IMG/VR virus record: IMGVR_UViG_3300008110_000047 | Location: 1-63,898 of that record | From: a virus | Reading direction: 5' to 3' (one strand) | Length of the DNA stretch: 63,898 nucleotides | In this document: piece after piece, positions 1 through 63,898 of the stretch | Layout: each line of letters starts with the position of its first letter | Position numbering within the stretch: position 1 is the stretch's first letter | The notes under the pieces: model-generated | Seen by the model: the letters and a program-made list of their open reading frames with translations, nothing else | Databases searched by the model: none | Told to the model about the DNA's origin: nothing | Made by a program: the position numbers and the translations under genes

Positions 1-61
1 CTGCTTCGATCAGCGCTGCGATCTCGGCGGGGTTGGTGGTGATGGTGACGTTGTCGTTCAT
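1..61 (-). CDS. 5' end of a minus-strand gene running off the window; may continue at the right end
   Basis: An ATG preceded by AGGAGACCAACC opens a frame (MNDNVTITTN...) that reaches the window edge after 20 codons. If base 1 is joined to base 63898, the frame continues without a stop through seven more codons into the ATG of the gene at 63453-63878. This would give one protein of about 168 residues, or an upstream in-frame start for the same protein. The ribosome site matches the leader used by neighbouring minus-strand genes, so initiation here is believable. Function unknown. Confidence 0.55.
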   Translation of the reverse strand, partial: MNDNVTITTNPAEIAALIEA

Positions 62-81
62 GGTTGGTCTCCTAGTGGTTT

Positions 82-100
82 GCCGGGAGTCCGTCCCGGC
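82..100. other. GC-rich hairpin upstream of the gene starting at 61
   Basis: GCCGGGA, a 5-base loop, then TCCCGGC: perfect 7-bp arms. With the dyad just next to it, this gives two hairpins in the 73-bp gap between the stop at 135 and the start at 61. No T-run follows on either strand, so it is not a classical terminator. A leader structure or RNA-processing site is possible. Confidence 0.4.
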
Positions 101-108
101 GGCGGCTT

Positions 109-125
109 GCGGACAGGTTGTCCGC
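109..125. repeat. GCGGACA-N3-TGTCCGC dyad, copy 1
   Basis: GCGGACA GGT TGTCCGC, perfect 7-bp arms, in the gap after the gene at 135-1136. It belongs to a family of six such dyads found in this window. On the minus strand no T-run follows, so termination is unlikely at this copy. Confidence 0.6.
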
Positions 126-134
126 GAGTTCGGG

Positions 135-1136
135 TTAAAAGTTTGACCAGTCGTCGTCGGCTGAACTGGTTTGGCGGGAAGAAGGAAGCATGACCGTTCC
201 CTTTTCTTCCTTCGTCATCTCGACTGACTGGTCGGCTTTTATTTCAGTCAAGGGCTTGGCTGTGCTGGCATTCTTGTGGGGGGACTTCTCCCATAGCAGG
301 GGCATGCGCGAGCGGTATCCCCCCTGCATCCACGACCCGGCCCGGTGCATCCGGGCGAGGTTGTCCTTCTCGTCCTGCGTGAGCAGTTCAAACCACAGTC
401 CTTGCGGCTCGGCAGGGATGCGCTCGCGCAGCGTGCCGTCCTCGATATATTGGTCAAGGCGCTGGCGAGCGAGGCGCAGCAAGGCTTTGCGCTCGGAGTA
501 GTAGTCCTGATCCTCGGGGGCGCGGAAGTTGTGGACTGTGAAATTCTCCGGCGGCGGGGTCACGAACGCCGTGTGCTTCTTGAACACCTTGGCCACAGTC
601 TCCAGCCCGTTGGTGATGGACGCACGATAGGCCCCGATCAGCGTGGGCGCTTCCCGTTTGGCCGCCTTGCGCTTGGCGCGCCGCGCGTTGGAGAGTCGGC
701 AGGCGTCGCACAGCTTGTGGATGATGAGTTGTGAGGTGTCGTCGGCCCACCCGTTGCGTCGTTTCTGGGCGAGCGTGGGCTTGGCCTTGAAGACCTCTTC
801 GAGCTTCTCTTCGTAGCACTTGGCACACACGCGGTGCCCGTCTTTGAAGACCTTGGGCAGAGGTCGGCGCTTGCCTTCCGGTGCGTACCAGCCGTGGGTC
901 TGCGCGGCCTTCACCAAGAGCTTGTGAACCTTGTCGCCTCGGAACTCGTCCACGCCACGATGGGCCAGCAGATGCACCGCGTCGATGGTGTCTTTGAATG
1001 AGCGGTAGCGTGGCGTGTCGCTGCTGCCAGTGAGGCCCTTGCGAAGTTCGGCTTCTATTCGTGTCAACGACCACGGCATGGCGAGTGCCCACGGGCGGGG
1101 CTTGAACTCGGGGTAGGTCAGCTTCTGTCCTGTCAT
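135..1136 (-). CDS. hypothetical protein with two CxxC pairs
   Basis: 333 residues, ATG with AGGAGCACCGA just upstream. Two CxxC pairs (CAKC near residue 105 and CDAC near residue 143) are separated by a basic stretch and could bind one zinc ion. Lys/Arg-rich segments between and after them (including KRKAAKR) suggest nucleic-acid contact. The C-terminus is acidic and polar, ending DDDWSNF, somewhat like phage SSB tails. I do not recognise the family. It is the first large gene downstream of the 1137-1555 control region, so it is a plausible early protein. A regulatory or replication role is inference from position only. Confidence 0.6.
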   Translation of the reverse strand: MTGQKLTYPEFKPRPWALAMPWSLTRIEAELRKGLTGSSDTPRYRSFKDTIDAVHLLAHRGVDEFRGDKVHKLLVKAAQTHGWYAPEGKRRPLPKVFKDGHRVCAKCYEEKLEEVFKAKPTLAQKRRNGWADDTSQLIIHKLCDACRLSNARRAKRKAAKREAPTLIGAYRASITNGLETVAKVFKKHTAFVTPPPENFTVHNFRAPEDQDYYSERKALLRLARQRLDQYIEDGTLRERIPAEPQGLWFELLTQDEKDNLARMHRAGSWMQGGYRSRMPLLWEKSPHKNASTAKPLTEIKADQSVEMTKEEKGTVMLPSSRQTSSADDDWSNF

Positions 1137-1178
1137 TCGGTGCTCCTATAGGGTTGGTGAGTGAAATACACGCCCGAT

Positions 1179-1206
1179 TGTCCACTAGTGTCCACGTGAT
1201 GTCCAC
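1179..1206. repeat. three direct TGTCCAC repeats, 10-11 bp period
   Basis: TGTCCAC begins at 1179, 1189 and 1200, so the copies sit on the same face of the helix. The heptamer is one base different from the half-site of the dispersed GCGGACA/TGTCCGC dyads, so one protein could bind both. They lie 43-70 bp upstream of the gene starting at 1136. Confidence 0.6.
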
Positions 1207-1217
1207 TAATTCGGAAG
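1203..1217. repeat. left arm of a 15-bp long-range inverted repeat
   Basis: CCACTAATTCGGAAG here is the exact reverse complement of 1466-1480. The arms are 263 bp apart start to start and enclose the AT-rich core, promoter and small ORF. The left arm overlaps the third TGTCCAC repeat. Confidence 0.65.
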
Positions 1218-1295
1218 TGAGGGGTGGGCTTGGAAGCCGCATGAATGCAGGGGTTCGGGGCATTCGACACCAATAAAGGGGGTTTTGGCACACAA

Positions 1296-1358
1296 TTAAC
1301 ACCGGGAGTACGGGGAGAAAGGAAACGAGTCAACCCACAAGAATATGGACTCACTCAT
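1296..1358 (-). CDS. 20-residue ORF in the leader, possible leader peptide
   Basis: GGGGAG seven bases before an ATG starts a 20-codon frame (MSESIFLWV... ending SRC). It lies about 40 bp downstream of the promoter candidate at 1402-1429 and about 160 bp before the first large gene. The ribosome site is as good as any here. No family is recognisable. It may be a regulatory leader peptide, or an unused frame. Confidence 0.3.
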   Translation of the reverse strand: MSESIFLWVDSFPFSPYSRC

Positions 1359-1401
1359 ATATTTACTCCCCTTTCTATATATATAAGTAATTCTGTAAAT
1401 G

Positions 1402-1429
1402 TATATATATGTGTGTCGAAAGTGGACAA
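1402..1429 (-). promoter_or_regulatory. sigma70-like minus-strand promoter
   Basis: Read on the minus strand: TTGTCC (1424-1429), 16-bp spacer, TATATA (1402-1407). The spacer carries GACACACA directly before the -10, as does the promoter at 61303-61331. The -35 overlaps a GTGGACA motif. It would drive the gene at 135-1136 with a roughly 260-base leader. Confidence 0.45.
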
Positions 1430-1465
1430 CGCTAGCATTGGCGCGGGTTGCGGGCCTACGCTTCG

Positions 1466-1480
1466 CTTCCGAATTAGTGG
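1466..1480. repeat. right arm of the 15-bp long-range inverted repeat
   Basis: CTTCCGAATTAGTGG, the exact reverse complement of 1203-1217. It lies upstream of the minus-strand promoter candidate. Confidence 0.65.
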
Positions 1481-1519
1481 GTATGCGCCGGACAAAAGGC
1501 TGTGCAACTTGTTGTGGAG

Positions 1520-1546
1520 AACTGGCGGACATGGTGTCCGCCAGTT
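1520..1546. repeat. GCGGACA dyad, copy 2, with extended 12-bp arms
   Basis: AACTGGCGGACA, a 3-base centre, then TGTCCGCCAGTT: perfect 12-bp arms, the longest of the family. It sits 10 bp past the stop of the gene at 1556-1765. No T-run follows on either strand. Confidence 0.65.
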
Positions 1547-1555
1547 GCCTTGTGC

Positions 1556-1765
1556 CTACCTGAACAGCTTGCCTTGCTTCAAGGGGCGCACGGACTGGAC
1601 GTAGTCGAGCCACTCGTTGTCCCGGGCCCGGGCCTCTTCGAGGATGCGCTGCTTGTTGGCTCGGTCGGCAGCGATGCGGACGTAGTCCTCGCGTAACTCT
1701 GCGAGCCTTGCCAGTGAGGCGGGCTTGATTGACTTGTGGATGGCGTAGCGGTTGGTCTTGGACAT
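1556..1765 (-). CDS. small basic helical hypothetical protein
   Basis: 69 residues, ATG preceded by TAAGGAG, which also carries the stop of the upstream 24-residue ORF. Rich in Ala, Arg and Lys and predicted mostly helical by eye (RLAELREDYVRI..., RILEEARARDNEW). No motif recognised. It lies in a run of small minus-strand genes between the two large intergenic regions. Confidence 0.5.
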   Translation of the reverse strand: MSKTNRYAIHKSIKPASLARLAELREDYVRIAADRANKQRILEEARARDNEWLDYVQSVRPLKQGKLFR

Positions 1766-1774
1766 GGGGGCTCC

Positions 1775-1849
1775 TTACTTGATGATGATGGCAACGCAGG
1801 TGAAGAACAGGAGGAGGAACAGGCAAGCGCCAGCGGAGATGTGTTTCAT
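1775..1849 (-). CDS. 24-residue membrane peptide
   Basis: MKHISAG followed by an unbroken hydrophobic run (ACLFLLLFF...VAIII) and a single Lys: one transmembrane segment or an uncleaved signal. GAAAGGACTAACCC precedes the ATG. The TAA stop overlaps the TAAGGAG ribosome site of the next gene, so the two are translationally linked. One of five such mini membrane proteins seen in the window. Function unknown. Confidence 0.5.
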   Translation of the reverse strand: MKHISAGACLFLLLFFTCVAIIIK

Positions 1850-1861
1850 GGGTTAGTCCTT

Positions 1862-2032
1862 TCAGTGGTTGTCGTACAGGGCGATCTGGGTTTCGCCGCG
1901 CCACAGTTCTACGCGGCGGTAGGCTGCGGTCAGGGCGTTGAACAGGGTGTAGGCGTCGTACTCGGTTCGGGCGAAGAACTCCTGATCGAGACCGGCGTTG
2001 TGGATGCGAAGGGTGAACGGGAGGGATTTCAT
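1862..2032 (-). CDS. small hypothetical protein, 56 aa
   Basis: ATG at 2032 follows AGGAGTTCCAACC, a variant of the conserved leader of the minus block. A longer frame upstream crosses the terminator at 2098-2127 and is rejected. The sequence (MKSLPFTLRI... ending ALYDNH) has a short beta-like start and a charged middle. No family recognised. Confidence 0.5.
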   Translation of the reverse strand: MKSLPFTLRIHNAGLDQEFFARTEYDAYTLFNALTAAYRRVELWRGETQIALYDNH

Positions 2033-2097
2033 GGTTGGAACTCCTAGGTTGGACAGGAAAAGAAACAGCGGCCCGGGCTCCCCCGTGCGCCGCCACG

Positions 2098-2127
2098 AAA
2101 AAACTCGCGGACAAGTTGTCCGCAAGA
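2098..2127 (-). terminator. intrinsic terminator built on GCGGACA dyad copy 3
   Basis: On the minus strand CTTGCGGACA, loop ACT, TGTCCGCGAG, then T7. The stem core (2108-2124) is exactly GCGGACA-N3-TGTCCGC. It lies between the stop at 2140 and the next start at 2032, a normal terminator position. The same dyad therefore serves as a terminator stem here and appears without T-runs elsewhere. Confidence 0.65.
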
Positions 2128-2139
2128 CGTTGCCAGGAA

Positions 2140-2517
2140 CTAGGCGAGCTTGGCCTTGAAGCTGCGCTTCTGCCCCGCCGTGAGCTTGGCGTACGCAGCG
2201 AGCAACTTCTCCACGGGATCGGCTGCGCGGGCTGCGTTGATCTTGGGCAGCTTGGCGGGCGCGTCGGCTTTGGGGAAGCAAACTTGCAGCACACGATTCA
2301 TGGCCTTCTCTGCCGCGCTGTCACGCGGCAGGGTGTCACCACGCTGGCCCTGCACGATCGTCACCCCGTACTTCTTGCTGGCCCACTCCATAGCAAGTGG
2401 CCGAGCGGTGGCCCTGTCCCCAACCCCGAGGGCGAGCAACTGCTCGGCGAAACTCGCGGACGATTTGTCCGCAGCAGCGAAGACAGCGAAGACGGCGGCT
2501 TTGTTGAAGGTAGACAT
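2140..2517 (-). CDS. hypothetical protein, first gene of the left minus block
   Basis: 125 residues from ATG 2517 (MSTFNKAAVF...). GGAG lies 9 bases before it; a TTG five codons upstream is less likely. Ala- and Lys-rich, with a basic C-terminus (GQKRSFKAKLA) that could contact nucleic acid. Codons 15-21 coincide with an imperfect GCGGACA dyad. It follows a possible promoter (2595-2603) and attenuator (2531-2559), so it is likely expressed early. No family recognised. Confidence 0.55.
   Translation of the reverse strand: MSTFNKAAVFAVFAAADKSSASFAEQLLALGVGDRATARPLAMEWASKKYGVTIVQGQRGDTLPRDSAAEKAMNRVLQVCFPKADAPAKLPKINAARAADPVEKLLAAYAKLTAGQKRSFKAKLA
2456..2472. repeat. GCGGACA dyad, copy 4, imperfect and inside a gene
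   Basis: GCGGACG ATT TGTCCGC, one mismatch between the arms, within the coding sequence of the 2140-2517 gene. Imperfect and coding, so weaker than the others. Confidence 0.4.
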
Positions 2518-2530
2518 GAGTTGAATCTCC

Positions 2531-2559
2531 AAAAGAAAAGCCCAGCGAACTGGCCGGGC
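2531..2559 (-). terminator. terminator or attenuator abutting a ribosome site
   Basis: Minus strand: GCCCGGC, loop CAGTTC, GCTGGGC (one G-U pair), then TTTTCTTTT, directly followed by GGAG and the ATG at 2517. A terminator in the 5' leader this close to the ribosome site suggests attenuation, or insulation from transcripts entering from the right. Confidence 0.5.
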
Positions 2560-2594
2560 GACAGATCGGTGCAGACCCCTGAACCGATGCCTCT

Positions 2595-2603
2595 ATTGTA
2601 GCA
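2595..2603 (-). promoter_or_regulatory. extended -10 promoter candidate
   Basis: Minus strand TGC-TACAAT, an extended -10. The -35 position (GGTTCT) is poor. Transcripts would start near 2588 and run into the leader hairpin at 2531-2559 before the gene at 2140-2517. Confidence 0.35.
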
Positions 2604-2848
2604 CTGAGACGTTTTGGAGAACCCTTTACAGCCAGTTGCAGACCCCACCATGGGGTGGGCCCCCGTATATGAGCGGGGCGTGGCGACGTGACATGAACAC
2701 TGTTCCACATCGACACCCAATACTTTGTAATCCTTTTGTACAACAGCCCAGCAGTAACACTTTTGGGGAGGGGTGGTAAATCCAGAATTTGGCCCCCGCT
2801 CCAAAATTTTTCAAAAAATCCAGAAAACCTGTGTCAAACGCCAGACAC

Positions 2849-2878
2849 AAAAAAGCCCCCGGCTGTTACACCGGGGGC
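2849..2878 (-). terminator. strong minus-strand intrinsic terminator
   Basis: Minus strand GCCCCCGG, 8-base loop, CCGGGGGC, then T6. It faces minus-strand transcripts coming from the plus-gene block, and would stop antisense transcription before the divergent region. Confidence 0.7.
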
Positions 2879-2896
2879 GAAGCAATGGAGATAGCA

Positions 2897-3034
2897 ATGA
2901 CAACCGCTTGCGCAGCCGTCGGGAAGCAGTGTACATTTCGGGCAACGAGGTTACAAGGCCCTGCGCCTACCTACGCAAAATGCTGGAACACTTGGTGCAC
3001 TTTAATCCGGAAGTATCACCGCCCGGGCCCATGA
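2897..3034 (+). CDS. possible Cys-rich 45-aa ORF coupled to the small terminase
   Basis: GGAG six bases before ATG 2897 opens a 45-codon frame (MTTACAAVGKQC... ending RGPGP-like) whose TGA overlaps the ATG of the small terminase as ATGA. It has four Cys residues. It is not recognised and may only be a translated leader that delivers ribosomes to the terminase start, which itself has no good ribosome site. Confidence 0.3.
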   Translation: MTTACAAVGKQCTFRATRLQGPAPTYAKCWNTWCTLIRKYHRPGP

Positions 3035-3636
3035 CAGCGCTGGATGACGCCAGCGTGCAGGATTTGCTGTCGGCCAAGATCGCCACGTCCGACTGGCTGG
3101 AAGAAATCGGCGCGCCTCCAGACGAAGAGGTGGACGCCCAGATCGAGAAGGCTCACGCCAGAAAAGCGTTTGGTGCCCTGACCACCCAGACGGACACGCT
3201 GGAGCAAAAGGCGGCCATCGCCACCTTGAAGACCCCCGAGGCCGTGCGCCACATCACGGGCATGCTTACCGCCTACGACTGGGAGTTCATCGAGCAGGCC
3301 AAGGAGCTTCGCGGCTACACGGTGGCCAAGATCGTTGAGGAAACGACCAACACCAACCCCAACATCCGCTTGAAAGCGCTCCAACTGCTGGGCAAGGTCA
3401 CCGAGGTGGGCCTGTTCACCGAGCAGATTCAGGTCAAAACCGCCCCCGCCAGCGACGCCGAACTCGATGCGCGCATCAAGGAGAAGCTGGGCAAGTTCAT
3501 GGGCGTCATCGACGTGGTCGATGTGTATACGGAACCCGAAAAATTAGACACGTCGGGCGAATCTGGCGCAGAAATCGACGAAAACGTGACGGATATAGGT
3601 GAAAACCCTGACCAGCCTGACCAAACTGGAGCTTGA
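3031..3636 (+). CDS. terminase small subunit (putative)
   Basis: 201 residues from ATG 3031 (MTALDDASVQ...). The frame stays open 86 codons further upstream, but that part covers a terminator and has no ribosome site; ATGs at 2980 and 3031 are the realistic starts, and 3031 forms an ATGA junction with the small ORF before it. Helical, with an acidic C-terminal tail. TerS recognises DNA and feeds the packaging motor. The call rests on position (it overlaps the large terminase by 38 bp) and overall build, not on a clear HTH motif. Confidence 0.65.
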   Translation: MTALDDASVQDLLSAKIATSDWLEEIGAPPDEEVDAQIEKAHARKAFGALTTQTDTLEQKAAIATLKTPEAVRHITGMLTAYDWEFIEQAKELRGYTVAKIVEETTNTNPNIRLKALQLLGKVTEVGLFTEQIQVKTAPASDAELDARIKEKLGKFMGVIDVVDVYTEPEKLDTSGESGAEIDENVTDIGENPDQPDQTGA

Positions 3637-5131
3637 AGCCCTCCAAAAGGCGCTCCCGCACATGAGTGCGGCGGAGAAGGCTGAGCTTCTTCAGGACTTG
3701 GAGGAGCGCGAGAAGCGCGCCCGCCTTGCGGCGGCCCAAGACAACATGCTGGGCTTTGCCACGTCGGTCTACCCCGGGTTCAAGATCGGGCCACACCACA
3801 AGAAGCTGGCCAAAATCTTCACGGACGTGATCGAGGGCAAGAAAAAGCGCGTGATCATCAACATCGCGCCGCGTATGGGCAAGTCCGAGTTCTCCTCCTA
3901 CTTGTTCCCGGCGTATTTCCTCGGCAAGTACCCCCAAAAGAAGATCATCATGGGCACGCACACGGCGGGCCTGTCCGAGGACTTCGGTCGGCGCATCCGA
4001 AACCTGCTGGATACGGAGGAGTACCGTGAAATCTTCCCCGCCACCGTCGTCGCAGACGATCAAAAAGCTGCTGGCAAGTGGAGTACCAGCGTTGGGGGTC
4101 AATACTACGCCGCCGGTGTAGGCGGTGCTCTTGCTGGTCGTGGCGCTGACCTATTTGTCATTGACGACCCCCATTCAGAACAAGACGTTAAAACAAACAG
4201 CCGCCTTGCGTTCGACACCGCGTGGTCGTGGTTCCAGACAGGCCCCTTGCAGCGCCTGATGCCGGGGGGCGCGATCATTATCATCATGACGCGCTGGTCG
4301 CTCCTCGACCTCACAGGCAAGCTGATCGACTACCAGATCAAGAACCCCGAGAGCATCCCGTGGGAGATCGTCGAACTCCCGGCAATCCTGAACGAAGGCA
4401 CCGAGAACGAGAAGAGCTTGTGGCCCGAGCAGTGGCCGCTGACCAGCCTGAAAGCCACAAAGGCCAGCTTGGACCCCAAGTACTGGAACGCCCAGTACAT
4501 GCAGCAGCCCACGAGCGACAACAGCGCGATCGTCAGCAGGAAGCACTGGCGCATCTGGGAGGGTGAGGACCCGCCGCCTTGCGACTACGTGATCCAGTCA
4601 TGGGACACGGCCTTCGAGACCAAGAACAACTCCGACTACAGCGCCTGTACAACGTGGGGCGTCTGGTACAACGAGGAAGAGGGCAACAGCCCGCAGGTAA
4701 TCCTTTTGGATGCTTTCAAGGCGCGCATGGCGTTCCCGGAGTTGAAGGAAACGGCGCACAAGCACTACAAGGAATGGGACCCCGACGCGTTCATCGTGGA
4801 GAAGAAGGCCGCTGGCGCGCCGCTGATCCAAGAGCTTCGGGCGATGGGCATCCCGGTGCAGGAGTTTTCACCGAGCCGGGGAAATGACAAAATGGTGCGG
4901 CTTAATGCAGTCGCAGACCTCTTCACGTCTGGGAAAGTGTGGGCACCGGACACGCGCTGGGCGCGTGAAGTGATTGAGGAAGTGGCGTCTTTTCCTGTTG
5001 GCGAGCACGACGACTTTGTGGACACGACAACGCAGGCCCTGCTGCGTTACCGCCAAGGCGGGTTCATCAGTCTGGATACCGACGAGCAGGAAGACCGCTT
5101 TTTCCAGCGGCGACGCGCGGCTTATTACTAA
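3599..5131 (+). CDS. terL: terminase large subunit
   Basis: 510 residues from GTG 3599; ATG 3662 (residue 22) is an alternative. This is the packaging ATPase and nuclease. Walker A APRMGKS at residues 90-96, Walker B DLFVIDD at 184-190, and the coupling motif IIMTRWS near 228-234. The C-terminal RNase H-like nuclease shows QSWDTA (D336), E401 in IVEKK, and HDD at 470-472. Family: gp17-like Terminase_6. With the P22-type portal and a frame closing across the window ends, headful packaging is a reasonable inference. Confidence 0.95.
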   Translation: MKTLTSLTKLELEALQKALPHMSAAEKAELLQDLEEREKRARLAAAQDNMLGFATSVYPGFKIGPHHKKLAKIFTDVIEGKKKRVIINIAPRMGKSEFSSYLFPAYFLGKYPQKKIIMGTHTAGLSEDFGRRIRNLLDTEEYREIFPATVVADDQKAAGKWSTSVGGQYYAAGVGGALAGRGADLFVIDDPHSEQDVKTNSRLAFDTAWSWFQTGPLQRLMPGGAIIIIMTRWSLLDLTGKLIDYQIKNPESIPWEIVELPAILNEGTENEKSLWPEQWPLTSLKATKASLDPKYWNAQYMQQPTSDNSAIVSRKHWRIWEGEDPPPCDYVIQSWDTAFETKNNSDYSACTTWGVWYNEEEGNSPQVILLDAFKARMAFPELKETAHKHYKEWDPDAFIVEKKAAGAPLIQELRAMGIPVQEFSPSRGNDKMVRLNAVADLFTSGKVWAPDTRWAREVIEEVASFPVGEHDDFVDTTTQALLRYRQGGFISLDTDEQEDRFFQRRRAAYY

Positions 5132-5140
5132 GGACACAAG

Positions 5141-7612
5141 ATGGCTACCAACATCGACAAGGCACTGTTTCAATCCCCCGTTGGCCTAGCCGACGATGCC
5201 GAAGGCATCGAACCGATTGAAATCGAGATCGTGGACCCGGAGGCAGTGCACATCGAGGCAGGCGATTTGGAGATCGACATCGAGAAAAAAGCGCCCTCCG
5301 TCGAAGACTTTGACGCCAACCTTGCCGAGTTCCTAGACGAAGGCGCGATCCAGACGATGGCCAGTGATTTGGCCAGTGACATCGACAACGACAAGAACTC
5401 ACGCAAGGAGTGGGAGAAGGCGTATGTCACGGGGTTGAAACTGCTGGGGCTGCAAATTGAGGAGCGCACGGAGCCGTGGGACGGCGCGTCGGGCGTGTTC
5501 CATCCGATGCTCACCGAGGCGGTGGTGAAGTTCCAGAGTGAAACGATTACTGAAACGTTCCCTGCGCAGGGCCCGGTCAAGACCAAGATCGTGGGCAAGC
5601 AGACCCCGGCCAAGCAAGAAGTGGCAGTGCGCGTCCAAGAGGACATGAACTACCAGTTGACCGAGAAGATGCAGGAGTTCCGCCCGGAGCACGAGCGGAT
5701 GCTGTGGTCGCTGCCTGCCACCGGCAGCGCGTTCAAGAAGGTGTATTTCGATCCGAACCTTGGCCGTCAGGTGTCGATGTTTATCCCGGCAGAGGACATC
5801 CTGCTGCCATATGGCACGTCGGACATCATGACGTGCTACCGCGTATCGCACGTGATGCGCAAAACCGAGAACGACATCAAGAAGCTGCAAGCGGCAGGCT
5901 TCTATCGCGACTGCGACATTGGCACGCCCGACAAGCACATCGACGCGATCAACCAAGCCAAGGACAAAGAAACGGGGTTCGCCGACCTTAACGACGATCG
6001 GTTCACGCTGATCGAGTCGCACGTAGACCTGTGCCTGAAAGAAGACCCGCTGTGCATCCGCGATGAAGACGGCGAGCCCGCAGGCATTGCGCTGCCGTAC
6101 GTGGTGACGTTCATCCGTGGCACGAACACCGTGCTGGCCATCCGCAGGAACTGGAAGGAAGACGACGAACTGCACTTGAAGCGCCAGCACTTCGTCCACT
6201 ACCAATACATCCCCGGCTTCGGTGCCTACGGCTTTGGCCTGTTCCATCTGATCGGCGGCTTTGCAAACTCCGCAACCTCTTTAATGAGGCAACTCATTGA
6301 CGCAGGCACCCTGAGCAACCTGCCCGGGGGCCTCAAGTCCCGTGGTCTGCGGATCAAAGGCGACGACACCCCGATCGCCCCGGGTGAGTTCCGCGACGTG
6401 GACATCGGCTCTGGCGCGCTGCGCGACAACATCCTGCCGCTCCCGTACAAGGAGCCCAGCGCCACGCTGTACAACCTGCTGAACACCGTGGTGGAGGAAG
6501 GTCGCCGGTTCGCAGCCACGGCAGACGTGAAGGTGGCGGACATGTCCGCGCAGGCACCGGTGGGCACGACGTTGGCCCTGCTGGAGCGGCAACTCAAAGT
6601 CCTCACCGCCGTCCAAGCGCGGGTGCACTACGCGCTCAAGCAAGAGCTTCAGCTTCTCAAAGGCATCATCCGTGACTACACGGACGACGAGTACAGCTAC
6701 GAGCCCGACGCGGACAAGGACGACGGCGACATGCGCCGCGTCAAGAAGTCGGACTACGACATCGTCGAGGTGATCCCGGTCTCGGACCCCAACGCGGCGA
6801 CCATGAGCCAGCGGCTGGTGCAGTACCAAGCCGTCATTCAGCTTTCCCAGACCGCGCCGGACATCTACAACCTGCCGCAACTGCACAGGGGCATGCTCGA
6901 AGTACTTGGGATCAAAAATGCCGATAAGCTCGTGCCGCTGCCCGAGGATCAGAAACCGAAGGACCCGGTCACCGAGAACATGAACGTGCTCAAGGGCGAG
7001 CCGCTCAAGGCGTTCCAGTATCAGGACCACGAGTCGCACATCCGGGTGCACATGTCGGCCATGCAGGACCCGATCGTGATGCAGTTGATCGGGCAGAACC
7101 CCCGCGCGGGGCAGATTCAAGCAGCCATGATGGCGCACATCGCCGAGCACGTGGGCTTTGGCTATCGCCAGAAGATCGAGCAGCAGTTGGGCATGCCCCT
7201 GCCGCCGCAGGACGAGAAGCTGCCTCCGCAGATGGAGTTGGCCCTCTCGCAGATGATGGCGCAGGCCGCGCAGCAGGTCCTCCAGCAGAACCAAGCAGCA
7301 GCCGCCCAGCAGCAAGCACAGCAGCAGGCGCAGGACCCGGTCTTGCAGATGCAGCAGCAAGAACTTCAAATCCGCGCCCAAGAAGTGGCGATCAAGGACA
7401 AGAAGGTCGCAGCAGATGCCGCCGCCAAGGCAGACGAATTGGCGCTCAAGGAAAAGCAACTCCAGATCGACGCAGCCTACAAGGCTGACAAGCTCGAAGC
7501 CGACCAAGAACGAGACGGTGTCCGCATGGGCATCGACATCGCCAAGAGCAAGGCGCAAGCCGCGCAATCCCGTGCGAGAGCACAACAACCCGGAGGTAGA
7601 CGCAACCAATGA
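5141..7612 (+). CDS. portal protein, P22 type
   Basis: 823 residues, ATG 5141 after AAGGACACAAG. It forms the dodecameric DNA channel at one capsid vertex. The core (about residues 70-600) resembles P22-family portals, including the early EWEKAYVTGLKLLGL and ATGSAFKKVYFDP stretches. The last ~130 residues are a long Gln/Ala-rich coiled coil (QQVLQQNQAAAAQQQ...), like the barrel helix of P22 portal. It sits between large terminase and scaffold, as expected. The DNA around 7255-7350 is repetitive CAG/GCA-rich. Confidence 0.9.
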   Translation: MATNIDKALFQSPVGLADDAEGIEPIEIEIVDPEAVHIEAGDLEIDIEKKAPSVEDFDANLAEFLDEGAIQTMASDLASDIDNDKNSRKEWEKAYVTGLKLLGLQIEERTEPWDGASGVFHPMLTEAVVKFQSETITETFPAQGPVKTKIVGKQTPAKQEVAVRVQEDMNYQLTEKMQEFRPEHERMLWSLPATGSAFKKVYFDPNLGRQVSMFIPAEDILLPYGTSDIMTCYRVSHVMRKTENDIKKLQAAGFYRDCDIGTPDKHIDAINQAKDKETGFADLNDDRFTLIESHVDLCLKEDPLCIRDEDGEPAGIALPYVVTFIRGTNTVLAIRRNWKEDDELHLKRQHFVHYQYIPGFGAYGFGLFHLIGGFANSATSLMRQLIDAGTLSNLPGGLKSRGLRIKGDDTPIAPGEFRDVDIGSGALRDNILPLPYKEPSATLYNLLNTVVEEGRRFAATADVKVADMSAQAPVGTTLALLERQLKVLTAVQARVHYALKQELQLLKGIIRDYTDDEYSYEPDADKDDGDMRRVKKSDYDIVEVIPVSDPNAATMSQRLVQYQAVIQLSQTAPDIYNLPQLHRGMLEVLGIKNADKLVPLPEDQKPKDPVTENMNVLKGEPLKAFQYQDHESHIRVHMSAMQDPIVMQLIGQNPRAGQIQAAMMAHIAEHVGFGYRQKIEQQLGMPLPPQDEKLPPQMELALSQMMAQAAQQVLQQNQAAAAQQQAQQQAQDPVLQMQQQELQIRAQEVAIKDKKVAADAAAKADELALKEKQLQIDAAYKADKLEADQERDGVRMGIDIAKSKAQAAQSRARAQQPGGRRNQ

Positions 7613-7803
7613 TCCAAGACTTCGCACGCGTACTGCGCGAGAAGATACGCACCGACATGAACAACTACGCCGATGACTTGGCGGGGGGTTCGTGCCGCTC
7701 TTTCGATGAATATCAAAAACTCTGCGGTGTGATTCAAGGTCTCGCCGTCGCAGAGCGCCATTTACTTGACCTTGCAGAGAAAGTTGAGCAATCCGATGAG
7801 TGA
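7609..7803 (+). CDS. small hypothetical protein between portal and co-chaperonin
   Basis: 64 residues, starting in the portal stop as ATGA, so translationally coupled. Helical, with two amphipathic segments (FARVLREKIRTDMN and CGVIQGLAVAERHLLDLAEKVEQ). A small helical protein here is typical of podovirus head modules, but no function is known. Confidence 0.65.
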   Translation: MIQDFARVLREKIRTDMNNYADDLAGGSCRSFDEYQKLCGVIQGLAVAERHLLDLAEKVEQSDE

Positions 7804-8230
7804 ATCAGGTCTGATCCTGCCCCCGGGCATTTCGCTGCCCCAAGCCATCCAACCCCAAGACACGCAAAACGAAGCTGCTCCCGCCGAGGAGAAAGCCAAG
7901 TCGCTGCCCGAGCCCACGGGTTGGAAAATTCTGTGCGTTGTGCCGGACGTTTCTCAGACGTTTGAGAACTCCGAGATCATCAAAGCCGACCAGTTCATGA
8001 AGCAAGAGGAGCACGCGACGACGGTGCTGTTCGTGCTCAAGGTGGGCCCCGACGCATACAAAGACACTGCCAAGTTTCCTTCCGGCGCATGGTGCAAGGA
8101 AGGCGACTTCGTTCTCGTTCGGACTTATTCCGGTACGAGGTTCAAGATTTTCGGCAAGGAATTCAGGCTCCTGAACGACGACCAAGTCGATGCCGTTGTA
8201 GAAGACCCGCGCGGCCTGACGCGCGCCTGA
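7796..8230 (+). CDS. GroES-like co-chaperonin
   Basis: 144 residues from ATG 7796, overlapping the previous stop. Residues 43-137 have the order of the GroES barrel: WKILCVVP, a loop, TVLFVLKVGPDAY, then GDFVLVRTYSGT, KIFGKEFRLL and DDQVDAVVED, matching the GD-V-L-Y-GT-V-DG-EY-LL-DDI-AV pattern of GroES. The 20-residue loop around 52-72 could be the mobile GroEL-binding loop. Phage co-chaperonins such as T4 gp31 replace GroES on host GroEL for capsid folding. Its place beside portal, scaffold and capsid fits this. The ~42-residue Pro/Glu-rich N-terminal extension is unusual. Confidence 0.75.
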   Translation: MSESGLILPPGISLPQAIQPQDTQNEAAPAEEKAKSLPEPTGWKILCVVPDVSQTFENSEIIKADQFMKQEEHATTVLFVLKVGPDAYKDTAKFPSGAWCKEGDFVLVRTYSGTRFKIFGKEFRLLNDDQVDAVVEDPRGLTRA

Positions 8231-8240
8231 AGGAGTAGAA

Positions 8241-9239
8241 ATGTCCGGATACAAATTCCCTGACGAGCAAGAAGCCGACGACAAGAACATCGTCGCCGCT
8301 GGCGACGACAGCGGGGAGGAGAGCAACGAGGTCAAGGTTGGAGTCAGCGCCGATGGCGATGACGTTGAAATCGAGATTGTTGATGACACCCCTCCCCAAG
8401 ACCGTGGGCGCAAGCCGCTGGAGCGTGAGGTCAACGACCCCACCGAGGAAGAAATCGACGGCTACTCCGAGGGCGTGAAAAAGCGCATCAAGGAACTGAC
8501 GCACGCGCGGCATGACGAGCGCCGCGCCAAGGAAGCGCTGCTGCGGGAGAAACAGGAGCTTGAACGCATCGCCCAGTTGATGGTCGAGGAAAACAAGAAA
8601 CTAAAGCAGTACGTGCAGACCGGCACCGAGCAATACGTTGCTTCGCAGGTGCAGGTGGCCGAGAACGAAGTCGATAAGGCCAAGGCTGCACTCAAGGCGG
8701 CCACGGAATCGTTTGACACGGAAGCCATCATCGCGGCCCAAGAGGCGCTGATGGAGGCCAAGTTCAAGGTGCAGAGCGCAAAATCTTTTAAGCCTGCCCC
8801 TTTACAAGAAGAAACCGTTGAGGTAAAAACTCCTCAAAATTCGGACCCGGCTCCCGAACTGGACCAAAAAACCCTGAACTGGCAGGCAAAAAACCAGTGG
8901 TTCGGTGCTCCGGGATACGAGGAATTAACCAGCTTCGCACTGGGGCTGCACCAAAAACTAGTGACATCGGGGGTTGACCCCCGCTCGGATGAGTACTTCG
9001 AGAGAATCGACTCTCGCATAAAGGATAAGTTTCCCGAAGTTTTCGGGGAGCCTAAGTCCCAGCCGAAATCCGGCGATGGCTCCAGAAAGCCTACGACGGT
9101 TGTTGCCCCGGCGAGTCGCTCGACGGGTGCAAAGAAAATCCAACTGACTCCGACCCAGATCGCTCTGGCAAAGAAATTTGGACTGACCCCGCAGCAATAC
9201 GCTGCTCAAGTAGCAAAACTGGAGAAATCGAATGGCTGA
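8241..9239 (+). CDS. scaffolding protein
   Basis: 332 residues, ATG after AAGGAGTAGAA. Acidic N-terminus (DEQEADD..., VEIEIVDD), a central coiled coil of roughly residues 80-180, and a basic C-terminus with an LTPTQIALAKKFGLTPQQYAAQ helix pair. This charge pattern and the location between portal and capsid are typical of phage scaffolds, which direct procapsid assembly and leave or are degraded. The basic C-terminal helices would be the capsid-binding part by analogy with P22. It overlaps the next gene by 8 bp. Confidence 0.8.
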   Translation: MSGYKFPDEQEADDKNIVAAGDDSGEESNEVKVGVSADGDDVEIEIVDDTPPQDRGRKPLEREVNDPTEEEIDGYSEGVKKRIKELTHARHDERRAKEALLREKQELERIAQLMVEENKKLKQYVQTGTEQYVASQVQVAENEVDKAKAALKAATESFDTEAIIAAQEALMEAKFKVQSAKSFKPAPLQEETVEVKTPQNSDPAPELDQKTLNWQAKNQWFGAPGYEELTSFALGLHQKLVTSGVDPRSDEYFERIDSRIKDKFPEVFGEPKSQPKSGDGSRKPTTVVAPASRSTGAKKIQLTPTQIALAKKFGLTPQQYAAQVAKLEKSNG

Positions 9240-9690
9240 AGTGAATGCCCGGACCCCTCGCGACCTCGCGTCGCGCGAAAAATCTGCACGCGCGGTCTAT
9301 CAACCGCCAAGTGCACTGCCTGATCCGACCCCCGAGCCGGGGTACGTGTACCGCTGGATTGCGACGCACGTCCTTGGTGAGGCCCAGAACGTCAACGTGT
9401 CCAACAAGATGCGTGAAGGCTGGGAGCCGGTGAAGGCCGTGGATCATCCGGAACTGATGCTGGAAGGCAATGCGAAGACCGGGAACGTCGAAATCGGCGG
9501 CCTGATGCTTTGCAAGATGCCTCGGGAGCGTGCGCAAGCGCGTGACGAGTATTACGCCGCCCAGAACCGGGCCCAGATGGAATCCGTGGACAACAACTTT
9601 ATGCGAAACAATGACCCGCGTATGCCGCTGTTCGCCGACCGCAAGTCGTCGGCCAGTCGCGGAAGCGGGTTTGGTTCTGGTTCAAAGTAA
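9232..9690 (+). CDS. conserved head-module protein of unknown function
   Basis: 152 residues, ATG inside the end of the scaffold gene. It contains PGYVYRWIATHVLGE, MREGWEPVK and HPELM stretches that I remember from other podovirus head clusters, always near the capsid gene. The last ~25 residues are Ser/Gly-rich and flexible. No enzyme motif. Structural or assembly role inferred from position. Confidence 0.6.
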   Translation: MAEVNARTPRDLASREKSARAVYQPPSALPDPTPEPGYVYRWIATHVLGEAQNVNVSNKMREGWEPVKAVDHPELMLEGNAKTGNVEIGGLMLCKMPRERAQARDEYYAAQNRAQMESVDNNFMRNNDPRMPLFADRKSSASRGSGFGSGSK

Positions 9691-9704
9691 CTCAGGAGTA
9701 TTAA

Positions 9705-10325
9705 ATGGCTTCCACCGCTTCTCCCTACGGCTTTCGAGCCGTAAATGAACTGGGCGGCCTACCGTACGCCGGTAGCACCCGCACGTTCCTCATCAACCCC
9801 GCTGGCTACGCCAACAACATCTTCAATGGCTCCATTGTTTTTGTTGGTTCGGACGGCTATCTGCAACTGGTGACCGGTACCGGCGCTGACGGCACGACCA
9901 ACTCGTTCCCCGGCAACGGCACTCTGACCGGCGCTGTGGGCGTGTTTGTGGGTTGCTCCTACTACAACGCCCAAGGTCAACTGATCTTCTCGCAGTACTA
10001 CCCGGCCAACACGACCGGCGTGGTTCAAGCGATGGTGATCGACGACGACCGCACCGTGTTCCAAGTGCAGGCTGCTGGTACGATTTCCCAGACCGAGCTG
10101 GGTAACAACGTCTACCTGAACGCTGCCCAGAGCACCAGCACGGGTTCGACCCAGACCGGCAACAGCAACACCGCTGTGAACGCCACCGCCATCACCACCA
10201 CCGCTGCTTTCCGCATCGTTGGTTTTGTCGAAAGCACCACCTCCACCGTGGGTGACGCTTACACCGACATTCTGGTGAAGTTCAACCCCGGCTATCACAG
10301 CTACAGCAACGCTGTTGGCCTGTAA
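9705..10325 (+). CDS. putative capsid decoration or head stabilisation protein
   Basis: 206 residues, ATG after CAGGAGTATTAA. Predominantly beta, rich in Thr, Gly, Asn and Ser, with almost no Lys. Begins MASTASPYGF and ends GYHSYSNAVGL. Lies directly before the major capsid protein, where decoration proteins are common. The assignment is by composition and neighbour; a second capsid-associated protein of another type is possible. Confidence 0.55.
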   Translation: MASTASPYGFRAVNELGGLPYAGSTRTFLINPAGYANNIFNGSIVFVGSDGYLQLVTGTGADGTTNSFPGNGTLTGAVGVFVGCSYYNAQGQLIFSQYYPANTTGVVQAMVIDDDRTVFQVQAAGTISQTELGNNVYLNAAQSTSTGSTQTGNSNTAVNATAITTTAAFRIVGFVESTTSTVGDAYTDILVKFNPGYHSYSNAVGL

Positions 10326-10338
10326 GGAGTAATACAAA

Positions 10339-11271
10339 ATGGCTATCTCTCGTGCACAGCTACTCAAAGAACTCCTGCCCGGCCTGAATGCGCTGTTCGG
10401 TATGGAATACGCCCGTTACGGCGAAGAGCACAAGGAAATCTACGAGACCGAGAAGTCCGAGCGTAGCTTCGAAGAGGAGACCAAGCTCTCCGGCTTCGGC
10501 GCTGCCCCGGTCAAGAACGAAGGCTCCGCGATCGCCTACGACAACGCGCAGGAAGCGTTCACCGCCCGCTACACCCACGAGACCATCGCTCTGGGCTTCT
10601 CGATCACCGAGGAAGCGGTCGAAGACAACCTGTACGACAGCCTGTCGGCCCGCTACACCAAGGCTCTGGCTCGCGCCATGGCCTACACCAAGCAGGTCAA
10701 GGCCGCGTCGGTCCTGAACAACGGTTTCAGCCAGAGCTACCTCGGTGGCGACGGCGTCTCCCTGTTCGGCGTGAACTCTTCGGGCACCCGCGTTGGCCAC
10801 CCGCTGGTTGGCGGCGGCCAGAACTACAACAGCCCGACCACTGGTGTCGATCTGAACGAGACCTCGCTGGAAAACGCCACGATTCAAATCGCTGCGTGGA
10901 CCGACGAACGTGGTCTGCTGATCGCTGCCAAGCCGGTCAAGCTGGTGGTTCCCCCGGCCCTGATGTTCCAGTCCAAGCGTCTGCTGGACACCGAACTGCG
11001 TGTCGCTACCGCTGACAACGACATCAACGCCATCAAGCAGATGGGCACCATCTCCGGTGGCTACACCGTGAACCACTTCTTGACCGACCCGAACGCTTGG
11101 TTCCTGACCACTGACGTTCCCAACGGCCTGAAGCACTTCGAGCGTGTGGCTCTGTCCACCTCGATGGACGGCGACTTTGACACCGGCAACGTCCGTTACA
11201 AGGCTCGCGAGCGTTACAGCTTCGGCTGGTCCGATCCCCTCGGCATGTGGGGTTCTGCCGGTTCGACCTGA
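10339..11271 (+). CDS. major capsid protein
   Basis: 310 residues, ATG after AAGGAGTAATACAAA. The sequence has the hallmarks of a gpT/HK97-fold capsid: a helical N-terminal segment (LLKELLPGLNALFG), an acidic patch, HETIALGFSITEEAVEDNLYD, a glycine-rich insertion, and a C-terminal DTGNVRYKARERYSFGWSDP stretch. It is preceded by scaffold and followed by a strong terminator. Codon usage is the most biased here, as expected for the most abundant protein. Confidence 0.88.
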   Translation: MAISRAQLLKELLPGLNALFGMEYARYGEEHKEIYETEKSERSFEEETKLSGFGAAPVKNEGSAIAYDNAQEAFTARYTHETIALGFSITEEAVEDNLYDSLSARYTKALARAMAYTKQVKAASVLNNGFSQSYLGGDGVSLFGVNSSGTRVGHPLVGGGQNYNSPTTGVDLNETSLENATIQIAAWTDERGLLIAAKPVKLVVPPALMFQSKRLLDTELRVATADNDINAIKQMGTISGGYTVNHFLTDPNAWFLTTDVPNGLKHFERVALSTSMDGDFDTGNVRYKARERYSFGWSDPLGMWGSAGST

Positions 11272-11288
11272 TATTCAGGAAGGCTGTG

Positions 11289-11318
11289 AAAAAGGGGCCT
11301 TGTGCCCCTTTTTCTTTT
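11289..11318 (+). terminator. intrinsic terminator after the capsid gene
   Basis: AAAAAGGGGC, loop CTTGT, GCCCCTTTTT, followed by CTTTT: perfect 10-bp arms and T-runs in both directions. It lies 18 bp past the capsid stop and would leave capsid mRNA in excess over the downstream genes. Confidence 0.85.
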
Positions 11319-11328
11319 GGGTTATATT
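11300..11328 (+). promoter_or_regulatory. promoter candidate overlapping the capsid terminator
   Basis: TTGTGC (11300-11305), 17-bp spacer, TATATT (11323-11328). The -35 sits in the terminator loop. It would restart transcription of the minor virion genes after termination. The -35 is a weak match. Confidence 0.4.
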
Positions 11329-11417
11329 GCCTCAAACCCGGGGTCATCCGGCGTTGCTGACAGGTCCCGGCCTGACGACATGCAGACAGCACGCCCCAAC
11401 TCGCATGTGAGGTCTAA

Positions 11418-11723
11418 ATGGCACGCACCACTTTCTCCGGCCCGGTTAAGTCTGACAACGGCTTCGAAGGCGCAATCACCGGCAACGTCACCGGCAACGT
11501 CACCGGCAACGTCACCGGCAACGTCACCGGCACCGTGACTTCCACCACCACGACTTCTGCGGCTCTGGGCGCAATCGCCAACGCTGTGAATACGTCTGGC
11601 AAGGCTCTGGGCACCACGCTGTACAACACCACGACCAAGACTTTCTACGTGGCTCAAGGCGCACTGGCTGCCAGCACTTGGATCGACGCTGCTGACGGCA
11701 CCACGACCATCACCCCGGCCTAA
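11418..11723 (+). CDS. small virion protein with GNVT repeats
   Basis: 101 residues, ATG after GAGGTCTAA. Residues about 20-40 are repeated G-N-V-T units encoded by a 12-bp tandem repeat; the rest is Thr/Ala-rich, ending in a short beta region (FYVAQGALAASTWIDA). Such GNVTG runs occur in phage fibre and head-decoration proteins. It is likely exposed on the virion. Repeat number may vary between strains. Confidence 0.55.
   Translation: MARTTFSGPVKSDNGFEGAITGNVTGNVTGNVTGNVTGTVTSTTTTSAALGAIANAVNTSGKALGTTLYNTTTKTFYVAQGALAASTWIDAADGTTTITPA
11477..11536. repeat. five tandem 12-bp units
   Basis: CACCGGCAACGT four times without change, then CACCGGCACCGT. In frame, encoding GNVT. Perfect copies suggest recent expansion by slippage. 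Confidence 0.9.
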
Positions 11724-11735
11724 TAGGAGGCCGAC

Positions 11736-12023
11736 ATGGCCATGCAATACGACGTAAAAGCCGCGTACACCGAGGCTGACGCAGCGATGGTCACGTACCC
11801 GGTGCGGATCAAGGGCGCGTACATCTCGGTCACGACGGGTGGTGCTAACCCCATCATCTTTTATGACAACGCGTCCGCAGCTTCGGGCAATGTTTTGCTC
11901 AAGCTGGGTGTGACTGCGGCTGGGTGCCACACGGTGGTGATCCCCGGCGAAGGCATTCGCGCCGACAACGGCGTTTACTGCGACACCGGCAGCGCTGCTG
12001 CGGTGACTTTGTACTATGGCTAA
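11736..12023 (+). CDS. small beta-rich virion protein
   Basis: 95 residues, ATG after AGGAGGCCGAC. Beta-rich, with IKGAYISVTTGG, IIFYDNASAASGNVLLKLG and TVVIPGEGIRADNGVYC segments, a pattern of small jelly-roll or decoration-type proteins. It overlaps the next start by 8 bp. Probably a capsid or neck decoration; function by position only. Confidence 0.55.
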   Translation: MAMQYDVKAAYTEADAAMVTYPVRIKGAYISVTTGGANPIIFYDNASAASGNVLLKLGVTAAGCHTVVIPGEGIRADNGVYCDTGSAAAVTLYYG

Positions 12024-12261
12024 AACACCCGCATGGCAACGCAAGGAAGGCAAATCCGAGAAGGGTGGTCTGAACGCCAAGGGGCGCGCCTCTGCGAAGG
12101 CCCAAGGGATGAACCTAAAACCTCCGCAACCCGAGGGCGGCAAACGGCGCGACTCCTTTTGCGCGAGGATGAGTGGTATGAAGAAGAAGCTCACCTCGGC
12201 CAAGACCGCGAAAGACCCAAACTCCCGGATTAACAAATCGTTGAGGGCGTGGAAATGTTGA
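12016..12261 (+). CDS. small basic protein, DUF6321-like
   Basis: 81 residues and very basic. Begins MAKTPAWQRKEGK with a GGLNAKGRASAKAQG stretch, contains SFCARMSGMKKK, and ends NKSLRAWKC. I recall this arrangement from cyanophage and freshwater phage proteins grouped as DUF6321. It starts within the previous gene. A DNA- or capsid-associated role would suit its charge, but none is known. Confidence 0.6.
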   Translation: MAKTPAWQRKEGKSEKGGLNAKGRASAKAQGMNLKPPQPEGGKRRDSFCARMSGMKKKLTSAKTAKDPNSRINKSLRAWKC

Positions 12262-12695
12262 GTTTGAAACGTGATTGGGGGCGTGTAGCCAAAGCCCCCG
12301 ACGAACAGGGCCGCTACCGGTGCAGCAAGTGCCGGGAGTGGAAACTGCCGTCCGCGTTCAGCAAAAACAGAAATCAGGCTTCCGGGCTGAATTACGCCTG
12401 CAAACCGTGCATGCGGACGCACACTAGAAAATACAACCTTCCGGCAAAGTACGGGATTACTGCGGCGCAATTTGCAGAAAAACTGTTGGCGCAAGGCGGC
12501 AAGTGTGCTTGTTGCGGGGCGGCTTTTAAAATGGAAGGGCGGTCCACCGACCGCGCTTGCGTTGACCACAACCACACAACAAACGAAGTGCGGGATTTGT
12601 TGTGCGGGCGTTGCAACCTTGCGGCGGGCAACGTGAATGACAGCGCCGTGCGGGCTCGACAACTTGCGGCGTATCTAGAAAAATGGAATTGTTGA
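12255..12695 (+). CDS. endonuclease VII-type HNH nuclease with N-terminal zinc ribbon
   Basis: 146 residues from ATG 12255, overlapping the previous stop by 7 bp. An N-terminal CxxC...CxxC ribbon (CSKC, CKPC) precedes the recombination endonuclease VII domain: YGITAAQFAEKLLAQGG, CACCG, VDHNH, VRDLLCGRCNLAAG. In T4, endonuclease VII resolves branched DNA during packaging. Here it sits among small virion genes, and this ribbon-plus-EndoVII form is often mobile, so it may be a free-standing homing-type insertion. Asn and Leu codons look more AT-rich than in neighbours. Confidence 0.8.
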   Translation: MLSLKRDWGRVAKAPDEQGRYRCSKCREWKLPSAFSKNRNQASGLNYACKPCMRTHTRKYNLPAKYGITAAQFAEKLLAQGGKCACCGAAFKMEGRSTDRACVDHNHTTNEVRDLLCGRCNLAAGNVNDSAVRARQLAAYLEKWNC

Positions 12696-12696
12696 C

Positions 12697-12906
12697 ATGA
12701 AGCAGGAAAACGTTGAGCTTGCAAAACAGGTTGGCGACGGCCTGTCGGTTGTTACCGCTATCGGCACTCTCGTGCAGTTGCTGCCTTCTGTCGCTGCGCT
12801 GTTCACAATTATTTGGACAGGCATGCGGATCGCCGAGATGGTTGCGGGCAAACCGTTTGCTGAAATCATTCGGCGCAAGAAAGCAGACGATGCCGAGCGT
12901 CAGTAA
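12697..12906 (+). CDS. small membrane protein, possible class II holin
   Basis: 69 residues. One or two hydrophobic helices (VVTAIGTLVQLLPSVAALFTIIWTGM) between a polar N-terminus and a basic tail (EIIRRKKAD). The size and topology fit short podovirus holins, which open the inner membrane for the endolysin. A better 3-TM holin lies beside the endolysin at 24511-25008, so this one may have another role. Confidence 0.45.
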   Translation: MKQENVELAKQVGDGLSVVTAIGTLVQLLPSVAALFTIIWTGMRIAEMVAGKPFAEIIRRKKADDAERQ

Positions 12907-13276
12907 GAAGCAGCACAACTTCATGGCTGCGGTGGCCAAGAACCCCGCGTTTGCCAAGAAGGCGGGGGTCCCGTCGAGCGTGGGACAAGATTTCCTCAAC
13001 GCGGACAAGGGCCGCAAGTTTAAAGAAGGTGGCGATATGAAAGAGTCCAAGGCGATGGTTAAAAAAGAAGTGTCCTTCATGAAAAAGAAAGGCGCTCCCG
13101 CATCCATGATCAAGCATGAGATGGGCGAGATGAAGGGCATGAAGAAGATGGCTGGCGGCGGCATGGCCAAGATGGGCGCTGTGCGCACCGCTGCCCCCAG
13201 CAAAGATGGCATCGCGTCCAAGGGCAAGACCAAGGGCAAGATGGTCGTCATGAAGCGCGGCGGCAAAGCCTGCTGA
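12890..13276 (+). CDS. Lys/Met-rich small virion protein
   Basis: 128 residues from ATG 12890 (MPSVSKKQHNF...), overlapping the previous gene by 17 bp. It contains AAVAKNPAFAKKAGVPSSVGQDFL, a pattern I have seen in many phage virion clusters, then a long Lys/Met/Gly-rich tail ending MKRGGKAC. Very basic, no Trp. Probably binds DNA or coats packaged DNA. This is inference from charge and position. Confidence 0.5.
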   Translation: MPSVSKKQHNFMAAVAKNPAFAKKAGVPSSVGQDFLNADKGRKFKEGGDMKESKAMVKKEVSFMKKKGAPASMIKHEMGEMKGMKKMAGGGMAKMGAVRTAAPSKDGIASKGKTKGKMVVMKRGGKAC

Positions 13277-13291
13277 TCTAGGAGTAAAAAC

Positions 13292-13723
13292 ATGGCAACT
13301 TCCGCTTTTGGTAAAGCATTCGCCGAGGCCCGCAAGTCCGGCCTTAAAGAATTCGAGTTTGGTGGCAAAAAATACAACACCAAGATGGCGAGTGATAGCG
13401 ACGCGTCTTCGCCTAAAGCCGGTGTGTACGTCCCTCGCGACTCCTCCTCGCGCGCGGGTGAGCGAGCCAAATCCGAAAACTACGTTCCGCGTGACAGCGA
13501 CGCTATGCGCGGCCCTCGTGCCACGTCTCGTGGTTATGTTGGGCGCGGTGGTATCGGTGGTGGCGCTGGACGTGGTGGTCAAGGCGGTCCGTCCGCAACG
13601 GATTTGCTGGCCGAATCGGCAGAAGATGAGCGCGCGCCGACTTTTAAGAGTGGCGGCATGACGGCCTCTAAACGTGCCGATGGTTGCGCACAGCGCGGTA
13701 AGACCAAGGGCCGAATGGTGTAA
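13292..13723 (+). CDS. small basic protein with ADGCAQRGKTKGR tail
   Basis: 143 residues, ATG after TAGGAGTAAAAAC. Low-complexity Ser/Arg/Gly middle (two YVPRDS repeats at about residues 48 and 68) and a C-terminal ADGCAQRGKTKGRMV motif that recurs at the end of the next gene. The shared tail suggests a common binding partner or processing signal. No enzyme motif. Confidence 0.5.
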   Translation: MATSAFGKAFAEARKSGLKEFEFGGKKYNTKMASDSDASSPKAGVYVPRDSSSRAGERAKSENYVPRDSDAMRGPRATSRGYVGRGGIGGGAGRGGQGGPSATDLLAESAEDERAPTFKSGGMTASKRADGCAQRGKTKGRMV

Positions 13724-13725
13724 CC

Positions 13726-13929
13726 ATGGCCACCATGAAGTCCGCCAAGAAGATGTATGAGGACATGCTGACGGAGCCTGCAAAGCCGTCACTTGGCCAC
13801 AGCACCAAGTCGATGGACATGGCGTCCAAGATGTTCAGCGCTGAGCCTAAGAAGATGGCGGCGGGTGGATACGTCAAGGCGGCGGATGGCTGCGCGCAGC
13901 GCGGCAAGACTCGCGGAAGGATGGTGTAA
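13726..13929 (+). CDS. 67-aa protein sharing the ADGCAQRGKT tail
   Basis: Starts two bases after the previous stop. Met/Lys-rich helix followed by KKMAAGGYVKAADGCAQRG... and ends KTRGRMV, nearly identical to the tail of the preceding gene. The DNA of the two tails is also similar, pointing to duplication. Function unknown. Confidence 0.5.
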   Translation: MATMKSAKKMYEDMLTEPAKPSLGHSTKSMDMASKMFSAEPKKMAAGGYVKAADGCAQRGKTRGRMV

Positions 13930-13931
13930 CC

Positions 13932-14213
13932 ATGATGGCCAGCCGAGGAATGGGCGCGATCGCTCCGAGCAAGATGCCCAAGGGTGTGAAAAAAGCTCGT
14001 CGCGACGACACCGACTTCACACAGTACGCCGAGGGCGGTAGCACGTCCAAGGTGAATGCGGCTGGCAACTACACCAAGCCGGGCATGCGCAAGTCGCTGT
14101 TTGAGAAGATCAAGGCGTCCGCTACGCAGGGCACCGCCGCAGGGCAGTGGTCGGCGCGCAAAGCGCAGCTTCTGGCCAAGCAGTACAAGGCCAAGGGTGG
14201 GGGCTACAAGTGA
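13932..14213 (+). CDS. DUF5872-like protein, N-terminal part
   Basis: 93 residues. Contains NAAGNYTKPGMRKSLFEKIK and GQWSARKAQLLAKQYKAKGGGYK, which I remember as the N-terminal half of a phage protein (DUF5872-like). The C-terminal half of that protein appears in the next gene, joined by a 4-bp GTGA overlap. Basic. Function unknown. Confidence 0.55.
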   Translation: MMASRGMGAIAPSKMPKGVKKARRDDTDFTQYAEGGSTSKVNAAGNYTKPGMRKSLFEKIKASATQGTAAGQWSARKAQLLAKQYKAKGGGYK

Positions 14214-14443
14214 AGGCTCCGCAACAGTCGCTCAAAGACTGGACCGCCCAAAAATGGCGGACTAAGTCCGGTAAGCCGTCATCCAAGACGGGTGAGCGAT
14301 ACCTGCCCGAGAACGCCATCAAGGCGCTCAGCCCGGCGGAGTACGCGGCCACAACCCGTGCCAAACGGGCGGGCAAAGCAGCGGGCAAGCAGTTCGTGGC
14401 CCAGCCCAAGACAGTCGCCAAGAAGACAGCGAGGTTTCGATAA
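14210..14443 (+). CDS. DUF5872-like protein, C-terminal part as a separate gene
   Basis: 77 residues from GTG 14210, overlapping the previous stop as GTGA. Contains SLKDWTAQKWRTKSGKPS and GERYLPENAIKALSPAEYAATTRAKR, the usual second half of the same family. So the protein is split, or re-joined by coupled translation. Very basic. Ends where the next ATG begins (TAATG). Confidence 0.55.
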   Translation: MKAPQQSLKDWTAQKWRTKSGKPSSKTGERYLPENAIKALSPAEYAATTRAKRAGKAAGKQFVAQPKTVAKKTARFR

Positions 14444-15141
14444 TGGCCACTTCTGGCACCGCAACATTTAACCTCGATCTTGCGGAGATCGTGGAGGAAG
14501 CGTTCGAGCGCTGCGGTTCGGAGCTTCGCACGGGCTATGACCTCAAGACCGCTCGGCGGTCTTTGAACCTGCTGTTTGCCGACTGGGCCAACCGGGGCGT
14601 GAACATGTGGACGTTCGAGCAGGGCACCCAGACCCTGACTCCGGGCACCGCCACCTACAACCTGCCTACTGACACGGTGGACTTGCTGGAGCACGTGATT
14701 CGCACCGGTGCGGGCAATGTGGCAACGCAGGCTGACCTGACCATCACGCGGATCAGTGTTTCTACCTACGCCACGATCCCGAACAAGCTCCAGCAAGGTC
14801 GCCCCATCCAGATTTGGATCGAGCGCCTGAACACCCCGCGCTTTACTGTGTGGCCGGTGCCGGACAGCAGCCAGACCTATCAGTTGGTCTACTGGCGGCT
14901 GCGCCGTATTCAGGACGCGGGCAACGGCACCAACACGATGGACATGCCGTTCCGGTTCCTCCCCTGCATGGTGGCGGGACTGGCCTACTACTTGTCGATG
15001 AAGGTGCCGGGAGCCATGGACCGCATGCAGTCCCTCAAGGCCCAGTACGACGAGGCGTGGGAGATCGCCGCCACCGAGGACCGGGAAAAGGCTGCCGTGC
15101 GCTTTGTGCCGCGCCGCCAGTACTTGGGTAGCGGCACCTAA
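14443..15141 (+). CDS. P22 gp4-like head-tail adaptor
   Basis: 232 residues, ATG overlapping the previous stop. Helical N-terminus (DLAEIVEEAFERCGSELRTG, ARRSLNLLFADWANRG) then mixed beta and a C-terminal helical part with FRFLPCMVAGLAYYLSMK. This matches P22 tail accessory factor gp4 and relatives, which extend the portal and seal the packaged head. It would dock on the portal and carry the downstream tail proteins. Confidence 0.7.
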   Translation: MATSGTATFNLDLAEIVEEAFERCGSELRTGYDLKTARRSLNLLFADWANRGVNMWTFEQGTQTLTPGTATYNLPTDTVDLLEHVIRTGAGNVATQADLTITRISVSTYATIPNKLQQGRPIQIWIERLNTPRFTVWPVPDSSQTYQLVYWRLRRIQDAGNGTNTMDMPFRFLPCMVAGLAYYLSMKVPGAMDRMQSLKAQYDEAWEIAATEDREKAAVRFVPRRQYLGSGT

Positions 15142-15530
15142 TGGCCAATCGGTTCGCCTCCGGCAAAAACGCCATCGCGATGTGCGATCGGTGCGGGCAG
15201 CGCTATAAGCTGACGGAGTTGAAGACCGAGATTATTAAAACTAAAAGGTACCAACTTTTGGTTTGCCCCACGTGCTGGGACCCCGACCAGCCGCAGTTGC
15301 AGTTGGGCATGTATCCGGTGGACGACCCGCAGGCGCTGCGCAACCCGCGTCCGGACAGCACGTACCGAATCGCGGGCACGGGCCCGGACGGTTTCACCAC
15401 CGGTGGTAGCCGCGTGATTCAGTGGGGGTGGAACCCAGTGGGGGGCGCGTCGTTCTTCGATGCCGCCCTTACTCCAAACGACTTGGTTTCCACCGTGCAA
15501 ATTGGTACAGTCGAGGTAGTCACGACATAA
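15141..15530 (+). CDS. conserved zinc-ribbon virion-module protein
   Basis: 129 residues, first base shared with the previous stop. CDRCG near residue 15 and CPTCWDPDQPQ near 42 form a zinc ribbon, followed by YPVDDPQALRNPRPD, a stretch that recurs in many phage and prophage proteins next to connector genes. The remainder is a Gly/Thr-rich beta region. No known function. Confidence 0.6.
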   Translation: MANRFASGKNAIAMCDRCGQRYKLTELKTEIIKTKRYQLLVCPTCWDPDQPQLQLGMYPVDDPQALRNPRPDSTYRIAGTGPDGFTTGGSRVIQWGWNPVGGASFFDAALTPNDLVSTVQIGTVEVVTT

Positions 15531-15540
15531 GGAGTCGAAC

Positions 15541-15705
15541 ATGGACGCTAAAACCGCAGTGCGCAAGCACGAGAAGAATATGCACCCGGGCAAAGCCCCG
15601 ACCAAACTGCGCGCTGGTGGCAAGACCAACAGCGACATGCTCAAGTACGGGCGCAACATGGCCAAGGTCATGAACCAGCGCAGCCCCGGTCGCAAGGGAG
15701 CCTGA
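15541..15705 (+). CDS. 54-aa basic peptide in the connector module
   Basis: ATG after AAGGAGTCGAAC. MDAKTAVRKHEKNMHPGKAP... then a TKLRAGGKT and YGRNMAKVMNQR stretch, ending in RKGA. Highly basic, no Cys. Short peptides of this kind recur beside phage connector genes. Function unknown. Confidence 0.55.
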   Translation: MDAKTAVRKHEKNMHPGKAPTKLRAGGKTNSDMLKYGRNMAKVMNQRSPGRKGA

Positions 15706-15706
15706 C

Positions 15707-15904
15707 ATGGCCACCTATCGCAACCCCACGTACAAGCCGCTGGAGCCTGCGGGCACCATGCCGGTCAAAGAAGCGCTGAGCAAGAACGTGTCCGTCGCCA
15801 ATGAGCGCACGAATCCGTATCCGGAGACCAAAACCTCTGGCATCAAGATTCGTGGCACTGGCGCGGCGGTTCGTGGTGTGACTGCACGCGGCCCGATGGC
15901 TTGA
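15707..15904 (+). CDS. 65-aa small virion-module protein
   Basis: GGGAGCCTGAC before ATG. Ends SGIKIRGTGAAVRGVTARGPMA, a C-terminal motif that I recall from similar phage clusters. Pro-rich N-terminus. Function unknown. Confidence 0.55.
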   Translation: MATYRNPTYKPLEPAGTMPVKEALSKNVSVANERTNPYPETKTSGIKIRGTGAAVRGVTARGPMA

Positions 15905-15912
15905 GGTACTGA

Positions 15913-16620
15913 ATGAACTACGCCGAGTTGGTCACTGCAATTCAGGACTACACTGAGAACACGTTTGATTACGGGACCACCCCGTCGATCATCAACACGT
16001 TCATCAAGCAGGCCGAGCAGCGCATCTACAACTCGGTGCAGTTCCCGTCGTTGCGCAAAAACGTGACGGGCACCACCACGGCCTCCAACAAATACTTGTC
16101 TGCCCCCACCGACTTCCTGTCGGTGTATTCGATGGCCGTGATCGACGGCACGGGCAACTACGAGTACTTGCTCAACAAGGACGTGAACTTCATTCGGCAG
16201 GCTTACCCGAGCCCGGCCAGCACGGGCATCCCCAAGTACTACGCGCTGTTTGGCCCGACGACTACGGGCGGTGCGAACCCGGTGCTGACGGACGAGTTGT
16301 CTTTCATTCTGGGCCCGACGCCGGACACACAGTACTCGGTTGAGCTTCACTACTTCTTCTACCCTGAGTCCATCACGGTGGCAGCAGACGGCCAGACTTG
16401 GCTTGGCGACAACTTCGACTCGGTGCTGCTGTATGGCTCGATGGTCGAGGCGTACACCTACATGAAGGGTGAGACCGACATGATGGCGCTGTATGCGCAG
16501 CGGTATGCCGAAGCGCTGAATATGGCTAAGCGTCTGGGTGACGGTCTGGAGCGCAGTGATGCGTACCGCAGTGGGCAGGCGCGACTTGCGCCGCTGCCGC
16601 AGAATAACGGGGTTGCCTGA
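15913..16620 (+). CDS. head-tail connector / adaptor protein
   Basis: 235 residues. Starts MNYAELVTAIQDYTEN, with TFIKQAEQRIYNSVQFPSLRK, a beta domain, and a helical C-terminus (MVEAYTYMKGETDMMALYAQRYAEALNMAKRLGDG). This helix-beta-helix plan is common among podovirus adaptor proteins. It follows the gp4-like adaptor and is likely the next ring. Its exact P22 counterpart is unclear. Confidence 0.6.
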   Translation: MNYAELVTAIQDYTENTFDYGTTPSIINTFIKQAEQRIYNSVQFPSLRKNVTGTTTASNKYLSAPTDFLSVYSMAVIDGTGNYEYLLNKDVNFIRQAYPSPASTGIPKYYALFGPTTTGGANPVLTDELSFILGPTPDTQYSVELHYFFYPESITVAADGQTWLGDNFDSVLLYGSMVEAYTYMKGETDMMALYAQRYAEALNMAKRLGDGLERSDAYRSGQARLAPLPQNNGVA

Positions 16621-17036
16621 TGGCTTTTACCGGCAACGCCACTTGCAGTGTCTTCAAGCTCGGCTTGATGAAGGGCGACTTCGACTTCGATTCGGACACC
16701 TTCTACATCGCGCTGTACACCAACGCTGCGTCGTTGGGCGTGGACACCACCGAGTACACCACTGCGGGTGAGGTTGTTGCGGCGGGCTATACCGCTGGCG
16801 GCGAGGCGCTGACTGTGAGCACGACACCCGTGCTTGGCGGCACCACCGCATACATCTCGTTTTCAAACGTGTCGTGGTCAGGGGCGTTCACGGCGCGCGG
16901 TGCGTTGATCTACAAGCCCGGGACCGATGGCGCAGTTTGCGTGCTGGACTTTGGCGCGGACAAGACTTCGACGACAACTTTCACGGTGCAGTTCCCCGCT
17001 GCCACCAACACTTCGGCAATCATCAGAATCGCATAA
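16620..17036 (+). CDS. small beta-rich tail or fibre-associated protein
   Basis: 138 residues, TGATG junction with the previous gene. All-beta, Thr/Ala/Gly-rich, including DTFYIALYTNAASLGVDTTEYTTAGE, a pattern widespread among marine and freshwater phage virion proteins. No catalytic residues. Probably a virion surface protein. Confidence 0.55.
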   Translation: MAFTGNATCSVFKLGLMKGDFDFDSDTFYIALYTNAASLGVDTTEYTTAGEVVAAGYTAGGEALTVSTTPVLGGTTAYISFSNVSWSGAFTARGALIYKPGTDGAVCVLDFGADKTSTTTFTVQFPAATNTSAIIRIA

Positions 17037-17045
17037 GGAGCGACC

Positions 17046-17567
17046 ATGTTCAACGAAAAAGTCAAAGCGGGTGGCGTGTTCACCGTCCAGTGCCACGACA
17101 GCGAAGGCAACCTGAAGTGGTCTGCCGAGAAGCACAACCTCGTGGTCAACGTCGGCCTCAAGGACATGAACGACAAGTACTTCACTGGCAGCGGCTACAC
17201 CGCTGCTTGGTACATCGGCCTGTACGGCTCCGGCTCCACCAACAACCCGGCGGCTGGCGACACGATGGCCTCGCACGCTGGCTGGACGGAGGTCACGGCG
17301 TACAGTCAGTCCACCCGCCCCGCTGCCACTTTTGCTGCGGCTACCACCGCCGATCCATCCGTGATCACCAACAGCGCCTCTCCGGCCACGTTCAGCATCA
17401 ACGGCACGACCACCGTCGGCGGCGCGTTCTTGACCAGCGACAACACCAAGGGCGGCACGAGCGGCATCCTGTTCTCCGCCTCGGACTTCCAGTCCCCCGG
17501 CGATCGCTCGGTGGTCAACGGTGACACGCTGACTGTGACCTACACCTTCAGCCTCGACGCTGCATAA
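17046..17567 (+). CDS. beta-rich virion protein
   Basis: 173 residues, ATG after AAGGAGCGACC. Begins MFNEKVKAGGVFTVQC; a KDMNDKYFTGSGYTAAWYIGLYG stretch and repeated Thr/Ser beta strands suggest a jelly-roll or Ig-like unit. Adjacent to the similarly built preceding gene. Structural role inferred. Confidence 0.55.
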   Translation: MFNEKVKAGGVFTVQCHDSEGNLKWSAEKHNLVVNVGLKDMNDKYFTGSGYTAAWYIGLYGSGSTNNPAAGDTMASHAGWTEVTAYSQSTRPAATFAAATTADPSVITNSASPATFSINGTTTVGGAFLTSDNTKGGTSGILFSASDFQSPGDRSVVNGDTLTVTYTFSLDAA

Positions 17568-17576
17568 GGAGCCAAC

Positions 17577-17756
17577 ATGGCCACCGCGTTCAAGAAGGGC
17601 GACGTTGTAAAGCTGACCACCGTGGTGCCGCAAGGCCCCGTGCTGGCTCTGCGCATGGACGACAGCGGCATCATCCAGTACCTCGTGGAGTGGACGGATG
17701 CCAACGGGGTCACGCAACAACGCTGGTTCGACGAAGACCAACTGACGGGGGCCTGA
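17577..17756 (+). CDS. 59-aa SH3-like small protein
   Basis: ATG after AAGGAGCCAAC. Starts MATAFKKGDVVKL, with LALRMDDSG, YLVEWTD and RWFDEDQL segments: the strand-turn pattern of a small SH3 or KOW-like barrel. Ends one base before the next ATG. It may be a structural or binding module of the tail; function unknown. Confidence 0.55.
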   Translation: MATAFKKGDVVKLTTVVPQGPVLALRMDDSGIIQYLVEWTDANGVTQQRWFDEDQLTGA

Positions 17757-17757
17757 T

Positions 17758-18216
17758 ATGGCCTTCGTCCTTGCGGACCGGGTCCGCGAGACCACGACAA
17801 CGACCGGCACCGGTACGGTGACGCTGGCGGGAGCCGTCACGGGGTTTCAAACCTTCGCGGCTATCGGCAACGGAAACACCACGTACTACACGATTGCTGG
17901 GCAGGGCACTTCCGAATGGGAGGTGGGCATCGGCACGTACACGGCTTCGGGTACTACGCTTGCCCGCAACACCGTGCTGGCCTCCAGCAACTCCGGCTCG
18001 CTCGTCAACTTCTCCGCTGGCACCAAGGACGTGTTCTGCGATTACCCCGCTGTGCGCGCCGTGATTGGTGGCATGGGGTACATCGAGAACGAGGCCACGA
18101 TCACGCAGTCGTCCACCATCAACGATGGGCATAACGCAATCAGCGGCGGTCCGGTCACGATTTCTGCTGGGGTGTCGGTGACGGTGCCTTCCGGTTCCGT
18201 CTGGACGGTCGTCTGA
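17758..18216 (+). CDS. tail fibre-like protein with SVWTVV end
   Basis: 152 residues. N-terminal beta domain (ADRVRETTTTTGTG...) as in phage attachment proteins, then a stretch ending VTVPSGSVWTVV. The protein at 19302-19892 has the same C-terminal pattern (VTVSSGAVWTVV), so both may share a trimerisation or attachment tip. Ends in a 1-bp overlap with the repeat protein gene. Confidence 0.55.
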   Translation: MAFVLADRVRETTTTTGTGTVTLAGAVTGFQTFAAIGNGNTTYYTIAGQGTSEWEVGIGTYTASGTTLARNTVLASSNSGSLVNFSAGTKDVFCDYPAVRAVIGGMGYIENEATITQSSTINDGHNAISGGPVTISAGVSVTVPSGSVWTVV

Positions 18217-19301
18217 TGTTTGGCTTCTACGCGTTCTCCACAACCGCCTTCTCCGCGCTGGCGGGGAACGTGTTCACGGCTGCGGTTATCGAGAGCGCCA
18301 CGGCGCAGGATGTGCAGGTTGCCAACTTGTCCGTTCCTGCCTCGGTCAGTGAGTCAGCCACAGGTTCGGACGCGACTGCTGCACGTATCACTTTTGGTAC
18401 GGCGGTCTCCGAGACTGCGACAGGTTCTGACGCGGTTGCCTCCGCTGCCACGTTTGGTGGGGTGATTGATGAGTCGGCGGTAGGCACCGACACTGTGTCG
18501 GCGTTGGCGACCTTCTTGGGGGGCATCAACGAAACAACCACGAGCACGGACACGGTTTCTTCCGTTCCGAACTACGCCGTCAGCGTTTCCGAGACTGCCA
18601 CGGGTAGCGATGCTGTTCTGGCTGGGGCGGTGCTCACCTCGCAGATTTCCGAGACTGCCGAAGGCGTGGACTTCATGTTCACCCAACACGCTGTGTTCGG
18701 GGTGGTGGACGAGGGTGCCAGCGGCACTGACTCGGTGTCGGCAGCAGCGACGTTCCCGGTGGCAGTCAGTGAGTCCGCGCAGGGGTCCGAGACCAACGCG
18801 GCGGCTGCAAACTTTGCAGTTAGTTTTAATGATAGCGCCGCAGGAACCGACACGGTTTCATCGCTGCCGACTTACTCCGCGCAGATTGCCGAGAGCGCCA
18901 CGGGTGAGGACACGGTTGTCTCCAGCTTTGTGTTCTTCGCGGATGTGAGCGAGACTGCCACAGGTGCTGACGCCGAGGCATCGCAGTTAATCATTGGCGT
19001 GCAGGTCGCGGAATCGGCTGCGGGCACGGATGCTATTTCTGCGGCAGCTACGTTCCCGGTCTCGGTCGATGAGTCGGCTACGGCAGAAGATGCGTTTGCG
19101 GTCATCGTGGCCTTTGCTGCCCTGATCCAAGAAAACGTAAACGCGGCGGACCAGATCATGGCCCGCCTGAAATGGGAATTGATCGTCGATACCCAGAGCG
19201 CTGGATGGACCGTTATTGATGACACGGGGCCGTCCTCGTGGCAAAATGTTTCAACCTCGGCTGACGCTGGCTGGCGCAATATCGACACGAAGGAGCCTTA
19301 A
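18216..19301 (+). CDS. protein of fifteen 20-residue repeats
   Basis: 361 residues. After a 21-residue head, residues 22-321 are fifteen consecutive units of exactly 20 residues with a consensus of xxVSE(S/T)ATGxD(T/A)xxxxATF, then a 40-residue tail with two Trp-rich turns (SAGWTVIDD, ADAGWRNID). The strict length with drifting sequence means strong structural selection. A beta-solenoid, or a stack of short hairpins with acidic Asp/Glu sites for metal, would fit. It lies between fibre-like genes, so a tail-fibre shaft is likely. Acidic, no Cys. Confidence 0.6.
   Translation: MFGFYAFSTTAFSALAGNVFTAAVIESATAQDVQVANLSVPASVSESATGSDATAARITFGTAVSETATGSDAVASAATFGGVIDESAVGTDTVSALATFLGGINETTTSTDTVSSVPNYAVSVSETATGSDAVLAGAVLTSQISETAEGVDFMFTQHAVFGVVDEGASGTDSVSAAATFPVAVSESAQGSETNAAAANFAVSFNDSAAGTDTVSSLPTYSAQIAESATGEDTVVSSFVFFADVSETATGADAEASQLIIGVQVAESAAGTDAISAAATFPVSVDESATAEDAFAVIVAFAALIQENVNAADQIMARLKWELIVDTQSAGWTVIDDTGPSSWQNVSTSADAGWRNIDTKEP
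18279..19178. repeat. fifteen 60-bp coding repeats
   Basis: DNA encoding the 20-residue units. The DNA copies are diverged although the period never slips, unlike the perfect 12-bp repeats at 11477-11536. This suggests old duplication with selection on length. Confidence 0.8.
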
Positions 19302-19892
19302 ATGCCATCCGCATACACCTCGCTGCTTGGATTCGTGCAGCCCGTCACCGGGGAGTTAACCAATACTTGGGGCGGCACGGTCAACAACCAGTTGACCCAA
19401 CTGATCGAAGATTCGATTGCCACCACCTCCACGGCCAGCGTGACTGCTGGTGACTGGACGCTGTCTACTACTGCTGGCGGTGCGCAGAACGAAGCTCGCA
19501 CGGCCATTCTGATTGCTACCGGCACGCCGGGAACTGCTCGGGTTGTTTACGCTCCCAAGTCCAGCAAGACCTACGTCGTCATCAACAACAGCGACAGCGT
19601 ACTGACGCTCAAGGGCGGACCCGGCTCTCCAACGACCGGTATTGCTCTGCCTGCTGGCGGCTCGGTGCTGGCTGCGTGGGACTCGAACGTGGGCGATTTC
19701 GTCAAGGTGGCTGGCGGTGGCGGTGGCGCTACCGGTGGCGGTGCCAACGAAGTATTTTTTGAAAACGACCAGACGGTGACCAACGACTACACCATCCCCG
19801 GCACTAAGAACGCGGGCACGTTTGGCCCCATCACGGTGGACAGCGGTGTGACGGTGACGGTGTCGTCCGGCGCGGTGTGGACTGTGGTCTAA
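19302..19892 (+). CDS. tail fibre-like virion protein
   Basis: 196 residues. Starts with SLLGFVQPVTGELTNTWGG and NNQLTQLIEDSIA, an N-terminal stretch common among phage fibre/attachment proteins, then a beta domain (TYVVINNSDSVLTLKGG), a Gly-rich linker at about 145, and a VTVSSGAVWTVV end shared with 17758-18216. Likely a fibre or baseplate-attached protein. Confidence 0.6.
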   Translation: MPSAYTSLLGFVQPVTGELTNTWGGTVNNQLTQLIEDSIATTSTASVTAGDWTLSTTAGGAQNEARTAILIATGTPGTARVVYAPKSSKTYVVINNSDSVLTLKGGPGSPTTGIALPAGGSVLAAWDSNVGDFVKVAGGGGGATGGGANEVFFENDQTVTNDYTIPGTKNAGTFGPITVDSGVTVTVSSGAVWTVV

Positions 19893-19905
19893 GGAAGGAA
19901 TTGAA

Positions 19906-21021
19906 ATGCCTATTACGCTTAACGGCTCTACCGGGATTACGACGCCGAGCATCGACGCTTCGGCGGGCAACTCCGCGCTAACGACTTTGAGTGTTGGCGG
20001 CAACAACATCTCCTCGGTTAACTCGCTGGGCTTTCGCAACCGCATCATCAACGGCGACATGCGGATCGACCAGCGCAATGCTGGGGCGAGTGTGACGCCT
20101 TCGCAAGCGTCTTATCTTGTTGATCGTTGGGTTTTCAACTTCACTCAGGCAAGCAAGTTTAGCTTTCAACAGAACGCTGGGTCGGTAACTCCACCAGCGG
20201 GGTTCACCAACTATCTTGGCGCAACCGTTGTGTCTGCAGTTTCTGTTGGTGCTGGTGACGTTTTTGTGCTGCGGCAGAGAATTGAAGGCTTCAACGTATC
20301 TGATTTGGGATGGGGTGCGGCTGGCGCTCAGACCGTCACGCTTTCCTTCTGGGTGCGGTCTTCTCTGACAGGAACTTTCGGCGGGGCACTTCAGAATAAT
20401 GCCGAGAACCGCGCATATCCGTTTTCTTACGCCATCAGTGCCGCAAACACATGGGAACAAAAAACCGTCACCATTGCAGGTGACACAACGGGCACTTGGC
20501 TGACGAATAACAGCACCGGGATTATTCTCAATTTCAGCCTTGGTTGTGGCTCAACCTTCAGCGGCACCGCAGGCGCTTGGGCAGCAAACAACTTCAATAC
20601 TGTTACAGGCGCAACCAGCGTAGTCGGCACCAACGGCGCAACCTTCTACGTCACCGGCGTCCAACTGGAAGCTGGCTCGGTGGCAACGCCGTTTGAGCGC
20701 AGGGACTATGGACGCGAGGCTATTTTGTGCTATCGCTATTACCAGCAATACGCGGGTGAATTTCAGGGCTTTTGCGCTTTGAACAACCAAGCGTTCATGT
20801 CCAAGAACCTGCCCGTAATCATGCGTGCGACTCCCACCGTCACCATATCTGGAACGTTGGCCGTTGACAACTGGGGAATTGGTTCATTTACTGGAAGCGG
20901 TAGCGCGGTTGAAACCGCAAGCGTCGGTTTGGTTCGATTCAGCGTGAACACCTCTGGTCGCACCATTGGGACAGGCGTTTCTTGGCAGGGTTCTTCCGTC
21001 ACCATTTCTGCGGAGCTATAA
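19906..21021 (+). CDS. tail fibre protein, copy A
   Basis: 371 residues, ATG after AAGGAAGGAATTGAA. The core begins at LGFRNRIINGDMRIDQRNAG and extends as a jelly-roll, carbohydrate-binding-like domain (VTLSFWVRSSLTGTFGG, VTIAGDTTGTW, TSVVGTNGATFYVTGVQLEAG, PFERRDYG). The same core occurs in 22061-23149. N-termini and C-termini differ. Probably a receptor-binding fibre; the variable C-terminus may set host range. Confidence 0.7.
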   Translation: MPITLNGSTGITTPSIDASAGNSALTTLSVGGNNISSVNSLGFRNRIINGDMRIDQRNAGASVTPSQASYLVDRWVFNFTQASKFSFQQNAGSVTPPAGFTNYLGATVVSAVSVGAGDVFVLRQRIEGFNVSDLGWGAAGAQTVTLSFWVRSSLTGTFGGALQNNAENRAYPFSYAISAANTWEQKTVTIAGDTTGTWLTNNSTGIILNFSLGCGSTFSGTAGAWAANNFNTVTGATSVVGTNGATFYVTGVQLEAGSVATPFERRDYGREAILCYRYYQQYAGEFQGFCALNNQAFMSKNLPVIMRATPTVTISGTLAVDNWGIGSFTGSGSAVETASVGLVRFSVNTSGRTIGTGVSWQGSSVTISAEL

Positions 21022-21195
21022 ATGTACAAACTCTTCCGAGCTTCAAGCGGCAATGACTTTGTCATCCGCCTCGCAGACAACGCCTTCGTCCCCTTCGACG
21101 AAGCCAACACCGACTACCAAGCGTATTTGAAGTGGCTAGCCGAGGGCAACACGCCCTTACCCGCTGACGCGCCCGACCAAGGAGCCGCACAATGA
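21022..21195 (+). CDS. 57-aa fibre-associated protein, copy A
   Basis: Starts right after the fibre stop. Contains NTDYQAYLKWLAEGNTPLPAD, a motif typical of phage fibre ends or fibre-assembly proteins; its paralogue follows fibre copy B. ATGA overlap with the next gene. A chaperone or fibre-tip cap is likely. Confidence 0.6.
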   Translation: MYKLFRASSGNDFVIRLADNAFVPFDEANTDYQAYLKWLAEGNTPLPADAPDQGAAQ

Positions 21196-21758
21196 GCCAA
21201 GTAAAAATCCAAGGCAACGCCTCGGGCACGGGCATCTTCACGATCGCCTCGCCCAACAGCAACAACACCCGGACGATGACGCTGTCCGACACGGACGGCA
21301 CGATCTACATTGCGCCGGGCGATGGCATCCAAGCGCTGGCCTCGGGTGTTCCTGTTGCGCGCACGATTACTGCGGGCACGGGCATCAGCATCACCAACGG
21401 CAACGGTGTTGGGGGCAACCCAACAATTACTTGCACGGTTTCCGGTGGCGTTACCTCCATCACCGCAGGTAACGGTCTAACTGGTGGCACGATCACCAGC
21501 AGCGGGACGATTGCGCTGGACTATTACACGGGTACTGCCGCAAACAACACAAGCTATCCAGTTGGCTCTTACTTATCTGCTGACTACACAGGGGCTTCTT
21601 CTAGCATCATAAACTCAGCCCAAACATTATGGGTCGCAACGTCAGATAACGCATTTACTGCATACAACCCAGGCGGGCGAACTGTTATGGCAGGTACATG
21701 GCGGTCGCGAGGGAAAACAAGCGGCGACCCTTGGTTTCTTGTTCAGCGCACCGCCTAA
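21192..21758 (+). CDS. fibre-like protein, Gly/Thr-rich
   Basis: 188 residues. Begins SQVKIQGNASGTGIFTIASPN; a repetitive Gly/Thr/Asn region (TAGTGISITNGNGVGG, SITAGNGLTGG) resembles a beta-helical shaft, followed by a globular end (VMAGTWRSRGKTSGDPWFLVQRTA) typical of fibre C-termini. It sits between the two duplicated fibre cassettes. Confidence 0.6.
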   Translation: MSQVKIQGNASGTGIFTIASPNSNNTRTMTLSDTDGTIYIAPGDGIQALASGVPVARTITAGTGISITNGNGVGGNPTITCTVSGGVTSITAGNGLTGGTITSSGTIALDYYTGTAANNTSYPVGSYLSADYTGASSSIINSAQTLWVATSDNAFTAYNPGGRTVMAGTWRSRGKTSGDPWFLVQRTA

Positions 21759-21770
21759 AGGACCAGCACC

Positions 21771-22064
21771 ATGACAAAAATTGGAAACATCACCTTTGGC
21801 GCAATCCGCAACGTTCGTAAGTCCGGCGACGAAGAGGGCGTGTACTTCGCTGATGTCGAAATTAGCCCTGACGAAGGCTTTCCGTTCGAGGTCTGCCTGT
21901 ACTGCGCTCGCTCCGATGACTACGCAATGACCGGCCGCTGGGTCTACAAGCAAATTGTGGATGGCAATATCGAAGGCAGTATCACGCAACTCGCTCCGGG
22001 TGTTGACCCTGTGACGGGCCAACCTTATCCGCAGCCCGTTGTGCAGCAAGGAGCCCAAGCATGA
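21771..22064 (+). CDS. small hypothetical protein between fibre cassettes
   Basis: 97 residues, ATG after AAAGGACCAGCACC. Mixed beta with an acidic middle (DVEISPDEGFPFEVCLYC) and a Pro-rich tail (DPVTGQPYPQPVVQQ). ATGA overlap with fibre copy B. May be a fibre assembly or attachment factor. Unknown. Confidence 0.5.
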   Translation: MTKIGNITFGAIRNVRKSGDEEGVYFADVEISPDEGFPFEVCLYCARSDDYAMTGRWVYKQIVDGNIEGSITQLAPGVDPVTGQPYPQPVVQQGAQA

Positions 22065-23149
22065 GCCTCGTAAAAGCAAACACCTACCAAGACGCCAGCG
22101 GCGGCAGCAATGCTGTTTTCTCCGGCGTGTCCTCCCCGCCCAACTCGATGGGCTTTCGCAACCGCATCATCAACGGTGCGATGATGATCGACCAGCGCAA
22201 TGCTGGGGCGAGTGTGACCCCTGCAAACGGGCAGTACACGCTTGACCGTTGGTTTTTTTCGGTGTCGCAGACTTCAAAGCTGACATCGCAACAAAGCACA
22301 ACAGCTCCAACAGGATTTAAGAACAGCATCCTGGTCACATCATCGTCCGCATATACGGTCGGCGCTTCCGAGATTTTTCTGCTGCGTCAGAATATTGAAG
22401 GCAACAACATAGCTGATCTTGCATGGGGTACTGCGAGCGCTCAGTCGGTGACACTGTCTTTCTGGGTTCGGTCTTCGCTGACCGGAACATTTGGCGGAGC
22501 ATTCAGGAACTCGGCGGCTAACAGGTTCTATCCCTTCAGCTACACCATCAGCTCGGCAAACACCTTTGAGTACAAGACCGTCACCATCGCCGGAGACACA
22601 AGCGGAACGTGGGCGACAGACAACACGTCTGGCATTGAACTTATCTTCAGTCTTGGAGCTGGTTCAACCGTTAGCGGCACGGCAGGATCGTGGGGTTCTA
22701 CCGCTTACTACTCCGCCACAGGCGCAACCTCTGTCGTCGGCACCAACGGAGCCACCTTCTACATCACCGGCGTCCAGCTTGAAGCTGGCACCAACGCCTC
22801 GCCGTTTGAGCGAATCGACTACGGTCGGCAGTTGATCCAGTGCCAGCGGTATTATCAGTTGTACTCTGGCGTGTACGGTTCTGCCGGTGGTTCAACCACG
22901 GTGTATGCGGTTTTTCAACTGCCAGTCACTATGCGCTCCGGACCAACAGCGTCAGTGAGTAATGCATTAGCGATGACGCTACCCGGTGTAGCGGCCTACA
23001 CCCAGTCTTCTGCCAACGTCAGTGCGGCGGGGTCTTCAAGTACAACAAGTGTCTTTTTGTCGTTCGGAAATTTTAGCGGGATGACTACGGGAAACCCCAT
23101 CACGATGAACGGAACCTCTCAATTCGTTCAGCTTAGTGCGGAGCTTTAA
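22061..23149 (+). CDS. tail fibre protein, copy B
   Basis: 362 residues. Paralogue of 19906-21021: shares MGFRNRIINGAMMIDQRNAG, the LSFWVRSSLTGTFGGA stretch, ATSVVGTNGATFYITGVQLEAG and PFERIDYGRQ, and the final AEL. The N-terminal ~30 and the C-terminal ~90 residues differ. The shared core with different ends suggests two adhesins on one tail, or a tip under diversification. Confidence 0.7.
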   Translation: MSLVKANTYQDASGGSNAVFSGVSSPPNSMGFRNRIINGAMMIDQRNAGASVTPANGQYTLDRWFFSVSQTSKLTSQQSTTAPTGFKNSILVTSSSAYTVGASEIFLLRQNIEGNNIADLAWGTASAQSVTLSFWVRSSLTGTFGGAFRNSAANRFYPFSYTISSANTFEYKTVTIAGDTSGTWATDNTSGIELIFSLGAGSTVSGTAGSWGSTAYYSATGATSVVGTNGATFYITGVQLEAGTNASPFERIDYGRQLIQCQRYYQLYSGVYGSAGGSTTVYAVFQLPVTMRSGPTASVSNALAMTLPGVAAYTQSSANVSAAGSSSTTSVFLSFGNFSGMTTGNPITMNGTSQFVQLSAEL

Positions 23150-23151
23150 TC

Positions 23152-23319
23152 ATGCAGTATCAATTGCAAAACGGACTCGACGGCACCCCTGTTGCGGTTG
23201 GCATAGTCGGTCAAGCCATCACCATCCCGATGGACCCCGACAACACCGACTACCAGCAGTACCTGAAGTGGTTGGAAGAAGGCAACACGCCGCTGCCTGC
23301 TGATCCGCAACCGGAGTAA
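23152..23319 (+). CDS. 55-aa fibre-associated protein, copy B
   Basis: Shares NTDYQQYLKWLEEGNTPLPAD with the copy A protein; the N-terminal ~28 residues are unrelated (MQYQLQNGLDGTPVAVG...). It follows fibre B as the other follows fibre A, so the two-gene cassette was duplicated together. Confidence 0.6.
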   Translation: MQYQLQNGLDGTPVAVGIVGQAITIPMDPDNTDYQQYLKWLEEGNTPLPADPQPE

Positions 23320-23322
23320 ACC

Positions 23323-23430
23323 ATGTTGGACTGGCTGGTCTCCTTCTTGGTGGCCGCCGGTGTAGTAGCGGCTATTGTTTTGCTGGTGTACTACACACTT
23401 CCCGTACTCTTGGTTTTCTTTCGTGGCTGA
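23323..23430 (+). CDS. 35-aa single-pass membrane protein
   Basis: MLDWLVSFLVAAGVVAAIVLLVYY... is almost wholly hydrophobic, ending FFRG. It opens the lysis region, and could be a pinholin-like or accessory lysis peptide. No strong ribosome site; the ATG lies three bases past the previous stop. Confidence 0.5.
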   Translation: MLDWLVSFLVAAGVVAAIVLLVYYTLPVLLVFFRG

Positions 23431-23432
23431 AC

Positions 23433-23897
23433 ATGATCGACCCCATCACCGCATTTGCCACCGCGCAAGCTGCGGTCGCGGGCATTCAAAAGGCCATTAA
23501 ATTAGGCAAGGACATCAACGGCCTTGTCGGTGAGTTCGGGAAATTTTTTGATGCCAAAGACGTAGTCCAGAAAGCTGCCAACGACAACGCCAAGTCTGGC
23601 AAGTCCGACACCGGGAGGGCTATGGAAATCGTGATGCAAGCCAACGCCCTGCGCGAAGCGGAGGAAGCGCTCAAACATCAGTTGGTCTACGGCGGGTACC
23701 CCGAACTTTGGGAGATGATGCTCAAAGAACGGATGAAGATTAAGCAGGCGCGGGAGAAAGCCGAACGCGCCGCCAAGATTGAACGCAAACGTGTTGTTGC
23801 CCAGCGGCTGCTGATCGCGCAGATTGTTGGTGCAGCCATCACCGTCTGCATCCTTGGCTTCATCATCATCTTCATCGTCAGACAGGCCATGTCGTGA
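23433..23897 (+). CDS. membrane-anchored helical protein of the lysis region
   Basis: 154 residues. Starts MIDPITAFATAQAAVAGIQKAI, an N-terminus that I recall from cyanophage and freshwater phage proteins, a charged coiled coil (ERMKIKQAREKAERAAKIERKR), and one C-terminal transmembrane helix (AAITVCILGFIIIFIV). Topology resembles a spanin-like or holin-accessory protein. Not assigned. Confidence 0.55.
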   Translation: MIDPITAFATAQAAVAGIQKAIKLGKDINGLVGEFGKFFDAKDVVQKAANDNAKSGKSDTGRAMEIVMQANALREAEEALKHQLVYGGYPELWEMMLKERMKIKQAREKAERAAKIERKRVVAQRLLIAQIVGAAITVCILGFIIIFIVRQAMS

Positions 23898-24511
23898 GCG
23901 AGGAGAAGGTCAACCCCAACAGCCTGATCGAGAAGATTCTCGGGTACGTTGACTCGCCCTTCAAACTGTTTGCCATCATCCTGATGGCCGTCTTCACGTT
24001 CGTGGGCTACTTCATCTGGCAGAACCAAGCCTTCCTGATTGGCGCATACAAGGAGCAAAAGAAGCTGCCCAGCATCGCCGAAGACCGGGTTGAGGATGCG
24101 GCGGCACACCTCTTTAAGAACACCGACGCGCAGGTGGTGGCGATCTTCAAGGTCAACCCCATGTTTGGTAACCGCGTGCTGTACCGGGCGTACACCAAGG
24201 AAGGGCGGGACAAGACCCATGAGGGGTTGGATGTCGGACTATTCACCGCCAACGTCGCCAATAACCGGGATGTTGTGGCGCTCATGGCAAGCGAAGTTCC
24301 GTGTGGCCAGTACAAAACGGCCCAGTCCGAGATTGGCCTGTGGTATATCGAAAAGGGTGTGACCTACGGGTGTCGCATCAGTGTGCCGCCGGAGCAGGGT
24401 AAGTTCGTGGGGCAGATCACGGTGGGCTGGAAGGAAGAGCCGCCGGATGTGGATCAGTATCGGGTTCTCTTGCAGATCGCAGCAACCATGCTTTCAAGGA
24501 GTAAACAGTAA
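23894..24511 (+). CDS. membrane-anchored protein of the lysis region
   Basis: 205 residues from GTG 23894, overlapping the previous gene as GTGA. One transmembrane helix near residues 23-43 (LFAIILMAVFTFVGYFIW), then a soluble alpha/beta domain that may face the periplasm. No catalytic motif. Position suggests a lysis or host-envelope role; a GAF-like fold is possible but only a guess. Confidence 0.5.
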   Translation: MSEEKVNPNSLIEKILGYVDSPFKLFAIILMAVFTFVGYFIWQNQAFLIGAYKEQKKLPSIAEDRVEDAAAHLFKNTDAQVVAIFKVNPMFGNRVLYRAYTKEGRDKTHEGLDVGLFTANVANNRDVVALMASEVPCGQYKTAQSEIGLWYIEKGVTYGCRISVPPEQGKFVGQITVGWKEEPPDVDQYRVLLQIAATMLSRSKQ

Positions 24512-25008
24512 TGGAATGGCTCAAACAGATTGCGCCCACTATCGCCACTGCGATGGGTGGCCCCTTGGCCGGTATGGCCGTCTCCGCTATTTCCAAAGCC
24601 ATCGGGGTCGATGAGGCCAAGGTCGGGGACCTGATCAAGGACAACAAATTGACCGCCGAGCAGATCGCGCAGGTCAAGCTGGCCGAGATCGAACTCCAAA
24701 AGCAGGCTCAGGAGTTGGGCCTGAACTTTGAAAAGCTGGCGGTCGATGACCGCAAGTCGGCCCGTGAAATGCAGGCAGCTACCCGCTCCATCGTTCCCCC
24801 GGCTCTGGCTGCGATTGTCACCGTCGGGTTCTTCGGCATTCTGGTGATGATGCTGCTGGGCAAGGTGGACTCCAACAATCCAGCCATCCTGATGATGCTG
24901 GGCTCCCTCGGCACCGCATGGACCGGGATCATTGCTTACTATTTTGGTTCTAGCGCTGGCTCTCAGGCTAAAACTGACCTACTCTCTAAAGCACCTGCAA
25001 TCAAATGA
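24511..25008 (+). CDS. holin, 3-TM GTA-type
   Basis: 165 residues, first base shared with the previous stop. N-terminal TIATAMGGPLAGMAVSAISKAIG, a charged middle helix, then two clear membrane helices (VPPALAAIVTVGFFGILVMML and AILMMLGSLGTAWTGIIAYYFG). This matches the Holin_3TMs family (GTA_holin_3TM). It ends in overlap with the endolysin. It would permeabilise the inner membrane for the GH19 enzyme. Confidence 0.75.
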   Translation: MEWLKQIAPTIATAMGGPLAGMAVSAISKAIGVDEAKVGDLIKDNKLTAEQIAQVKLAEIELQKQAQELGLNFEKLAVDDRKSAREMQAATRSIVPPALAAIVTVGFFGILVMMLLGKVDSNNPAILMMLGSLGTAWTGIIAYYFGSSAGSQAKTDLLSKAPAIK

Positions 25009-25607
25009 TGAGCCTTGCCAACACCCTCGCCAAACTCAAAATCGATGTCCAGTGGGTTGAACCTCTAGAAGAGGTCTTTCACCGCTACGAGATCAACACC
25101 CCCGAGCGCCAAGCTGCGTTCATTGGGCAGTGTGCACACGAGTCCATGAACTTCACCAAGCTGGAGGAGAACCTGAACTACTCCGCCGAAGCGCTGATGA
25201 AGACTTGGCCCAGCCGCTTCCCGACGATGGAGGTGGCTCAGCAATACGCCCGCAACCCTGAGAAGATCGCCAACAAGGTCTACGGCGGGCGCATGGGCAA
25301 CGGCACCGAGGAAACCGGGGACGGCTGGCTGTATCACGGGCGCGGACTGATCCAACTGACCGGCAAGGACAACTACACGCTGGCAGGCGACGCCTTGAAC
25401 ATGGACTTCCTGCATTCCCCGGACTACGTGCTGGTGCCCAAATACGCGGCGCTGACCGCCGGGTGGTACTGGAACAAGCGCCAGCTTAATAAAGAGGCTG
25501 ATGCTAAAGACTACACCGGGATGACAAAGAAGATCAACGGCGGTACCATCGGGCTAGACGACCGGATTGCGCACATCAAGCACGCGCAAGAGGTTATGAC
25601 CGCATAA
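25005..25607 (+). CDS. endolysin, glycoside hydrolase family 19
   Basis: 200 residues from ATG 25005; ATG 25008 is equally possible. Chitinase-like GH19 lysozyme: QCAHESMNFTKLEENLNY with the catalytic Glu, EKIANKVYGGRMGNGTEETGDGWLYHGRGLIQLTGKDNY, and GWYWNKRQLN. No signal peptide, so release depends on the holin just upstream. Cleaves host peptidoglycan. Confidence 0.92.
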   Translation: MMSLANTLAKLKIDVQWVEPLEEVFHRYEINTPERQAAFIGQCAHESMNFTKLEENLNYSAEALMKTWPSRFPTMEVAQQYARNPEKIANKVYGGRMGNGTEETGDGWLYHGRGLIQLTGKDNYTLAGDALNMDFLHSPDYVLVPKYAALTAGWYWNKRQLNKEADAKDYTGMTKKINGGTIGLDDRIAHIKHAQEVMTA

Positions 25608-25617
25608 AGGGGCTTCG

Positions 25618-27963
25618 ATGCCGCTCCAGAAAATTCTGTTCAAACCCGGCGTTAACCGCGAGAACACCCGCTACACAACGGAAGGTGGCTGGTACTCGTG
25701 CGACAAGGTGCGCTTTCGTCAAGGCACGCCTGAAAAGCTCGGCGGGTGGGAGCAGATTTCGCCGTACACCTACGAGGGTGTGTGTCGTTCGTTGTGGACT
25801 TGGGGCACGATCACCGTCCCGACGGTGCTCACTGGAGTTGGCACCAACAAGAAGTTTTACATCGAGCAGGGCGGTGTCTACAACGACATCACGCCGATCC
25901 GCGAGTATGCGGGGCCTTTGAGCAATCCGTTTGCTGCTACGACTGGCTCGGCCATTATCACTGTGACGGACACTGCGCACGGCTGCTCGACTGGCGACTA
26001 CGTGTCTTTTATTGGTGCTCGGGCGCTGAGTTATCAGACCTTCACGCGTTCGACGGCAACCGACTTTGTGCTGTCCACGGCGCTGGCTAACAACACGCCC
26101 GTCCTTCTCTCGGTTTCCGCTGGTGGGTCTTTGCCGACCGGCTTGCTCACGGGGGTGACTTACTACATCCGTGTGGTGGCTGGCACCACGGTGAACTTTG
26201 CCAACGTGGTGGACGGCGCGGCAATCAGCACTTCTTCGGCAGGCTCGGGGACCTTCTCGCTGGAGGTGGACCAAGGCATCACGGCGGCGGTGCTCAACTC
26301 GAACTTTGAAGTCACGGTCGTCAACACCAACAGCTACACGATCACGGCTCCGGTGGCAGCTACGGCCTACGATGTGGGTGGGGGTGGCACGGCAGTGCGC
26401 GCTGCCTACGAGGTGCCGGTGGGCAACGAGATTGTCACGCCGCTCAGTGGTTGGGGCGCAGGACCTTGGGGTAGTGGTCCGTGGGGTATTGGCACATCCA
26501 CGCTGGTGGGCGCTCGGCTTTGGTACCAGAACAACTTTGGCGAAGACCTAATCTTTGGCTATCGCGGCAGCGCGTTGTATTACTGGAACGCCAAGATTGG
26601 CACGGCTCCCGAAGTGTTCACGGTGACGATCGCGTCCCCGGGCGTGGTGACATTCACGAGTTCTGAGTTGGTTGACGGCACGGCTGTGGTGTTGGAGACG
26701 ACGGGCGCGCTGCCTACGGGCCTCACGGTGGGCACGGTCTACTACGTGGTCAACGCGGTCAGCAACGTGTGCAACTTGGCGGCAACGCCCGGCGGCGCGG
26801 CCATTACTACGACGGGTGCTCAGTCTGGCACGCACTATGTTTCGCCGCGCGGCATCCCGGTGGCAAGTTTGGCTGGGGCGTCGGATGTGCCCACAGTGGT
26901 CAACAACATGACGGTCTCGGATGTGAGTCGGTTTGTGATTGCGTTTGGCTGCAACCCGCTGGGCGAGACCGAGCTTGACCCGATGCTAATCCGCTGGAGT
27001 GATCAGGAGTCGGTGGTGAACTGGACCCCGGCGGCGACCAACCAAGCAGGGGGCACGCGTCTGTCGCACGGCTCGGAGATTCGCTCCTACGTGCAGACCC
27101 GGCAGGAGATCGTGGTGTTCACGGACGCCTCGGTGTACTCGCTGCAATACCTTGGGCCCCCGTACGTTTGGGGTGCGCAGCTTTTAGGCGACAACATTTC
27201 AATCGCTGGCATCAACACGGTGTCGGTGGCCTCGGGCGTGGTGTTCTGGATGGGCGTGGACAAGTTCTACCGCTACGACGGTCGGGTGCAGACGCTGCGT
27301 TGTGACTTGCGCCAGTACGTCTACGGCGACATCAACCTTGCTCAGCAGGACCAGTTCTTCTCAGGCACCGACGAGGGCTTCAACGAGGTGTGGTGGTTTT
27401 ACTGCTCGGCTAACTCCGACGTAATCGACCGCTACGTCATCTACAACTACGCCGAAGACATCTGGTACTACGGCACGATGGGGCGCACGGCGTGGATCGA
27501 CTCGGGGCTGAACCTGTACCCGTTGGCTGCGACGTACTCCAACAACTTGGTGTTCCACGAACTGGGGGTTGATGACAACACCTCCGGCACTCCGGCGGCG
27601 ATCGACTCGTACATCACGTCTTCGGAGTTTGACATTCAGGATGGCCAGAACTTTGGTTTCATCTGGCGCTTGATCCCCGACATCACGTTCCGTGGCTCCA
27701 CGGCGGCCAGCCCGCAGGTGACGATGACGCTGCTGCCGATGCAGAACTCTGGCTCGGGCTATAACACGCCCCCGTCCGTTGGGGGCCAAGACAGCGCGCC
27801 TGTGGTGCGTGGCGCTACAGTGCCGATCGAGCAGTTCACCGGGCAGGTGTACATCCGTGTTCGCGGACGGCAAATGTCGTTTAGCGTTGAGGGCAATCAG
27901 GTGGGCCTTCAGTGGCAGCTTGGCGCTCCCCGGATCGACATCAAGCCAGACGGGAGACGCTAA
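25618..27963 (+). CDS. large tail protein, possibly P22 gp10-like
   Basis: 781 residues, ATG after AAAGGGGCTTCG. Begins MPLQKILFKPGVNRENTRYTTEGGWYSCDKVRFRQG, an N-terminus common to podovirus tail proteins, with two inserted Thr/Gly-rich beta repeats (near residues 180-240 and 340-405; both include a PTGLxxGxxYYxxxxV pattern) and a beta-propeller-like later half. P22 gp10 is the tail hub that follows gp4. Homology to gp10 is likely by position and size but not certain. Confidence 0.6.
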   Translation: MPLQKILFKPGVNRENTRYTTEGGWYSCDKVRFRQGTPEKLGGWEQISPYTYEGVCRSLWTWGTITVPTVLTGVGTNKKFYIEQGGVYNDITPIREYAGPLSNPFAATTGSAIITVTDTAHGCSTGDYVSFIGARALSYQTFTRSTATDFVLSTALANNTPVLLSVSAGGSLPTGLLTGVTYYIRVVAGTTVNFANVVDGAAISTSSAGSGTFSLEVDQGITAAVLNSNFEVTVVNTNSYTITAPVAATAYDVGGGGTAVRAAYEVPVGNEIVTPLSGWGAGPWGSGPWGIGTSTLVGARLWYQNNFGEDLIFGYRGSALYYWNAKIGTAPEVFTVTIASPGVVTFTSSELVDGTAVVLETTGALPTGLTVGTVYYVVNAVSNVCNLAATPGGAAITTTGAQSGTHYVSPRGIPVASLAGASDVPTVVNNMTVSDVSRFVIAFGCNPLGETELDPMLIRWSDQESVVNWTPAATNQAGGTRLSHGSEIRSYVQTRQEIVVFTDASVYSLQYLGPPYVWGAQLLGDNISIAGINTVSVASGVVFWMGVDKFYRYDGRVQTLRCDLRQYVYGDINLAQQDQFFSGTDEGFNEVWWFYCSANSDVIDRYVIYNYAEDIWYYGTMGRTAWIDSGLNLYPLAATYSNNLVFHELGVDDNTSGTPAAIDSYITSSEFDIQDGQNFGFIWRLIPDITFRGSTAASPQVTMTLLPMQNSGSGYNTPPSVGGQDSAPVVRGATVPIEQFTGQVYIRVRGRQMSFSVEGNQVGLQWQLGAPRIDIKPDGRR

Positions 27964-28838
27964 TGGTGCTGCCGCTTTTTCGCACCGGACCGCTGATTGC
28001 TCCAGCGGTGCCTAACCTGCCGTTGACCCCAAAACAGTTTTCTCCTGAGTACCAAGAGCAATTCACGAACGTCCTACGCCTGTACTTTAACCAGCTACAC
28101 AATTTTGAACAGCTATTCACGACCAACACGGGCGGTGCGCTACTCAAGTTCCCCAACGGGGCCTTCCATCAAGACGGGGCCACTACGCTGACGGCGGCAA
28201 TGACGAACGTCTCCACGGCAGACATTCAGGTTGTATCGACCAGCCTCTTTGAATCCAGCGGGCACCTGCTGATTGGATCGGAACTAATTGCTTACACTGG
28301 CAAAACGGCGACCACTTTTACAGGTATCACCCGGGGTGTTTATGGGACGACCAACGTGGCGCATTCGATTGGAGCCAACGTCACCGAGGCTCTGGGCGTG
28401 GCGTCTGCCACTACAGCTATTGCCATTCCGCTTGATACGACAGATGCCAGCAACGGGGTAGCTATTGATTCTGTTACCAATAGCAAGGTAGTGTTTGAGG
28501 TTGCCGGGTATTACAACATTCAGTTTAGTGCGCAGCTTCTAAACTTCACCACCTCGGACGACAACGTCACTTTCTGGTGGCGGCAAAACGGCACTGACAT
28601 CGCCTACAGCGCGGGCATCCAAGCGGTGCCTGCAAAACACGGGTCCACGCCCGGCGCTTCCATTGTGTCGTGGAACATCGTGCTGCCGATTCAAACCAAC
28701 GACTACATCCAGCTTATGTACGCGTCGGAATCCGGCAATACAGTGACCGCCACCTACCCCGCCGGAGTCGCTCCGGTGCATCCGATTTCACCGTCCGTCA
28801 TTCTCACGGCGACGTTTGTTTCCGCGCTGTACACATGA
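27963..28838 (+). CDS. fibre protein with C1q/TNF-like C-terminal domain
   Basis: 291 residues from ATG 27963, sharing one base with the previous stop. N-terminal ~100 residues anchor-like (TPKQFSPEYQEQFTNVLRLYFNQL). C-terminal ~130 residues (KVVFEVAGYYNIQFSAQLLN, VTFWWRQNGTDIAYS, IVLPIQTNDYIQLMY) show the strand order of a C1q/TNF-like trimer domain, often used as a fibre head. The third adhesin-type gene in the window. Confidence 0.6.
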   Translation: MVLPLFRTGPLIAPAVPNLPLTPKQFSPEYQEQFTNVLRLYFNQLHNFEQLFTTNTGGALLKFPNGAFHQDGATTLTAAMTNVSTADIQVVSTSLFESSGHLLIGSELIAYTGKTATTFTGITRGVYGTTNVAHSIGANVTEALGVASATTAIAIPLDTTDASNGVAIDSVTNSKVVFEVAGYYNIQFSAQLLNFTTSDDNVTFWWRQNGTDIAYSAGIQAVPAKHGSTPGASIVSWNIVLPIQTNDYIQLMYASESGNTVTATYPAGVAPVHPISPSVILTATFVSALYT

Positions 28839-28844
28839 TACTAT
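28816..28844 (+). promoter_or_regulatory. promoter candidate before the internal virion genes
   Basis: TTGTTT (28816-28821), 17-bp spacer ending TGA, TACTAT (28839-28844): an extended -10. It spans the end of the C1q-like fibre gene, about 30 bp before the next ATG. Confidence 0.4.
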
Positions 28845-28872
28845 CGACTAACCCCTTTCCCGTGAGGCGCTC

Positions 28873-30117
28873 ATGAGCCTGAAACTTGCCGCCCAGCACC
28901 TTGCAAGCAAGGGTCGGGGCCCTGACACCACCCTCGTTCACATGGCCCCGCAAGAAGTTGCAGGGCTTCAAGCACTGGCGCGTGCACATGGCGGCACGCT
29001 GACCACCAACCCCGACACAGGTCTGCCCGAAGCAGGCTTTCTGCGCGCAATCCTTCCGATGGTTGCGGGTGCAGCACTCGGCCCTGCCGGTCTTGGTTTG
29101 ACTGCGATGCAAGCAGGTCTTGCAGCAGGCGCGTTGGGTACTGTTGCAACGGGCAGTTTGAAGCAGGGCCTGATGGCAGGTTTGGGCGCATACGGCGGCG
29201 CAGGCTTGATGGGTTCGGTGATGGGCACTGGTACAGGCGCACTATCGCAAGCTGCGGGCGCAAATGTTGTAGTCCCGGAAGTGGCACAAACAGTAGTTCC
29301 TGTGGGTGGCCCCACACCCCCTATTCCGGCAGAGTACGCGCCGTTTAATGCGACTACTACTAACTACGGAGCGTTTGGTGAACCACCTATTTCGGCTGTA
29401 ACACAGGCTGCACCAGTAGTTCCACCTGCGGCAGTTACGCCTCCCCCTATGTCTCAAGCAGGAATTGATGCCTTCCGTGCACACGATTTAGAAATTGCAC
29501 AGCAGCGCGCCGTGATGGATAAGTTGGCCACTGCTACGCCGATGGACAAGTTTGGCGCGGGCATCAAAGCAATTGGTGAGAAACCCGAGTTGCTGTTCAA
29601 CAAGGGCAACCTAGGCTACGGCCTTGCCGCTGCTGCGCCCGTCATGTTCCAAGAGCCGGAGAAGCGCGCTGGATATACGGGTGGCGGACCCAACCCCTAC
29701 GCGTACGAATACGATCCGGGCCGTCAGGCATACACGCCTTCGGCGGGTTCTTCGGAGCAAGCGTATTTCAGGCCGCGCTACAACATGATGGCGGATGGCG
29801 GCCTTGCCGCGCTGTCTGGCGGTGGTGCCTCGCACCTTGGCGATTACTCCGATGGTGGCCGACTGCTGCGCGGTCCCGGTGATGGCGTAAGCGATGACAT
29901 CCCTGCCACGATTGCAGACAAGCGCCCGGCCCGTCTGGCCGATGGTGAGTTTGTGGTGCCTGCAAGAATTGTTTCCGAGTTGGGCAACGGCTCGACGGAA
30001 GCTGGCGCGCGCAAGCTGTACGCCATGATGGACCGCGTGCAGAAGAATCGCAGCAAGACTGTAGGTAAGAACAAGGTGGCGGTGGATAGCCGCTCTGAGA
30101 AGCTGCTGCCCGCATGA
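28873..30117 (+). CDS. internal virion protein with hydrophobic N-terminal region
   Basis: 414 residues. Gly/Ala-rich hydrophobic segment at about 55-130 (MVAGAALGPAGLGLTAMQAGLAAGALG) that could insert in membranes. C-terminus has ADGEFVVPARIVSELGNGSTEAGARKLYAMMDRV, which I recall from internal virion proteins of T7-like marine phages. First of the ejection-protein run. Begins after a promoter candidate. Confidence 0.6.
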   Translation: MSLKLAAQHLASKGRGPDTTLVHMAPQEVAGLQALARAHGGTLTTNPDTGLPEAGFLRAILPMVAGAALGPAGLGLTAMQAGLAAGALGTVATGSLKQGLMAGLGAYGGAGLMGSVMGTGTGALSQAAGANVVVPEVAQTVVPVGGPTPPIPAEYAPFNATTTNYGAFGEPPISAVTQAAPVVPPAAVTPPPMSQAGIDAFRAHDLEIAQQRAVMDKLATATPMDKFGAGIKAIGEKPELLFNKGNLGYGLAAAAPVMFQEPEKRAGYTGGGPNPYAYEYDPGRQAYTPSAGSSEQAYFRPRYNMMADGGLAALSGGGASHLGDYSDGGRLLRGPGDGVSDDIPATIADKRPARLADGEFVVPARIVSELGNGSTEAGARKLYAMMDRVQKNRSKTVGKNKVAVDSRSEKLLPA

Positions 30118-30578
30118 CGGTCCAGTACGCCATCGAAGACCCCGCGACCTTCATCGAGGAATTCAAAGTGCTCGCGCCCGCTCACTATGAAGAGTTGTGC
30201 GTGACCAAGGACTTCCCGATGGACCCGGACCTTGAGGCGTATGGCAGGCTGCATGTGGCAGGCATGCTCAAGTGTGTGACGGCGCGCGACGATGAGGAAC
30301 TGGTGGGTTACGCCATCTTCATTGTTCAGCCCCACCTGCACTACAGGTCTTGCAAGACGGCGTTTGAGGATTTGTATTTCCTCAAGAAGACACATCGACT
30401 GGGCCGCACGGGCATCCGGCTGTTCCAGTTCGCAGAAGAAGCGCTTCGCAAAGAAGGGGTGCATCGCATCATCTTCCACACGAAGGTGCATTTGGACAAC
30501 TCGCGGCTGTTTGAGTACTTGGGCTACAAGCACACGGACAAGCTGTACACGAAAATTTTGAGTACGGAGTCAGTATGA
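30114..30578 (+). CDS. GNAT-family protein among the internal virion genes, gp13-like
   Basis: 154 residues, ATGA overlap. The Gcn5-type fold is seen in LVGYAIFIVQPHLHY (strands 4-5), the acetyl-CoA loop HRLGRTGIRLFQFAEEAL, and RIIFHTKVHLDNSRLFEYLGYK. Similar GNAT-like proteins sit among ejection proteins in T7-type phages (gp13 position). Either a packaged acetyltransferase or a structural relic. The R-x-x-G-x-G/A loop appears intact (RLGRTG). Confidence 0.7.
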   Translation: MTVQYAIEDPATFIEEFKVLAPAHYEELCVTKDFPMDPDLEAYGRLHVAGMLKCVTARDDEELVGYAIFIVQPHLHYRSCKTAFEDLYFLKKTHRLGRTGIRLFQFAEEALRKEGVHRIIFHTKVHLDNSRLFEYLGYKHTDKLYTKILSTESV

Positions 30579-31513
30579 GCTACTCACGGAAACAGCTTGA
30601 AGCGTTTGGCGAACCTCTTGGCGAGTGCGTCACGCGTAAGCGTGAGGATGGCCGTTACATCTGCGGTGGTGGCGGTAGCAGCGCGCCGCCCGAGAAAACC
30701 ACGCAAGTCACGGACCTGCCGGACTGGGCCAAGCCGTCAGCGCAAAAGCTGCTGGGCAAGGCCGAAGCACTCACGGACATCAACGCCAATCCGTACCAGC
30801 AGTACAAAGGCGAGCGCATCGCAGGCTTTACTCCGCTGCAACAGCAAGCGTTCACGGGTGTTTCGCAGATGGACGCGGGCCCGGAAGGTTTTGCCCGGCA
30901 GGTGGGCGGCTACATGTCGCCGTTCATGCAGAACGTGGTGGACCGCGAAAAGCTCGAAGCTGCCCGTGCTTCTCAAATGCTGGGCCAACAGCAGCAAGCG
31001 CAGGCCACTCAAGCAGGTGCGTTTGGTGGCTATCGTGAAGGCATTCAACGTGCCGAGCGCGAGCGCGGACTTCGCAGCCAACTGCAAGACATCCAGTCTA
31101 GGGGTCTGCAAGCCGCATACGACCGCGCGGCGGACCAGTTCCGTACCGGCATCACGCAGGGTCTGGCCGTGGGCCAGCAGCAAGCCGCGCTGGGCAGTCA
31201 GCAACAGCAGCTTGAGCAAGGTCGCCTGAGCCAGCAGTATCAGGACTTCCAGAACCAGCAGCGCTTCCCGTACCAGCAGTTGGAGTTCATGTCCAACATC
31301 CTGCGCGGCACCCCCATGGGCTCGGTGCAGAGCCTATACAACCCGACGCCCACTTTCGGTTCGCAACTGATTGGCGCGGGCACTGCTGCGCTGGGTGCGT
31401 CGCGTCTGCTCGGGGCCAAGGAAGGCGGCATTATGGACGCAGAGGTCAAACCTGCGAAGAAGAAAAAAGGCAAGCCTGCGGGCCTTGCCGAACTGGCCAT
31501 GACCAAGATTTGA
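30575..31513 (+). CDS. internal virion (ejection) protein, Gln-rich
   Basis: 312 residues, ATGA overlap. A long Gln/Ala-rich helical region (MLGQQQQAQATQAGAFGGYREGIQRAERERG..., AVGQQQAALGSQQQQLEQG) and a short hydrophobic patch with a Lys-rich tail. Composition like T7 gp14-type channel proteins. Likely part of the DNA-ejection conduit; inferred. Confidence 0.6.
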   Translation: MSYSRKQLEAFGEPLGECVTRKREDGRYICGGGGSSAPPEKTTQVTDLPDWAKPSAQKLLGKAEALTDINANPYQQYKGERIAGFTPLQQQAFTGVSQMDAGPEGFARQVGGYMSPFMQNVVDREKLEAARASQMLGQQQQAQATQAGAFGGYREGIQRAERERGLRSQLQDIQSRGLQAAYDRAADQFRTGITQGLAVGQQQAALGSQQQQLEQGRLSQQYQDFQNQQRFPYQQLEFMSNILRGTPMGSVQSLYNPTPTFGSQLIGAGTAALGASRLLGAKEGGIMDAEVKPAKKKKGKPAGLAELAMTKI

Positions 31514-31523
31514 GGGCCGCGCC

Positions 31524-33167
31524 ATGATGAACATCGAACAGATCACCGCCCGGCTGGCCAAGCTGCCGGACCAAGCCTTGCAGCAGTATGCTGCGATGCA
31601 CAAGAACGACCCCTACATCATTGCGCTGGCGGTCTCCGAGTCCAACCGTCGCAAGCAGATGCGCCAAGCCGCGCAGGGTGCGCAAGGCGAGATGGAGCAG
31701 CCCACGGTCGTGGACCAAGACATTGCCGAGATGGCCCCGGCCCCTGTTGCGCCGCAGCAAATGATGCCCGAAGACACTGGGATTGCGCAGCTTCCCGTGG
31801 GCGAGATGGAGTTTGCCGGTGGCGGCATCGTGGCGTTTGCAGATGAAGGGTTGGTGCGCGATCCCGATGCTGCGCGTGCACGTGTTCAAGCCGCGCAGCA
31901 AAAACTTTACACCTACGGACTTCGGCAGCGACAGCAAGACCCGGCAGGATTTCAAGCGGCTCAAGCAGAGTTGGCAACCGCACAAACAGCGCTTGACGCA
32001 GTTGAGCGCCAAATTACAGGCGGTCCTGCGGGGCTTTTGGGGCGGACAATTCCGGCTGCGCCTGTGACAGTCCCGGCCCCTGTGCCCGTGGCAACGCCCG
32101 CAGCCGCAACGTCAACTGCACCCCAACCAGTGCGCACGCCTGCCCCAATGACGGCAGTGCAACCCACGACTAGCACCTACACCCGCACTGGCGGTGACCC
32201 GGGCCCCGGGCGCAGGCCGGAAGCTCCCACGACTGCGCGCGCCGAAGTTGACGCTGCGGGCACCACCCCTGCACGCACTGGGGTTCCCGGCATGGACGTT
32301 GGCCGAATGGTTCGCGATGCGTTGACCGCCGCAGGTCAAGAGAAAAACCCGTTTGCCACTGACCTGAAAGAAATTGGCGAGGCCAAAGTTCGCGCCAAGG
32401 AGGAAGAGGTCAAAGGGCTGGAGGCAATTCAGAAGCAGTTTGCCGATATCTACAAAGGCCGCAAGGAGCGCCTTGACACTCGCGAAGGCGAGCTTGGCAA
32501 GATGAAGGGTCAGCAGCAAGGGCTGGCGTTGCTGCAAGCGGGCGCGGCCATGATGACCACCACCGGCGGTATTGGCAAGGCGCTGGGCAAAGGCGTGCAG
32601 GTGGGCTCCGAGCAGTACGCTGCCGGGCTGGAGAAGCTGCAAGCGGCCAAGGACAAGATTGTCGAAGCGCGCGATCGGCTGGAGGAAATTGAAGCCCAGC
32701 GCAACGAGTTGTCTGCCCGCGAATTGAACCGCGCCCGTAACGAGGTCAAACAGACCGGCATTTCTGCCCGAGAAGACTTGGTCAAGTCGAACATGCAAAT
32801 GTACGGCGTCAACCGCGAGACCGCCATGAAAATGGTGGACATGCAGGTTCGTGTCGGAGTTGCCCAGATGGAGCAGGCCGGAGCCAACGCCCGCGCCGCG
32901 TCCGCCAACCGCAACCCACAGCTTGAAGTGCTGCGCGCAATCACCAGCGATCCGAAACTGCTGCAAACTTACCAAGCCATGCACGGCTCCAAGTCGAGCA
33001 TCATGGATGAGTACACTAAATTTCTTAAAGAGAACCCGACGCTCATGGGTGACGAGCAGAAGGCGCTGGCAGCGTTCTTGCGGGCAAAAGGTGTGCTGGG
33101 TGGTGGGGGCGCAGGCGCAGCGGCTGCTGGGCAAGGTGGCGGAACCGTGTTGCCTCGTAAGGATTAA
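31524..33167 (+). CDS. internal virion protein, coiled coil with Pro/Ala linker
   Basis: 547 residues. Helical head (TARLAKLPDQALQQYAAMH), a MEFAGGGIVAFADEG motif shared with other phage internal proteins, a Pro/Ala/Thr-rich linker at about 170-270, then long coiled coil to ~450. Located where T7 has gp15. Followed by a terminator. Role in genome ejection inferred. Confidence 0.6.
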   Translation: MMNIEQITARLAKLPDQALQQYAAMHKNDPYIIALAVSESNRRKQMRQAAQGAQGEMEQPTVVDQDIAEMAPAPVAPQQMMPEDTGIAQLPVGEMEFAGGGIVAFADEGLVRDPDAARARVQAAQQKLYTYGLRQRQQDPAGFQAAQAELATAQTALDAVERQITGGPAGLLGRTIPAAPVTVPAPVPVATPAAATSTAPQPVRTPAPMTAVQPTTSTYTRTGGDPGPGRRPEAPTTARAEVDAAGTTPARTGVPGMDVGRMVRDALTAAGQEKNPFATDLKEIGEAKVRAKEEEVKGLEAIQKQFADIYKGRKERLDTREGELGKMKGQQQGLALLQAGAAMMTTTGGIGKALGKGVQVGSEQYAAGLEKLQAAKDKIVEARDRLEEIEAQRNELSARELNRARNEVKQTGISAREDLVKSNMQMYGVNRETAMKMVDMQVRVGVAQMEQAGANARAASANRNPQLEVLRAITSDPKLLQTYQAMHGSKSSIMDEYTKFLKENPTLMGDEQKALAAFLRAKGVLGGGGAGAAAAGQGGGTVLPRKD

Positions 33168-33183
33168 GCTGCGTACAATCTGA

Positions 33184-33218
33184 GCGCTGTCTGCCCGGCC
33201 CAGACAGCGCATTTTCTC
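33184..33218 (+). terminator. intrinsic terminator before the giant gene
   Basis: GCGCTGTCTG, 7-base loop, CAGACAGCGC, then ATTTTCT: perfect 10-bp arms. A TACAAT -10 with TTGCCT 18 bp upstream (about 33152-33181) lies directly before it, so a separate promoter for the giant gene is possible but weak. Confidence 0.65.
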
Positions 33219-33241
33219 AGGCCGACACAATTCGACTCGCT

Positions 33242-36200
33242 ATGGCACAGTACATCACGCTCCCCAACGGTAGTTTGTTTGAAATCCGGAAAGGCGAGTC
33301 GCGAGAAACGGCCCTTGCCAAAGCGATCGAGCAGTACCCCGAAGCGTTTGGGTTTGGCCCGCAAAAAGCTGCGGAGCAGCCGCAGTCTGGCTTCACCCCT
33401 GCGCTCAAGTCTGGCTACTCCGAACTGAAGTCGGGTATTGCTGCGCTGGCCGGGCGCACCGGCATCATGGACGAAGCGGCTGCCGAGAAGTACATCGCTG
33501 AGCAGCAGGCGTATCAGCAACGCACCTTCAAGCCCACCGCCACCTTTGGCGAAGCCCCCCTGACCAAGACCGCCGAACTTCTGGGCGGTTCGTTGCCGTA
33601 CATTGCGGCTCCGGTTGTTGCTGGCGGCGCTGTGGCGCTGACCCCCTTGACGGGCACTGCGGCCACCATTGCCGGGCTTGGCGCAGCAGGCGCTGCGTCT
33701 GCCGGACAGTTCACGGGCTCCAACCTGCGCAGGCAGATGGAGGAAGGCAAGAAGCTGGGCGAGACCGAACTGGGCTCTGCCGCGCTGGCTGCGGTTCCGC
33801 AAGCCGCGCTGGACATGGTCAGCTTCCGCATGATCCCCGGCATCCGGCAGATTTTCACGGCGGCAGGTACTGAGCTTGCCCCGGCGGCAGCCAAGCGCAT
33901 CGCCGAGCAGGGCGTCAAAGAGATTGCCAAGGACTACACGCTGGCCACCGGCAAGGCCATGACTGCCGAAGGTCTGACCGAAGCGGGCCAACAAGTTCTG
34001 GAGCGGATGCAGGCCGGGTTGAGCCTGACTGACCCGCAGGCCCGTGCCGAGTACATCGACAGCCTGATTGGTGGCGCAGTGCTGGGCGGTGTGCTGTCCC
34101 CTGCTGGCCGGTATGTGGAGCGCCGAGGTGAAGCAGCCAAGCAAGAAGCCGAGCGCTTGGAGAAGGCGCAGGAAGTGCGCGCTCAGGAAGAGGCACGACG
34201 TGCTTCTCCGGAAGGGCAGGCCGCATTTGTCCAAGACTACGACGCCCGATCTGCGCGGCTGACCGAACTCAAGGCGGTGCCCAAGCCCGGCAAAGACGCC
34301 ACTCCTTTAGAGCGCGCCGAATACGCGGAAGTCAAAAAGGAGCGCGCCAAACTTGAGGCCCAGTTGACCCGAGACGCCTCCGCGTACAAGACGGCCAAAG
34401 CTGCTGTGCAGCAGGCCATGCGCACCGATCCAGAGGCAGCAGCCAAGCTGGCGGAAATCGAGGGCACGGCCACCGCCGACGCCCAGACCCAGCCCTATTT
34501 TGTTGAGCCCCAAGGCACGCTGCCCGGCATGGAGGCTGTGCCCTCGGCGGCTGCGCCCGCTCCCGAGGCGGAGTTTGTGGATTACGCAGCCCAGATTCGC
34601 AACCTCGAAGGCAGGCTGGACGACCTGCGCACGCAGGCCCAGAGCACCACATCGCTGGACGAAAAGCTGGCGCTGAACCAGCAGTACGAAAAGATTAAAG
34701 CCGCGCTGCGTGACGCGGAACTGGCCAAGAAAGAACAGGACAAGGCCGCCGCCGGGCCCGAGGGCAAGATTGCTGCACTGCGCAAACGCATGGTCAAGGC
34801 GGAGGAAGATGGCGACATCACCGCACAGGCGCGCATTGCCACGCAACTCAAGGAACTGGGCGTCACCGACCTGAGCGAAGTCGCCGCGCCGGAGCAGGGC
34901 ACGATCCCGCTGGCCCCGTTCAAGACCAAGGTTGAGGACCGCGCAGCCTACGCCGCCCGGGTGTTCCAGCCCGGCGCAGCCGACATTGAGGCGCAGGAAC
35001 AGGAAGCGCTGGCCGAAGCGGAGCGCCAGCGGGAAGAGGCGGTCAAAGAGGCTGAGCGCGAGCGCAAGATTGCTCCCGAAGTTGTTGCACTGCGGCGAAT
35101 TGGCGAGCGCCCGGCCCCCACGGTGGGTGAAGGACAGGTCTCCGGGCTGGTGGACAGGCTGGTCGATGCCGCTTTGCGTACCGACGGTAAGGCCCCCGGA
35201 CGGGTGATTTCCGGTGTGGCCCCCACGGATGTCAGCAAGGCCGACGCTCTTCGTGGGCAGCTTGCACTGGCGCGCGCCACGGACAACCGTCCCCGGGCGC
35301 AGGAGATCATCGAGCAACTCAAGGCCATCGGAGAGTCCGAGGCCGACACGGGTGGCGACATCGCGGCAGGCCAGACTGCCAAAGAAGCCGGGGTTGAGGG
35401 CCGCCTGTCGGCCCAAGCCATCATGGACAACCGCGTCACGCGCATGTCCCAGTCCCAAATGGCCGCCTTCAACAAGCTGGCCGACTACGTGCAGACCGTG
35501 CGGGAGGGTGACCAGAACGTCGCCGAGGCCAAGAAGCAGACCCTGCGCGACGCTGCCGAGCGCCTGAAAGACACCATCGTTGGGCTGGCGCTCAACGAGA
35601 TGGACGCCCGCCGTGCGCAGGCCGGGCTGCCCGAACTGAGCACGGAGAAGAAGTTGCTGGCGGTCAGCCGCCTGAACGGTGTGCTGAACGAACTAGTTAA
35701 TCGTGGCGCGGGCTTGTTCAACATGCAGGAGACCCCGGCAGTTACGCGTGGCACCCTGACCCTCAAGAGCGCGGAGCAGCGCCAGCCCCCGACAGGGCAG
35801 CGAATGTTCAACAACTTCACGGCAGCGGCCAACTCCCTGCGCGCGCAGATGCGCAACGTGATTGACGAGGTCGGCGAGATCAAGGCCCCCGAGCCCCGCA
35901 AGGCTCCCCCGCTCAAGCCTCGCGTTTCCAACGAACTGCGCATGATGTTTCAAGGGCAGGAGCGCCCGGTTGATGAGCAGTTTGATGCCGCGTTTGACCG
36001 CGCCAAATCCGATGAAGACTACCGCACGCTCAAAGAAATCCAGCGCGTGTACGGCAAGCTGTCTGATGCTGCCCGCGAAGAAGCTGTGGCGCAGGTGCGC
36101 CGCGTTGAGACTGGCCAGCCGCTGGAGGTTCGCGGGGCCCTGAAAGACGAGCTTGCCGATCTGGCACGCGCCGGACAAAGCGACCAAGGGCAGGCCGAGA

Positions 36201-39200
36201 TGTTCACGGGCGAGGACGAGCGCAGCGTCTCCCGCGCCACGACCGCCAACTTCATGCGGTTCCTCGACAGCGCGGAAGTCAAGAAGCGTCGGATGAAAAT
36301 CGACGAGGCGCGCAAGCAGGCCGAGTTCCAAGCCAAGCGCGCCGCCACGATCCAGAAGAAGATTGACGAGGAAGAAAAGAAGCAGCAGGACATGCTGACC
36401 AAGCTGGAGATTGCCAAGAACAAGTCTCCGGTTGAAGCCGCACGTGAACGCCTATCGTCCGTCACTGAGAAGAATAAAGCAGCGGTTGCTCTGGCCAAGC
36501 AGATTAACGAACAACGCACTCAAGTGCGCATTCGGATTGCCGCCATGGTCCGGCAGCTTGACGATGCGTTGGCCGCTGCGCAGAAAAAGCAGGCCGAAGT
36601 GGACGAGTTGGTGGACTACATCGTCCAGCAGTCTTTGACCTACCCGCGCAACGCAACATACAAGCAGCGCATGGGGGAGTTCTTGGATCAGCAGACTGCT
36701 GCGGCCAAGGCGGTTGCGTCCGTGGAGAAGGCGCTGGAGAAGGCCCGGGCCACCCAGACTCGCGTTATCGAGGACCACGCCAAAGACACGATCGACAACG
36801 CGCTGATCAGCGAAGGAGCCAAAGCCCAGCGCAAGATCGACAAGGCGGAGCAGGAACTTAAGGCGGCCCAAGAGCAGGAAGCCGGAGCTAAGCGCCGTCT
36901 CGAAGCCACGCGCCAAGACATCAAGCCCCCGCGCCCCCAGACCCCCGCTGAAAAACTTGCCGAGCTGCCTGTCGAAGGCGTCACCCGCGTCTACCGCGAC
37001 ACGTCTGCGCCCGAGGTACAGGCCAAGGTTGCTGCGCTGCGCAAGACCATCGGCAAAGCCGAAGAGGCGCACGCCAAGGCCATGGAAAGCGGCGACGAAA
37101 AGGCGATGGAAGAGTCCATCAAGGCGATTGAGTCCGCGTACGACAAGATGTACGAGATTCTGGCTAACGCACCGGTCCGCCGCGAAACGCAAATGTCGGC
37201 AGAAGAAGCCCGGGCATTTGAGGAATACGAAGCCGCACAGCGCGCGACGGTTGAGAAGACCATCAAACTTTTCCAAGAGAAGGCGGGCATCCCCCCGCTT
37301 AAGCTGACTGAGCGCCGAACTGTGGCGTCGGTCAAGAACGTCAAGACCGGGCGCGTCGAGACGCAGATCAAGAAGGAGTCGGTCGCGCAGCAGGAGAAGC
37401 GCGTCAAGGAAGAAGCTGCCACCGGCAAGTACCCGGCCCGTGCGCTGGAGGAGTTGGCCAAGGCCCGCGCTGAACTGAAGACGGTGCAGGACCAGATCGC
37501 CTATATCGACGCCAACCCAGCAGCGCCGCGCAGCGAGGCCAAGGCACGTCAGACCGCAGCCCGCACCGCCGCTGTTGCCAAGCGCAAGGCGCTGGAGGCC
37601 AAGGTTGCCAACCTAGCCAAGGCTCAGAAGGAAGTAGTGGCCGAGGCCCGTGTTGAGAAGGAGGCCGAGAAAGCACTCAAGAAAGAGCGCCGCCGGATAC
37701 TGCGCGAGGATGAAGACGGCGATGTGTTTCCGTCTGGCCCGTCGGCATATGCAATTGACCGCGTTCGCTACAACGGCAAGTCCGCGCTGGATCAAGAGGA
37801 GCAGCTTGGCTCGGTACTGTACGACGTGCTGGAAGAAGTGGGCACGAAGGCCCCGGGGCCAAACAACCTATCGACGGCAATTGCCAATACCCGCGCTTTG
37901 TACGAGCGTGAAATGGCTGCGCTGAAAAAAATGGGCCTGCCGGGTTCCGCCGGTTATTACCAAGATAAGCTGGACACCCTGAACCAGTTGCGCATCGAAA
38001 ACTTTACGGTAGCAAAAGCTGGGCGTCCTGAAAAGCTGGTTGCTGTTCGAGTGACGCGCCCGGAGGCGAAGTTTACCGAGCCTGCTACACCGCTAGGTCC
38101 GGATGCGCTGGCCCAAAGGTTTAAGACCGAGATCGACACTTCTGCGCCGGTCAACGGGCTTACTTTTGCCGAGGCTGCGCGATACGGCGCGAAGCGAACT
38201 ACGTCTCCGATGGTCCGCATGTTGTTCGAACGGCTCGCGCAAGTTTTTGACGCTGCCCCTCCGGAGTTTGCAGGGCGCGTTTATGCAGCTACTGAGGGTC
38301 TGTACGTTAACGGCAACCGGGCTGCGGGCGTGTATGCCGGGAACACCAACGAAATTTTGACGATTGCTCCCGGCAGCAGGTCTGGGCAGGCAAACAAAAC
38401 TTTGTTGCACGAATTGACGCACGCCGCTACGGTGTATGCGTTGAACTTGAGCCCGGAGTTGGACGCGCAAGTTAGCGTGCTGCGGCAAAAAGTAGTTGAT
38501 TGGTTGGAGACACCTGCGGGCCGCGCGTATTTTCGAAGCCATGCCTTGGCGCTTGGCAAAAACAGGCAGCGCATCTACGGTCTTAAAAACAACAAAGAAT
38601 TTCTTGCCGAACTTTATTCGGACCGTGAGTTCCAGAAGATGCTCACGCAGATTCCGTCGGACAAGCCGCGCAAAAGCATCTTCACTCGCTTCGTGGAAGC
38701 GCTGTCGAAATTCTTCAATGTTCCTGGCGAGGCGGGGCAGTCGCTGTTTGCTGAAGCGGTTGCACTTAACGACGAAGTTTTAAACTTCACTCTGCGCGAG
38801 GTTTACAAAACGCCAAGCCTTGCACAAGTTGCCGCGAGCGACTACGACGTACAGCCGTTGCTCATGCAAGAGCCTCGTTACGCCAACCCCGAGATGGAGC
38901 GTTTCGGGCAGGACACCGACAAGGTGGTGGCCAAGCAGCGGGGGATGTGGGAGAAGATCACGGCCAACACCACCGGGCTGGCTTTTGCCACGCAGTTGGT
39001 GGACCGCTTCGCCGGGTTTGAGCGGTTGGCCAAGTACATGGACAGCCTCAAAGGCTCCCAGATGCTGTACTACCTGCGCATGTACGACCAGCGCATGAAC
39101 TTCGTGTCGCAGGCTGTTGGCAACGGCGCGCCCCAGATCGTGGAGAAGACCCGCGCTGATGGCCGCAAGGAGTACGTGATCGAAGCCAAGGACGGCGCGA

Positions 39201-41473
39201 ACATCAAGAACGTGGTGCAGATTTTGTCCAAGGCGCAGCCGATGGTAGGCAACGCCGAGGCGGTAAACCGCACGTTCACGATGTACCTCGCCGCGCTGCG
39301 TGCGCAGCGTGTCGGCTTGGCCGCGCTGAACTTCGGCGGTGATGTGACGCAGGACATGCTCGACAACGCGATCAACTTGGTCGAGCGCACGCCGGGCTTG
39401 AAAGAAATCTTCGACAACGCCCGCAACGAGTACAACGCCTACAACCGCGACCTCATGAAGTTCTTGGCGTCCACGGGCGCGATCTCGGAGGAGTTGGCTA
39501 ACCGGCTGGCGGCCACCAACGACTACATCCCGTTCTATCGAGAACAAAACGGCAACGCCATGCTGATCATTGGCGGCGAGAACCCGATCCGGATTGGCAA
39601 CATTGCTGATCAGCCGTACCTGCAAGAACTGGTGGGCGGCGACACGGCCATCCTCGACTTCATGACCTCCAGCGTGCAGAACACCAACATGCTGATGGAC
39701 ATGGGCCTGCGCAACCTGTCCACCAAGAACGCCGTGTTTGAGTTGGTGAACCTCAACGCCGCCAAGATCGTGAAGAAGGCTGACGGCCCGGACGTGGTGC
39801 GGTTCAAGGTGGACGGTGAGGACCGCTACGCCGTGCTGGATACCGAGACCGTGACGATTGGCGGAGAGCGCTTTAGCACGGGCGTACCCGCTGAACTGCT
39901 GGTCAAGGGCATGGAGGGCATTCCCACCCAGATGCCTGCCTTGATGCGCTTGATGGCTGTGCCCGCGCAATTGCTGCGCAAGGCCGTGACGCTGTCGCCC
40001 ATGTACATGGCCAAGCAGTTGTTCCGCGACTCGCTGGCAGCACCGATTGTCTCGGGCGCAAACTTCACCCCGGTGTTTGGTGCCATCCGCCAGATCAACG
40101 GCGCGGCGGGCAAGACGCTGGAGGAGCGCGGCATCACGGGCGGTCAGTACATGTCCGGCACCAGCGAAGACATCACCAAGATTCTGCGCGACATCGCCAC
40201 CGGCAAGCCCGGCTTCATGACGGCCATCGGCAAGCTGGAGGCGCTGGGGATGAAGGCGGACTCGCTGACCCGCCGCGCCCAGTACAACAGCTACATCGCG
40301 CAGGGCATGTCCGAGATGGAAGCCACGCTGATGGCGCTGGAGTCCATGAACTTCAACAAGCGCGGGGCGTCGCCCAGCGTGCACATGGCCAACTCGCTGA
40401 TCCCGTTCTTTAACGCCCAGATTCAGGGCTTGAACGTGCTGTACAAGGCGTTCACGGGCCAGATGCCGTTCAACGACAAGCTGAAAGTCCAGCAGAAGCT
40501 GTTGATGCGCGGGGCCATGATCGCGGCGGTCTCCCTGATCTACGCCGCCATGATGGAGGACGACGAGGCGTACAAGAACGCCACGCCCGATCAGAAGTAC
40601 GGCAACTGGTTTGTGCGCATTCCCGGCTTTGACGAGCCTGTTCGCCTGCCCGTGCCGTTTGAAATCGGCTACATCTTCAAGGGCATTCCCGAGGCGCTGT
40701 ACAACACGATGACCACGGAGAACGGCGGCGAGGAAGCGGTCAAGGCGTTCCGCCAGATTCTGCTCCAGACCATCCCCGGCGGCTCCAGCATGCCGACTAT
40801 TGGCGGTGTGCCGATCCCGATCCCCATGCCGCAGGCACTCAAGCCCGCCATCGAGGCGGGGCTGGGCAAGTCGTTCTACACCGGACGGGACATCCTGTCG
40901 GCCCGCGAGAAGGAGTTGCTACCAGAGGAGCAGTTCCGTGCCAACACGGCGGATGTCTCCAAGGCGCTGGGCAAGAACCTCGGCATTTCTCCGATCATCT
41001 TCGAGAGCTTGGTGCGGGGCTATACCGGCACGCTGGGTCTGGCCTTCCTGCACACGCTCAGTCTGGGTGCACCGAAGTCCGAGTCGCCGGAGGCTGCCGT
41101 CAAGCGCCTGTCGGATTACCCCCTCGTGGGCGGCGCGTTCCAGCCCAACGACGCAGGCGGCATCTCCAACGCTGTCTACGAGCGGTTCAACGAGGACATC
41201 AAGGTGCGCAACAGCTTCCAGAAGATGCTGGGCGAAGGGCGCACGGCGGAAGCCAACGAACTGCTACAGCGTCGGGGCAACGAGATCATGGAGGCCGAGA
41301 TCGGCGACGTGTTCAAGACGAACATGACCAAGCTGACCCAAGCCGAGCGTGCGATTGCCGCCTCGAACCTGTCGCCCGAAGAAAAGCGTGCCAAGCTGGA
41401 TGAAATCCGCCGGATCAAGACGGGTCTTGCCCAGACCTTGCGCGAGGCGGCAGATAGAACCAGACCCCAGTGA
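33242..41473 (+). CDS. giant internal virion / polyvalent protein with zincin motif
   Basis: 2743 residues, about 300 kDa. Ala/Gly-rich hydrophobic helices near residues 115-155 and 270-290 could enter membranes. Then ~1200 residues of charged coiled coil, and a zinc-metallopeptidase signature HELTH at 1723-1727 with a likely third ligand Glu near 1785-1789. Residues ~2180-2290 resemble LPD38 of phage polyvalent proteins (LLRKAVTLSPMYMAKQLFRDSL), followed by FFNAQIQGLNVLY near 2400. Polyvalent proteins are packaged and injected with DNA to act on the host. Ejection conduit and injected effector may be combined here. Confidence 0.75.
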   Translation: MAQYITLPNGSLFEIRKGESRETALAKAIEQYPEAFGFGPQKAAEQPQSGFTPALKSGYSELKSGIAALAGRTGIMDEAAAEKYIAEQQAYQQRTFKPTATFGEAPLTKTAELLGGSLPYIAAPVVAGGAVALTPLTGTAATIAGLGAAGAASAGQFTGSNLRRQMEEGKKLGETELGSAALAAVPQAALDMVSFRMIPGIRQIFTAAGTELAPAAAKRIAEQGVKEIAKDYTLATGKAMTAEGLTEAGQQVLERMQAGLSLTDPQARAEYIDSLIGGAVLGGVLSPAGRYVERRGEAAKQEAERLEKAQEVRAQEEARRASPEGQAAFVQDYDARSARLTELKAVPKPGKDATPLERAEYAEVKKERAKLEAQLTRDASAYKTAKAAVQQAMRTDPEAAAKLAEIEGTATADAQTQPYFVEPQGTLPGMEAVPSAAAPAPEAEFVDYAAQIRNLEGRLDDLRTQAQSTTSLDEKLALNQQYEKIKAALRDAELAKKEQDKAAAGPEGKIAALRKRMVKAEEDGDITAQARIATQLKELGVTDLSEVAAPEQGTIPLAPFKTKVEDRAAYAARVFQPGAADIEAQEQEALAEAERQREEAVKEAERERKIAPEVVALRRIGERPAPTVGEGQVSGLVDRLVDAALRTDGKAPGRVISGVAPTDVSKADALRGQLALARATDNRPRAQEIIEQLKAIGESEADTGGDIAAGQTAKEAGVEGRLSAQAIMDNRVTRMSQSQMAAFNKLADYVQTVREGDQNVAEAKKQTLRDAAERLKDTIVGLALNEMDARRAQAGLPELSTEKKLLAVSRLNGVLNELVNRGAGLFNMQETPAVTRGTLTLKSAEQRQPPTGQRMFNNFTAAANSLRAQMRNVIDEVGEIKAPEPRKAPPLKPRVSNELRMMFQGQERPVDEQFDAAFDRAKSDEDYRTLKEIQRVYGKLSDAAREEAVAQVRRVETGQPLEVRGALKDELADLARAGQSDQGQAEMFTGEDERSVSRATTANFMRFLDSAEVKKRRMKIDEARKQAEFQAKRAATIQKKIDEEEKKQQDMLTKLEIAKNKSPVEAARERLSSVTEKNKAAVALAKQINEQRTQVRIRIAAMVRQLDDALAAAQKKQAEVDELVDYIVQQSLTYPRNATYKQRMGEFLDQQTAAAKAVASVEKALEKARATQTRVIEDHAKDTIDNALISEGAKAQRKIDKAEQELKAAQEQEAGAKRRLEATRQDIKPPRPQTPAEKLAELPVEGVTRVYRDTSAPEVQAKVAALRKTIGKAEEAHAKAMESGDEKAMEESIKAIESAYDKMYEILANAPVRRETQMSAEEARAFEEYEAAQRATVEKTIKLFQEKAGIPPLKLTERRTVASVKNVKTGRVETQIKKESVAQQEKRVKEEAATGKYPARALEELAKARAELKTVQDQIAYIDANPAAPRSEAKARQTAARTAAVAKRKALEAKVANLAKAQKEVVAEARVEKEAEKALKKERRRILREDEDGDVFPSGPSAYAIDRVRYNGKSALDQEEQLGSVLYDVLEEVGTKAPGPNNLSTAIANTRALYEREMAALKKMGLPGSAGYYQDKLDTLNQLRIENFTVAKAGRPEKLVAVRVTRPEAKFTEPATPLGPDALAQRFKTEIDTSAPVNGLTFAEAARYGAKRTTSPMVRMLFERLAQVFDAAPPEFAGRVYAATEGLYVNGNRAAGVYAGNTNEILTIAPGSRSGQANKTLLHELTHAATVYALNLSPELDAQVSVLRQKVVDWLETPAGRAYFRSHALALGKNRQRIYGLKNNKEFLAELYSDREFQKMLTQIPSDKPRKSIFTRFVEALSKFFNVPGEAGQSLFAEAVALNDEVLNFTLREVYKTPSLAQVAASDYDVQPLLMQEPRYANPEMERFGQDTDKVVAKQRGMWEKITANTTGLAFATQLVDRFAGFERLAKYMDSLKGSQMLYYLRMYDQRMNFVSQAVGNGAPQIVEKTRADGRKEYVIEAKDGANIKNVVQILSKAQPMVGNAEAVNRTFTMYLAALRAQRVGLAALNFGGDVTQDMLDNAINLVERTPGLKEIFDNARNEYNAYNRDLMKFLASTGAISEELANRLAATNDYIPFYREQNGNAMLIIGGENPIRIGNIADQPYLQELVGGDTAILDFMTSSVQNTNMLMDMGLRNLSTKNAVFELVNLNAAKIVKKADGPDVVRFKVDGEDRYAVLDTETVTIGGERFSTGVPAELLVKGMEGIPTQMPALMRLMAVPAQLLRKAVTLSPMYMAKQLFRDSLAAPIVSGANFTPVFGAIRQINGAAGKTLEERGITGGQYMSGTSEDITKILRDIATGKPGFMTAIGKLEALGMKADSLTRRAQYNSYIAQGMSEMEATLMALESMNFNKRGASPSVHMANSLIPFFNAQIQGLNVLYKAFTGQMPFNDKLKVQQKLLMRGAMIAAVSLIYAAMMEDDEAYKNATPDQKYGNWFVRIPGFDEPVRLPVPFEIGYIFKGIPEALYNTMTTENGGEEAVKAFRQILLQTIPGGSSMPTIGGVPIPIPMPQALKPAIEAGLGKSFYTGRDILSAREKELLPEEQFRANTADVSKALGKNLGISPIIFESLVRGYTGTLGLAFLHTLSLGAPKSESPEAAVKRLSDYPLVGGAFQPNDAGGISNAVYERFNEDIKVRNSFQKMLGEGRTAEANELLQRRGNEIMEAEIGDVFKTNMTKLTQAERAIAASNLSPEEKRAKLDEIRRIKTGLAQTLREAADRTRPQ

Positions 41474-41624
41474 GGCCGTCCTTGATGCAAGGCACCGCCT
41501 TGATACGGAGCCGCTGACCTACCGCAGCGCGTAGCCCGAGTTCCCGGGCTTTCTCCGTATCAAGGGCGGGCACAAAGAAGCCCTCACCCGGCTTGAGGTG
41601 CGACCACGGGTAGTTGATTCGCAT
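41415..41624 (-). CDS. small protein overlapping both neighbours
   Basis: 69 residues from ATG 41624 (MRINYPWSHLKPGEGFFVP...). It overlaps the primase-helicase 3' end by 41 bp and the giant gene 3' end, in the opposite direction, by 59 bp. Sequence features GEGFFVP, LGLRAAVGQRL and IKDGLTGVWFY recur in my memory of other phage small proteins, so it is believed real. Function unknown. Confidence 0.6.
   Translation of the reverse strand: MRINYPWSHLKPGEGFFVPALDTEKARELGLRAAVGQRLRIKAVPCIKDGLTGVWFYLPPRARSGQDPS
41498..41565. repeat. 13-bp inverted repeat enclosing hairpins at the convergent junction
   Basis: CCTTGATACGGAG (41498-41510) and its exact complement CTCCGTATCAAGG (41553-41565). Inside are two more hairpins. 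The folded plus-strand RNA would be a long stem just after the giant gene stop. It lies in the coding frame of the minus-strand gene 41415-41624. Confidence 0.7.
41533..41554 (+). terminator. terminator-like hairpin for the plus block
   Basis: AGCCCG, 6-base loop, CGGGCT followed by TTCT: a short T-run, within the larger 13-bp inverted repeat. The only candidate terminator for the plus block; short T-run makes it uncertain. Confidence 0.45.
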
Positions 41625-44526
41625 CTATCTCGTCCGAGCGTCGGCTGATGTGCATGACGTTCACGCGCATCGTGGGGCCGTTGGTTTTGGACAGCATGTC
41701 CTTCTTCACGTAGGACACCCGGAACATCTTCTCAAGCTGCGCCTTGAAGTCCGCGTACCCGAAGGACATGGACACGCAGTGCTGCTTGAGCAGTTGCTCC
41801 TCGATGAAGTACTCGGTGTAGCCTTCTTGCAGGGTGTTGTGCTCGATGCGGCCCAGCACCTTCGTGCGGGTGATCGACTTGTCCACCGTGCTGCCATCGC
41901 CCCAACTGCTCATCAAGCTGCGCCCGCCGTCGGTCTTCCACAGCACCACGAAGCCGCCATAGTTGTCGCGGGTGTAGGCGTTCAGGACATCCTCCGCCGT
42001 GCGCACGCTGCGCCGCATCACGCCACGAGCCCGAGCCACGAGTTCCTTGAGCGCTTCGAGCACGCCTTTGACCGGGACCGTCAGGATGTTTGCGTACTTA
42101 GGACCTAGCAGGATGGCTGCCGAGATGATCTCCGTGCAGCCCGTGTGCCAGTAGCGCTCTTCGTCGGTGAACTCCATCTCGTCTTTCAGGCGCGCATGCA
42201 CCCTGCGCACGGTTTCTGCGCATACGTCTTGGTTGCGGACCATCCAGCGGACCCACGCTTCTCCAGCCACGCCGTAGTTGGTCTTGATCAGCTTGAGCGC
42301 CTCGCGCTCCTCGTCCGTCCATTGCAGCGGCTTGTTGGGCGTCCACTCCAGCAGGCGCAGCAGTTCCCCGTTGGAGGAGTGCTTGCGCGCGCCCGACATG
42401 TAGTCCGTCAGGTGCGTGTTGGAGGTCATGGTGCAGGTGAGCTTCCAGATCGAGTTGTTCACCCGCTCCTTGTTCGCGCCCGACTCCATGCGCTCCTTGC
42501 CTTGGCCCTCGGTCAAATCGAAGATGAACGCCGGGGCCCACTCCATGTTGTCCCGCGCCTTGGCCGTGATCTCGTCGATCAGCAGCGGCATCGAGTTCAG
42601 GAGGCCCGCCCTTTGCTGCATTGCAACAGGAGAAGTGCCCTTGCCCGTGCGGTAGTGGATCGGGTGGCCCCAGACCCCGGCCTTGGCCGACAGCGTGAGC
42701 GACTTGCCCGTGCCCGACTCGGTGGAGCCGATGTGCCAGACGAAGCCCTCGTACTCGGTGAAGCGCATGAGCGGGCAGCCGAAGCTGTCCAGACACACCG
42801 CCAGCATCGTGTACATCTTCCGGTGGATCATCAACTCCCAGTACTGCCGCCAGTTCTCCAGCGTGCCCTTGGACGCGGTGTTCTTGTTGATGTTCTCCAG
42901 CCCGGGCATGGGCACCCGCAACTCGCGCCCGTCAGGGGTGAACACCCGGTAGTTGTAGACGAAGCTGCCGTTGGGCTGCCAGCCGCATTGCAGGGGTACG
43001 TCCACCGCCTTCTTGGTCAGCGACGCCTCCTCGACACAGGCCCGCACGTAATCAAAAAGGTTGGCGTCGTTGCCCTTGCCGAAGCTGGCGATGATGTTCT
43101 GGCTGGCGAGGAACTTGACGGTCTCCTCCTTGGACACCACGCACTTGGACGGCATCGTGATGTTTTTCGCGCCATCGGGACGCACCGCCACGAGGTGCAC
43201 GGCATAGTCCTCCTCCTGCTTGAGCATGTCCACGACGAACAGGTCGTAGGCCAGAATCTGCACCTGCTTTTTGGACTTGGAGCCGTCCTCGCCCTCGATC
43301 ATGCGCTCGGCGTACACGCCGCCGTTGTGGCCGTAGGAGAAGCCCCGGGGAGGGCTGGGCCGCTTGACGACCCCATGGGGGAGCGCCTCGTCTGCCTCCA
43401 GCGCCTCGTCCACCGGGTCCTCGTACTCGAACTCAGCCTCGACATCCTCGGGCGGAGCTACAGAAATAAGTTTCTCAGTGTTGTCGGTCTTGACTTCCCG
43501 GCCAAGCGCCAGCGGGTTGGTGATCTTGTTGAAGTGCGGGCACCCTGAGCACACGCCCGGGTTCTCGCTGTCCATCTTCAGGCAGGGGTAGGGCCCCTTG
43601 ATGTCGCGCAGTTTCTCGCGCATGCGCTGCTCGGGATACGGGTGCAGTTCGCTCAGCCACACCGACCAGTCGTCGCCGTCCTCGCACACCTTGGTCCACG
43701 ACAGCAGCCCGCGCCAGATGGGTTCGAGGCCGTCTTCCTTGGGGTTGTCGATGTAGGCTTTAAGTTGTGCACAACCGGTGCCCGCCATCGTGCGGTCGTA
43801 AATCGGCTCGAACAGGGTCACGCTGTTTTGCAGCAGCTTGATCTGGGTGGTCCCCGGCTTGCGCGTGGGGCGCACACCTTGCAGCGGAGCGTCTACCTTG
43901 GCCACGAACTCGGGCTTGAGCTTGTCCTTGATGAACGCCTCGAAGGCCGCGAACTCGAAGGTGTCGCCAGCGCCAAGGAACTTCACCTCCCGGGGCGTGC
44001 CGTACTTCTTCTTGTGGTTGCGCGTGCCCGGAACCCGCAGCACCCGGGACACGTCCGCCGTGACGTTCATGTCGATGCGCAGCCCCTCCTGCTTGCACAG
44101 GCGCTTGAAGTTCTCGGCAACAGGTTTCCAAGTGGCAACAGGCAGAGTCTCGGTCAGCGGCCAGTAGACGTGCAGCCCCCCGCCCGACCCAACGAACCAC
44201 GGCGTGCCCAGCGCGTCCATGCCCGTCTTTTGCATGAACTCGGCCAGCGCAGCGGCAGCTTCCTTCTTGGAGGCGTACCCGTCCATGTCGATGAACATCG
44301 ACCGGATGTGACGTGCGTTCGTGCCCTCGCGGCTACCTTCCTCGGCAAACGTCGCCAGCGCGAAGTAGATGTCGTAGTTCGCCGCGTTCCACGCGTCGAT
44401 GTGGGGGATCAGGTCTTCAAGATTCTCCTCATAGCGGTGCTCCTTTTTATTACTTAGTTCCGCCGCGCAGTAGTACCCGTGACCCGGGGATGGCAGAACC
44501 GCCGCTAAGAAATCCAGCGGTGTCAT
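41584..44526 (-). CDS. primase-helicase: AEP-type primase with DUF927-like helicase
   Basis: 980 residues. N-terminal archaeo-eukaryotic primase: SMFIDMDGY (D80, D82), SGGGLHVYWPL (114-123), and SRVLRVPGTRNHK (160-172). A CSGCPH zinc-type segment follows (~331-335). The C-terminal ATPase has a Walker A near 605-612 (STESGTGKS), LLIDEI near 650 and an NTHLTDYMSGARKHSSNGELLRL stretch, as in the DUF927 group. It would prime and unwind at the fork, alongside the SSB, polymerase and SNF2 helicase genes. Confidence 0.85.
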   Translation of the reverse strand: MTPLDFLAAVLPSPGHGYYCAAELSNKKEHRYEENLEDLIPHIDAWNAANYDIYFALATFAEEGSREGTNARHIRSMFIDMDGYASKKEAAAALAEFMQKTGMDALGTPWFVGSGGGLHVYWPLTETLPVATWKPVAENFKRLCKQEGLRIDMNVTADVSRVLRVPGTRNHKKKYGTPREVKFLGAGDTFEFAAFEAFIKDKLKPEFVAKVDAPLQGVRPTRKPGTTQIKLLQNSVTLFEPIYDRTMAGTGCAQLKAYIDNPKEDGLEPIWRGLLSWTKVCEDGDDWSVWLSELHPYPEQRMREKLRDIKGPYPCLKMDSENPGVCSGCPHFNKITNPLALGREVKTDNTEKLISVAPPEDVEAEFEYEDPVDEALEADEALPHGVVKRPSPPRGFSYGHNGGVYAERMIEGEDGSKSKKQVQILAYDLFVVDMLKQEEDYAVHLVAVRPDGAKNITMPSKCVVSKEETVKFLASQNIIASFGKGNDANLFDYVRACVEEASLTKKAVDVPLQCGWQPNGSFVYNYRVFTPDGRELRVPMPGLENINKNTASKGTLENWRQYWELMIHRKMYTMLAVCLDSFGCPLMRFTEYEGFVWHIGSTESGTGKSLTLSAKAGVWGHPIHYRTGKGTSPVAMQQRAGLLNSMPLLIDEITAKARDNMEWAPAFIFDLTEGQGKERMESGANKERVNNSIWKLTCTMTSNTHLTDYMSGARKHSSNGELLRLLEWTPNKPLQWTDEEREALKLIKTNYGVAGEAWVRWMVRNQDVCAETVRRVHARLKDEMEFTDEERYWHTGCTEIISAAILLGPKYANILTVPVKGVLEALKELVARARGVMRRSVRTAEDVLNAYTRDNYGGFVVLWKTDGGRSLMSSWGDGSTVDKSITRTKVLGRIEHNTLQEGYTEYFIEEQLLKQHCVSMSFGYADFKAQLEKMFRVSYVKKDMLSKTNGPTMRVNVMHISRRSDEIDANQLPVVAPQAG

Positions 44527-44544
44527 TCAGAATCCTCGGGTTAT

Positions 44545-44703
44545 TTATTTCAGGTCGTCTGCAAGATGTTCGCCGTCCAGCGCGCGCACGAAGCGCTCGA
44601 CCAATTCCTTGATCCACTCAGGGGGCACCTTGTCGAAGCCCATGATGTACATGTACCGCAGGAGTTCGCGGTTCGTCAGGTTGTGTGGTTGAATGCCTTG
44701 CAT
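44545..44703 (-). CDS. 52-aa hypothetical protein
   Basis: ATG 44703 lies inside the HTH gene that precedes it. MQGIQPHNLTNRELLRY... helical, with DKVPPEWIKELVERF and an acidic end. No known motif. Short overlap of 28 bp with the regulator suggests translational coupling. Confidence 0.5.
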   Translation of the reverse strand: MQGIQPHNLTNRELLRYMYIMGFDKVPPEWIKELVERFVRALDGEHLADDLK

Positions 44704-44954
44704 GCTTTGCTCCAAGCGTCGTCGGCGGTGCTCGACGAACGAAGAATTGTTAGAAGGTCAGTGACGGCGGGGCGATAGGCAACGAACACTTCGCCGCCCT
44801 CGAACCAGTTGTAGACCGTCTGCCGGGACGCCCCGGTCAGCTTCGCGATCTTCGTCACAGGAAAGTCGAGGTGCACGGCCCAGCGCCCAAGCTGGTTGCC
44901 CAGCGTCTTGGGGGCCTTCTTGACCGTCTCGACGGTTTGAATTGAGTAGGACAT
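44676..44954 (-). CDS. HTH DNA-binding regulator
   Basis: 92 residues. VTKIAKLTGASRQTVYNWFEGGEVFVAY at about 33-60 is a Cro/HTH-type helix-turn-helix, the only clear DNA-binding repressor-like fold besides the NrdR-like gene. Just upstream of the primase-helicase. It could bind the dispersed GCGGACA dyads; that is speculation. Confidence 0.7.
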   Translation of the reverse strand: MSYSIQTVETVKKAPKTLGNQLGRWAVHLDFPVTKIAKLTGASRQTVYNWFEGGEVFVAYRPAVTDLLTILRSSSTADDAWSKACKAFNHTT

Positions 44955-45087
44955 GGTGTGGGTGGGGGACGAAACGGTTTACTACCCTCTTGCTTGCATG
45001 CCGGTGTCTAGAACAGCAAGTTTTCCGCTTCGGGCAAGGTCTGCTTTACGTTTTCACAGGCGAGCCGCCCGTCCCCCATAACCTTTC

Positions 45088-46041
45088 TTATTCGTCGTCC
45101 CAGTCGTCCACCATGGACGCGAGGTTGGCCTTGGCAGCGGGCACGGCGGAGGGCTTCTTCTCCTCCTTGCGCACCACGGGCTCGTCAACGTCCTCGGCCT
45201 CGACCTTAGCCTTGGCCTTCTTGGGCGGGGGCGGCGGAGCTTCTTCCTCGGCAGGCGCTTCCACCTTGGCCTTGGCGCGCGGCGCAGTGCCCTCAAGGGG
45301 GGCCGCGATCTTGGGCACGCCGTCCATCTTTGCCACCGTCATGGTGATCGCCTTGAGTGCTTCGCCGGACTTGGCCTTTTCTTGGCAGATGTCGTACTCG
45401 CCGTCGGTCAGGAAGCGCATGGCCTTAAACAGCAGCTTGGGGGACTCGCTGGAGGTGTCGAACTTCAGGCGCGTGATCACGTCCGTCGGGTCGATGTTCT
45501 GGGCAGCCAGCCACTGGGCGTAGGCTTTCAGGGGGCGCTTGTCACCGTCTTCCTTGCCGAAGATCGAGGTTGCGGGCAGGGCCAGTTGCAGCACGTCGCC
45601 TTCCACATCGTTGGCCAGCACCACAGCAAGACGCTGCTGATAGCGGCAGGCGCGGGAGTTTCCGTTGCCAGACCCGGCGATGTTCTGCGGGCACTCGTCG
45701 CACTTGGACGCTTGCTTCTTCTCGCTGTCCGGGCTCGGGGTCACGCCGTCGGCGGACCAGCAGTCGGGCGCACCCACATCACCTGCGTCGAACTTCTTGG
45801 CGTAGAACACGCGGTTCACGGTGGGCGCGGCGTTGACCACAACCACGTCCAGATGGCGGTCCTCGATGCTGGCAATCTCCTTGCCGCCGGACAGCAGACG
45901 GAACACGCCGCCCTTGATCGAGATGCGCTTGCTGCTGCCGCCACTGCCACCTGCGAGGGCCTTGGCTACATCGGACAGGCCGCCCCGACGCTTGACGAAA
46001 TCCGGCACTTGGCTCGGGTTGAACAGGGTTACGTTGCTCAT
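45088..46041 (-). CDS. single-stranded DNA-binding protein
   Basis: 317 residues, ATG after AAGGAGCAAAAC. N-terminal OB-like half with a CDECP...C zinc-binding loop (about 113-132), then helix and a Pro/Ala/Lys/Glu linker ending MVDDWDDE, a typical acidic SSB tail that recruits replication partners. Lies with the primase-helicase and polymerase genes. Zn-containing SSBs occur in other phages (e.g. gp32 type). Confidence 0.7.
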   Translation of the reverse strand: MSNVTLFNPSQVPDFVKRRGGLSDVAKALAGGSGGSSKRISIKGGVFRLLSGGKEIASIEDRHLDVVVVNAAPTVNRVFYAKKFDAGDVGAPDCWSADGVTPSPDSEKKQASKCDECPQNIAGSGNGNSRACRYQQRLAVVLANDVEGDVLQLALPATSIFGKEDGDKRPLKAYAQWLAAQNIDPTDVITRLKFDTSSESPKLLFKAMRFLTDGEYDICQEKAKSGEALKAITMTVAKMDGVPKIAAPLEGTAPRAKAKVEAPAEEEAPPPPPKKAKAKVEAEDVDEPVVRKEEKKPSAVPAAKANLASMVDDWDDE

Positions 46042-46055
46042 GTTTTGCTCCTTTA

Positions 46056-46352
46056 TTAAACGATCGTCCAGTCTTCGGACAACATGTCAGTCTGGCTTGC
46101 CAGCCAACCGGGGAGGTACGCTTGGCGGCCCTCCGAGTTCACGGTCCACATGTCGATGTGGGGGAGAATTTCCATCGAGTCCAGCCCGCGCGATTCGAGA
46201 AACTCGGCGTTGATCGGGCCGTCTTGGCGCAGCTTGTCTTTGGGAACGACGTAGCCGCCAGCCAGCACAAGGAACATGCCCTTGCCGTTCCAGCCGTGGC
46301 GCGCCACGCGCTTGCCGCTCTTGAGCGCGGCGATTGCTTCTCCGAAGTTCAT
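46056..46352 (-). CDS. DUF2829 / Tad2-like protein, possible anti-Thoeris
   Basis: 98 residues, AAGGAG upstream. MNFGEAIAALKSGKRVARHGWNGKGMFL... and GWLASQTDMLSEDWTIV are the two ends of the DUF2829 fold, in which Trp and Asp/Glu positions bind the ligand. The family includes Tad2, which soaks up the cyclic ADP-ribose messenger of Thoeris immunity. Central ~PHIDMWTVNSEGRQ is also typical. DUF2829 is widespread, and not every member has been tested. Confidence 0.8.
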   Translation of the reverse strand: MNFGEAIAALKSGKRVARHGWNGKGMFLVLAGGYVVPKDKLRQDGPINAEFLESRGLDSMEILPHIDMWTVNSEGRQAYLPGWLASQTDMLSEDWTIV

Positions 46353-46366
46353 TTCTACACTTCTCC

Positions 46367-46816
46367 TTACTTGGTTGGTTTGCGAACAGAAATCTGATAC
46401 TCCGTCACGGAGTTCAGCCCAGCGGGCACAACGCCGGGGTTTTCTTCTAGGAAGGTTGCCATGTTGGTCTGCGCGATGCGCTTCTCCAGCAGGTCAATCG
46501 CATCGTGCTTCTTGATGAACTCCTTGAGGGAGTCCCAATCCTGCGTCTGGTACCGCGTCTTGGTAGACAGCACCACAGTGCCGTTGTCAGTGCGCACCGA
46601 GTTGACGCCCATGACGAGCATCTGGTCCTTCAGTGCGTTCTTGACCGCGTCCTGCTGGCGCTTGATCTCCTCGACCTTCGAGTCGTACTCGGTGGTCAGG
46701 CGCTGGATTTCGGCAGCCATCTTGCGATACACGCGGGCCAGTTTGTCCATGGGGACAGCGACCAGCGTCGGCTCTTCTTTTGAGGAGGGTGCCTCCTCAT
46801 CATCGACATCACTCAT
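46367..46816 (-). CDS. coiled-coil protein of the replication module
   Basis: 149 residues. N-terminal acidic stretch, coiled coil (KMAAEIQRLTTEYDSKVEEIKRQQDAVKN), then MLVMGVNSVRTDNGTVVLSTKTRYQTQDWDSLKEFI and YQISVRKPTK. Similar proteins stand beside SSB and helicase genes in other podoviruses, in my memory. Possibly a recombination or nuclease mediator. Unassigned. Confidence 0.55.
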   Translation of the reverse strand: MSDVDDEEAPSSKEEPTLVAVPMDKLARVYRKMAAEIQRLTTEYDSKVEEIKRQQDAVKNALKDQMLVMGVNSVRTDNGTVVLSTKTRYQTQDWDSLKEFIKKHDAIDLLEKRIAQTNMATFLEENPGVVPAGLNSVTEYQISVRKPTK

Positions 46817-46850
46817 TGCGTTCTCCGTTGGTTTTGTTTTGTCTAGGGTT

Positions 46851-46879
46851 TGACATGCTACATGAAAATTCGGTCAGTG
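46851..46879 (-). promoter_or_regulatory. weak minus-strand promoter candidate
   Basis: In the 75-bp gap after the helicase gene: TTGCAC, about 16 bp, TAGCAT on the minus strand. It would serve the coiled-coil, Tad2-like and SSB genes. Weak match. Confidence 0.3.
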
Positions 46880-46891
46880 CAACTCCTTCCT

Positions 46892-48454
46892 TCACAAATT
46901 TTTTATCTCGCTGTCGAACATGCCGACGAGCAGCGCGTGGTCGTTTACTTTGGTGTTCATGGCCTTGAACAGCTTCTTCTCGATGGGGCTCGACTCGATG
47001 TGCACCACCGTGACCTTGTCGGAGTCTTGACCTTTGCGGTCAGCGCGTGCTATGCACTGCGTGTACATCTCGACGCTCATCAGCGGGCCATAGAACACAA
47101 CCGTGTCGGCAGCAGTCAGGGTAATCCCGTGTGCCGTGGCTTGGGGCTGCATCACCAGCACGCGGATCGTGTCCGTGGTCTGGAAGTCGTTGATGATCTT
47201 GCCGCGCTTGTTGGCCGCCACGTCGCCGTGAATTGTGTCCACGCCGATGCCTTGCTTTTGAAGGTGCGCCACGATGGTGTCGATGCTGGAGCGAAACAGC
47301 GCGAAGATGATGACCTTGCGGGACGTTTCCTCTAGCACCTCATCCAGCACGTTCAAGCGCGGGGCCGCATCGAACTCCACCACCTCCTTGTCGTCGGTGT
47401 AGGCAGCGCCGCAGGAGATTTGCAGCAACTTGTTTACGGCAACTCCGGCATTGACCGCGCTGATCGTTTCGCCCGCCGCGCGCACCAGCATCTGCTCCTT
47501 GAGCAGTTTGTAGTATTTGTTCTGCTGCGGGGTCATCGGCACCTCGCGGGTCACCGTCACCACCGGGGGCAGGTCCAGACACTGCGCCTTGGTAAAGCGC
47601 ACGGCAGGTTGCAGTGCGGTAAAAACGGTGGCCGTCGCGTCGGCTTTGGGGGCCCACTTGAACATGCTGATTTTGTTCATGACCTTGTCGCGCCACGCCG
47701 TGTAGAACTTCGGAACACCGCCGGGGTTCACCAGCTTGGCCAAGCCGTACGCATCCACCGGGGACTGCGAGGCCGGGGTGCCCGTCATCATCCACAGGTA
47801 GGTCTCGGGGCGGATGATCGAGGCCAGCGCCTTCCAGCGGCGGGTCTGCGGGTTCTTGTAGGCGTTGGCTTCGTCCACGATCACGAGGTCGAACCGCCCG
47901 TCGTTGATGATCTCCTGCGCAATCAGGTTCAGCCCGTCGTAGTTGGTGATGACGATCTCGTAGTCCTTCTGGATCATCTCGATGCGCCGTGCAGCTTGCG
48001 CATGGTGGGCCACAACGGCGGAGCGATGAATGATCGACTGGTTGATGTCGCCCATCCACGCGGACTGCATGATCGACAGCGGGCACAGGATCAGCACCCG
48101 GCGCACGTCTCCGCGCTTCATCAGGTAGTCGGCTGCCCAGAGGGCCGACAGCGTCTTGCCCGTGCCGGGGTCATTGAAGCAGAACGCACGGCGGTACAGC
48201 GTGAGGAAGCTGGCCGTCTCGATCTGGTGCTGCATGGGCTTGAAGCGTCCGGGCCAGTCGTAGCGTTTGGTGATGGGGCTGGGGGCGTTCTTCACGCCGA
48301 GGTTGCGCAGCACCCGCGTTTCATCGAGGCCCCAGTACACGGCGATCTCGTAAGTGCCGTTGTCCTCGGAGAGGACTTTGTGCTTGGGGATGACTTGATA
48401 CTTGCCGGGGTTGCGCGTGCGCAGCACCAGCGCTTTGTTGTCAACGATTTGCAA
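46892..48454 (-). CDS. SNF2-family DNA helicase
   Basis: 520 residues from TTG 48454, with GGAG seven bases before it and a 14-bp overlap with the previous gene. Walker A NDPGTGKT (94-101), DEAN (194-197), MTGTPAS, and C-terminal IIFALFRSSIDTIVAHL ... HGDV ... QCIARADRKGQDSDKVTV. SF2 enzymes of this class unwind or remodel DNA during phage replication and recombination. Confidence 0.88.
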   Translation of the reverse strand: MQIVDNKALVLRTRNPGKYQVIPKHKVLSEDNGTYEIAVYWGLDETRVLRNLGVKNAPSPITKRYDWPGRFKPMQHQIETASFLTLYRRAFCFNDPGTGKTLSALWAADYLMKRGDVRRVLILCPLSIMQSAWMGDINQSIIHRSAVVAHHAQAARRIEMIQKDYEIVITNYDGLNLIAQEIINDGRFDLVIVDEANAYKNPQTRRWKALASIIRPETYLWMMTGTPASQSPVDAYGLAKLVNPGGVPKFYTAWRDKVMNKISMFKWAPKADATATVFTALQPAVRFTKAQCLDLPPVVTVTREVPMTPQQNKYYKLLKEQMLVRAAGETISAVNAGVAVNKLLQISCGAAYTDDKEVVEFDAAPRLNVLDEVLEETSRKVIIFALFRSSIDTIVAHLQKQGIGVDTIHGDVAANKRGKIINDFQTTDTIRVLVMQPQATAHGITLTAADTVVFYGPLMSVEMYTQCIARADRKGQDSDKVTVVHIESSPIEKKLFKAMNTKVNDHALLVGMFDSEIKNL

Positions 48455-48863
48455 GGACGTTCTCCACGTTTTCTTTCAGGCGGGCCCAGCCACTCATGTG
48501 CTCAAACAGGCCGTTCTGCTCAAGCCGCAGCCACGCGTCGGCATAAAATTCTTCACCTTCTTGCAGCGGCTGTGAGCCGTCCACCCATTGGTCGCCGTGC
48601 TTGGCTTGCCACAGCGTCACAAGTTGCGCCAGCGGGATTTGAAATGCCTCGCGCTTGTTTGGATTGAAGGGGTTTTGTTTCCTCTGAAGCCCGTACCCAC
48701 CGAGAATTCCCGGCGATGAGTTCATCGCTATTTGGTTCAGCGCTTGCTGCTCTCGCGCTTTCATCTTCTGGTGCTCAATCTCTTGCTGCATCTTCAGCAA
48801 CTGAAGGTGCTCTTCGTACTGCTGGGCGTGTCGCTTCTGGTCTTTGCTTTCAAAAATTGCCAT
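48441..48863 (-). CDS. hypothetical protein with a domain shared by its neighbour
   Basis: 140 residues from ATG 48863, GGAG 6 bases upstream. N-terminal coiled coil (KRHAQQYEEHLQLLKMQQEIEHQKMKAR), then LVTLWQAKHGDQWVDGSQPLQEGEEFYADAWLRLEQNGLFE. The same W-x-K-x-G-x-x-W-V-D pattern occurs in the next gene upstream. Unknown. Confidence 0.55.
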   Translation of the reverse strand: MAIFESKDQKRHAQQYEEHLQLLKMQQEIEHQKMKAREQQALNQIAMNSSPGILGGYGLQRKQNPFNPNKREAFQIPLAQLVTLWQAKHGDQWVDGSQPLQEGEEFYADAWLRLEQNGLFEHMSGWARLKENVENVLANR

Positions 48864-48882
48864 CACTTTCTCCTTCATTGTT

Positions 48883-49248
48883 TTACTCCGGCATGCGGCA
48901 CACGTACCGCGCTCTATCCGTGAGGTAGTGCACCTCCAACTCGCTGAGCGAGCGAAGGCGCTTGTAGACCAGCCCGTAGAACGCGTCCTCCATGATGTCC
49001 GTGAGGTCCACCCATTCGGTGCCAAACTTTGTCAGCCACAAGTTGATGAGCGTCTCCACCTTGGTGTTGAACACGTCACTGTTGAGGTCGCGCTCAGACA
49101 CTTTGTCTACATCCGTGATGACGCCGCCCGGTGCGTGGATGGTGCCGCTGTTGCCAAAGGGGCCGCCCGAATGGCTGGGGTTGTAGATGTATGGGCCGCC
49201 CGGCGCAACGGTTGTGTCGGTGACGATGGTGTGGAAGCTGTTGCTCAT
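48883..49248 (-). CDS. hypothetical protein sharing the WVD domain
   Basis: 121 residues. Gly/Pro-rich N-terminus (VAPGGPYIYNPSHSGGPFGNSG) and LINLWLTKFGTEWVDLTDIMEDAFYGLVYKRLRSLSELE at the end, parallel to the previous gene. ATGA-type overlap with the HNH gene. Unknown function. Confidence 0.5.
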   Translation of the reverse strand: MSNSFHTIVTDTTVAPGGPYIYNPSHSGGPFGNSGTIHAPGGVITDVDKVSERDLNSDVFNTKVETLINLWLTKFGTEWVDLTDIMEDAFYGLVYKRLRSLSELEVHYLTDRARYVCRMPE

Positions 49249-49505
49249 TTCACCGAGTGGTCCTTGTTGCGCTTGTACGAGCGATTGGCGCTGGCGGGCA
49301 CCGCCTTGAGGTTGTTGCGCGTCGTCGTGCCGCCCTTGGACAGCGGCTTCTTGTGGTCAACGTCCTTGCCGTCGCCCTTGTGCACAACGCCTTCGCGCTC
49401 CAGCATGGCTCGGGCTTTGTTGCGTGCGGCTCGACGTTTCTTGACCTCGGGCTTCTGGTCGTAGGCGGGGTAGGCTTCGCGGTCAGCGGGGTTCTTGTAG
49501 GGCAT
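49245..49505 (-). CDS. HNH endonuclease
   Basis: 86 residues, very basic. VDHKKPLSKGGTTTRNNLKAVPASANRSYKRNKD fits the HNH core: DH, the Asn in RNN, and the final Asn/His region. Phage HNH proteins nick DNA and act in packaging or homing. It is free-standing and among replication genes, so could be mobile. No intron seen. Confidence 0.7.
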   Translation of the reverse strand: MPYKNPADREAYPAYDQKPEVKKRRAARNKARAMLEREGVVHKGDGKDVDHKKPLSKGGTTTRNNLKAVPASANRSYKRNKDHSVK

Positions 49506-49516
49506 GACTTACTCCT

Positions 49517-50182
49517 TCAATGTTTCGGGTTGAACTCGCAGCCGGTGACTTGGCACCATTTGCATAGGGGGGTTTGTGTGGGGTTCCACACGCCTGTCTC
49601 GTAGCACTGTTCGATGCGGGCCGTGCGCTCGCGGTACTTCCACCACGCCTGATCCTTCTGGTCGCGCTCCATCTGCATCTTCACCATCGAGTTCTTGACG
49701 ATGAACATCAGCGCCGAGTTGACCTTGCGGATGTGCGGGTAGTGCTCGAAGACCATGATCGACATCAGCACCAACTGGTCTCGGTCTGGGTACTTGTCGT
49801 TGCCCGTCTTGTAGTCCACCACCCACGCCGTGAGGTTCTCGTCGTCAAGGATCAAGAGGTCGGCGATGCCGCGCACCCAAACGTTGGGGGCAAACCAATC
49901 GACAGGCTTGAGGTCCGCATCCAGCGCCATCTGCTGCTCGGCCAGCTTGCGCCCGGGCTTCTTGATCAGCGCGTCGGCGATCTCCTTGAACTGCGAGTGC
50001 TCGGGCGGCAGCGGCTTGCCATCACGAACGTACAACTCCAACGACTCGTGGACCTGATTGCCGTAGCGCGTGGCCTCGGTCTCTTGGAACGGGTAGTTCT
50101 TGAGCACCTTGACCTCGTGGTACCGCCGCTGGCAGCCCTCGAAGTCTTTGAGGGAGGAGTGTGACCAAGCTGGTTTTTTCAT
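49517..50182 (-). CDS. PD-(D/E)XK exonuclease with probable Fe-S staple
   Basis: 221 residues. WSHSSLKDFEGCQRRYHEV with C17; YGNQVHESLE with H45; RGIADLLI with D108; VVDYKTG with D123 and K125; Q136. At the end, C207, C210 and C215 in LCKWCQVTGCEF. The first Cys plus three late Cys is the iron-staple pattern of AddB/Cas4/Dna2 relatives. Probably a 5'-3' exonuclease in phage recombination. Confidence 0.8.
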   Translation of the reverse strand: MKKPAWSHSSLKDFEGCQRRYHEVKVLKNYPFQETEATRYGNQVHESLELYVRDGKPLPPEHSQFKEIADALIKKPGRKLAEQQMALDADLKPVDWFAPNVWVRGIADLLILDDENLTAWVVDYKTGNDKYPDRDQLVLMSIMVFEHYPHIRKVNSALMFIVKNSMVKMQMERDQKDQAWWKYRERTARIEQCYETGVWNPTQTPLCKWCQVTGCEFNPKH

Positions 50183-50367
50183 GTTTTGGCGAGGAATTGG
50201 AGGACTTGTGCAGCGGAGTCGCCGTAAAAGGTGTCAACCGCGTACGCATCAAATGGGCGATAAAGGTGCCAGAAAGCGCCGTCTCGCACCACTTCCCACC
50301 CTTGCAGTATTGCCAGCGATGTCACAGCGTCGTCGTCCCACTCAGAACTTGGCGCTGTGGATTGCAT
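50179..50367 (-). CDS. 62-aa hypothetical protein
   Basis: ATG 50367, AGAGG seven bases upstream. Begins MQSTAPSSEWDDD with LQGWEVVRDGAFWHLYRPFDAYAVDTF following. Overlaps the metallopeptidase gene by 26 bp. No motif recognised. Confidence 0.45.
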   Translation of the reverse strand: MQSTAPSSEWDDDAVTSLAILQGWEVVRDGAFWHLYRPFDAYAVDTFYGDSAAQVLQFLAKT

Positions 50368-50641
50368 CGTTGAGCCTCTTGGAGAACTTCTCGACAAACT
50401 CTTCGTTGGGGGCCAGCGGGTGCTTCATGTCGTGCAGGATGGCGTGGGTCAACTCGTGCCAGAAGGTGTGCGCCATGACGCGCTTGGACACGGGCTTGTC
50501 AGTGTAGGGCTCACGTTTGGACACGTAGATGCGGGCGCTCTCGTAGTTGATGCCGCCGTAGTGGTGGCGGTTGATGGCGTACATGGGCGTGAGCACGGTG
50601 TACTTGGTGCGCCCCACCTTGATTTGTTTTGGTATCTCCAT
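50342..50641 (-). CDS. small zinc metallopeptidase-like protein
   Basis: 99 residues, GGAGATCAGCA upstream of the ATG. HTFWHELTHAILHDM contains HELTH; the following EEFVEKF may give the third ligand. Resembles ImmA/IrrE or SprT-like minimal zincins that cut repressors or DNA-protein crosslinks. Might cleave a host or phage regulator. No HTH in the same protein. Confidence 0.65.
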   Translation of the reverse strand: MEIPKQIKVGRTKYTVLTPMYAINRHHYGGINYESARIYVSKREPYTDKPVSKRVMAHTFWHELTHAILHDMKHPLAPNEEFVEKFSKRLNDAIHSAKF

Positions 50642-50652
50642 TGCTGATCTCC

Positions 50653-51135
50653 TTATCTTAGGGTTGGTTGAAATTTGTGAAACTCACGCTTTGCCCGCAC
50701 GTACGCTTCGTGTGCGGCTTCCGGGGTATCAAACGCACCGAGAAACCGTTGCTTACCCGCGATCTTGATTTGCGCTCTCCATTTGCCGCGCATACGAAAG
50801 GCTCCGGTGAAGCCGCTGGTGTTTTTGTTACGCAACGGCAGGTTTTGTGCGTTGCATAACGCGTCGGCGGCACGAAGATTTGCAAGCCTGTTGTCCGAAC
50901 GAACACCGTTGCAATGGTCAACTTGCGGCGGCCAGATGCCGTGCACGTAGAACCACGCAAGGCGGTGCGCGTAGTAACGCTTGCCTAAAACCTGCACTTC
51001 AACGTAACCGTTCTTTGTGATGCTGCCAGAAACTGCGCCGGGAGCGCCGCGCGACCCGCGCCGAACACGGTTGATGAAGTGGCCGTTTTCGGCGTCGTAG
51101 TACAAAAAGATTTTTAATCGTTCTTGTGTCAGCAT
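50653..51135 (-). CDS. HNH homing endonuclease with AP2 domain
   Basis: 160 residues from ATG 51135 (AAGGG before it); GTG 51141 is an alternative. HNH region: AHRLAWFYVHGIWPPQVDHCNGVRSDNRLANLR. C-terminal AP2-type DNA-binding domain: GFTGAFRMRGKWRAQIKIAGKQRFLGAFDTPEAAHEAYVRAK. It directly follows the polymerase stop (TGA then AA then ATG). Free-standing homing enzymes often sit beside polymerase genes. Confidence 0.85.
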   Translation of the reverse strand: MLTQERLKIFLYYDAENGHFINRVRRGSRGAPGAVSGSITKNGYVEVQVLGKRYYAHRLAWFYVHGIWPPQVDHCNGVRSDNRLANLRAADALCNAQNLPLRNKNTSGFTGAFRMRGKWRAQIKIAGKQRFLGAFDTPEAAHEAYVRAKREFHKFQPTLR

Positions 51136-51137
51136 TT

Positions 51138-53108
51138 TCACCCTTTAGCCAGTCCGTACCGCCTGTGTGCGCCACCGTCAGCGGCCAGAGGTATCCCCGG
51201 CATGTAACTCGGCTCCATAGTCATTCGCGCCAAGACCCAAGTCTTAGCGTCGGCGACCTCTTCATCAGGCACAACTGCAATCAGTTCGTCATGCACCGTG
51301 CCTGCTATGGGGTACTTCTTGTTCACCCGTAGCATCCCATCCGTCATCACGATCCGCGCCGTGCCCTGCACCACGTTGTTCGTGATCTTCCCCGGGTACA
51401 GCTTGGTCTCGTCCGCGCCGTACACCCACTGCAACTGCTTGGTGTCTTTGTCCTTGACTTGCCGCAGGTTCGGGTACAGGAGCCGCATGCCGTTGGGCAA
51501 TACGATCTCCTCCTTTTTGAAGGTAAGGCATTTATACACGACCTCTTCGCCGCCGACAAGGCTCTTCAACAGAAGCTGCCCCATCAGTTCCCAGAAGGCC
51601 ACCACGGGCCACGCCGTGGCGCGGTAGATGTCGATGATCCGCTTGGCCGCCACGCAGTGCGTGAGCAACTCTTCGTCGGTGCAGGTGTGCGGGATGTCCA
51701 GCATCTTCTGCACGTTCTCCTCCTTGGACAGGAAGCGCTCGACGTACTCGCGGTTCACCCCCAGCTTTTGTGCAAACGGCTTGTCGTAGCGCACCGGAGG
51801 GGCCCCGAGGAAGCCCACCAGAAGCTGCTGCGCGAAGCTCGCCCACCCGAGGCCATACCCGCACCCGAGCAACGCGCTCTTGGCCGACTGCCGCAGGTCC
51901 GGGTGGCTCTCCTTGGTCATGCCGGGGATGCCGAACATCTGCGCGCCGAACTGGGCGTAAGCATCCTGCCCCGACTTGAAGATGTTAAGAAGTTCGTCGT
52001 AGTCAGCCAGCCATGCCAGCACCCGGGGCTCGATCTGGGACAGATCGCCCACCACCAACTGGTGCCCCTCGGGGGCCATGATCGCCTTGCGCAGGAAGCT
52101 GCCGCGCTTCAAGTTCTGCATGTTGATGGCGCTCCCCTTGGAGGCGGTCCACCGCCCGGACAGCGCGCCGTAGTAGGACAGGGGCACGGGCAGCTTGCCG
52201 CGCCGGGAGATGTCTAGGAAGCGCTGCGCGCGCGTCCTTTCCGTCGTGGACTTGACTTTGAGGCGGGCCTCACAAAGATGCGCCACGTCTTCATTGTCCC
52301 CGTTGAGGAGCGCTTGGAATAGGGCGTCGTTTTTAGCAAGTGCCAGCGTGCGCTTGCCAGTTGTCCGGCTGACCTTCGTAGGCGGCTCGACACCAAGCGC
52401 TCGCAGCGCCTCCGCAAACTTCGGGTTCGACGCCAGAACAGCTTCATCCACGCCGAGCCTCTGTAAAAGTCCTTCACGTTTCTCCCTTTCTTCCTTGAGC
52501 GCGTTCTCCAGCATGGCGGAGTCAAGCTCCAGCAGCGGGCGGGTGTACATCTTGAGCGTCATGTCGATCAGGCGTAGCTCGCTCTTGGGGTAGCCCGCGC
52601 TCAGTCGCTTGAATATTTCTTCACATAGAAAGACATCGTGCTTGCAGTACTCCGCAAGTTCTCCCTCAACCTGATGATCCAGTTCACTGAGTCCATCAGT
52701 ACTGTGTACGGCTCGCCCTTTTTCGGGAAGACCAAAATCTCCTGCGAGTTTGGCAAGGGAATTGCCAACCTCCACGCCGCGTAAAGCTCGCGCCATTGAT
52801 AGCGTGTCGAAGATGAATGCTGGTACAACCCCGTAGTGCCACCCCAATATGGAAACGTCGAATTGGGCGTTATGCGCAAGGACGGCGGTTCGTCCCCAGT
52901 CGATTCCAGAAACGTACTCAGGTATGTCATCTCCTCGAACCCATCGAATGGGGTCAGCGCTTCCAAACTCGTGTACGCAGAAACCGAATGCCTTGAATCG
53001 GGGATCACGGATGTACTCCTCAGTGGTCAGCTTCGACAGGGTGTAGTCCGCCTTCGACCAGCGCGTCTCAAAGTCAATCGCTAGGATGCGGTCAAACGGT
53101 GCACTCAA
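51138..53108 (-). CDS. DNA polymerase I, family A
   Basis: 656 residues from TTG 53108, GGGAG upstream. 3'-5' exonuclease: DFET (12-15), HNAQFD (79-84), YCKHD (154-158). Polymerase: motif A GDLSQIEPRVLAWLA (D355), motif B RQSAKSALLGCGYG (R406, K410), motif C VHDEL (605-609). Position 762 of E. coli Pol I corresponds to Leu414. It replicates phage DNA with the primase-helicase and SSB. Confidence 0.93.
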   Translation of the reverse strand: MSAPFDRILAIDFETRWSKADYTLSKLTTEEYIRDPRFKAFGFCVHEFGSADPIRWVRGDDIPEYVSGIDWGRTAVLAHNAQFDVSILGWHYGVVPAFIFDTLSMARALRGVEVGNSLAKLAGDFGLPEKGRAVHSTDGLSELDHQVEGELAEYCKHDVFLCEEIFKRLSAGYPKSELRLIDMTLKMYTRPLLELDSAMLENALKEEREKREGLLQRLGVDEAVLASNPKFAEALRALGVEPPTKVSRTTGKRTLALAKNDALFQALLNGDNEDVAHLCEARLKVKSTTERTRAQRFLDISRRGKLPVPLSYYGALSGRWTASKGSAINMQNLKRGSFLRKAIMAPEGHQLVVGDLSQIEPRVLAWLADYDELLNIFKSGQDAYAQFGAQMFGIPGMTKESHPDLRQSAKSALLGCGYGLGWASFAQQLLVGFLGAPPVRYDKPFAQKLGVNREYVERFLSKEENVQKMLDIPHTCTDEELLTHCVAAKRIIDIYRATAWPVVAFWELMGQLLLKSLVGGEEVVYKCLTFKKEEIVLPNGMRLLYPNLRQVKDKDTKQLQWVYGADETKLYPGKITNNVVQGTARIVMTDGMLRVNKKYPIAGTVHDELIAVVPDEEVADAKTWVLARMTMEPSYMPGIPLAADGGAHRRYGLAKG

Positions 53109-53392
53109 TTCAATCTCCCGTAGTCAGGCGCTTCGGCCTTTAATAGTTCTTCGTGTAGCGGCATGGCCGTGTGCAGCATGCCGTTGGCCTCGTACTCGTC
53201 CGCGTTGATGCGAACAATCGTCTGGCTATCAGCGTCGCAGAAGATCAGCACGCCCTTGACGGTGGAGTCCCGGCGGTACAGCTTGGAGAGAAGCGGCAGC
53301 AGCGAAGCGAAGCTGGCTTGCGCCGACTCGTCCATGTGCTTCACGTCCTCGGTCAGGTCAGCCATGCACTTGGCAGCGAGTTTAGGGTCCAT
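53105..53392 (-). CDS. hypothetical protein before the polymerase
   Basis: 95 residues. Helical N-terminus (LAAKCMADLTEDVKHMDESAQASFASLLPLLSKLY), then alpha/beta (VKGVLIFCDADSQTIVRINADE). ATG after GGAAATAAAAC. TTGA overlap with the polymerase start. Function unknown. Confidence 0.55.
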   Translation of the reverse strand: MDPKLAAKCMADLTEDVKHMDESAQASFASLLPLLSKLYRRDSTVKGVLIFCDADSQTIVRINADEYEANGMLHTAMPLHEELLKAEAPDYGRLN

Positions 53393-53693
53393 GTTTTATT
53401 TCCTTGAGCGTTTTGATGAGCGGCTGGAGTTCGTGCAGGTTGGTCTCCCGCAAGACGATGGCTACGCCGCCGCTGTCCACGATGCGGGTGATGTTGTCGT
53501 CCTGCAAGGCCGTGGTCTTGCCCTTGCCCGCCTTGGCCTCGATGGCGAGGAAGCAGCCGTTCACGCAGCACAGGAAATCAGGCACGCCCGAGTTGCCGTA
53601 GCCGGTGCCGATTGGCATCGCGTAGTACACGCCGTGCGCATCGAGGATGGCACGGATTTGCTTTTTTACTTTTGCTTCGGGAGTGGCTGCCAT
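53382..53693 (-). CDS. VRR-NUC nuclease
   Basis: 103 residues. SGVPDFLCCVNGCFLAIEAKAGKGKTTALQ carries the PD and E-x-K core (PDF, EAK), with VYYAMPIGTGYG before it. VRR-NUC enzymes are structure-specific nucleases such as FAN1 or phage Holliday resolvases. Likely debranches phage DNA. Overlaps both neighbours. Confidence 0.85.
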   Translation of the reverse strand: MAATPEAKVKKQIRAILDAHGVYYAMPIGTGYGNSGVPDFLCCVNGCFLAIEAKAGKGKTTALQDDNITRIVDSGGVAIVLRETNLHELQPLIKTLKEIKHGP

Positions 53694-54082
53694 GTGTATT
53701 GGTGGGGAATGTTAAGTGTGAGGCGCTCGCTGACAAGCACTTGACTGTTGAACACTTCGATGCTGGTGAAGCCGCTGTTGATAACCCTGTTAGGCCCTTG
53801 CGGCTCCAAGAATTTGTCGAGGTCTTCGTCCTGCAAGTGCTTGAACTCGCCGCCATCCTCCAGCAGGACGCCCCGCGCACGCAGTAATCCGTAGTTGTAG
53901 TTCCCGGGCCGAAGTTCACTTACTGTTTCGCGGGCTTGTTCGTAAAGGCTTTGCAACCAGCGCTTGTCCGCCTGCGCGCTCTCCAGCTTGCTCTCCAACT
54001 CCTTGACCTTGGCTTGCAGCGCCTTGAAGTCCTCGCGCCGCTTGGCGCGTTCCAGTGGGCTTTTTTTCCATTCTGCTGTCAT
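53666..54082 (-). CDS. coiled-coil hypothetical protein
   Basis: 138 residues from ATG 54082, with GGAGAACCAACA, a copy of the minus-block leader. N-terminal coiled coil (KALQAKVKELESKLESAQADK), C-terminal alpha/beta. The frame extends back through a further ATG at 54160 (MSYS...) but the leader supports 54082. Unknown function. Confidence 0.5.
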   Translation of the reverse strand: MTAEWKKSPLERAKRREDFKALQAKVKELESKLESAQADKRWLQSLYEQARETVSELRPGNYNYGLLRARGVLLEDGGEFKHLQDEDLDKFLEPQGPNRVINSGFTSIEVFNSQVLVSERLTLNIPHQYTWQPLPKQK

Positions 54083-54147
54083 TGTTGGTTCTCCATTAAA
54101 AGTGGGGGGATGTGTAGATTCAGCGCCCCCCGCCGCTGTAACTTGGA

Positions 54148-54192
54148 GTGAGTAGGACATACTTCAGTAAGCAGTCGGCTTGCCCTACTCAC
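54148..54192. repeat. inverted repeat in a 172-bp gap
   Basis: GTGAGTAGG (54148-54156) and CCTACTCAC (54184-54192), 9-bp arms, 27-base loop. Lies in the otherwise unexplained gap 54083-54254. Could be a regulatory hairpin or operator for the downstream VRR-NUC/polymerase genes. Confidence 0.5.
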
Positions 54193-54254
54193 CAACGCGC
54201 AGTCGCATCTACAAGGCTTGTGCACGTGGACCAACTAGTGCCGACAGTTGACTC

Positions 54255-54422
54255 TTAGAAAGGTGCAGCGGGCAGGTCGGGCTTCTTCGGCTGCGTGAGC
54301 TTGCGGTTGATCTTCTCCAACAGCTTCGCGTCCACACGATCGAAGGGCCACCACGTCCCTGCCATCACCTGCTCCTCAACGCTTTTCTTCTCCGAGATTT
54401 TGCTTGTAAAACGCTTGACCAT
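54255..54422 (-). CDS. 55-aa basic hypothetical protein
   Basis: ATG 54422 overlaps the previous stop as TGATG. MVKRFTSKISEKKSVEEQVMAG... ends KPDLPAAPF. Basic, one Trp pair (TWWPFD). The same frame runs further upstream, but the coupled start is better supported. Unknown. Confidence 0.45.
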   Translation of the reverse strand: MVKRFTSKISEKKSVEEQVMAGTWWPFDRVDAKLLEKINRKLTQPKKPDLPAAPF

Positions 54423-54604
54423 CAAGCAGGCTTTCGTATTGCTCGGCGCGTCCAGCACGCGGCGCACAACCATTTGGTTGCGGACATCTGCACGCCGCCC
54501 TCCGGGGGCGTATCTCTCTGGCACTTGTTGCACAGTCGCAGCGGATGCTGGGGCTGGGTGCTGGACGACTTTGGCAAAACAAGTTGCTGACTGACAAAAC
54601 TCAT
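54422..54604 (-). CDS. 60-aa zinc-finger-like protein
   Basis: LRLCNKCQRDTPPEGGVQMSATKWLCAACWTRR shows CxxC at about 25-28 and CAAC at about 47-50: a small zinc ribbon. ATG 54604 overlaps the NrdR-like stop as ATGA. May bind nucleic acid or modulate host proteins. Confidence 0.55.
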   Translation of the reverse strand: MSFVSQQLVLPKSSSTQPQHPLRLCNKCQRDTPPEGGVQMSATKWLCAACWTRRAIRKPA

Positions 54605-54951
54605 TTTTTTAACACCTTTACTTTTCTGTACGACTTGACTCCCGCCCGGGTGGCGATGGTGCTGATCATGTTGTCGCTCAAGCCGAACTCAGCCGCTACG
54701 ACGGCGTGCTTGACGCCCTGCTTGAGCAGGGCAACTATTTTCTCATTGCGTCGAGTCAGCGCCACCCGCTTGGCAATCGTGTCGCTGTGCGGGAACAGGT
54801 ACTTCTTGATGGTCTTGGTCATCCCATCGTCGATCTCGTACGTGGAGAAGCGATGCTTGCAGTGCAGGCACTGACGCCGACGGCGCAGGAAAGTCTCGAT
54901 CATTCGCGTATCCAACACCGTCGTGTCCCGCCCGCACTTAATGCAATTCAC
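54601..54951 (-). CDS. NrdR-like zinc-ribbon with HTH, lacking the ATP cone
   Basis: 116 residues from GTG 54951, GGAG five bases before it. Residues 1-40 match the NrdR N-terminal ribbon: C3, C6, a DTRMIETFLRRRRQC arm and C28, C31, then RFSTYE. NrdR normally continues into an ATP-cone; here a basic helix-turn-helix (IVALLKQGVKHAVVAAEFGLSDNMISTIATRAGVKSYR) follows instead. Host NrdR represses ribonucleotide reductase. This version could bind the NrdR-box-like sites or another target. Expressed with nucleotide-metabolism? No nrd gene is visible. Confidence 0.7.
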   Translation of the reverse strand: MNCIKCGRDTTVLDTRMIETFLRRRRQCLHCKHRFSTYEIDDGMTKTIKKYLFPHSDTIAKRVALTRRNEKIVALLKQGVKHAVVAAEFGLSDNMISTIATRAGVKSYRKVKVLKK

Positions 54952-55045
54952 GCTCGCTCCACCACAACACGACACCAAGGGCACCAATCAGCACCACGCA
55001 GATGGCAAGCAGCAGGAGGACTAGGAAGAAGGCCAAGTTAGTCAT
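54938..55045 (-). CDS. 35-aa membrane protein
   Basis: MTNLAFFLVLLLLAICVV... then VVLWWSERELH: one transmembrane helix. GGAGG seven bases upstream; starts inside the previous gene's end (ATGAC). Overlaps the NrdR-like GTG by 14 bp. Unknown function. Confidence 0.5.
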   Translation of the reverse strand: MTNLAFFLVLLLLAICVVLIGALGVVLWWSERELH

Positions 55046-55199
55046 CGTCGTCCTCCGGAATGTGCTCGTCGATAATTTGACGCTTCACAATCTCCAAGCA
55101 CCCTAGCACGGTCGGCACCAGCAGCGACTCGTCATACCTGTGGCACACCTCCAGAAGTTCATCCGTCAGGGCTTGGGCGATGTCTCCGGTGTAGTTCAT
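55038..55199 (-). CDS. 53-aa acidic hypothetical protein
   Basis: ATG 55199, AAGGAG upstream. MNYTGDIAQALTDELLEV... ends in EHIPEDDDD. Acidic, single Cys pair. Might mimic DNA; that is speculation. Unknown function. Confidence 0.5.
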   Translation of the reverse strand: MNYTGDIAQALTDELLEVCHRYDESLLVPTVLGCLEIVKRQIIDEHIPEDDDD

Positions 55200-55759
55200 G
55201 TTTTCTCCTTCGCTGCGGCGCTGTCGCACACCTCAGATTGCTGGATGTAGCGTAAAGCTGTCTGGTGGCGCGACTCGCCTTCGTACTTGTTACCGACCGC
55301 GTACAACAGTTCGTGGTAGCGGCCCTCTACCTCGTGCAGGCGGCGCATGCCGCTGGCATAGCCATCTTCCCATGCGCTGAGGTTTTGTTTCTCTGCGGGG
55401 GCTAAAGGGTTGCACAGGATGTTGTTCCACGCCACGAAAGAACCTGACGGCTGGCGCTGGCGCTGGGGCGGGGCGGCTTTGCATCCTTGCATGGCGTGCA
55501 AGTTGACCTTTTCGCAGCCGCAGGTCGGGTATTTGCACACCGGCTCCTGCCGCTCGGCCTGCTCGCCTTTCATTTCCTCGCTGGCCGCAGCAAAGGCTTC
55601 CTCTGCGCGTTTAACTCGCTCGGCCTGCTCAATGGCTTCAGTCAGCGCGTCATGTGCCTTGCACAGCGGGCACTCGCAATCGGTTTCGCTCTCGGGTGGA
55701 ATGAAGTCCAGCGCCCACTCCAGCGCCTCCAGCGCTTGCTTCATGGCGTCGATGCTCAT
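55196..55759 (-). CDS. hypothetical protein with CxC / CxxC clusters
   Basis: 187 residues. CECPLCKAHD near 28-37 and CKYPTCGCEKVN near 76-87 suggest zinc binding. N-terminal MKQALEALEWALDFIPPES is common in phage proteins of unknown role. C-terminal NLSAWEDGYASGMRRLHEVEGRY. Ends in a 4-bp overlap with a small gene. Confidence 0.5.
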   Translation of the reverse strand: MSIDAMKQALEALEWALDFIPPESETDCECPLCKAHDALTEAIEQAERVKRAEEAFAAASEEMKGEQAERQEPVCKYPTCGCEKVNLHAMQGCKAAPPQRQRQPSGSFVAWNNILCNPLAPAEKQNLSAWEDGYASGMRRLHEVEGRYHELLYAVGNKYEGESRHQTALRYIQQSEVCDSAAAKEKT

Positions 55760-55854
55760 CCCAGCACCTCATAGAGCACAAGGCCCACCGCCACCACGAC
55801 CAGCCAGAACTTCAGATTGAACAGGAAGTCCGCACGCTTTTCGTCTTCGTTCAT
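55756..55854 (-). CDS. 32-aa membrane protein
   Basis: MNEDEKRADFLFNLKFWLVVVAVGLVLYEVLG: a charged head and one transmembrane helix. ATGA overlap with the following gene. One of the mini membrane proteins of the minus block. Confidence 0.5.
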   Translation of the reverse strand: MNEDEKRADFLFNLKFWLVVVAVGLVLYEVLG

Positions 55855-56090
55855 TGTTCCCTCGCTTTCAGCATCGCGTCGGCCATTTCATACGCAGTTA
55901 ACGCAGTGAACTTCGTTGCCGCCATGTCGGTGTGCTCAGCTACAGCCTCTCGCCAGTCCGCGCTACTGATCAGCCCCTGCATCGCCTTGGCCGCGAAGTA
56001 GTCGCGCAGGGTCATGCCTTCTTCATTCACCATCACCTTCCGTTCAAGGTCATACGCCTCACACGGAAAAGCCGGGCCCCCGGTACTCAT
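55851..56090 (-). CDS. 79-aa conserved phage hypothetical protein
   Basis: GGPAFPCEAYDLERKVMVNEEGMTLRDYFAAKAMQGL and AYEMADAMLKARE are segments seen often in phage proteins from my memory. Helical. Overlaps the neighbouring ATG. No known activity. Confidence 0.6.
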   Translation of the reverse strand: MSTGGPAFPCEAYDLERKVMVNEEGMTLRDYFAAKAMQGLISSADWREAVAEHTDMAATKFTALTAYEMADAMLKAREQ

Positions 56091-56290
56091 TTCACCCTCC
56101 GCACGGCAGGCTCCCAGTGGGTCTCGGGCACGCGCTCAGGTGGGGGCGGGGTCATCTTCTCGCTGGGCGGTGTCCAGCCAAACCTGCGCCACGTAGCCTG
56201 TACGTCAGCGCCTCGCTGATAGCTGAACTTGATGTCGGTCACGCGCACGCTGGGCATGGTCAGGCTTGGGTGATGCGTTTCTTTGGTCAT
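56087..56290 (-). CDS. 67-aa hypothetical protein
   Basis: GAAAGGAAAGCGCC before ATG 56290. Pro-rich C-terminal half (GWTPPSEKMTPPPPERVPETH), basic. Ends in ATGA overlap with the next gene. Unknown. Confidence 0.45.
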   Translation of the reverse strand: MTKETHHPSLTMPSVRVTDIKFSYQRGADVQATWRRFGWTPPSEKMTPPPPERVPETHWEPAVRRVK

Positions 56291-56302
56291 GGCGCTTTCC
56301 TT

Positions 56303-57205
56303 TCAGTTGAAAATCTTCTGGAGTTCTTCGTACACGGCCTTGGCCTGAATGACGGACAACCCGTTGAGCACATCGGTCGGAGACCACGCGCCGGGCGCGG
56401 GGCGCAACACCAGCGAAGGCGCATTCTCCTCCACCACGGGCTTGCTGCGCCGCACAACTTTCATCTGCTTGCGCAGTGCCCTGCGGGCGGCCTTCTCCTC
56501 TTGTTCGCGCAGCTTCTGCTTCCTGAACGCGCTGGGGGCCTTGAGCGGTTGGTACTCATCGACGATGGTGCGCATGCCTGTGGAGTCACCCTCTGCCAAA
56601 CCCTGCGCCAGCATCGAGGCGAGGATCGAACTGACCGAGGTGCGGTTGAACCCCTTGGCCTCCAGCGCGCGGATGGTCTCCATGCGTGTGCATCCGGGGT
56701 TGGCCTTCACGTAGTTGAACGTCTCGCGGGACACGTTGTTGGTGGGGGCGAACAGATGTTTCATTGGTTTCTCCTTGGGTTGCGTGGTTGCGGTTTCAGT
56801 GATGACGGCTGCGCCGCCTTCGTCGTCCCAGTCTGCCGGGATGGTGGGTGCGCTCGGGGTCGCCTCGGGGAGAGGCATCACGCTTTTTTGCGCGAGCGCA
56901 GATTGCAAAGCGTCTTGTAAAGAAGGCATGACCGTTCCTTTCTCTTTGGTCTGGGTAAGTTGTTTAATGTGGGCGACCCACTCAGCGATCTCGTGCTTGC
57001 GATACAGCGGGACGTTGCGTTTGCCACAGCGCAGTACGGGGGCGGGGGCTCCAGAGTGCTGATGCGCCATGCGCCCGTACCACTGCGGGGTTACCCCCGC
57101 TGCCTCGCAGCACTCTCTGAGGTTGAACAAGGGCGAGTGTTTGATGCCCGCCTCCTTGTCTGCCAGCCTGCGGTAGTGCATAGCAGCAATAGACTCGTAT
57201 TTCAC
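56303..57205 (-). CDS. wHTH-containing protein with internal start sites
   Basis: 300 residues from GTG 57205 (GGAGTGATAT upstream). N-terminal part looks DNA-binding (ECCEAAGVTPQWYGRMAHQ with a MerR/HTH-like helix pair). Two internal in-frame ATGs have strong ribosome sites: 56929 (MPSLQDAL..., AAAGGAACGGTC) and 56764 (MKHLF..., AAGGAGAAACCA). The last part has a winged-helix-like segment (ETFNYVKANPGCTRMETIRALEAKGFNRTSVSSILASML). It may be three stacked proteins or one protein with shorter isoforms. Confidence 0.55.
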   Translation of the reverse strand: MKYESIAAMHYRRLADKEAGIKHSPLFNLRECCEAAGVTPQWYGRMAHQHSGAPAPVLRCGKRNVPLYRKHEIAEWVAHIKQLTQTKEKGTVMPSLQDALQSALAQKSVMPLPEATPSAPTIPADWDDEGGAAVITETATTQPKEKPMKHLFAPTNNVSRETFNYVKANPGCTRMETIRALEAKGFNRTSVSSILASMLAQGLAEGDSTGMRTIVDEYQPLKAPSAFRKQKLREQEEKAARRALRKQMKVVRRSKPVVEENAPSLVLRPAPGAWSPTDVLNGLSVIQAKAVYEELQKIFN

Positions 57206-57217
57206 ATATCACTCCTT

Positions 57218-57721
57218 TCATTTGGTCGGGAAGGGGTAGCTTTTCTTGCGCCACTTGGGGTTCTTGGCGTACAGGTTGACCAGCATGTTGGGCGTAGGGC
57301 GCAGCGTGTGGCATATCTCAAGGTCCAGCCCGGTGCCGATGCCCACGAGCACGGCCATGTTCTCCAACACCGGGTTGAGATGTTTGCAGCCAAAGCTCAA
57401 AGCCTCGGCCATGTCCATCCCTTCCTCGGCGGCAAGCACGTCCACCTCGACGACACCCACCACCTCACCCAATTGCAGCGTGTGGCCGATCCTGTCGCCG
57501 TCAGTGAGCCATGACTTGGTGGACCCCTCAACCCGCGCGGTGATGCCGAGCTTGGGGCCGTCCCACTGGCGCGGGTCTTCAAAGGTCTCGGTCTTCCAAA
57601 TCATGAAGCGTGCGTAGAGCGTGGGCGCATCTTTCTCAAATGCGAAAGGGCTTGGCTCCCGCACACGTACGAGGTGGAAGGTCAGCGGCCCCTCAGAAAC
57701 TGAACTTATCGAGGATTGCAT
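57218..57721 (-). CDS. hypothetical protein, alpha/beta
   Basis: 167 residues. Mixed alpha/beta with MIWKTETFEDPRQWDGPKLGITARVEGSTKSW and a C-terminal FGCKHLNPVLENMAVLVGIGTGLDLEICHTL. The start overlaps the DUF3150-like gene by 29 bp. No family recognised. Confidence 0.5.
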   Translation of the reverse strand: MQSSISSVSEGPLTFHLVRVREPSPFAFEKDAPTLYARFMIWKTETFEDPRQWDGPKLGITARVEGSTKSWLTDGDRIGHTLQLGEVVGVVEVDVLAAEEGMDMAEALSFGCKHLNPVLENMAVLVGIGTGLDLEICHTLRPTPNMLVNLYAKNPKWRKKSYPFPTK

Positions 57722-58565
57722 CGACGTTCTTCTTCACATCGTCACGGACAGCGGCGTTCTTGCGCAACTCGGTGGGGGTGACATTGCACAGCAACTGCTC
57801 CAACTGGCTGCGCGTGGACTCAAGGTCGGCATCCCCGGTGACGTTCAGCGCCTTGGTCATGTCGCACAACTCCAGCGCACCCTCGACGAGAGAGTCGTGG
57901 AACTTGCGGGGCTTGGCTTCCCCGGCAATGTAGTCAGTGGTCAGGCGGTCAGACATGCGCTTCAAGTGATCCCCGAGGCGCTTCCTCACATCAGCCATGG
58001 CCTGCTCCACTCGCTCGTCAGCAAGGCGTTGCAGCTTGGCCTTGATGTCGTCCATGGCTGCGTTACCCACGTCAATGCGAAAGTCCCCTGCGGTGGGCAC
58101 GGGCATGTAGTTCACCCGGAAGCTGAACTTGGTCATGATCTCGTTGGCCGTGGGGTAGTCGTCGCGCTTGAACATATCGCCCAGCGCCATCGCCTGTGCC
58201 GTGATCAGCGAGGGGTAGACGGCCACGAAGATTTTCACGAGGTCAGTGAACTCCTCCTCCAACTCGTTCATCTTGGTGGCGAACTTCTCGAAGTTGATGG
58301 TGGGCAGCAGGCGCAGCCCCGAGTCGGACCACGGCAGGGTGTTGTCGTACACGTACTGGCGAGCACGACCGATCATGGACTGGATGACCTCCAGTTCGTT
58401 GCGACCTGCCAGCAGGTGCTTGTTGACGCGGGCTGCGTCCTTGGCCCCGGCACGCTTGGCCGTGACGACTTCCTCGGTTGCGCCCTTGTCGAGCTTGCGT
58501 GCGGTCCACACGCTGGCGTTGAATTCTGCGAGCATGGCGCAGGTGTCGATGTTGTAACGGGTCAT
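57693..58565 (-). CDS. DUF3150-like protein of the MoxR-vWA module
   Basis: 290 residues, AGGAGAACCAACC before ATG. Helical. Contains AKRAGAKDAARVNKHLLAGRNELEVIQSMIGRARQYVYDNTLPWSDSGLRLLP, consistent in my memory with DUF3150, which travels with CobS/MoxR ATPases and vWA proteins in phages. Acts with the next two genes; its role is unknown. Confidence 0.55.
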   Translation of the reverse strand: MTRYNIDTCAMLAEFNASVWTARKLDKGATEEVVTAKRAGAKDAARVNKHLLAGRNELEVIQSMIGRARQYVYDNTLPWSDSGLRLLPTINFEKFATKMNELEEEFTDLVKIFVAVYPSLITAQAMALGDMFKRDDYPTANEIMTKFSFRVNYMPVPTAGDFRIDVGNAAMDDIKAKLQRLADERVEQAMADVRKRLGDHLKRMSDRLTTDYIAGEAKPRKFHDSLVEGALELCDMTKALNVTGDADLESTRSQLEQLLCNVTPTELRKNAAVRDDVKKNVDAILDKFSF

Positions 58566-58586
58566 GGTTGGTTCTCCTTTGGTTGA

Positions 58587-59777
58587 TCAAGCGGTAATGC
58601 GCAGCACCTTGCCACGCTGGGGGACGAAGTCGTCGTTCTCCACCACGCCCCAGAGCACAGGCAACTCGGGCAAGCGATACTCGGACTCGATGTAGCCGTC
58701 GGTCAGCATGATGACTGCCTTGGGCTTGTATTGCTTCTCAGCAATATAGTCAGCAACGCACGACACAGTAGTGCCGCCGCCACCCTTGGGGCTCATGAGG
58801 TCCCCGATCTTGTCGAACTGGTCGGGCTCGAACTCTTGGTCACCCGCCACGCTGGTGTCCCACCACAGCACACGAACCTTCTCGGGCTTGGCGTTCTGGC
58901 AGACACGGGCGATCTCGCCGAACACGATGGGGTAGGCCCAGTGCATGGAGCCAGAGGTGTCGCACGCCACGATGATCTCGCCCACGTTCTCGTCGAAGTG
59001 CGACGGCATGACGAACCCCGACGCAAGCATGCGGCGGTTGGGAGGACAAAAGCGCGAGTTCTCATCCCCCTTGCACACGTTGTTGATGAAGTCCGTGAGT
59101 GCGTCCTTCCAGTTGGTGCGTCGCTCGGCCATGGTGCCGAAGATGTCCTTGCCACCCTCCTTGTCCCCGCGCAGCTTGCGCGAGAGCAACTCGCCTTGGC
59201 GGTTGGCATCGTCGATCATCTTCTCCAGCTTCTCACGCACGTCGGCAGGCATCTCCTCGGGGGACATCTGGTGCTCGTCCATCGGGTCGCCCTGCCCGGG
59301 CTGCTTCTCGGGGTTCTCCTTGGCGTCTTGAATGAGCGCGTGCAGCACCTGCGGGAAGGACATGCCCTCGTACTTGGCATCCACCAGCGGCGGCACCTTG
59401 GTCGGGCGCTCGACGAACTTGAACTCGGGGTCAAGCTCCTCGATCATGCCGTTGACCACATAGTCCGCTGCCATGTTGGATAGCTGGCCGTGCTTCTTGA
59501 ACAGGTCAACGTAGTAGGGCAGCACGCAGTGCTTGAGCGCCACATGGAAGTTCTCGTGCAGCACGAGGTAGCGCAGTTGCTTGCGCGTCATGTCGCCGAT
59601 GAACTCGGCACCATACAGCTTGTCCTTGCCGTTGGTGCACGCCGTCGGGATGGCGGGCGAGGTCTCGGACTTACCCATGGCGATGACGCCAGCAAGACGC
59701 GAGAACTGAGGGTGGCGCATGCAGTCGATGTTGGCTGCTTGAATGCGCTGGTTGGGTGTCAGCTTATCGAAGCTCAT
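58587..59777 (-). CDS. vWA domain protein with metallopeptidase-like N-terminus
   Basis: 396 residues from ATG 59777 with AGGAGAACCAACC before it. HENFH at 74-78 is a zincin-type site; D273-T-S-G-S277 is the metal-ion-dependent adhesion site of a von Willebrand A domain; the end has ESEYRLPELPVLWGV. Resembles the DUF2201 arrangement. vWA proteins pair with MoxR ATPases to remodel or mature protein complexes. Linker is acidic and Met/Pro-rich. Confidence 0.75.
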   Translation of the reverse strand: MSFDKLTPNQRIQAANIDCMRHPQFSRLAGVIAMGKSETSPAIPTACTNGKDKLYGAEFIGDMTRKQLRYLVLHENFHVALKHCVLPYYVDLFKKHGQLSNMAADYVVNGMIEELDPEFKFVERPTKVPPLVDAKYEGMSFPQVLHALIQDAKENPEKQPGQGDPMDEHQMSPEEMPADVREKLEKMIDDANRQGELLSRKLRGDKEGGKDIFGTMAERRTNWKDALTDFINNVCKGDENSRFCPPNRRMLASGFVMPSHFDENVGEIIVACDTSGSMHWAYPIVFGEIARVCQNAKPEKVRVLWWDTSVAGDQEFEPDQFDKIGDLMSPKGGGGTTVSCVADYIAEKQYKPKAVIMLTDGYIESEYRLPELPVLWGVVENDDFVPQRGKVLRITA

Positions 59778-60106
59778 GGTTGGTTCTCCTTTGGTATTGA
59801 CGTGGGGTCCCACTCGGATGGGTGGAACAACTCCTTGTGGTCGGCGTTGCGCCGGGTGAAGACGAACTCCCCCACCCCATGCTGCATAGCCCACAGGTGG
59901 GCCATGTTCTCTAGGATGGTGGCGTGGTCGTGGTTGTGGTCGTTGTGATCCGAGCGTGCCAGCAGGACCGTGCGCTTGCTCTTGATGCCGATGTATCCAT
60001 AGACCGAGAGCACGATCCACGCCTTGCGCTTCCACACCGAGCCCCGCAGGACGATCTCGCCCTTGCGATTGACCACCAGCGGGTACTTGGGTGAAAAGAA
60101 CTGCAT
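59774..60106 (-). CDS. hypothetical protein inside the MoxR module
   Basis: 110 residues. MQFFSPKYPLVVNRKGEIVL and WKRKAWIVLSVYGYIGIKS, then a His/Asp-rich loop (SDHNDHNHDHATI) that may bind metal. Its last codons (KENQP) carry the AGGAGAACCAACC ribosome site of the vWA gene. TGATG junction with the ATPase gene. Confidence 0.5.
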   Translation of the reverse strand: MQFFSPKYPLVVNRKGEIVLRGSVWKRKAWIVLSVYGYIGIKSKRTVLLARSDHNDHNHDHATILENMAHLWAMQHGVGEFVFTRRNADHKELFHPSEWDPTSIPKENQP

Positions 60107-61233
60107 CACTTGGTGCTGAAGAAAATCTTGTGCGCAGCCAGCATCTTGCCGAAGTTAGCCAGCGTCACATAGATGGCAGTGCGCGAAGACTGCGCCACTG
60201 TGTTGCAGAAGATCGACTGAATCTCTGCCTTCATGCGCCACACGTACTCGACGATCTTCTCTGCGTCCTCGCGGTTGTCACAGCGGGAAACGAACTGGAA
60301 AATCTGCACAAGCTGTGCGGTGGGGTTGTCAGACAGCGGCGCAGTGGCAGGGTCCTTGAGCACGCGGTCATACGAGCAGATGTCACGACCGAAGCGCACG
60401 AACGCGGACAGGTTCTGCGCTGCCACCTCACCGATAGCGCCAGCGATAGCCGACTCCAACGTGTCGTCGTCGAGCACGCCGTCACCCTCTTGCAGGATGT
60501 CCGACGCTGCCACAAGGGAGCGAGGCGTGACGTAGGCCGTGGCAGTCGAGCGAGGGTTGAAGATCATGCCGTTGTCCTTGGACAAGTCCTTGCCCTCGAA
60601 CTTGCCACCCTTCTCGTAGTCGAGGAACGAATCAAAGATTTGCGGGTAGCTGTTGGCAAAGGCGATGATCGACGCGTTGAGACCGCGCGGGATGGCAAAG
60701 TTGTTGACCCACTCCTCCATGGTGGGCTTGCGCATCTTGACGAAAACCAAACGATTCCTGAGATGCGCCTGAATCGAATCGCCCAGACCCTCGATGGCGA
60801 GGTTGGTAAAGCACACCACAGTGCTGCCCTCGGGCATGTGGAAGTTGCCGACACGACGCTCGTAGACGACGGGAGCCAGCACGTTCTTGATGAACTGCGG
60901 AGCCTTGGCAATCTCATCGAGACCCACGAGGATCGGCTTGCTGCCGTTGACCCCGAGTTGGTTGTGCTTGCTCACACCGAAGCGCTCGTTGGGTAGCTCA
61001 CGCGAGACGCCGTTCTCAGTGTCGAGACAGGGCATCCACACCGAGCCATCAGAGAGTTGCGTGCAGTCAACCGGATCGACAGCGATGTGGTCAGCGAACT
61101 TGGGGCTCGCCTTGAGGGCGTGGAACAGCGCGGTCTTGCCGATGCCGTTCTCACCCTCGACGATGATGGTGCGCTTGTGGCCCACAGCGGCGATGAGGGC
61201 GACGACTTGGGAAAAGGAAAGAAGTTTTGACAT
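60106..61233 (-). CDS. MoxR-type AAA+ ATPase
   Basis: 375 residues from ATG 61233, CGGAGATTCAAC upstream. Walker A GENGIGKT (27-34), Walker B ILVGLDE (101-107), sensor-like FTNLAIEG, and a C-terminal lid (VTPRSLVAASDIL). MoxR/CobS-like ATPases work with vWA partners as chaperones or to insert metals. Heads the module; preceded by a promoter and dyad operator. Confidence 0.85.
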   Translation of the reverse strand: MSKLLSFSQVVALIAAVGHKRTIIVEGENGIGKTALFHALKASPKFADHIAVDPVDCTQLSDGSVWMPCLDTENGVSRELPNERFGVSKHNQLGVNGSKPILVGLDEIAKAPQFIKNVLAPVVYERRVGNFHMPEGSTVVCFTNLAIEGLGDSIQAHLRNRLVFVKMRKPTMEEWVNNFAIPRGLNASIIAFANSYPQIFDSFLDYEKGGKFEGKDLSKDNGMIFNPRSTATAYVTPRSLVAASDILQEGDGVLDDDTLESAIAGAIGEVAAQNLSAFVRFGRDICSYDRVLKDPATAPLSDNPTAQLVQIFQFVSRCDNREDAEKIVEYVWRMKAEIQSIFCNTVAQSSRTAIYVTLANFGKMLAAHKIFFSTK

Positions 61234-61266
61234 GTTGAATCTCCGTTGCAAAAAATGTTTGTAGAT

Positions 61267-61289
61267 GTTGCGGACACTGTGTCCGCAAC
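61267..61289. repeat. GCGGACA dyad, copy 5, with 10-bp arms, downstream of a promoter
   Basis: GTTGCGGACA, CTG, TGTCCGCAAC. It lies 13 bp past the -10 of the MoxR promoter, near the start of the transcript. Position is typical of a repressor operator; an RNA hairpin in the leader is the alternative. Confidence 0.7.
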
Positions 61290-61302
61290 TTGTTGTGGTG
61301 TC

Positions 61303-61331
61303 AGTATAGCTGTGTGTCTAGTGTTGGACAA
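61303..61331 (-). promoter_or_regulatory. sigma70-like promoter for the MoxR module
   Basis: Minus strand: TTGTCC (61326-61331), 17-bp spacer with GACACACA, TATACT (61303-61308). Good -10 (5/6) and spacing. It lies in the 112-bp gap before the MoxR gene. Its internal block TTGTCC...GACACACA...TATA matches the promoter at 1402-1429. Confidence 0.6.
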
Positions 61332-61345
61332 CTCCTTTCTGTGGG

Positions 61346-62305
61346 TTACTGAGTGTGGATATTGCTTAGAACTAATTGTTCACGGCGTGGGAATTGCGGG
61401 TACTCCACGTACCCATTGGTTCGATTCAGGCGCAGCGCCTCCTGCACCTTGGCCCATACCGCCTGAATCAGTTGCGCCTCAGTGATCGGCTCGATGTCAG
61501 CGTACGTGGGGTCTTGGCGGTTGCCCCACTGCAAGAAGCCCTTCTCCACCGCACGTCGGCTGGCGATGCTGTCGAACACCGACTCGGCCAAGTCCATGAA
61601 GGTCTCGACCTCGCCATCTGCGGGCTGGATGCCTAGCACGAGGGAGTTGTGCAGGTCGCGCAGCGTGTCCACTTGCGGCGTGTACAGGTTGATCCCTCGG
61701 AAGATTCCCCCCGTCGAGCGGTCGAACGCCACGCGCTCAACGAACTGCGGTATCTGCATGGCTGCCAGCGTGAACAGCGGGTCGAACACCTTGCGCGCCT
61801 CGGCCCGTGCCTTCTTGTCGTCGGGGCTGCTGACCTTGCGGTAGATGCGCGTGTGCCGGGACTTGGCCACCATGAGGGCGTTGCCCGGCGTGAACCATGC
61901 TTGGACAGAGAAGGGTATACCCGGCTCAAGGGCACGCGTACGGATGGGCATGATCACCTCCTCGCCACTGCTGGTGCGCACCTTGTTGAGTTCATCGACG
62001 CCCAGCACGTTCCACATGAACCCCTTGCTGGTCTGCGAGCCGTCGCCTTGGTACTCACGCAACTCGTTGCCCTCTGCGTCGGGCTTGTGAAAGCGCGCCA
62101 TCACTGTGTGGTACAGCACGAGGTCGTATGACTCGCCGTTGTCATTCTTTTCTATGCGGTAGTGGTACGAGCTTGTGTCTTTGAGCGGGCGTTGGAAAGG
62201 GCTCCACTTGCGCGAACGTGGGGGCAGCTTGGTCTTCTCGAAGTAGGCGTGTGCCTGTGCGTAGTTGTGGATGCTGGGCAGCACCCAAGTTTTTCCTGCG
62301 AACAT
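61346..62305 (-). CDS. hypothetical protein, 319 aa
   Basis: AGGAGAACCAACT before ATG 62305. Alpha/beta, with GFMWNVLGVDELNKVRTSSGEEV and FDPLFTLAAMQIPQFVERVAFDRSTGGIFRGINLY. No motif recognised. Upstream of the MoxR promoter, so in a separate transcript unless read-through occurs. Confidence 0.5.
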   Translation of the reverse strand: MFAGKTWVLPSIHNYAQAHAYFEKTKLPPRSRKWSPFQRPLKDTSSYHYRIEKNDNGESYDLVLYHTVMARFHKPDAEGNELREYQGDGSQTSKGFMWNVLGVDELNKVRTSSGEEVIMPIRTRALEPGIPFSVQAWFTPGNALMVAKSRHTRIYRKVSSPDDKKARAEARKVFDPLFTLAAMQIPQFVERVAFDRSTGGIFRGINLYTPQVDTLRDLHNSLVLGIQPADGEVETFMDLAESVFDSIASRRAVEKGFLQWGNRQDPTYADIEPITEAQLIQAVWAKVQEALRLNRTNGYVEYPQFPRREQLVLSNIHTQ

Positions 62306-62331
62306 AGTTGGTTCTCCTTCACTGGTTGGGG

Positions 62332-62979
62332 TTAAACAATCTTTCCGTTCTCATCGAAGCGCCACTCGTTGGCCTCGGCAAGTTCTACGAAGTAGTCGTA
62401 GCTGGTCTCGTACTCGTACTCGGACTGGATGCGGTCGGACAATTCGTCGGCGTACTTGCGCGCCTCGTTGGCCATCCAGATTTGCAGCATGTCCACCATG
62501 TGCAGGTAGTCAATCGAGTTTGCCAGCGTCACCACGTCGGCACCCTGCAACACCCCCTTCGTGATGCTGCATTTGGTCGTGTCGTCAAACCCCGCCACGG
62601 CGATGTCGTCCACCTCCATGATGCCGGAGTGCACCGAGCGCCAGCCTTTGTAGTTGGCGAATGCCGTCGCATCTATCCACCCGTCAATCACTAGCTCACG
62701 CAGCACCATGTACTGCGGCTGCTGCGGGTGGTCGTCCTTGAGGTGGTAGTCGATGAACTCGGGGATTCTTATGAGGCCCGCCCATGCAGCGCCGTCGCCT
62801 TGCGAGAAGCCCAGTGACCAGCGCACGTCGTCAATGTCGAAGCCACGCTCCACGCCCTGCTCCTTGAAGTCGTCGATCACCCAGTCAGGGGAGAAGTCCA
62901 TGTTTGCCTGCCAGTCGAGCATTGCTCTGTCTTTGGCTTGGTTGGATAGCTCGTCGAAGGTGTAGGTTTTGTCGGTCAT
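62332..62979 (-). CDS. conserved phage protein with SLGFSQGDGAAW motif
   Basis: 215 residues, AGGAGACAGC before ATG. FDELSNQAKDRAMLDWQA at the start and WSLGFSQGDGAAWAGLI in the middle are conserved among phage proteins of unknown role (from memory). Acidic C-terminus. Possibly hydrolase-like or an inhibitor; not assigned. Confidence 0.6.
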   Translation of the reverse strand: MTDKTYTFDELSNQAKDRAMLDWQANMDFSPDWVIDDFKEQGVERGFDIDDVRWSLGFSQGDGAAWAGLIRIPEFIDYHLKDDHPQQPQYMVLRELVIDGWIDATAFANYKGWRSVHSGIMEVDDIAVAGFDDTTKCSITKGVLQGADVVTLANSIDYLHMVDMLQIWMANEARKYADELSDRIQSEYEYETSYDYFVELAEANEWRFDENGKIV

Positions 62980-62987
62980 GCTGTCTC

Positions 62988-63263
62988 CTAGTTGGCGGTG
63001 TCGTTGTCACGCATGGTTTGCAGCGTGAGGTACTTGTCGAGCGTCTCCTGCGAGATGAGCTTGATGCTGGGGATGTGGCGCTTAACCTCGAACGGCAAGA
63101 ACTTGGCGTCGTACTGGCAGTCGGTGCCGTAGAAGCCTTTGTCCTTTCCCTTCCACTCGGTCTCCACGACAACAGCCCCGGTCAGCGCCTTGAGTAGTTT
63201 GTCGATCTGTGCGGGGGTCAGCCACATCTCGTTGTTGTTGATGTTCAGTGCAAATTTAGCCAT
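62988..63263 (-). CDS. 91-aa hypothetical protein
   Basis: ATG 63263 with AGGAGAACCAACC. MAKFALNINNNEMWLTPAQI..., TEWKGKDKGFYGTDCQYDAKFLPFEVKRH. A frame running upstream to 63440 has no support and is rejected. Unknown function. Confidence 0.5.
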   Translation of the reverse strand: MAKFALNINNNEMWLTPAQIDKLLKALTGAVVVETEWKGKDKGFYGTDCQYDAKFLPFEVKRHIPSIKLISQETLDKYLTLQTMRDNDTAN

Positions 63264-63300
63264 GGTTGGTTCTCCTTGAGGTTGCGGTTGATGGTCGGCG

Positions 63301-63456
63301 CTATGCGCGCCAGAGGAAAACGTCGAGCAGGACGACGATGATTGCGGCTGCGTAGGCGAAGGGCAGTGCGTATGCGGACAAAGTGTCCGCAAGTTGTTGC
63401 CTCCACGAGTAAAGCCGAATAGGTTTCGCAATAGTTTCACGCTTGGCCTTTCTCAC
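63301..63456 (-). CDS. 51-aa membrane protein carrying a GCGGACA dyad
   Basis: GTG 63456 overlaps the previous stop as GTGA. Basic head (RKAKRETIAKPIRLYSWRQ), then ALPFAYAAAIIVVLLDVFLW: one transmembrane helix. The dyad 63374-63390 lies in its coding sequence (ADTLSA). Function unknown. Confidence 0.5.
   Translation of the reverse strand: MRKAKRETIAKPIRLYSWRQQLADTLSAYALPFAYAAAIIVVLLDVFLWRA
63374..63390. repeat. GCGGACA dyad, copy 6
   Basis: GCGGACA AAG TGTCCGC, perfect 7-bp arms, inside the 63301-63456 gene. It does not form a terminator. Confidence 0.6.
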
Positions 63457-63878
63457 ACGCTGATCTCCACAGTGGCCGTCGCATTCTGAAGCAGGTTGTT
63501 GACCTCGTCGGACAGGTTCTCGTTGAGGTAGTCCGACACCATCTCCCCCACAGCGTCGCGGTCGAGTGTGTTGCGCTCAAGGTCTTCTACGTCTGACGAC
63601 AGGCGGTCCAGCGTGCGGTCGTAGTCGTCGTACTGTTCGTGGTCGTAGCTGCGCTCGTGGTCGTCCATGCGCTGGTTGATTAGCTCGATGATCTTGTCCG
63701 TGGTTGTCTCGTCGAGCAGGCGCATCGTGGCTGCGTTCTCCACAAGTGCAGCAAAGCGCTGCTCCACCATGCGGTTGATGATCGGCATCAACCCACCCAT
63801 CAGCGCCATGGCCAGCGTGGTCACGTCGTCTGCGGGGGTTAGGGTGGTTGTGGGTGCAGGGGTGGGGGTGAGGTTCAT
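63453..63878 (-). CDS. hypothetical protein; frame continues into the left window end
   Basis: 141 residues from ATG 63878 (AGGAGAACCAAGCC upstream). Pro/Thr-rich start (MNLTPTPAPTTT), then helical (AMALMGGLMPIINRMVEQRFAALVENAATM, QRMDDHERSYDHEQYDDYDRTLDRLSSDVEDLERN). Acidic coiled-coil type. The open frame extends upstream to the window end and, joined to base 1, to an ATG at 61. Function unknown. Confidence 0.55.
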   Translation of the reverse strand: MNLTPTPAPTTTLTPADDVTTLAMALMGGLMPIINRMVEQRFAALVENAATMRLLDETTTDKIIELINQRMDDHERSYDHEQYDDYDRTLDRLSSDVEDLERNTLDRDAVGEMVSDYLNENLSDEVNNLLQNATATVEISV

Positions 63879-63898
63879 GGCTTGGTTCTCCTGTGCTT

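Follow-up and report, generated by a model that had tools for sequence, protein, structure and literature searches.

The phage genome analysed here carries a module of three genes, encoding a MoxR-like ATPase, a zincin-VWA protein and a DUF3150-like protein, whose products would, at a probability of about 0.6, assemble from three subunits into a machine that remodels proteins at the expense of ATP and includes its own protease, as judged from sequence. The window, the whole stretch of 63,898 nt, is record IMGVR_UViG_3300008110_000047, a phage known from the sequence database alone. The first-pass annotation had proposed a self-contained ATP-driven remodelling machine of four genes. At the level of sequence the proposal stands for three of them, which are kept together in 91 of 91 complete loci and have conserved Walker, MIDAS and HEXXH residues, but the small fourth gene is not part of the core.

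Three genes form a constant module apart from the structural genes

Four ORFs lie on the minus strand in the order given by the first-pass annotation (ATPase, small ORF, zincin-VWA, DUF3150-like; Table 1). Its overlapping junctions were found at two of three positions (TGATG joins the ATPase gene to the small ORF, and ATGA joins the latter to the zincin-VWA gene), but a 21-bp gap separates the zincin-VWA and DUF3150-like genes. Gene order in other phages, a check that it had suggested, was followed in 103 viral loci holding one or more core genes; these were retrieved using two of the three genes, and the co-occurrence count covers phages with at least one of the two query genes. The complete trio was present on a single strand in 91 loci, was interrupted by contig ends in the remaining 12, and was complete in all 31 loci with at least 4.5 kb on each of the two sides. 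Membership and the single strand were constant among the 91 complete loci, including the pairing of ATPase and VWA partner gene on one strand (91/91), whereas gene order took three forms (44/43/4). The module genes are real. Structural genes (terminase, portal, tail fibre, virion protein) occupy the plus strand between 3.6 and 28 kb of the window, and the module shares the minus strand with the replication genes, placing it on the replication side, remote from the structural genes.

The small ORF, which had been counted in as a 'His-rich' 110-aa module protein, does exist, but a homologue was found in only 15 of the 91 complete loci, and its His run is limited to the lineage of the window and not kept in homologues. 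A role as metal-binding subunit was rejected on these grounds. Searches of the small ORF against Pfam and PHROG gave no match.

Table 1. Features of the module and palindrome copies in the window
Feature	Position	Strand	Basis or remark
DUF3150-like protein, 290 aa, mostly helical	57693..58565	-	Pfam, predicted fold
Zincin-VWA protein, 396 aa	58587..59777	-	Pfam, motifs, predicted structure
Accessory ORF outside the core, 110-111 aa	59774..60109	-	ORF call
MoxR-like AAA+ ATPase, 375 aa, ATG at 61233	60106..61233	-	motifs, PHROG phrog_1297
Dyad GTTGCGGACACTGTGTCCGCAAC	61267..61289	.	13 bp after -10; copy at 61268
Sigma-70-like promoter TTGTCC-17-TATACT	61303..61331	-	sequence scan
Companion gene, 319 aa, upstream of trio	61346..62305	-	co-occurrence
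Palindrome copy, 17/18 fixed positions	63372..63392	.	
Palindrome copy, 17/18	107..127	.	
Palindrome copy, 16/18	1523..1543	.	
Palindrome copy, 17/18	2105..2125	.	
Weaker palindrome copy, 15/18	2454..2474	.	probably within gene read from ~2516

Motifs and predicted folds of the three proteins

The ATPase matches phrog_1297 (PHROG search, E 5.9e-38). Its Walker A reads GENGIGKT, and residues G30, G32, K33, D106, E107, N144, R161 and R238 are invariant in 45 aligned rows. All of these residues except R161 were assigned by eye to Walker A/B, sensor 1 and sensor 2, and judged by the alignment these AAA+ motifs are intact in the window ATPase. No match to Pfam AAA_3 or AAA_5 was obtained, and a PDB sequence search using the ATPase alone gave none either. 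In profile comparisons the similarity to the CbbQ type was weak (probability 24.7, E 7.9e-4), and the top PDB match was midasin (E 2.9e-7), limited to residues 6-42.

The zincin-VWA protein combines an N-terminal putative metallopeptidase with a C-terminal VWA domain. The additional HENFH that had been noticed earlier is indeed present, as H74-E-N-F-H78. DUF2201_N (E 2.9e-11) and DUF2201 (E 2.6e-13) were both matched above cut-off, with 50.6 and 43.9 bits for DUF2201 and DUF2201_N against 26.4 and 23.2. Across 79 rows H74, E75, H78 and D105 are invariant, as are the MIDAS residues D273, S275, S277, T336 and D360; D105 is probably the third zinc ligand beside H74 and H78. Model residues 263-396 match VWA domains (VIA on the predicted structure, Z 12.7), and the first Foldseek match is the MDN1 MIDAS domain (E 1.2e-4), with chains of the NorQD complex lower in the list (E 6.0e-3); the VWA profile had no match among PDB sequences. 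The DXSXS...T...D pattern and the predicted VWA fold together identify the domain as a VWA domain with MIDAS. The VIA list for the whole model holds VWA domains only and barely probes the N-terminal part, for which the putative zincin assignment draws on Pfam, motif and secondary structure. Several records (phrog_1314, some RefSeq entries) give the second protein of the pair the label 'HNH endonuclease'. This label was rejected, as none of the HNH families matched the window protein or seven homologues from six phage records and one plasmid record, all of which matched DUF2201_N and DUF2201.

The third protein scores 23 bits against Pfam DUF3150 (PF11348; E 5.5e-5), below the gathering cut-off of 24.9, and comparison with six chromosomal DUF3150 members gave a profile probability of 2.5. 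It is therefore called DUF3150-like, and its link to the chromosomal family rests on sub-cut-off Pfam scores together with the name of one viral model (A0A6J7WV52), which its predicted fold matches with E 3.4e-18. Foldseek against the PDB named no relative (best E 0.69), and VIA placed the model among helical bundles (best Z 8.1). The word DUF3150 was absent from all 5.39 million papers of the open-licence literature searched, a scope outside which most subscription papers fall.

Plasmid and chromosomal homologues

DUF3150 and zincin-VWA genes occur together on 41 plasmid records, always on the same strand (41/41). In all six plasmids inspected the ATPase lies upstream of them, in one case as two ORFs, and phage and plasmid ATPases match in profile comparison with probability 100 (E 1.5e-41). 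Typing of 44 DUF3150 plasmid records gave 20 non-mobilizable, 16 conjugative and 8 mobilizable. PRTRC ThiF, an E1-like protein of a presumably ubiquitin-like system, accompanies the trio on 34 or more of the 41 plasmids, counted from the best 60 of 292 ThiF records; since ThiF was present in only three of six plasmids searched whole, PRTRC as an obligate partner was rejected. One plasmid copy of the zincin-VWA protein (L118) is without HEXXH, and cleavage would therefore not be universal.

Of 398 Pseudomonadota genomes, nine carry a chromosomal DUF3150 gene that scores above cut-off. A CbbQ/NorQ-type AAA gene was nearby at four chromosomal loci and a CobT-like VWA gene at five of seven, HEXXH was present in all four VWA proteins examined, and at one locus (L136) a gene for the large subunit of ribonucleotide reductase is close by. 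The phage-gene models had no match in eight wider chromosomal DUF3150 regions.

Relation to described systems

A pair of MoxR AAA+ ATPase and metallopeptidase-vWA protein has been published for group 2.2 jumbo phages, with a role in virion assembly proposed by analogy to an archaeal virus tail-assembly pair (PMC7824862). Going by this published description, the module resembles that pair in that an AAA+ ATPase adjoins a vWA protein whose N-terminal part is a metallopeptidase domain; unlike it, the module resides in a 64-kb phage group and on plasmids, and DUF3150 is not named in the main text of that paper. In N4-like phages, genes 24 and 25 are listed as core genes, gene 24 as 'Unknown' and gene 25 merely as 'vWFA domain'; in N4 the module's homologues, gp24/gp25, belong to the middle gene transcripts, and in RPP1 some virion proteins are encoded near them (PMC4193335). 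The likeness of these Schitoviridae homologues to the module is read from SBP1 and Presley, not from N4's sequence: SBP1 carries the module's ATPase family (A3 profile, E 5.4e-41), the Presley ATPase matches this profile too but is one of its rows, and each phage carries a DUF2201_N+DUF2201 protein. The small gene that separates the two genes of the N4-like pair is a different one from that in the window. DUF3150 was not detected in Presley, SBP1 or KPP21. Six records beyond the loci counted above have ATPase and zincin-VWA genes but no detectable DUF3150, and the third subunit is thus not needed everywhere.

The pairing of an AAA+ partner with a MIDAS-bearing VWA protein is shared with CobS/CobT-, CbbQ/CbbO- and NorQ/NorD-type systems, from which the module differs by its only weakly similar ATPase profile and the added DUF3150-like protein. 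The system, earlier named as a candidate for an undescribed one, is thus not wholly so, given the published ATPase/metallopeptidase-vWA pair (PMC7824862) and the listing of N4 genes 24 and 25 as core genes (PMC4193335). Within the literature searched, the constant presence of DUF3150 as third partner and the occurrence on plasmids look new. Together they make the function testable without a phage, and they weigh against a purely virion-based role.

Proposed function and alternatives

In the proposed machine the ATPase would form a ring, the VWA MIDAS would grip the client by an acidic residue, in the manner of midasin, CbbQ-CbbO and NorQ-NorD, and ATP hydrolysis would pull the client, which the zincin part (H74, H78 and probably D105) would clip; the helical DUF3150-like protein may serve as scaffold or client adaptor. 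Because the module lies away from the structural genes and has homologues on plasmids, a host protein or one of the replication or expression side is the most likely client, and not only a virion protein. A more specific version is put forward tentatively: a protease of phages and large plasmids that, with the DUF3150-like protein as a new, dedicated adaptor, would unfold and cut selected proteins of the host or of the element itself outside any role in the virion, and on plasmids may act with the nearby PRTRC. A chaperone in which ATPase and zincin-VWA protein fold and trim head or tail proteins would agree with the jumbo-phage proposal and its archaeal analogy (PMC7824862) and with the core status of genes 24 and 25 (PMC4193335). 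We consider it unlikely, as the module is far from the structural genes and on the opposite strand, gp24/gp25 of N4 are middle-transcribed, the virion genes near the homologues in RPP1 notwithstanding (PMC4193335), and the 41 plasmid records make virion assembly unlikely as the only role.

Early dismantling of an immune or transcription complex of the infected host is likewise rather doubtful. The location outside the structural genes, the occurrence on other mobile elements and a third subunit confined to some lineages would fit such a counter-defence or host-takeover machine, but PADLOC gave only weak P-loop matches for the ATPase and one weak match for the companion gene, and the pair belongs to the core gene set of N4-like phages (PMC4193335). 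Most anti-defence genes are not known to belong to core gene sets. Least probable is a metal-cofactor insertion machine of the CobS-CobT/NorQ-NorD kind, in which the HEXXH domain would hold metal for delivery and cut no protein; the CobT-like VWA and CbbQ/NorQ-type AAA genes at chromosomal DUF3150 loci, the NorQD chains among the fold matches and the ribonucleotide reductase gene at L136 speak for it. No chelatase subunit is named in the annotated stretches of six plasmids and MinM2, and as the His run of the small gene is not conserved, the earlier idea of metal cofactors as target finds little support.

Leader, promoter and palindromes

The leader AGGAGAACCAACC, described earlier as shared by the module genes, is exact before two of the four, those for the VWA and DUF3150-like proteins. 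It is also exact at 63264 and has one mismatch at 62306 and 63880. With at most two mismatches 10 matches were observed against 1.3 expected, which argues against chance, and the occurrences outside the module mark it as a general leader of this phage. The promoter upstream of the ATPase gene, previously rated as good, is on its own no better than chance (three promoter-type sites in 55000-63898 against 1.9 expected, sd 1.5). Among relatives, sites of at least 9/12 within 160 nt were found in 31 of 36 ATPase-first leaders and 14 of 37 VWA-first leaders, against 18% in shuffles.

The dyad behind the -10 is a perfect palindrome with arms of 11 bp, rather than the 10 reported earlier, around a single base and is far above chance. 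The window contains six copies of it (107, 1523, 2105, 2454, 61268 and 63372), which makes it part of a genome-wide set and not a control reserved for the module. Relatives carry different palindromes, each repeated within its own genome (such as TCAGGTGCA in L009), with 3-6 copies per genome stretch in the 27 loci that have at least three. Loss of the operator in relatives, named earlier as evidence against the proposal, was seen in VWA-first relatives (leader copy in 0/15), and among the ATPase-first relatives half have lost it (copy in 9/18).

As to the meaning of the dyads, intrinsic terminators were rejected, since among five copies inspected only that at 2105 has an immediate T run in gene direction. 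N4-type hairpin promoters for a virion RNA polymerase were not supported, as no common sequence was seen after the dyads; the giant ORF at 33242-41473 matches the polyvalent-protein domain LPD38 and had no RNA polymerase match in the PDB. By analogy, the dyads may be likened to immunity operators. Cluster A mycobacteriophages carry stoperators, repeated sites whose consensus is specific to each genome and differs among related phages (PMC6550527). The dyads of the window group share these properties, a likeness of the dyads alone, and differ in being palindromic and fewer (3-6).

In search of a recogniser, protein identities were compared with palindrome type for joint variation, as partial correlation given VWA identity, in 28 sequences with at least three copies, including the window, after removal of pairs above 97% VWA identity; these sequences are related and not independent. 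Values were 0.45 for DUF3150, 0.40 for UP215, 0.21 for ORF 55851 (8 loci), 0.15 for a winged-helix-like product, 0.05 for the ATPase, -0.02 for the companion and -0.20 for ORF 63453; six ORFs, including an NrdR-ribbon protein, were left out as present in too few loci.

The companion gene is found in 81 of the 91 complete viral loci, and in nine of the ten without it the trio stands at a contig start. As a module associate it looks new within the literature searched. In L042-L045 it lies 3' of the trio, and in three of these four the genome's palindrome is located 24-27 nt before its start.

A module with constant membership and variable gene order

Relatives of the module were collected with the DUF3150-like protein (61 loci) and the zincin-VWA protein (49 loci, one overlapping with the first set). 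Five repeat fetches of the same contigs were dropped, leaving 104 loci, and L063, whose contig begins with the tail of DUF3150 and has no other part of the module, was set aside. Since the remaining 103 loci were seeded by these two genes, the counts are silent on phages that have neither. All three core genes, encoding the MoxR-like ATPase, the zincin-VWA protein and the DUF3150-like protein, were present in 91 loci, and in the other 12 the missing gene would fall past the contig end. Where at least 4.5 kb was available on both sides of the core genes, the trio was complete (31/31). The genes were arranged as VWA-ATPase-DUF3150 (44/91), ATPase-VWA-DUF3150 (43/91) or ATPase-DUF3150-VWA (4/91), always on the same strand. 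This combination of fixed membership and changing order is the strongest sign that the three proteins work together. The four minus-strand ORFs described by the first-pass annotation exist as proposed, and the small one gave no family match.

The window is a 63,898-base virus record of the IMG/VR collection and belongs to a tailed phage. Its plus strand encodes terminase, portal and tail fibre, its minus strand helicase/primase, helicase, exonuclease, HNH and DNA polymerase. For positions 40000-63898 a close DNA-level relative was not found among phage records.

Features of the window and of MinM2
Feature	Position	Strand	Observation
DUF3150-like protein	57693-58565	-	core gene
Zincin-VWA protein	58587-59777	-	core gene
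Small ORF	59774-60109	-	110-111 aa
MoxR-like ATPase	60106-61233	-	core gene
Dyad	61267-61289		after the -10 of the module's promoter
Companion gene	61346-62305	-	319 aa
Palindrome copies	107, 1523, 2105, 2454, 61268, 63372		TTGCGGACAnnnTGTCCGCAA
ORF adjoining DUF3150	56303-57205		C-terminal 208 aa winged-helix-like (judged by eye); homologue in 69/91 complete loci
Large ORF	33242-41473		2743 aa, large polyvalent protein domain LPD38
Short protein	54601-54987		NrdR-type zinc ribbon (Pfam, E 1.6e-11), weak HTH-regulator matches
MoaE-like gene (annotated) of phage MinM2	L002:524-838		about 6 kb upstream of its module copy

Domains and predicted structures

In the window ATPase, GENGIGKT was assigned by eye to Walker A, DE to Walker B and TPR to a sensor-2-like motif; N144 is invariant. 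The second core protein matched Pfam DUF2201_N (putative metallopeptidase) and DUF2201 (VWA-like), both above the cut-offs. H74, E75, H78 and D105 as well as the MIDAS residues D273, S275, S277, T336 and D360 are invariant in all 79 VWA-protein sequences. In the AlphaFold2 model (pLDDT 81.5, pTM 0.53) helix 65-80 carries HEXXH, and D105, probably the third ligand of the zincin part, falls within helix 98-115. Residues 263-396 resemble VWA domains: the top Foldseek match was the MIDAS domain of human MDN1 (E 1.2e-4), followed by Ro60 and other VWA proteins, and VIA returned 3zqk (Z 12.7, rmsd 2.6, 133 aligned). Seven VWA homologues likewise matched both DUF2201_N and DUF2201, and none of them matched an HNH family; three of the seven (L003, L141, L143) are annotated 'HNH endonuclease' in RefSeq, a label that phrog_1314 carries too.

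The third protein scored 23 bits against DUF3150, just below the Pfam cut-off of 24.9. Its model (pLDDT 77.0, pTM 0.63) consists for the most part of long helices; a PDB relative was not found with Foldseek or VIA, and eight viral models matched with E <= 8.1e-7, the best one named DUF3150.

Distribution in other phages, plasmids and chromosomes

Relatives of the VWA protein were found in 569 phage records and of DUF3150 in three, all of them from cyanophages and identical in length. Whole-record profile searches were run on seven phages and one plasmid. The ATPase was detected in all eight, Presley and MinM2 matching by construction as rows of its profile, and DUF3150 only in MinM2, which is not a row of the corresponding profile. 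Of the records without DUF3150, the six checked for the VWA protein (all but KpS8) have it alongside the ATPase. Judged by sequence searches, the two-gene form is therefore widespread, with DUF3150 as a third part that goes with particular lineages.

DUF3150 was detected on 44 plasmid records and the VWA protein on 45, with 41 in common, three carrying DUF3150 only and four the VWA protein only. In all 41, both genes are on the same strand; the matches are 93-803 bases apart in 39 and 2,840 in one, and in the last they lie at opposite record ends, as if spanning the record start. The ATPase was located upstream in six of six plasmids inspected (order ATPase-DUF3150-VWA), with other genes intervening in L113 and the match divided between two ORFs in L117. 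At least 34 of these plasmids (L114, L115 and 32 further) also encode PRTRC ThiF, on the same strand and upstream of the module, at 5.0-11.3 kb in 32 plasmids and 21-35 kb in two; whole-record searches of three of the remaining seven did not find it. Since most of these plasmids come from Burkholderiales and may share one backbone, this co-occurrence is an association rather than proof of joint action.

Among 398 Pseudomonadota genomes, PF11348 exceeded the cut-off in nine, one of these matches being on a phage-like contig of G001. Eight wider chromosomal regions were fetched, seven of them around DUF3150 above cut-off. In a scan of part of the ORFs, a CbbQ/NorQ-type AAA gene was nearby in four of the seven (L133, L134, L135, L137), and five (L133, L134, L135, L136, L139) had a CobT-like VWA gene; neither was seen among the five neighbours scanned in L138. 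L133 and L134 are near-copies (ATPases 97% identical). HEXXH was present in all four chromosomal VWA proteins examined (L133, L135, L136, L139), in five of six plasmid proteins (L118 being without it) and in those of MinM2 and Presley. Phage DUF3150 proteins have diverged too far from the chromosomal ones for a profile match (probability 2.5), which makes the two groups candidate members of one family.

Predicted role

What the sequence data show is that the genes are present, conserved and linked, and that the second protein has a VWA fold. As a predicted mechanism, the ATPase would form a ring, and a client, possibly an early or host-side protein, would be gripped, pulled and cut, with an adaptor role for the DUF3150-like protein. 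An ATPase/VWA pair is known from jumbo phages, for which a role in virion assembly was proposed (PMC7824862); the main text of that paper does not mention DUF3150. Gene position and the plasmid homes argue against virion assembly as the sole role, while both would be compatible with an assembly role in the window phage. Genes 24 and 25 of N4, core genes of N4-like phages, are listed as 'Unknown' and 'vWFA domain' and termed middle gene transcripts in PMC4193335, and appear as 'putative ATPase' and 'vWFA' in PMC2784036. A MoxR-type pair was also named in phage 0305phi8-36 (PMC2147016), and proposed conflict systems include MoxR-vWA pairs with a third component (PMC7159879; PMC12839542). The term DUF3150 was not found in the open-licence literature searched.

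Repeated palindromes and the companion gene

The dyad of the module's promoter belongs to a palindrome with six window copies at >=15/18 fixed positions, five of them at >=16/18. Twenty shuffles gave none at >=16/18 and a mean of 0.05 at 15/18. If the record ends are joined, as we infer, all six lie within about 5 kb. Across the 104 loci (9-bp arms, 3-bp spacer), the largest palindrome family reached at least two copies in 39 and at least three in 27; two copies were never reached in the control with one local shuffle per locus. Palindromes repeated three to six times per genome stretch were also seen in L005, L008, L009, L011, L022, L023, L041, L043, L067, L084 and L102.

Palindromes of the same genome share their sequence, and many of the genomes differ from one another in it (TTGCGGACA, TCAGGTGCA, TCAGTATCA, TGGCAGACA, TCGTGGACA and others), even where flanks are similar (window 63372, L011 4114, L009 3772). 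Between related phages the copies at comparable positions change together. This uniformity within and divergence among genomes points to a trans-acting recogniser that would co-evolve with the palindromes, in the manner of immunity operators; comparing protein identities with palindrome type did not single out a candidate. Where a locus has two or more copies and its leader could be read, a copy was present in 9/18 ATPase-first leaders and 0/15 VWA-first leaders. Some palindrome lies 5-22 nt past the -10 in 18/38 ATPase-first leaders, the window counted.

The companion gene, without match in phage records, Pfam or PHROGs, accompanies the trio in 81/91 complete loci; in nine of the ten others the contig begins with the trio, and L060 has no companion within reach. 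The companion stays close when the gene order changes. In L042-L045 it is found 3' of the trio, and the genome's palindrome precedes its start by 24-27 nt in three of the four; in L043 another small gene separates the two. The order companion gene, ATPase, VWA, DUF3150 was also seen in L120, a contig of a Chthoniobacterales MAG that is probably a phage contig binned with the bacterium.
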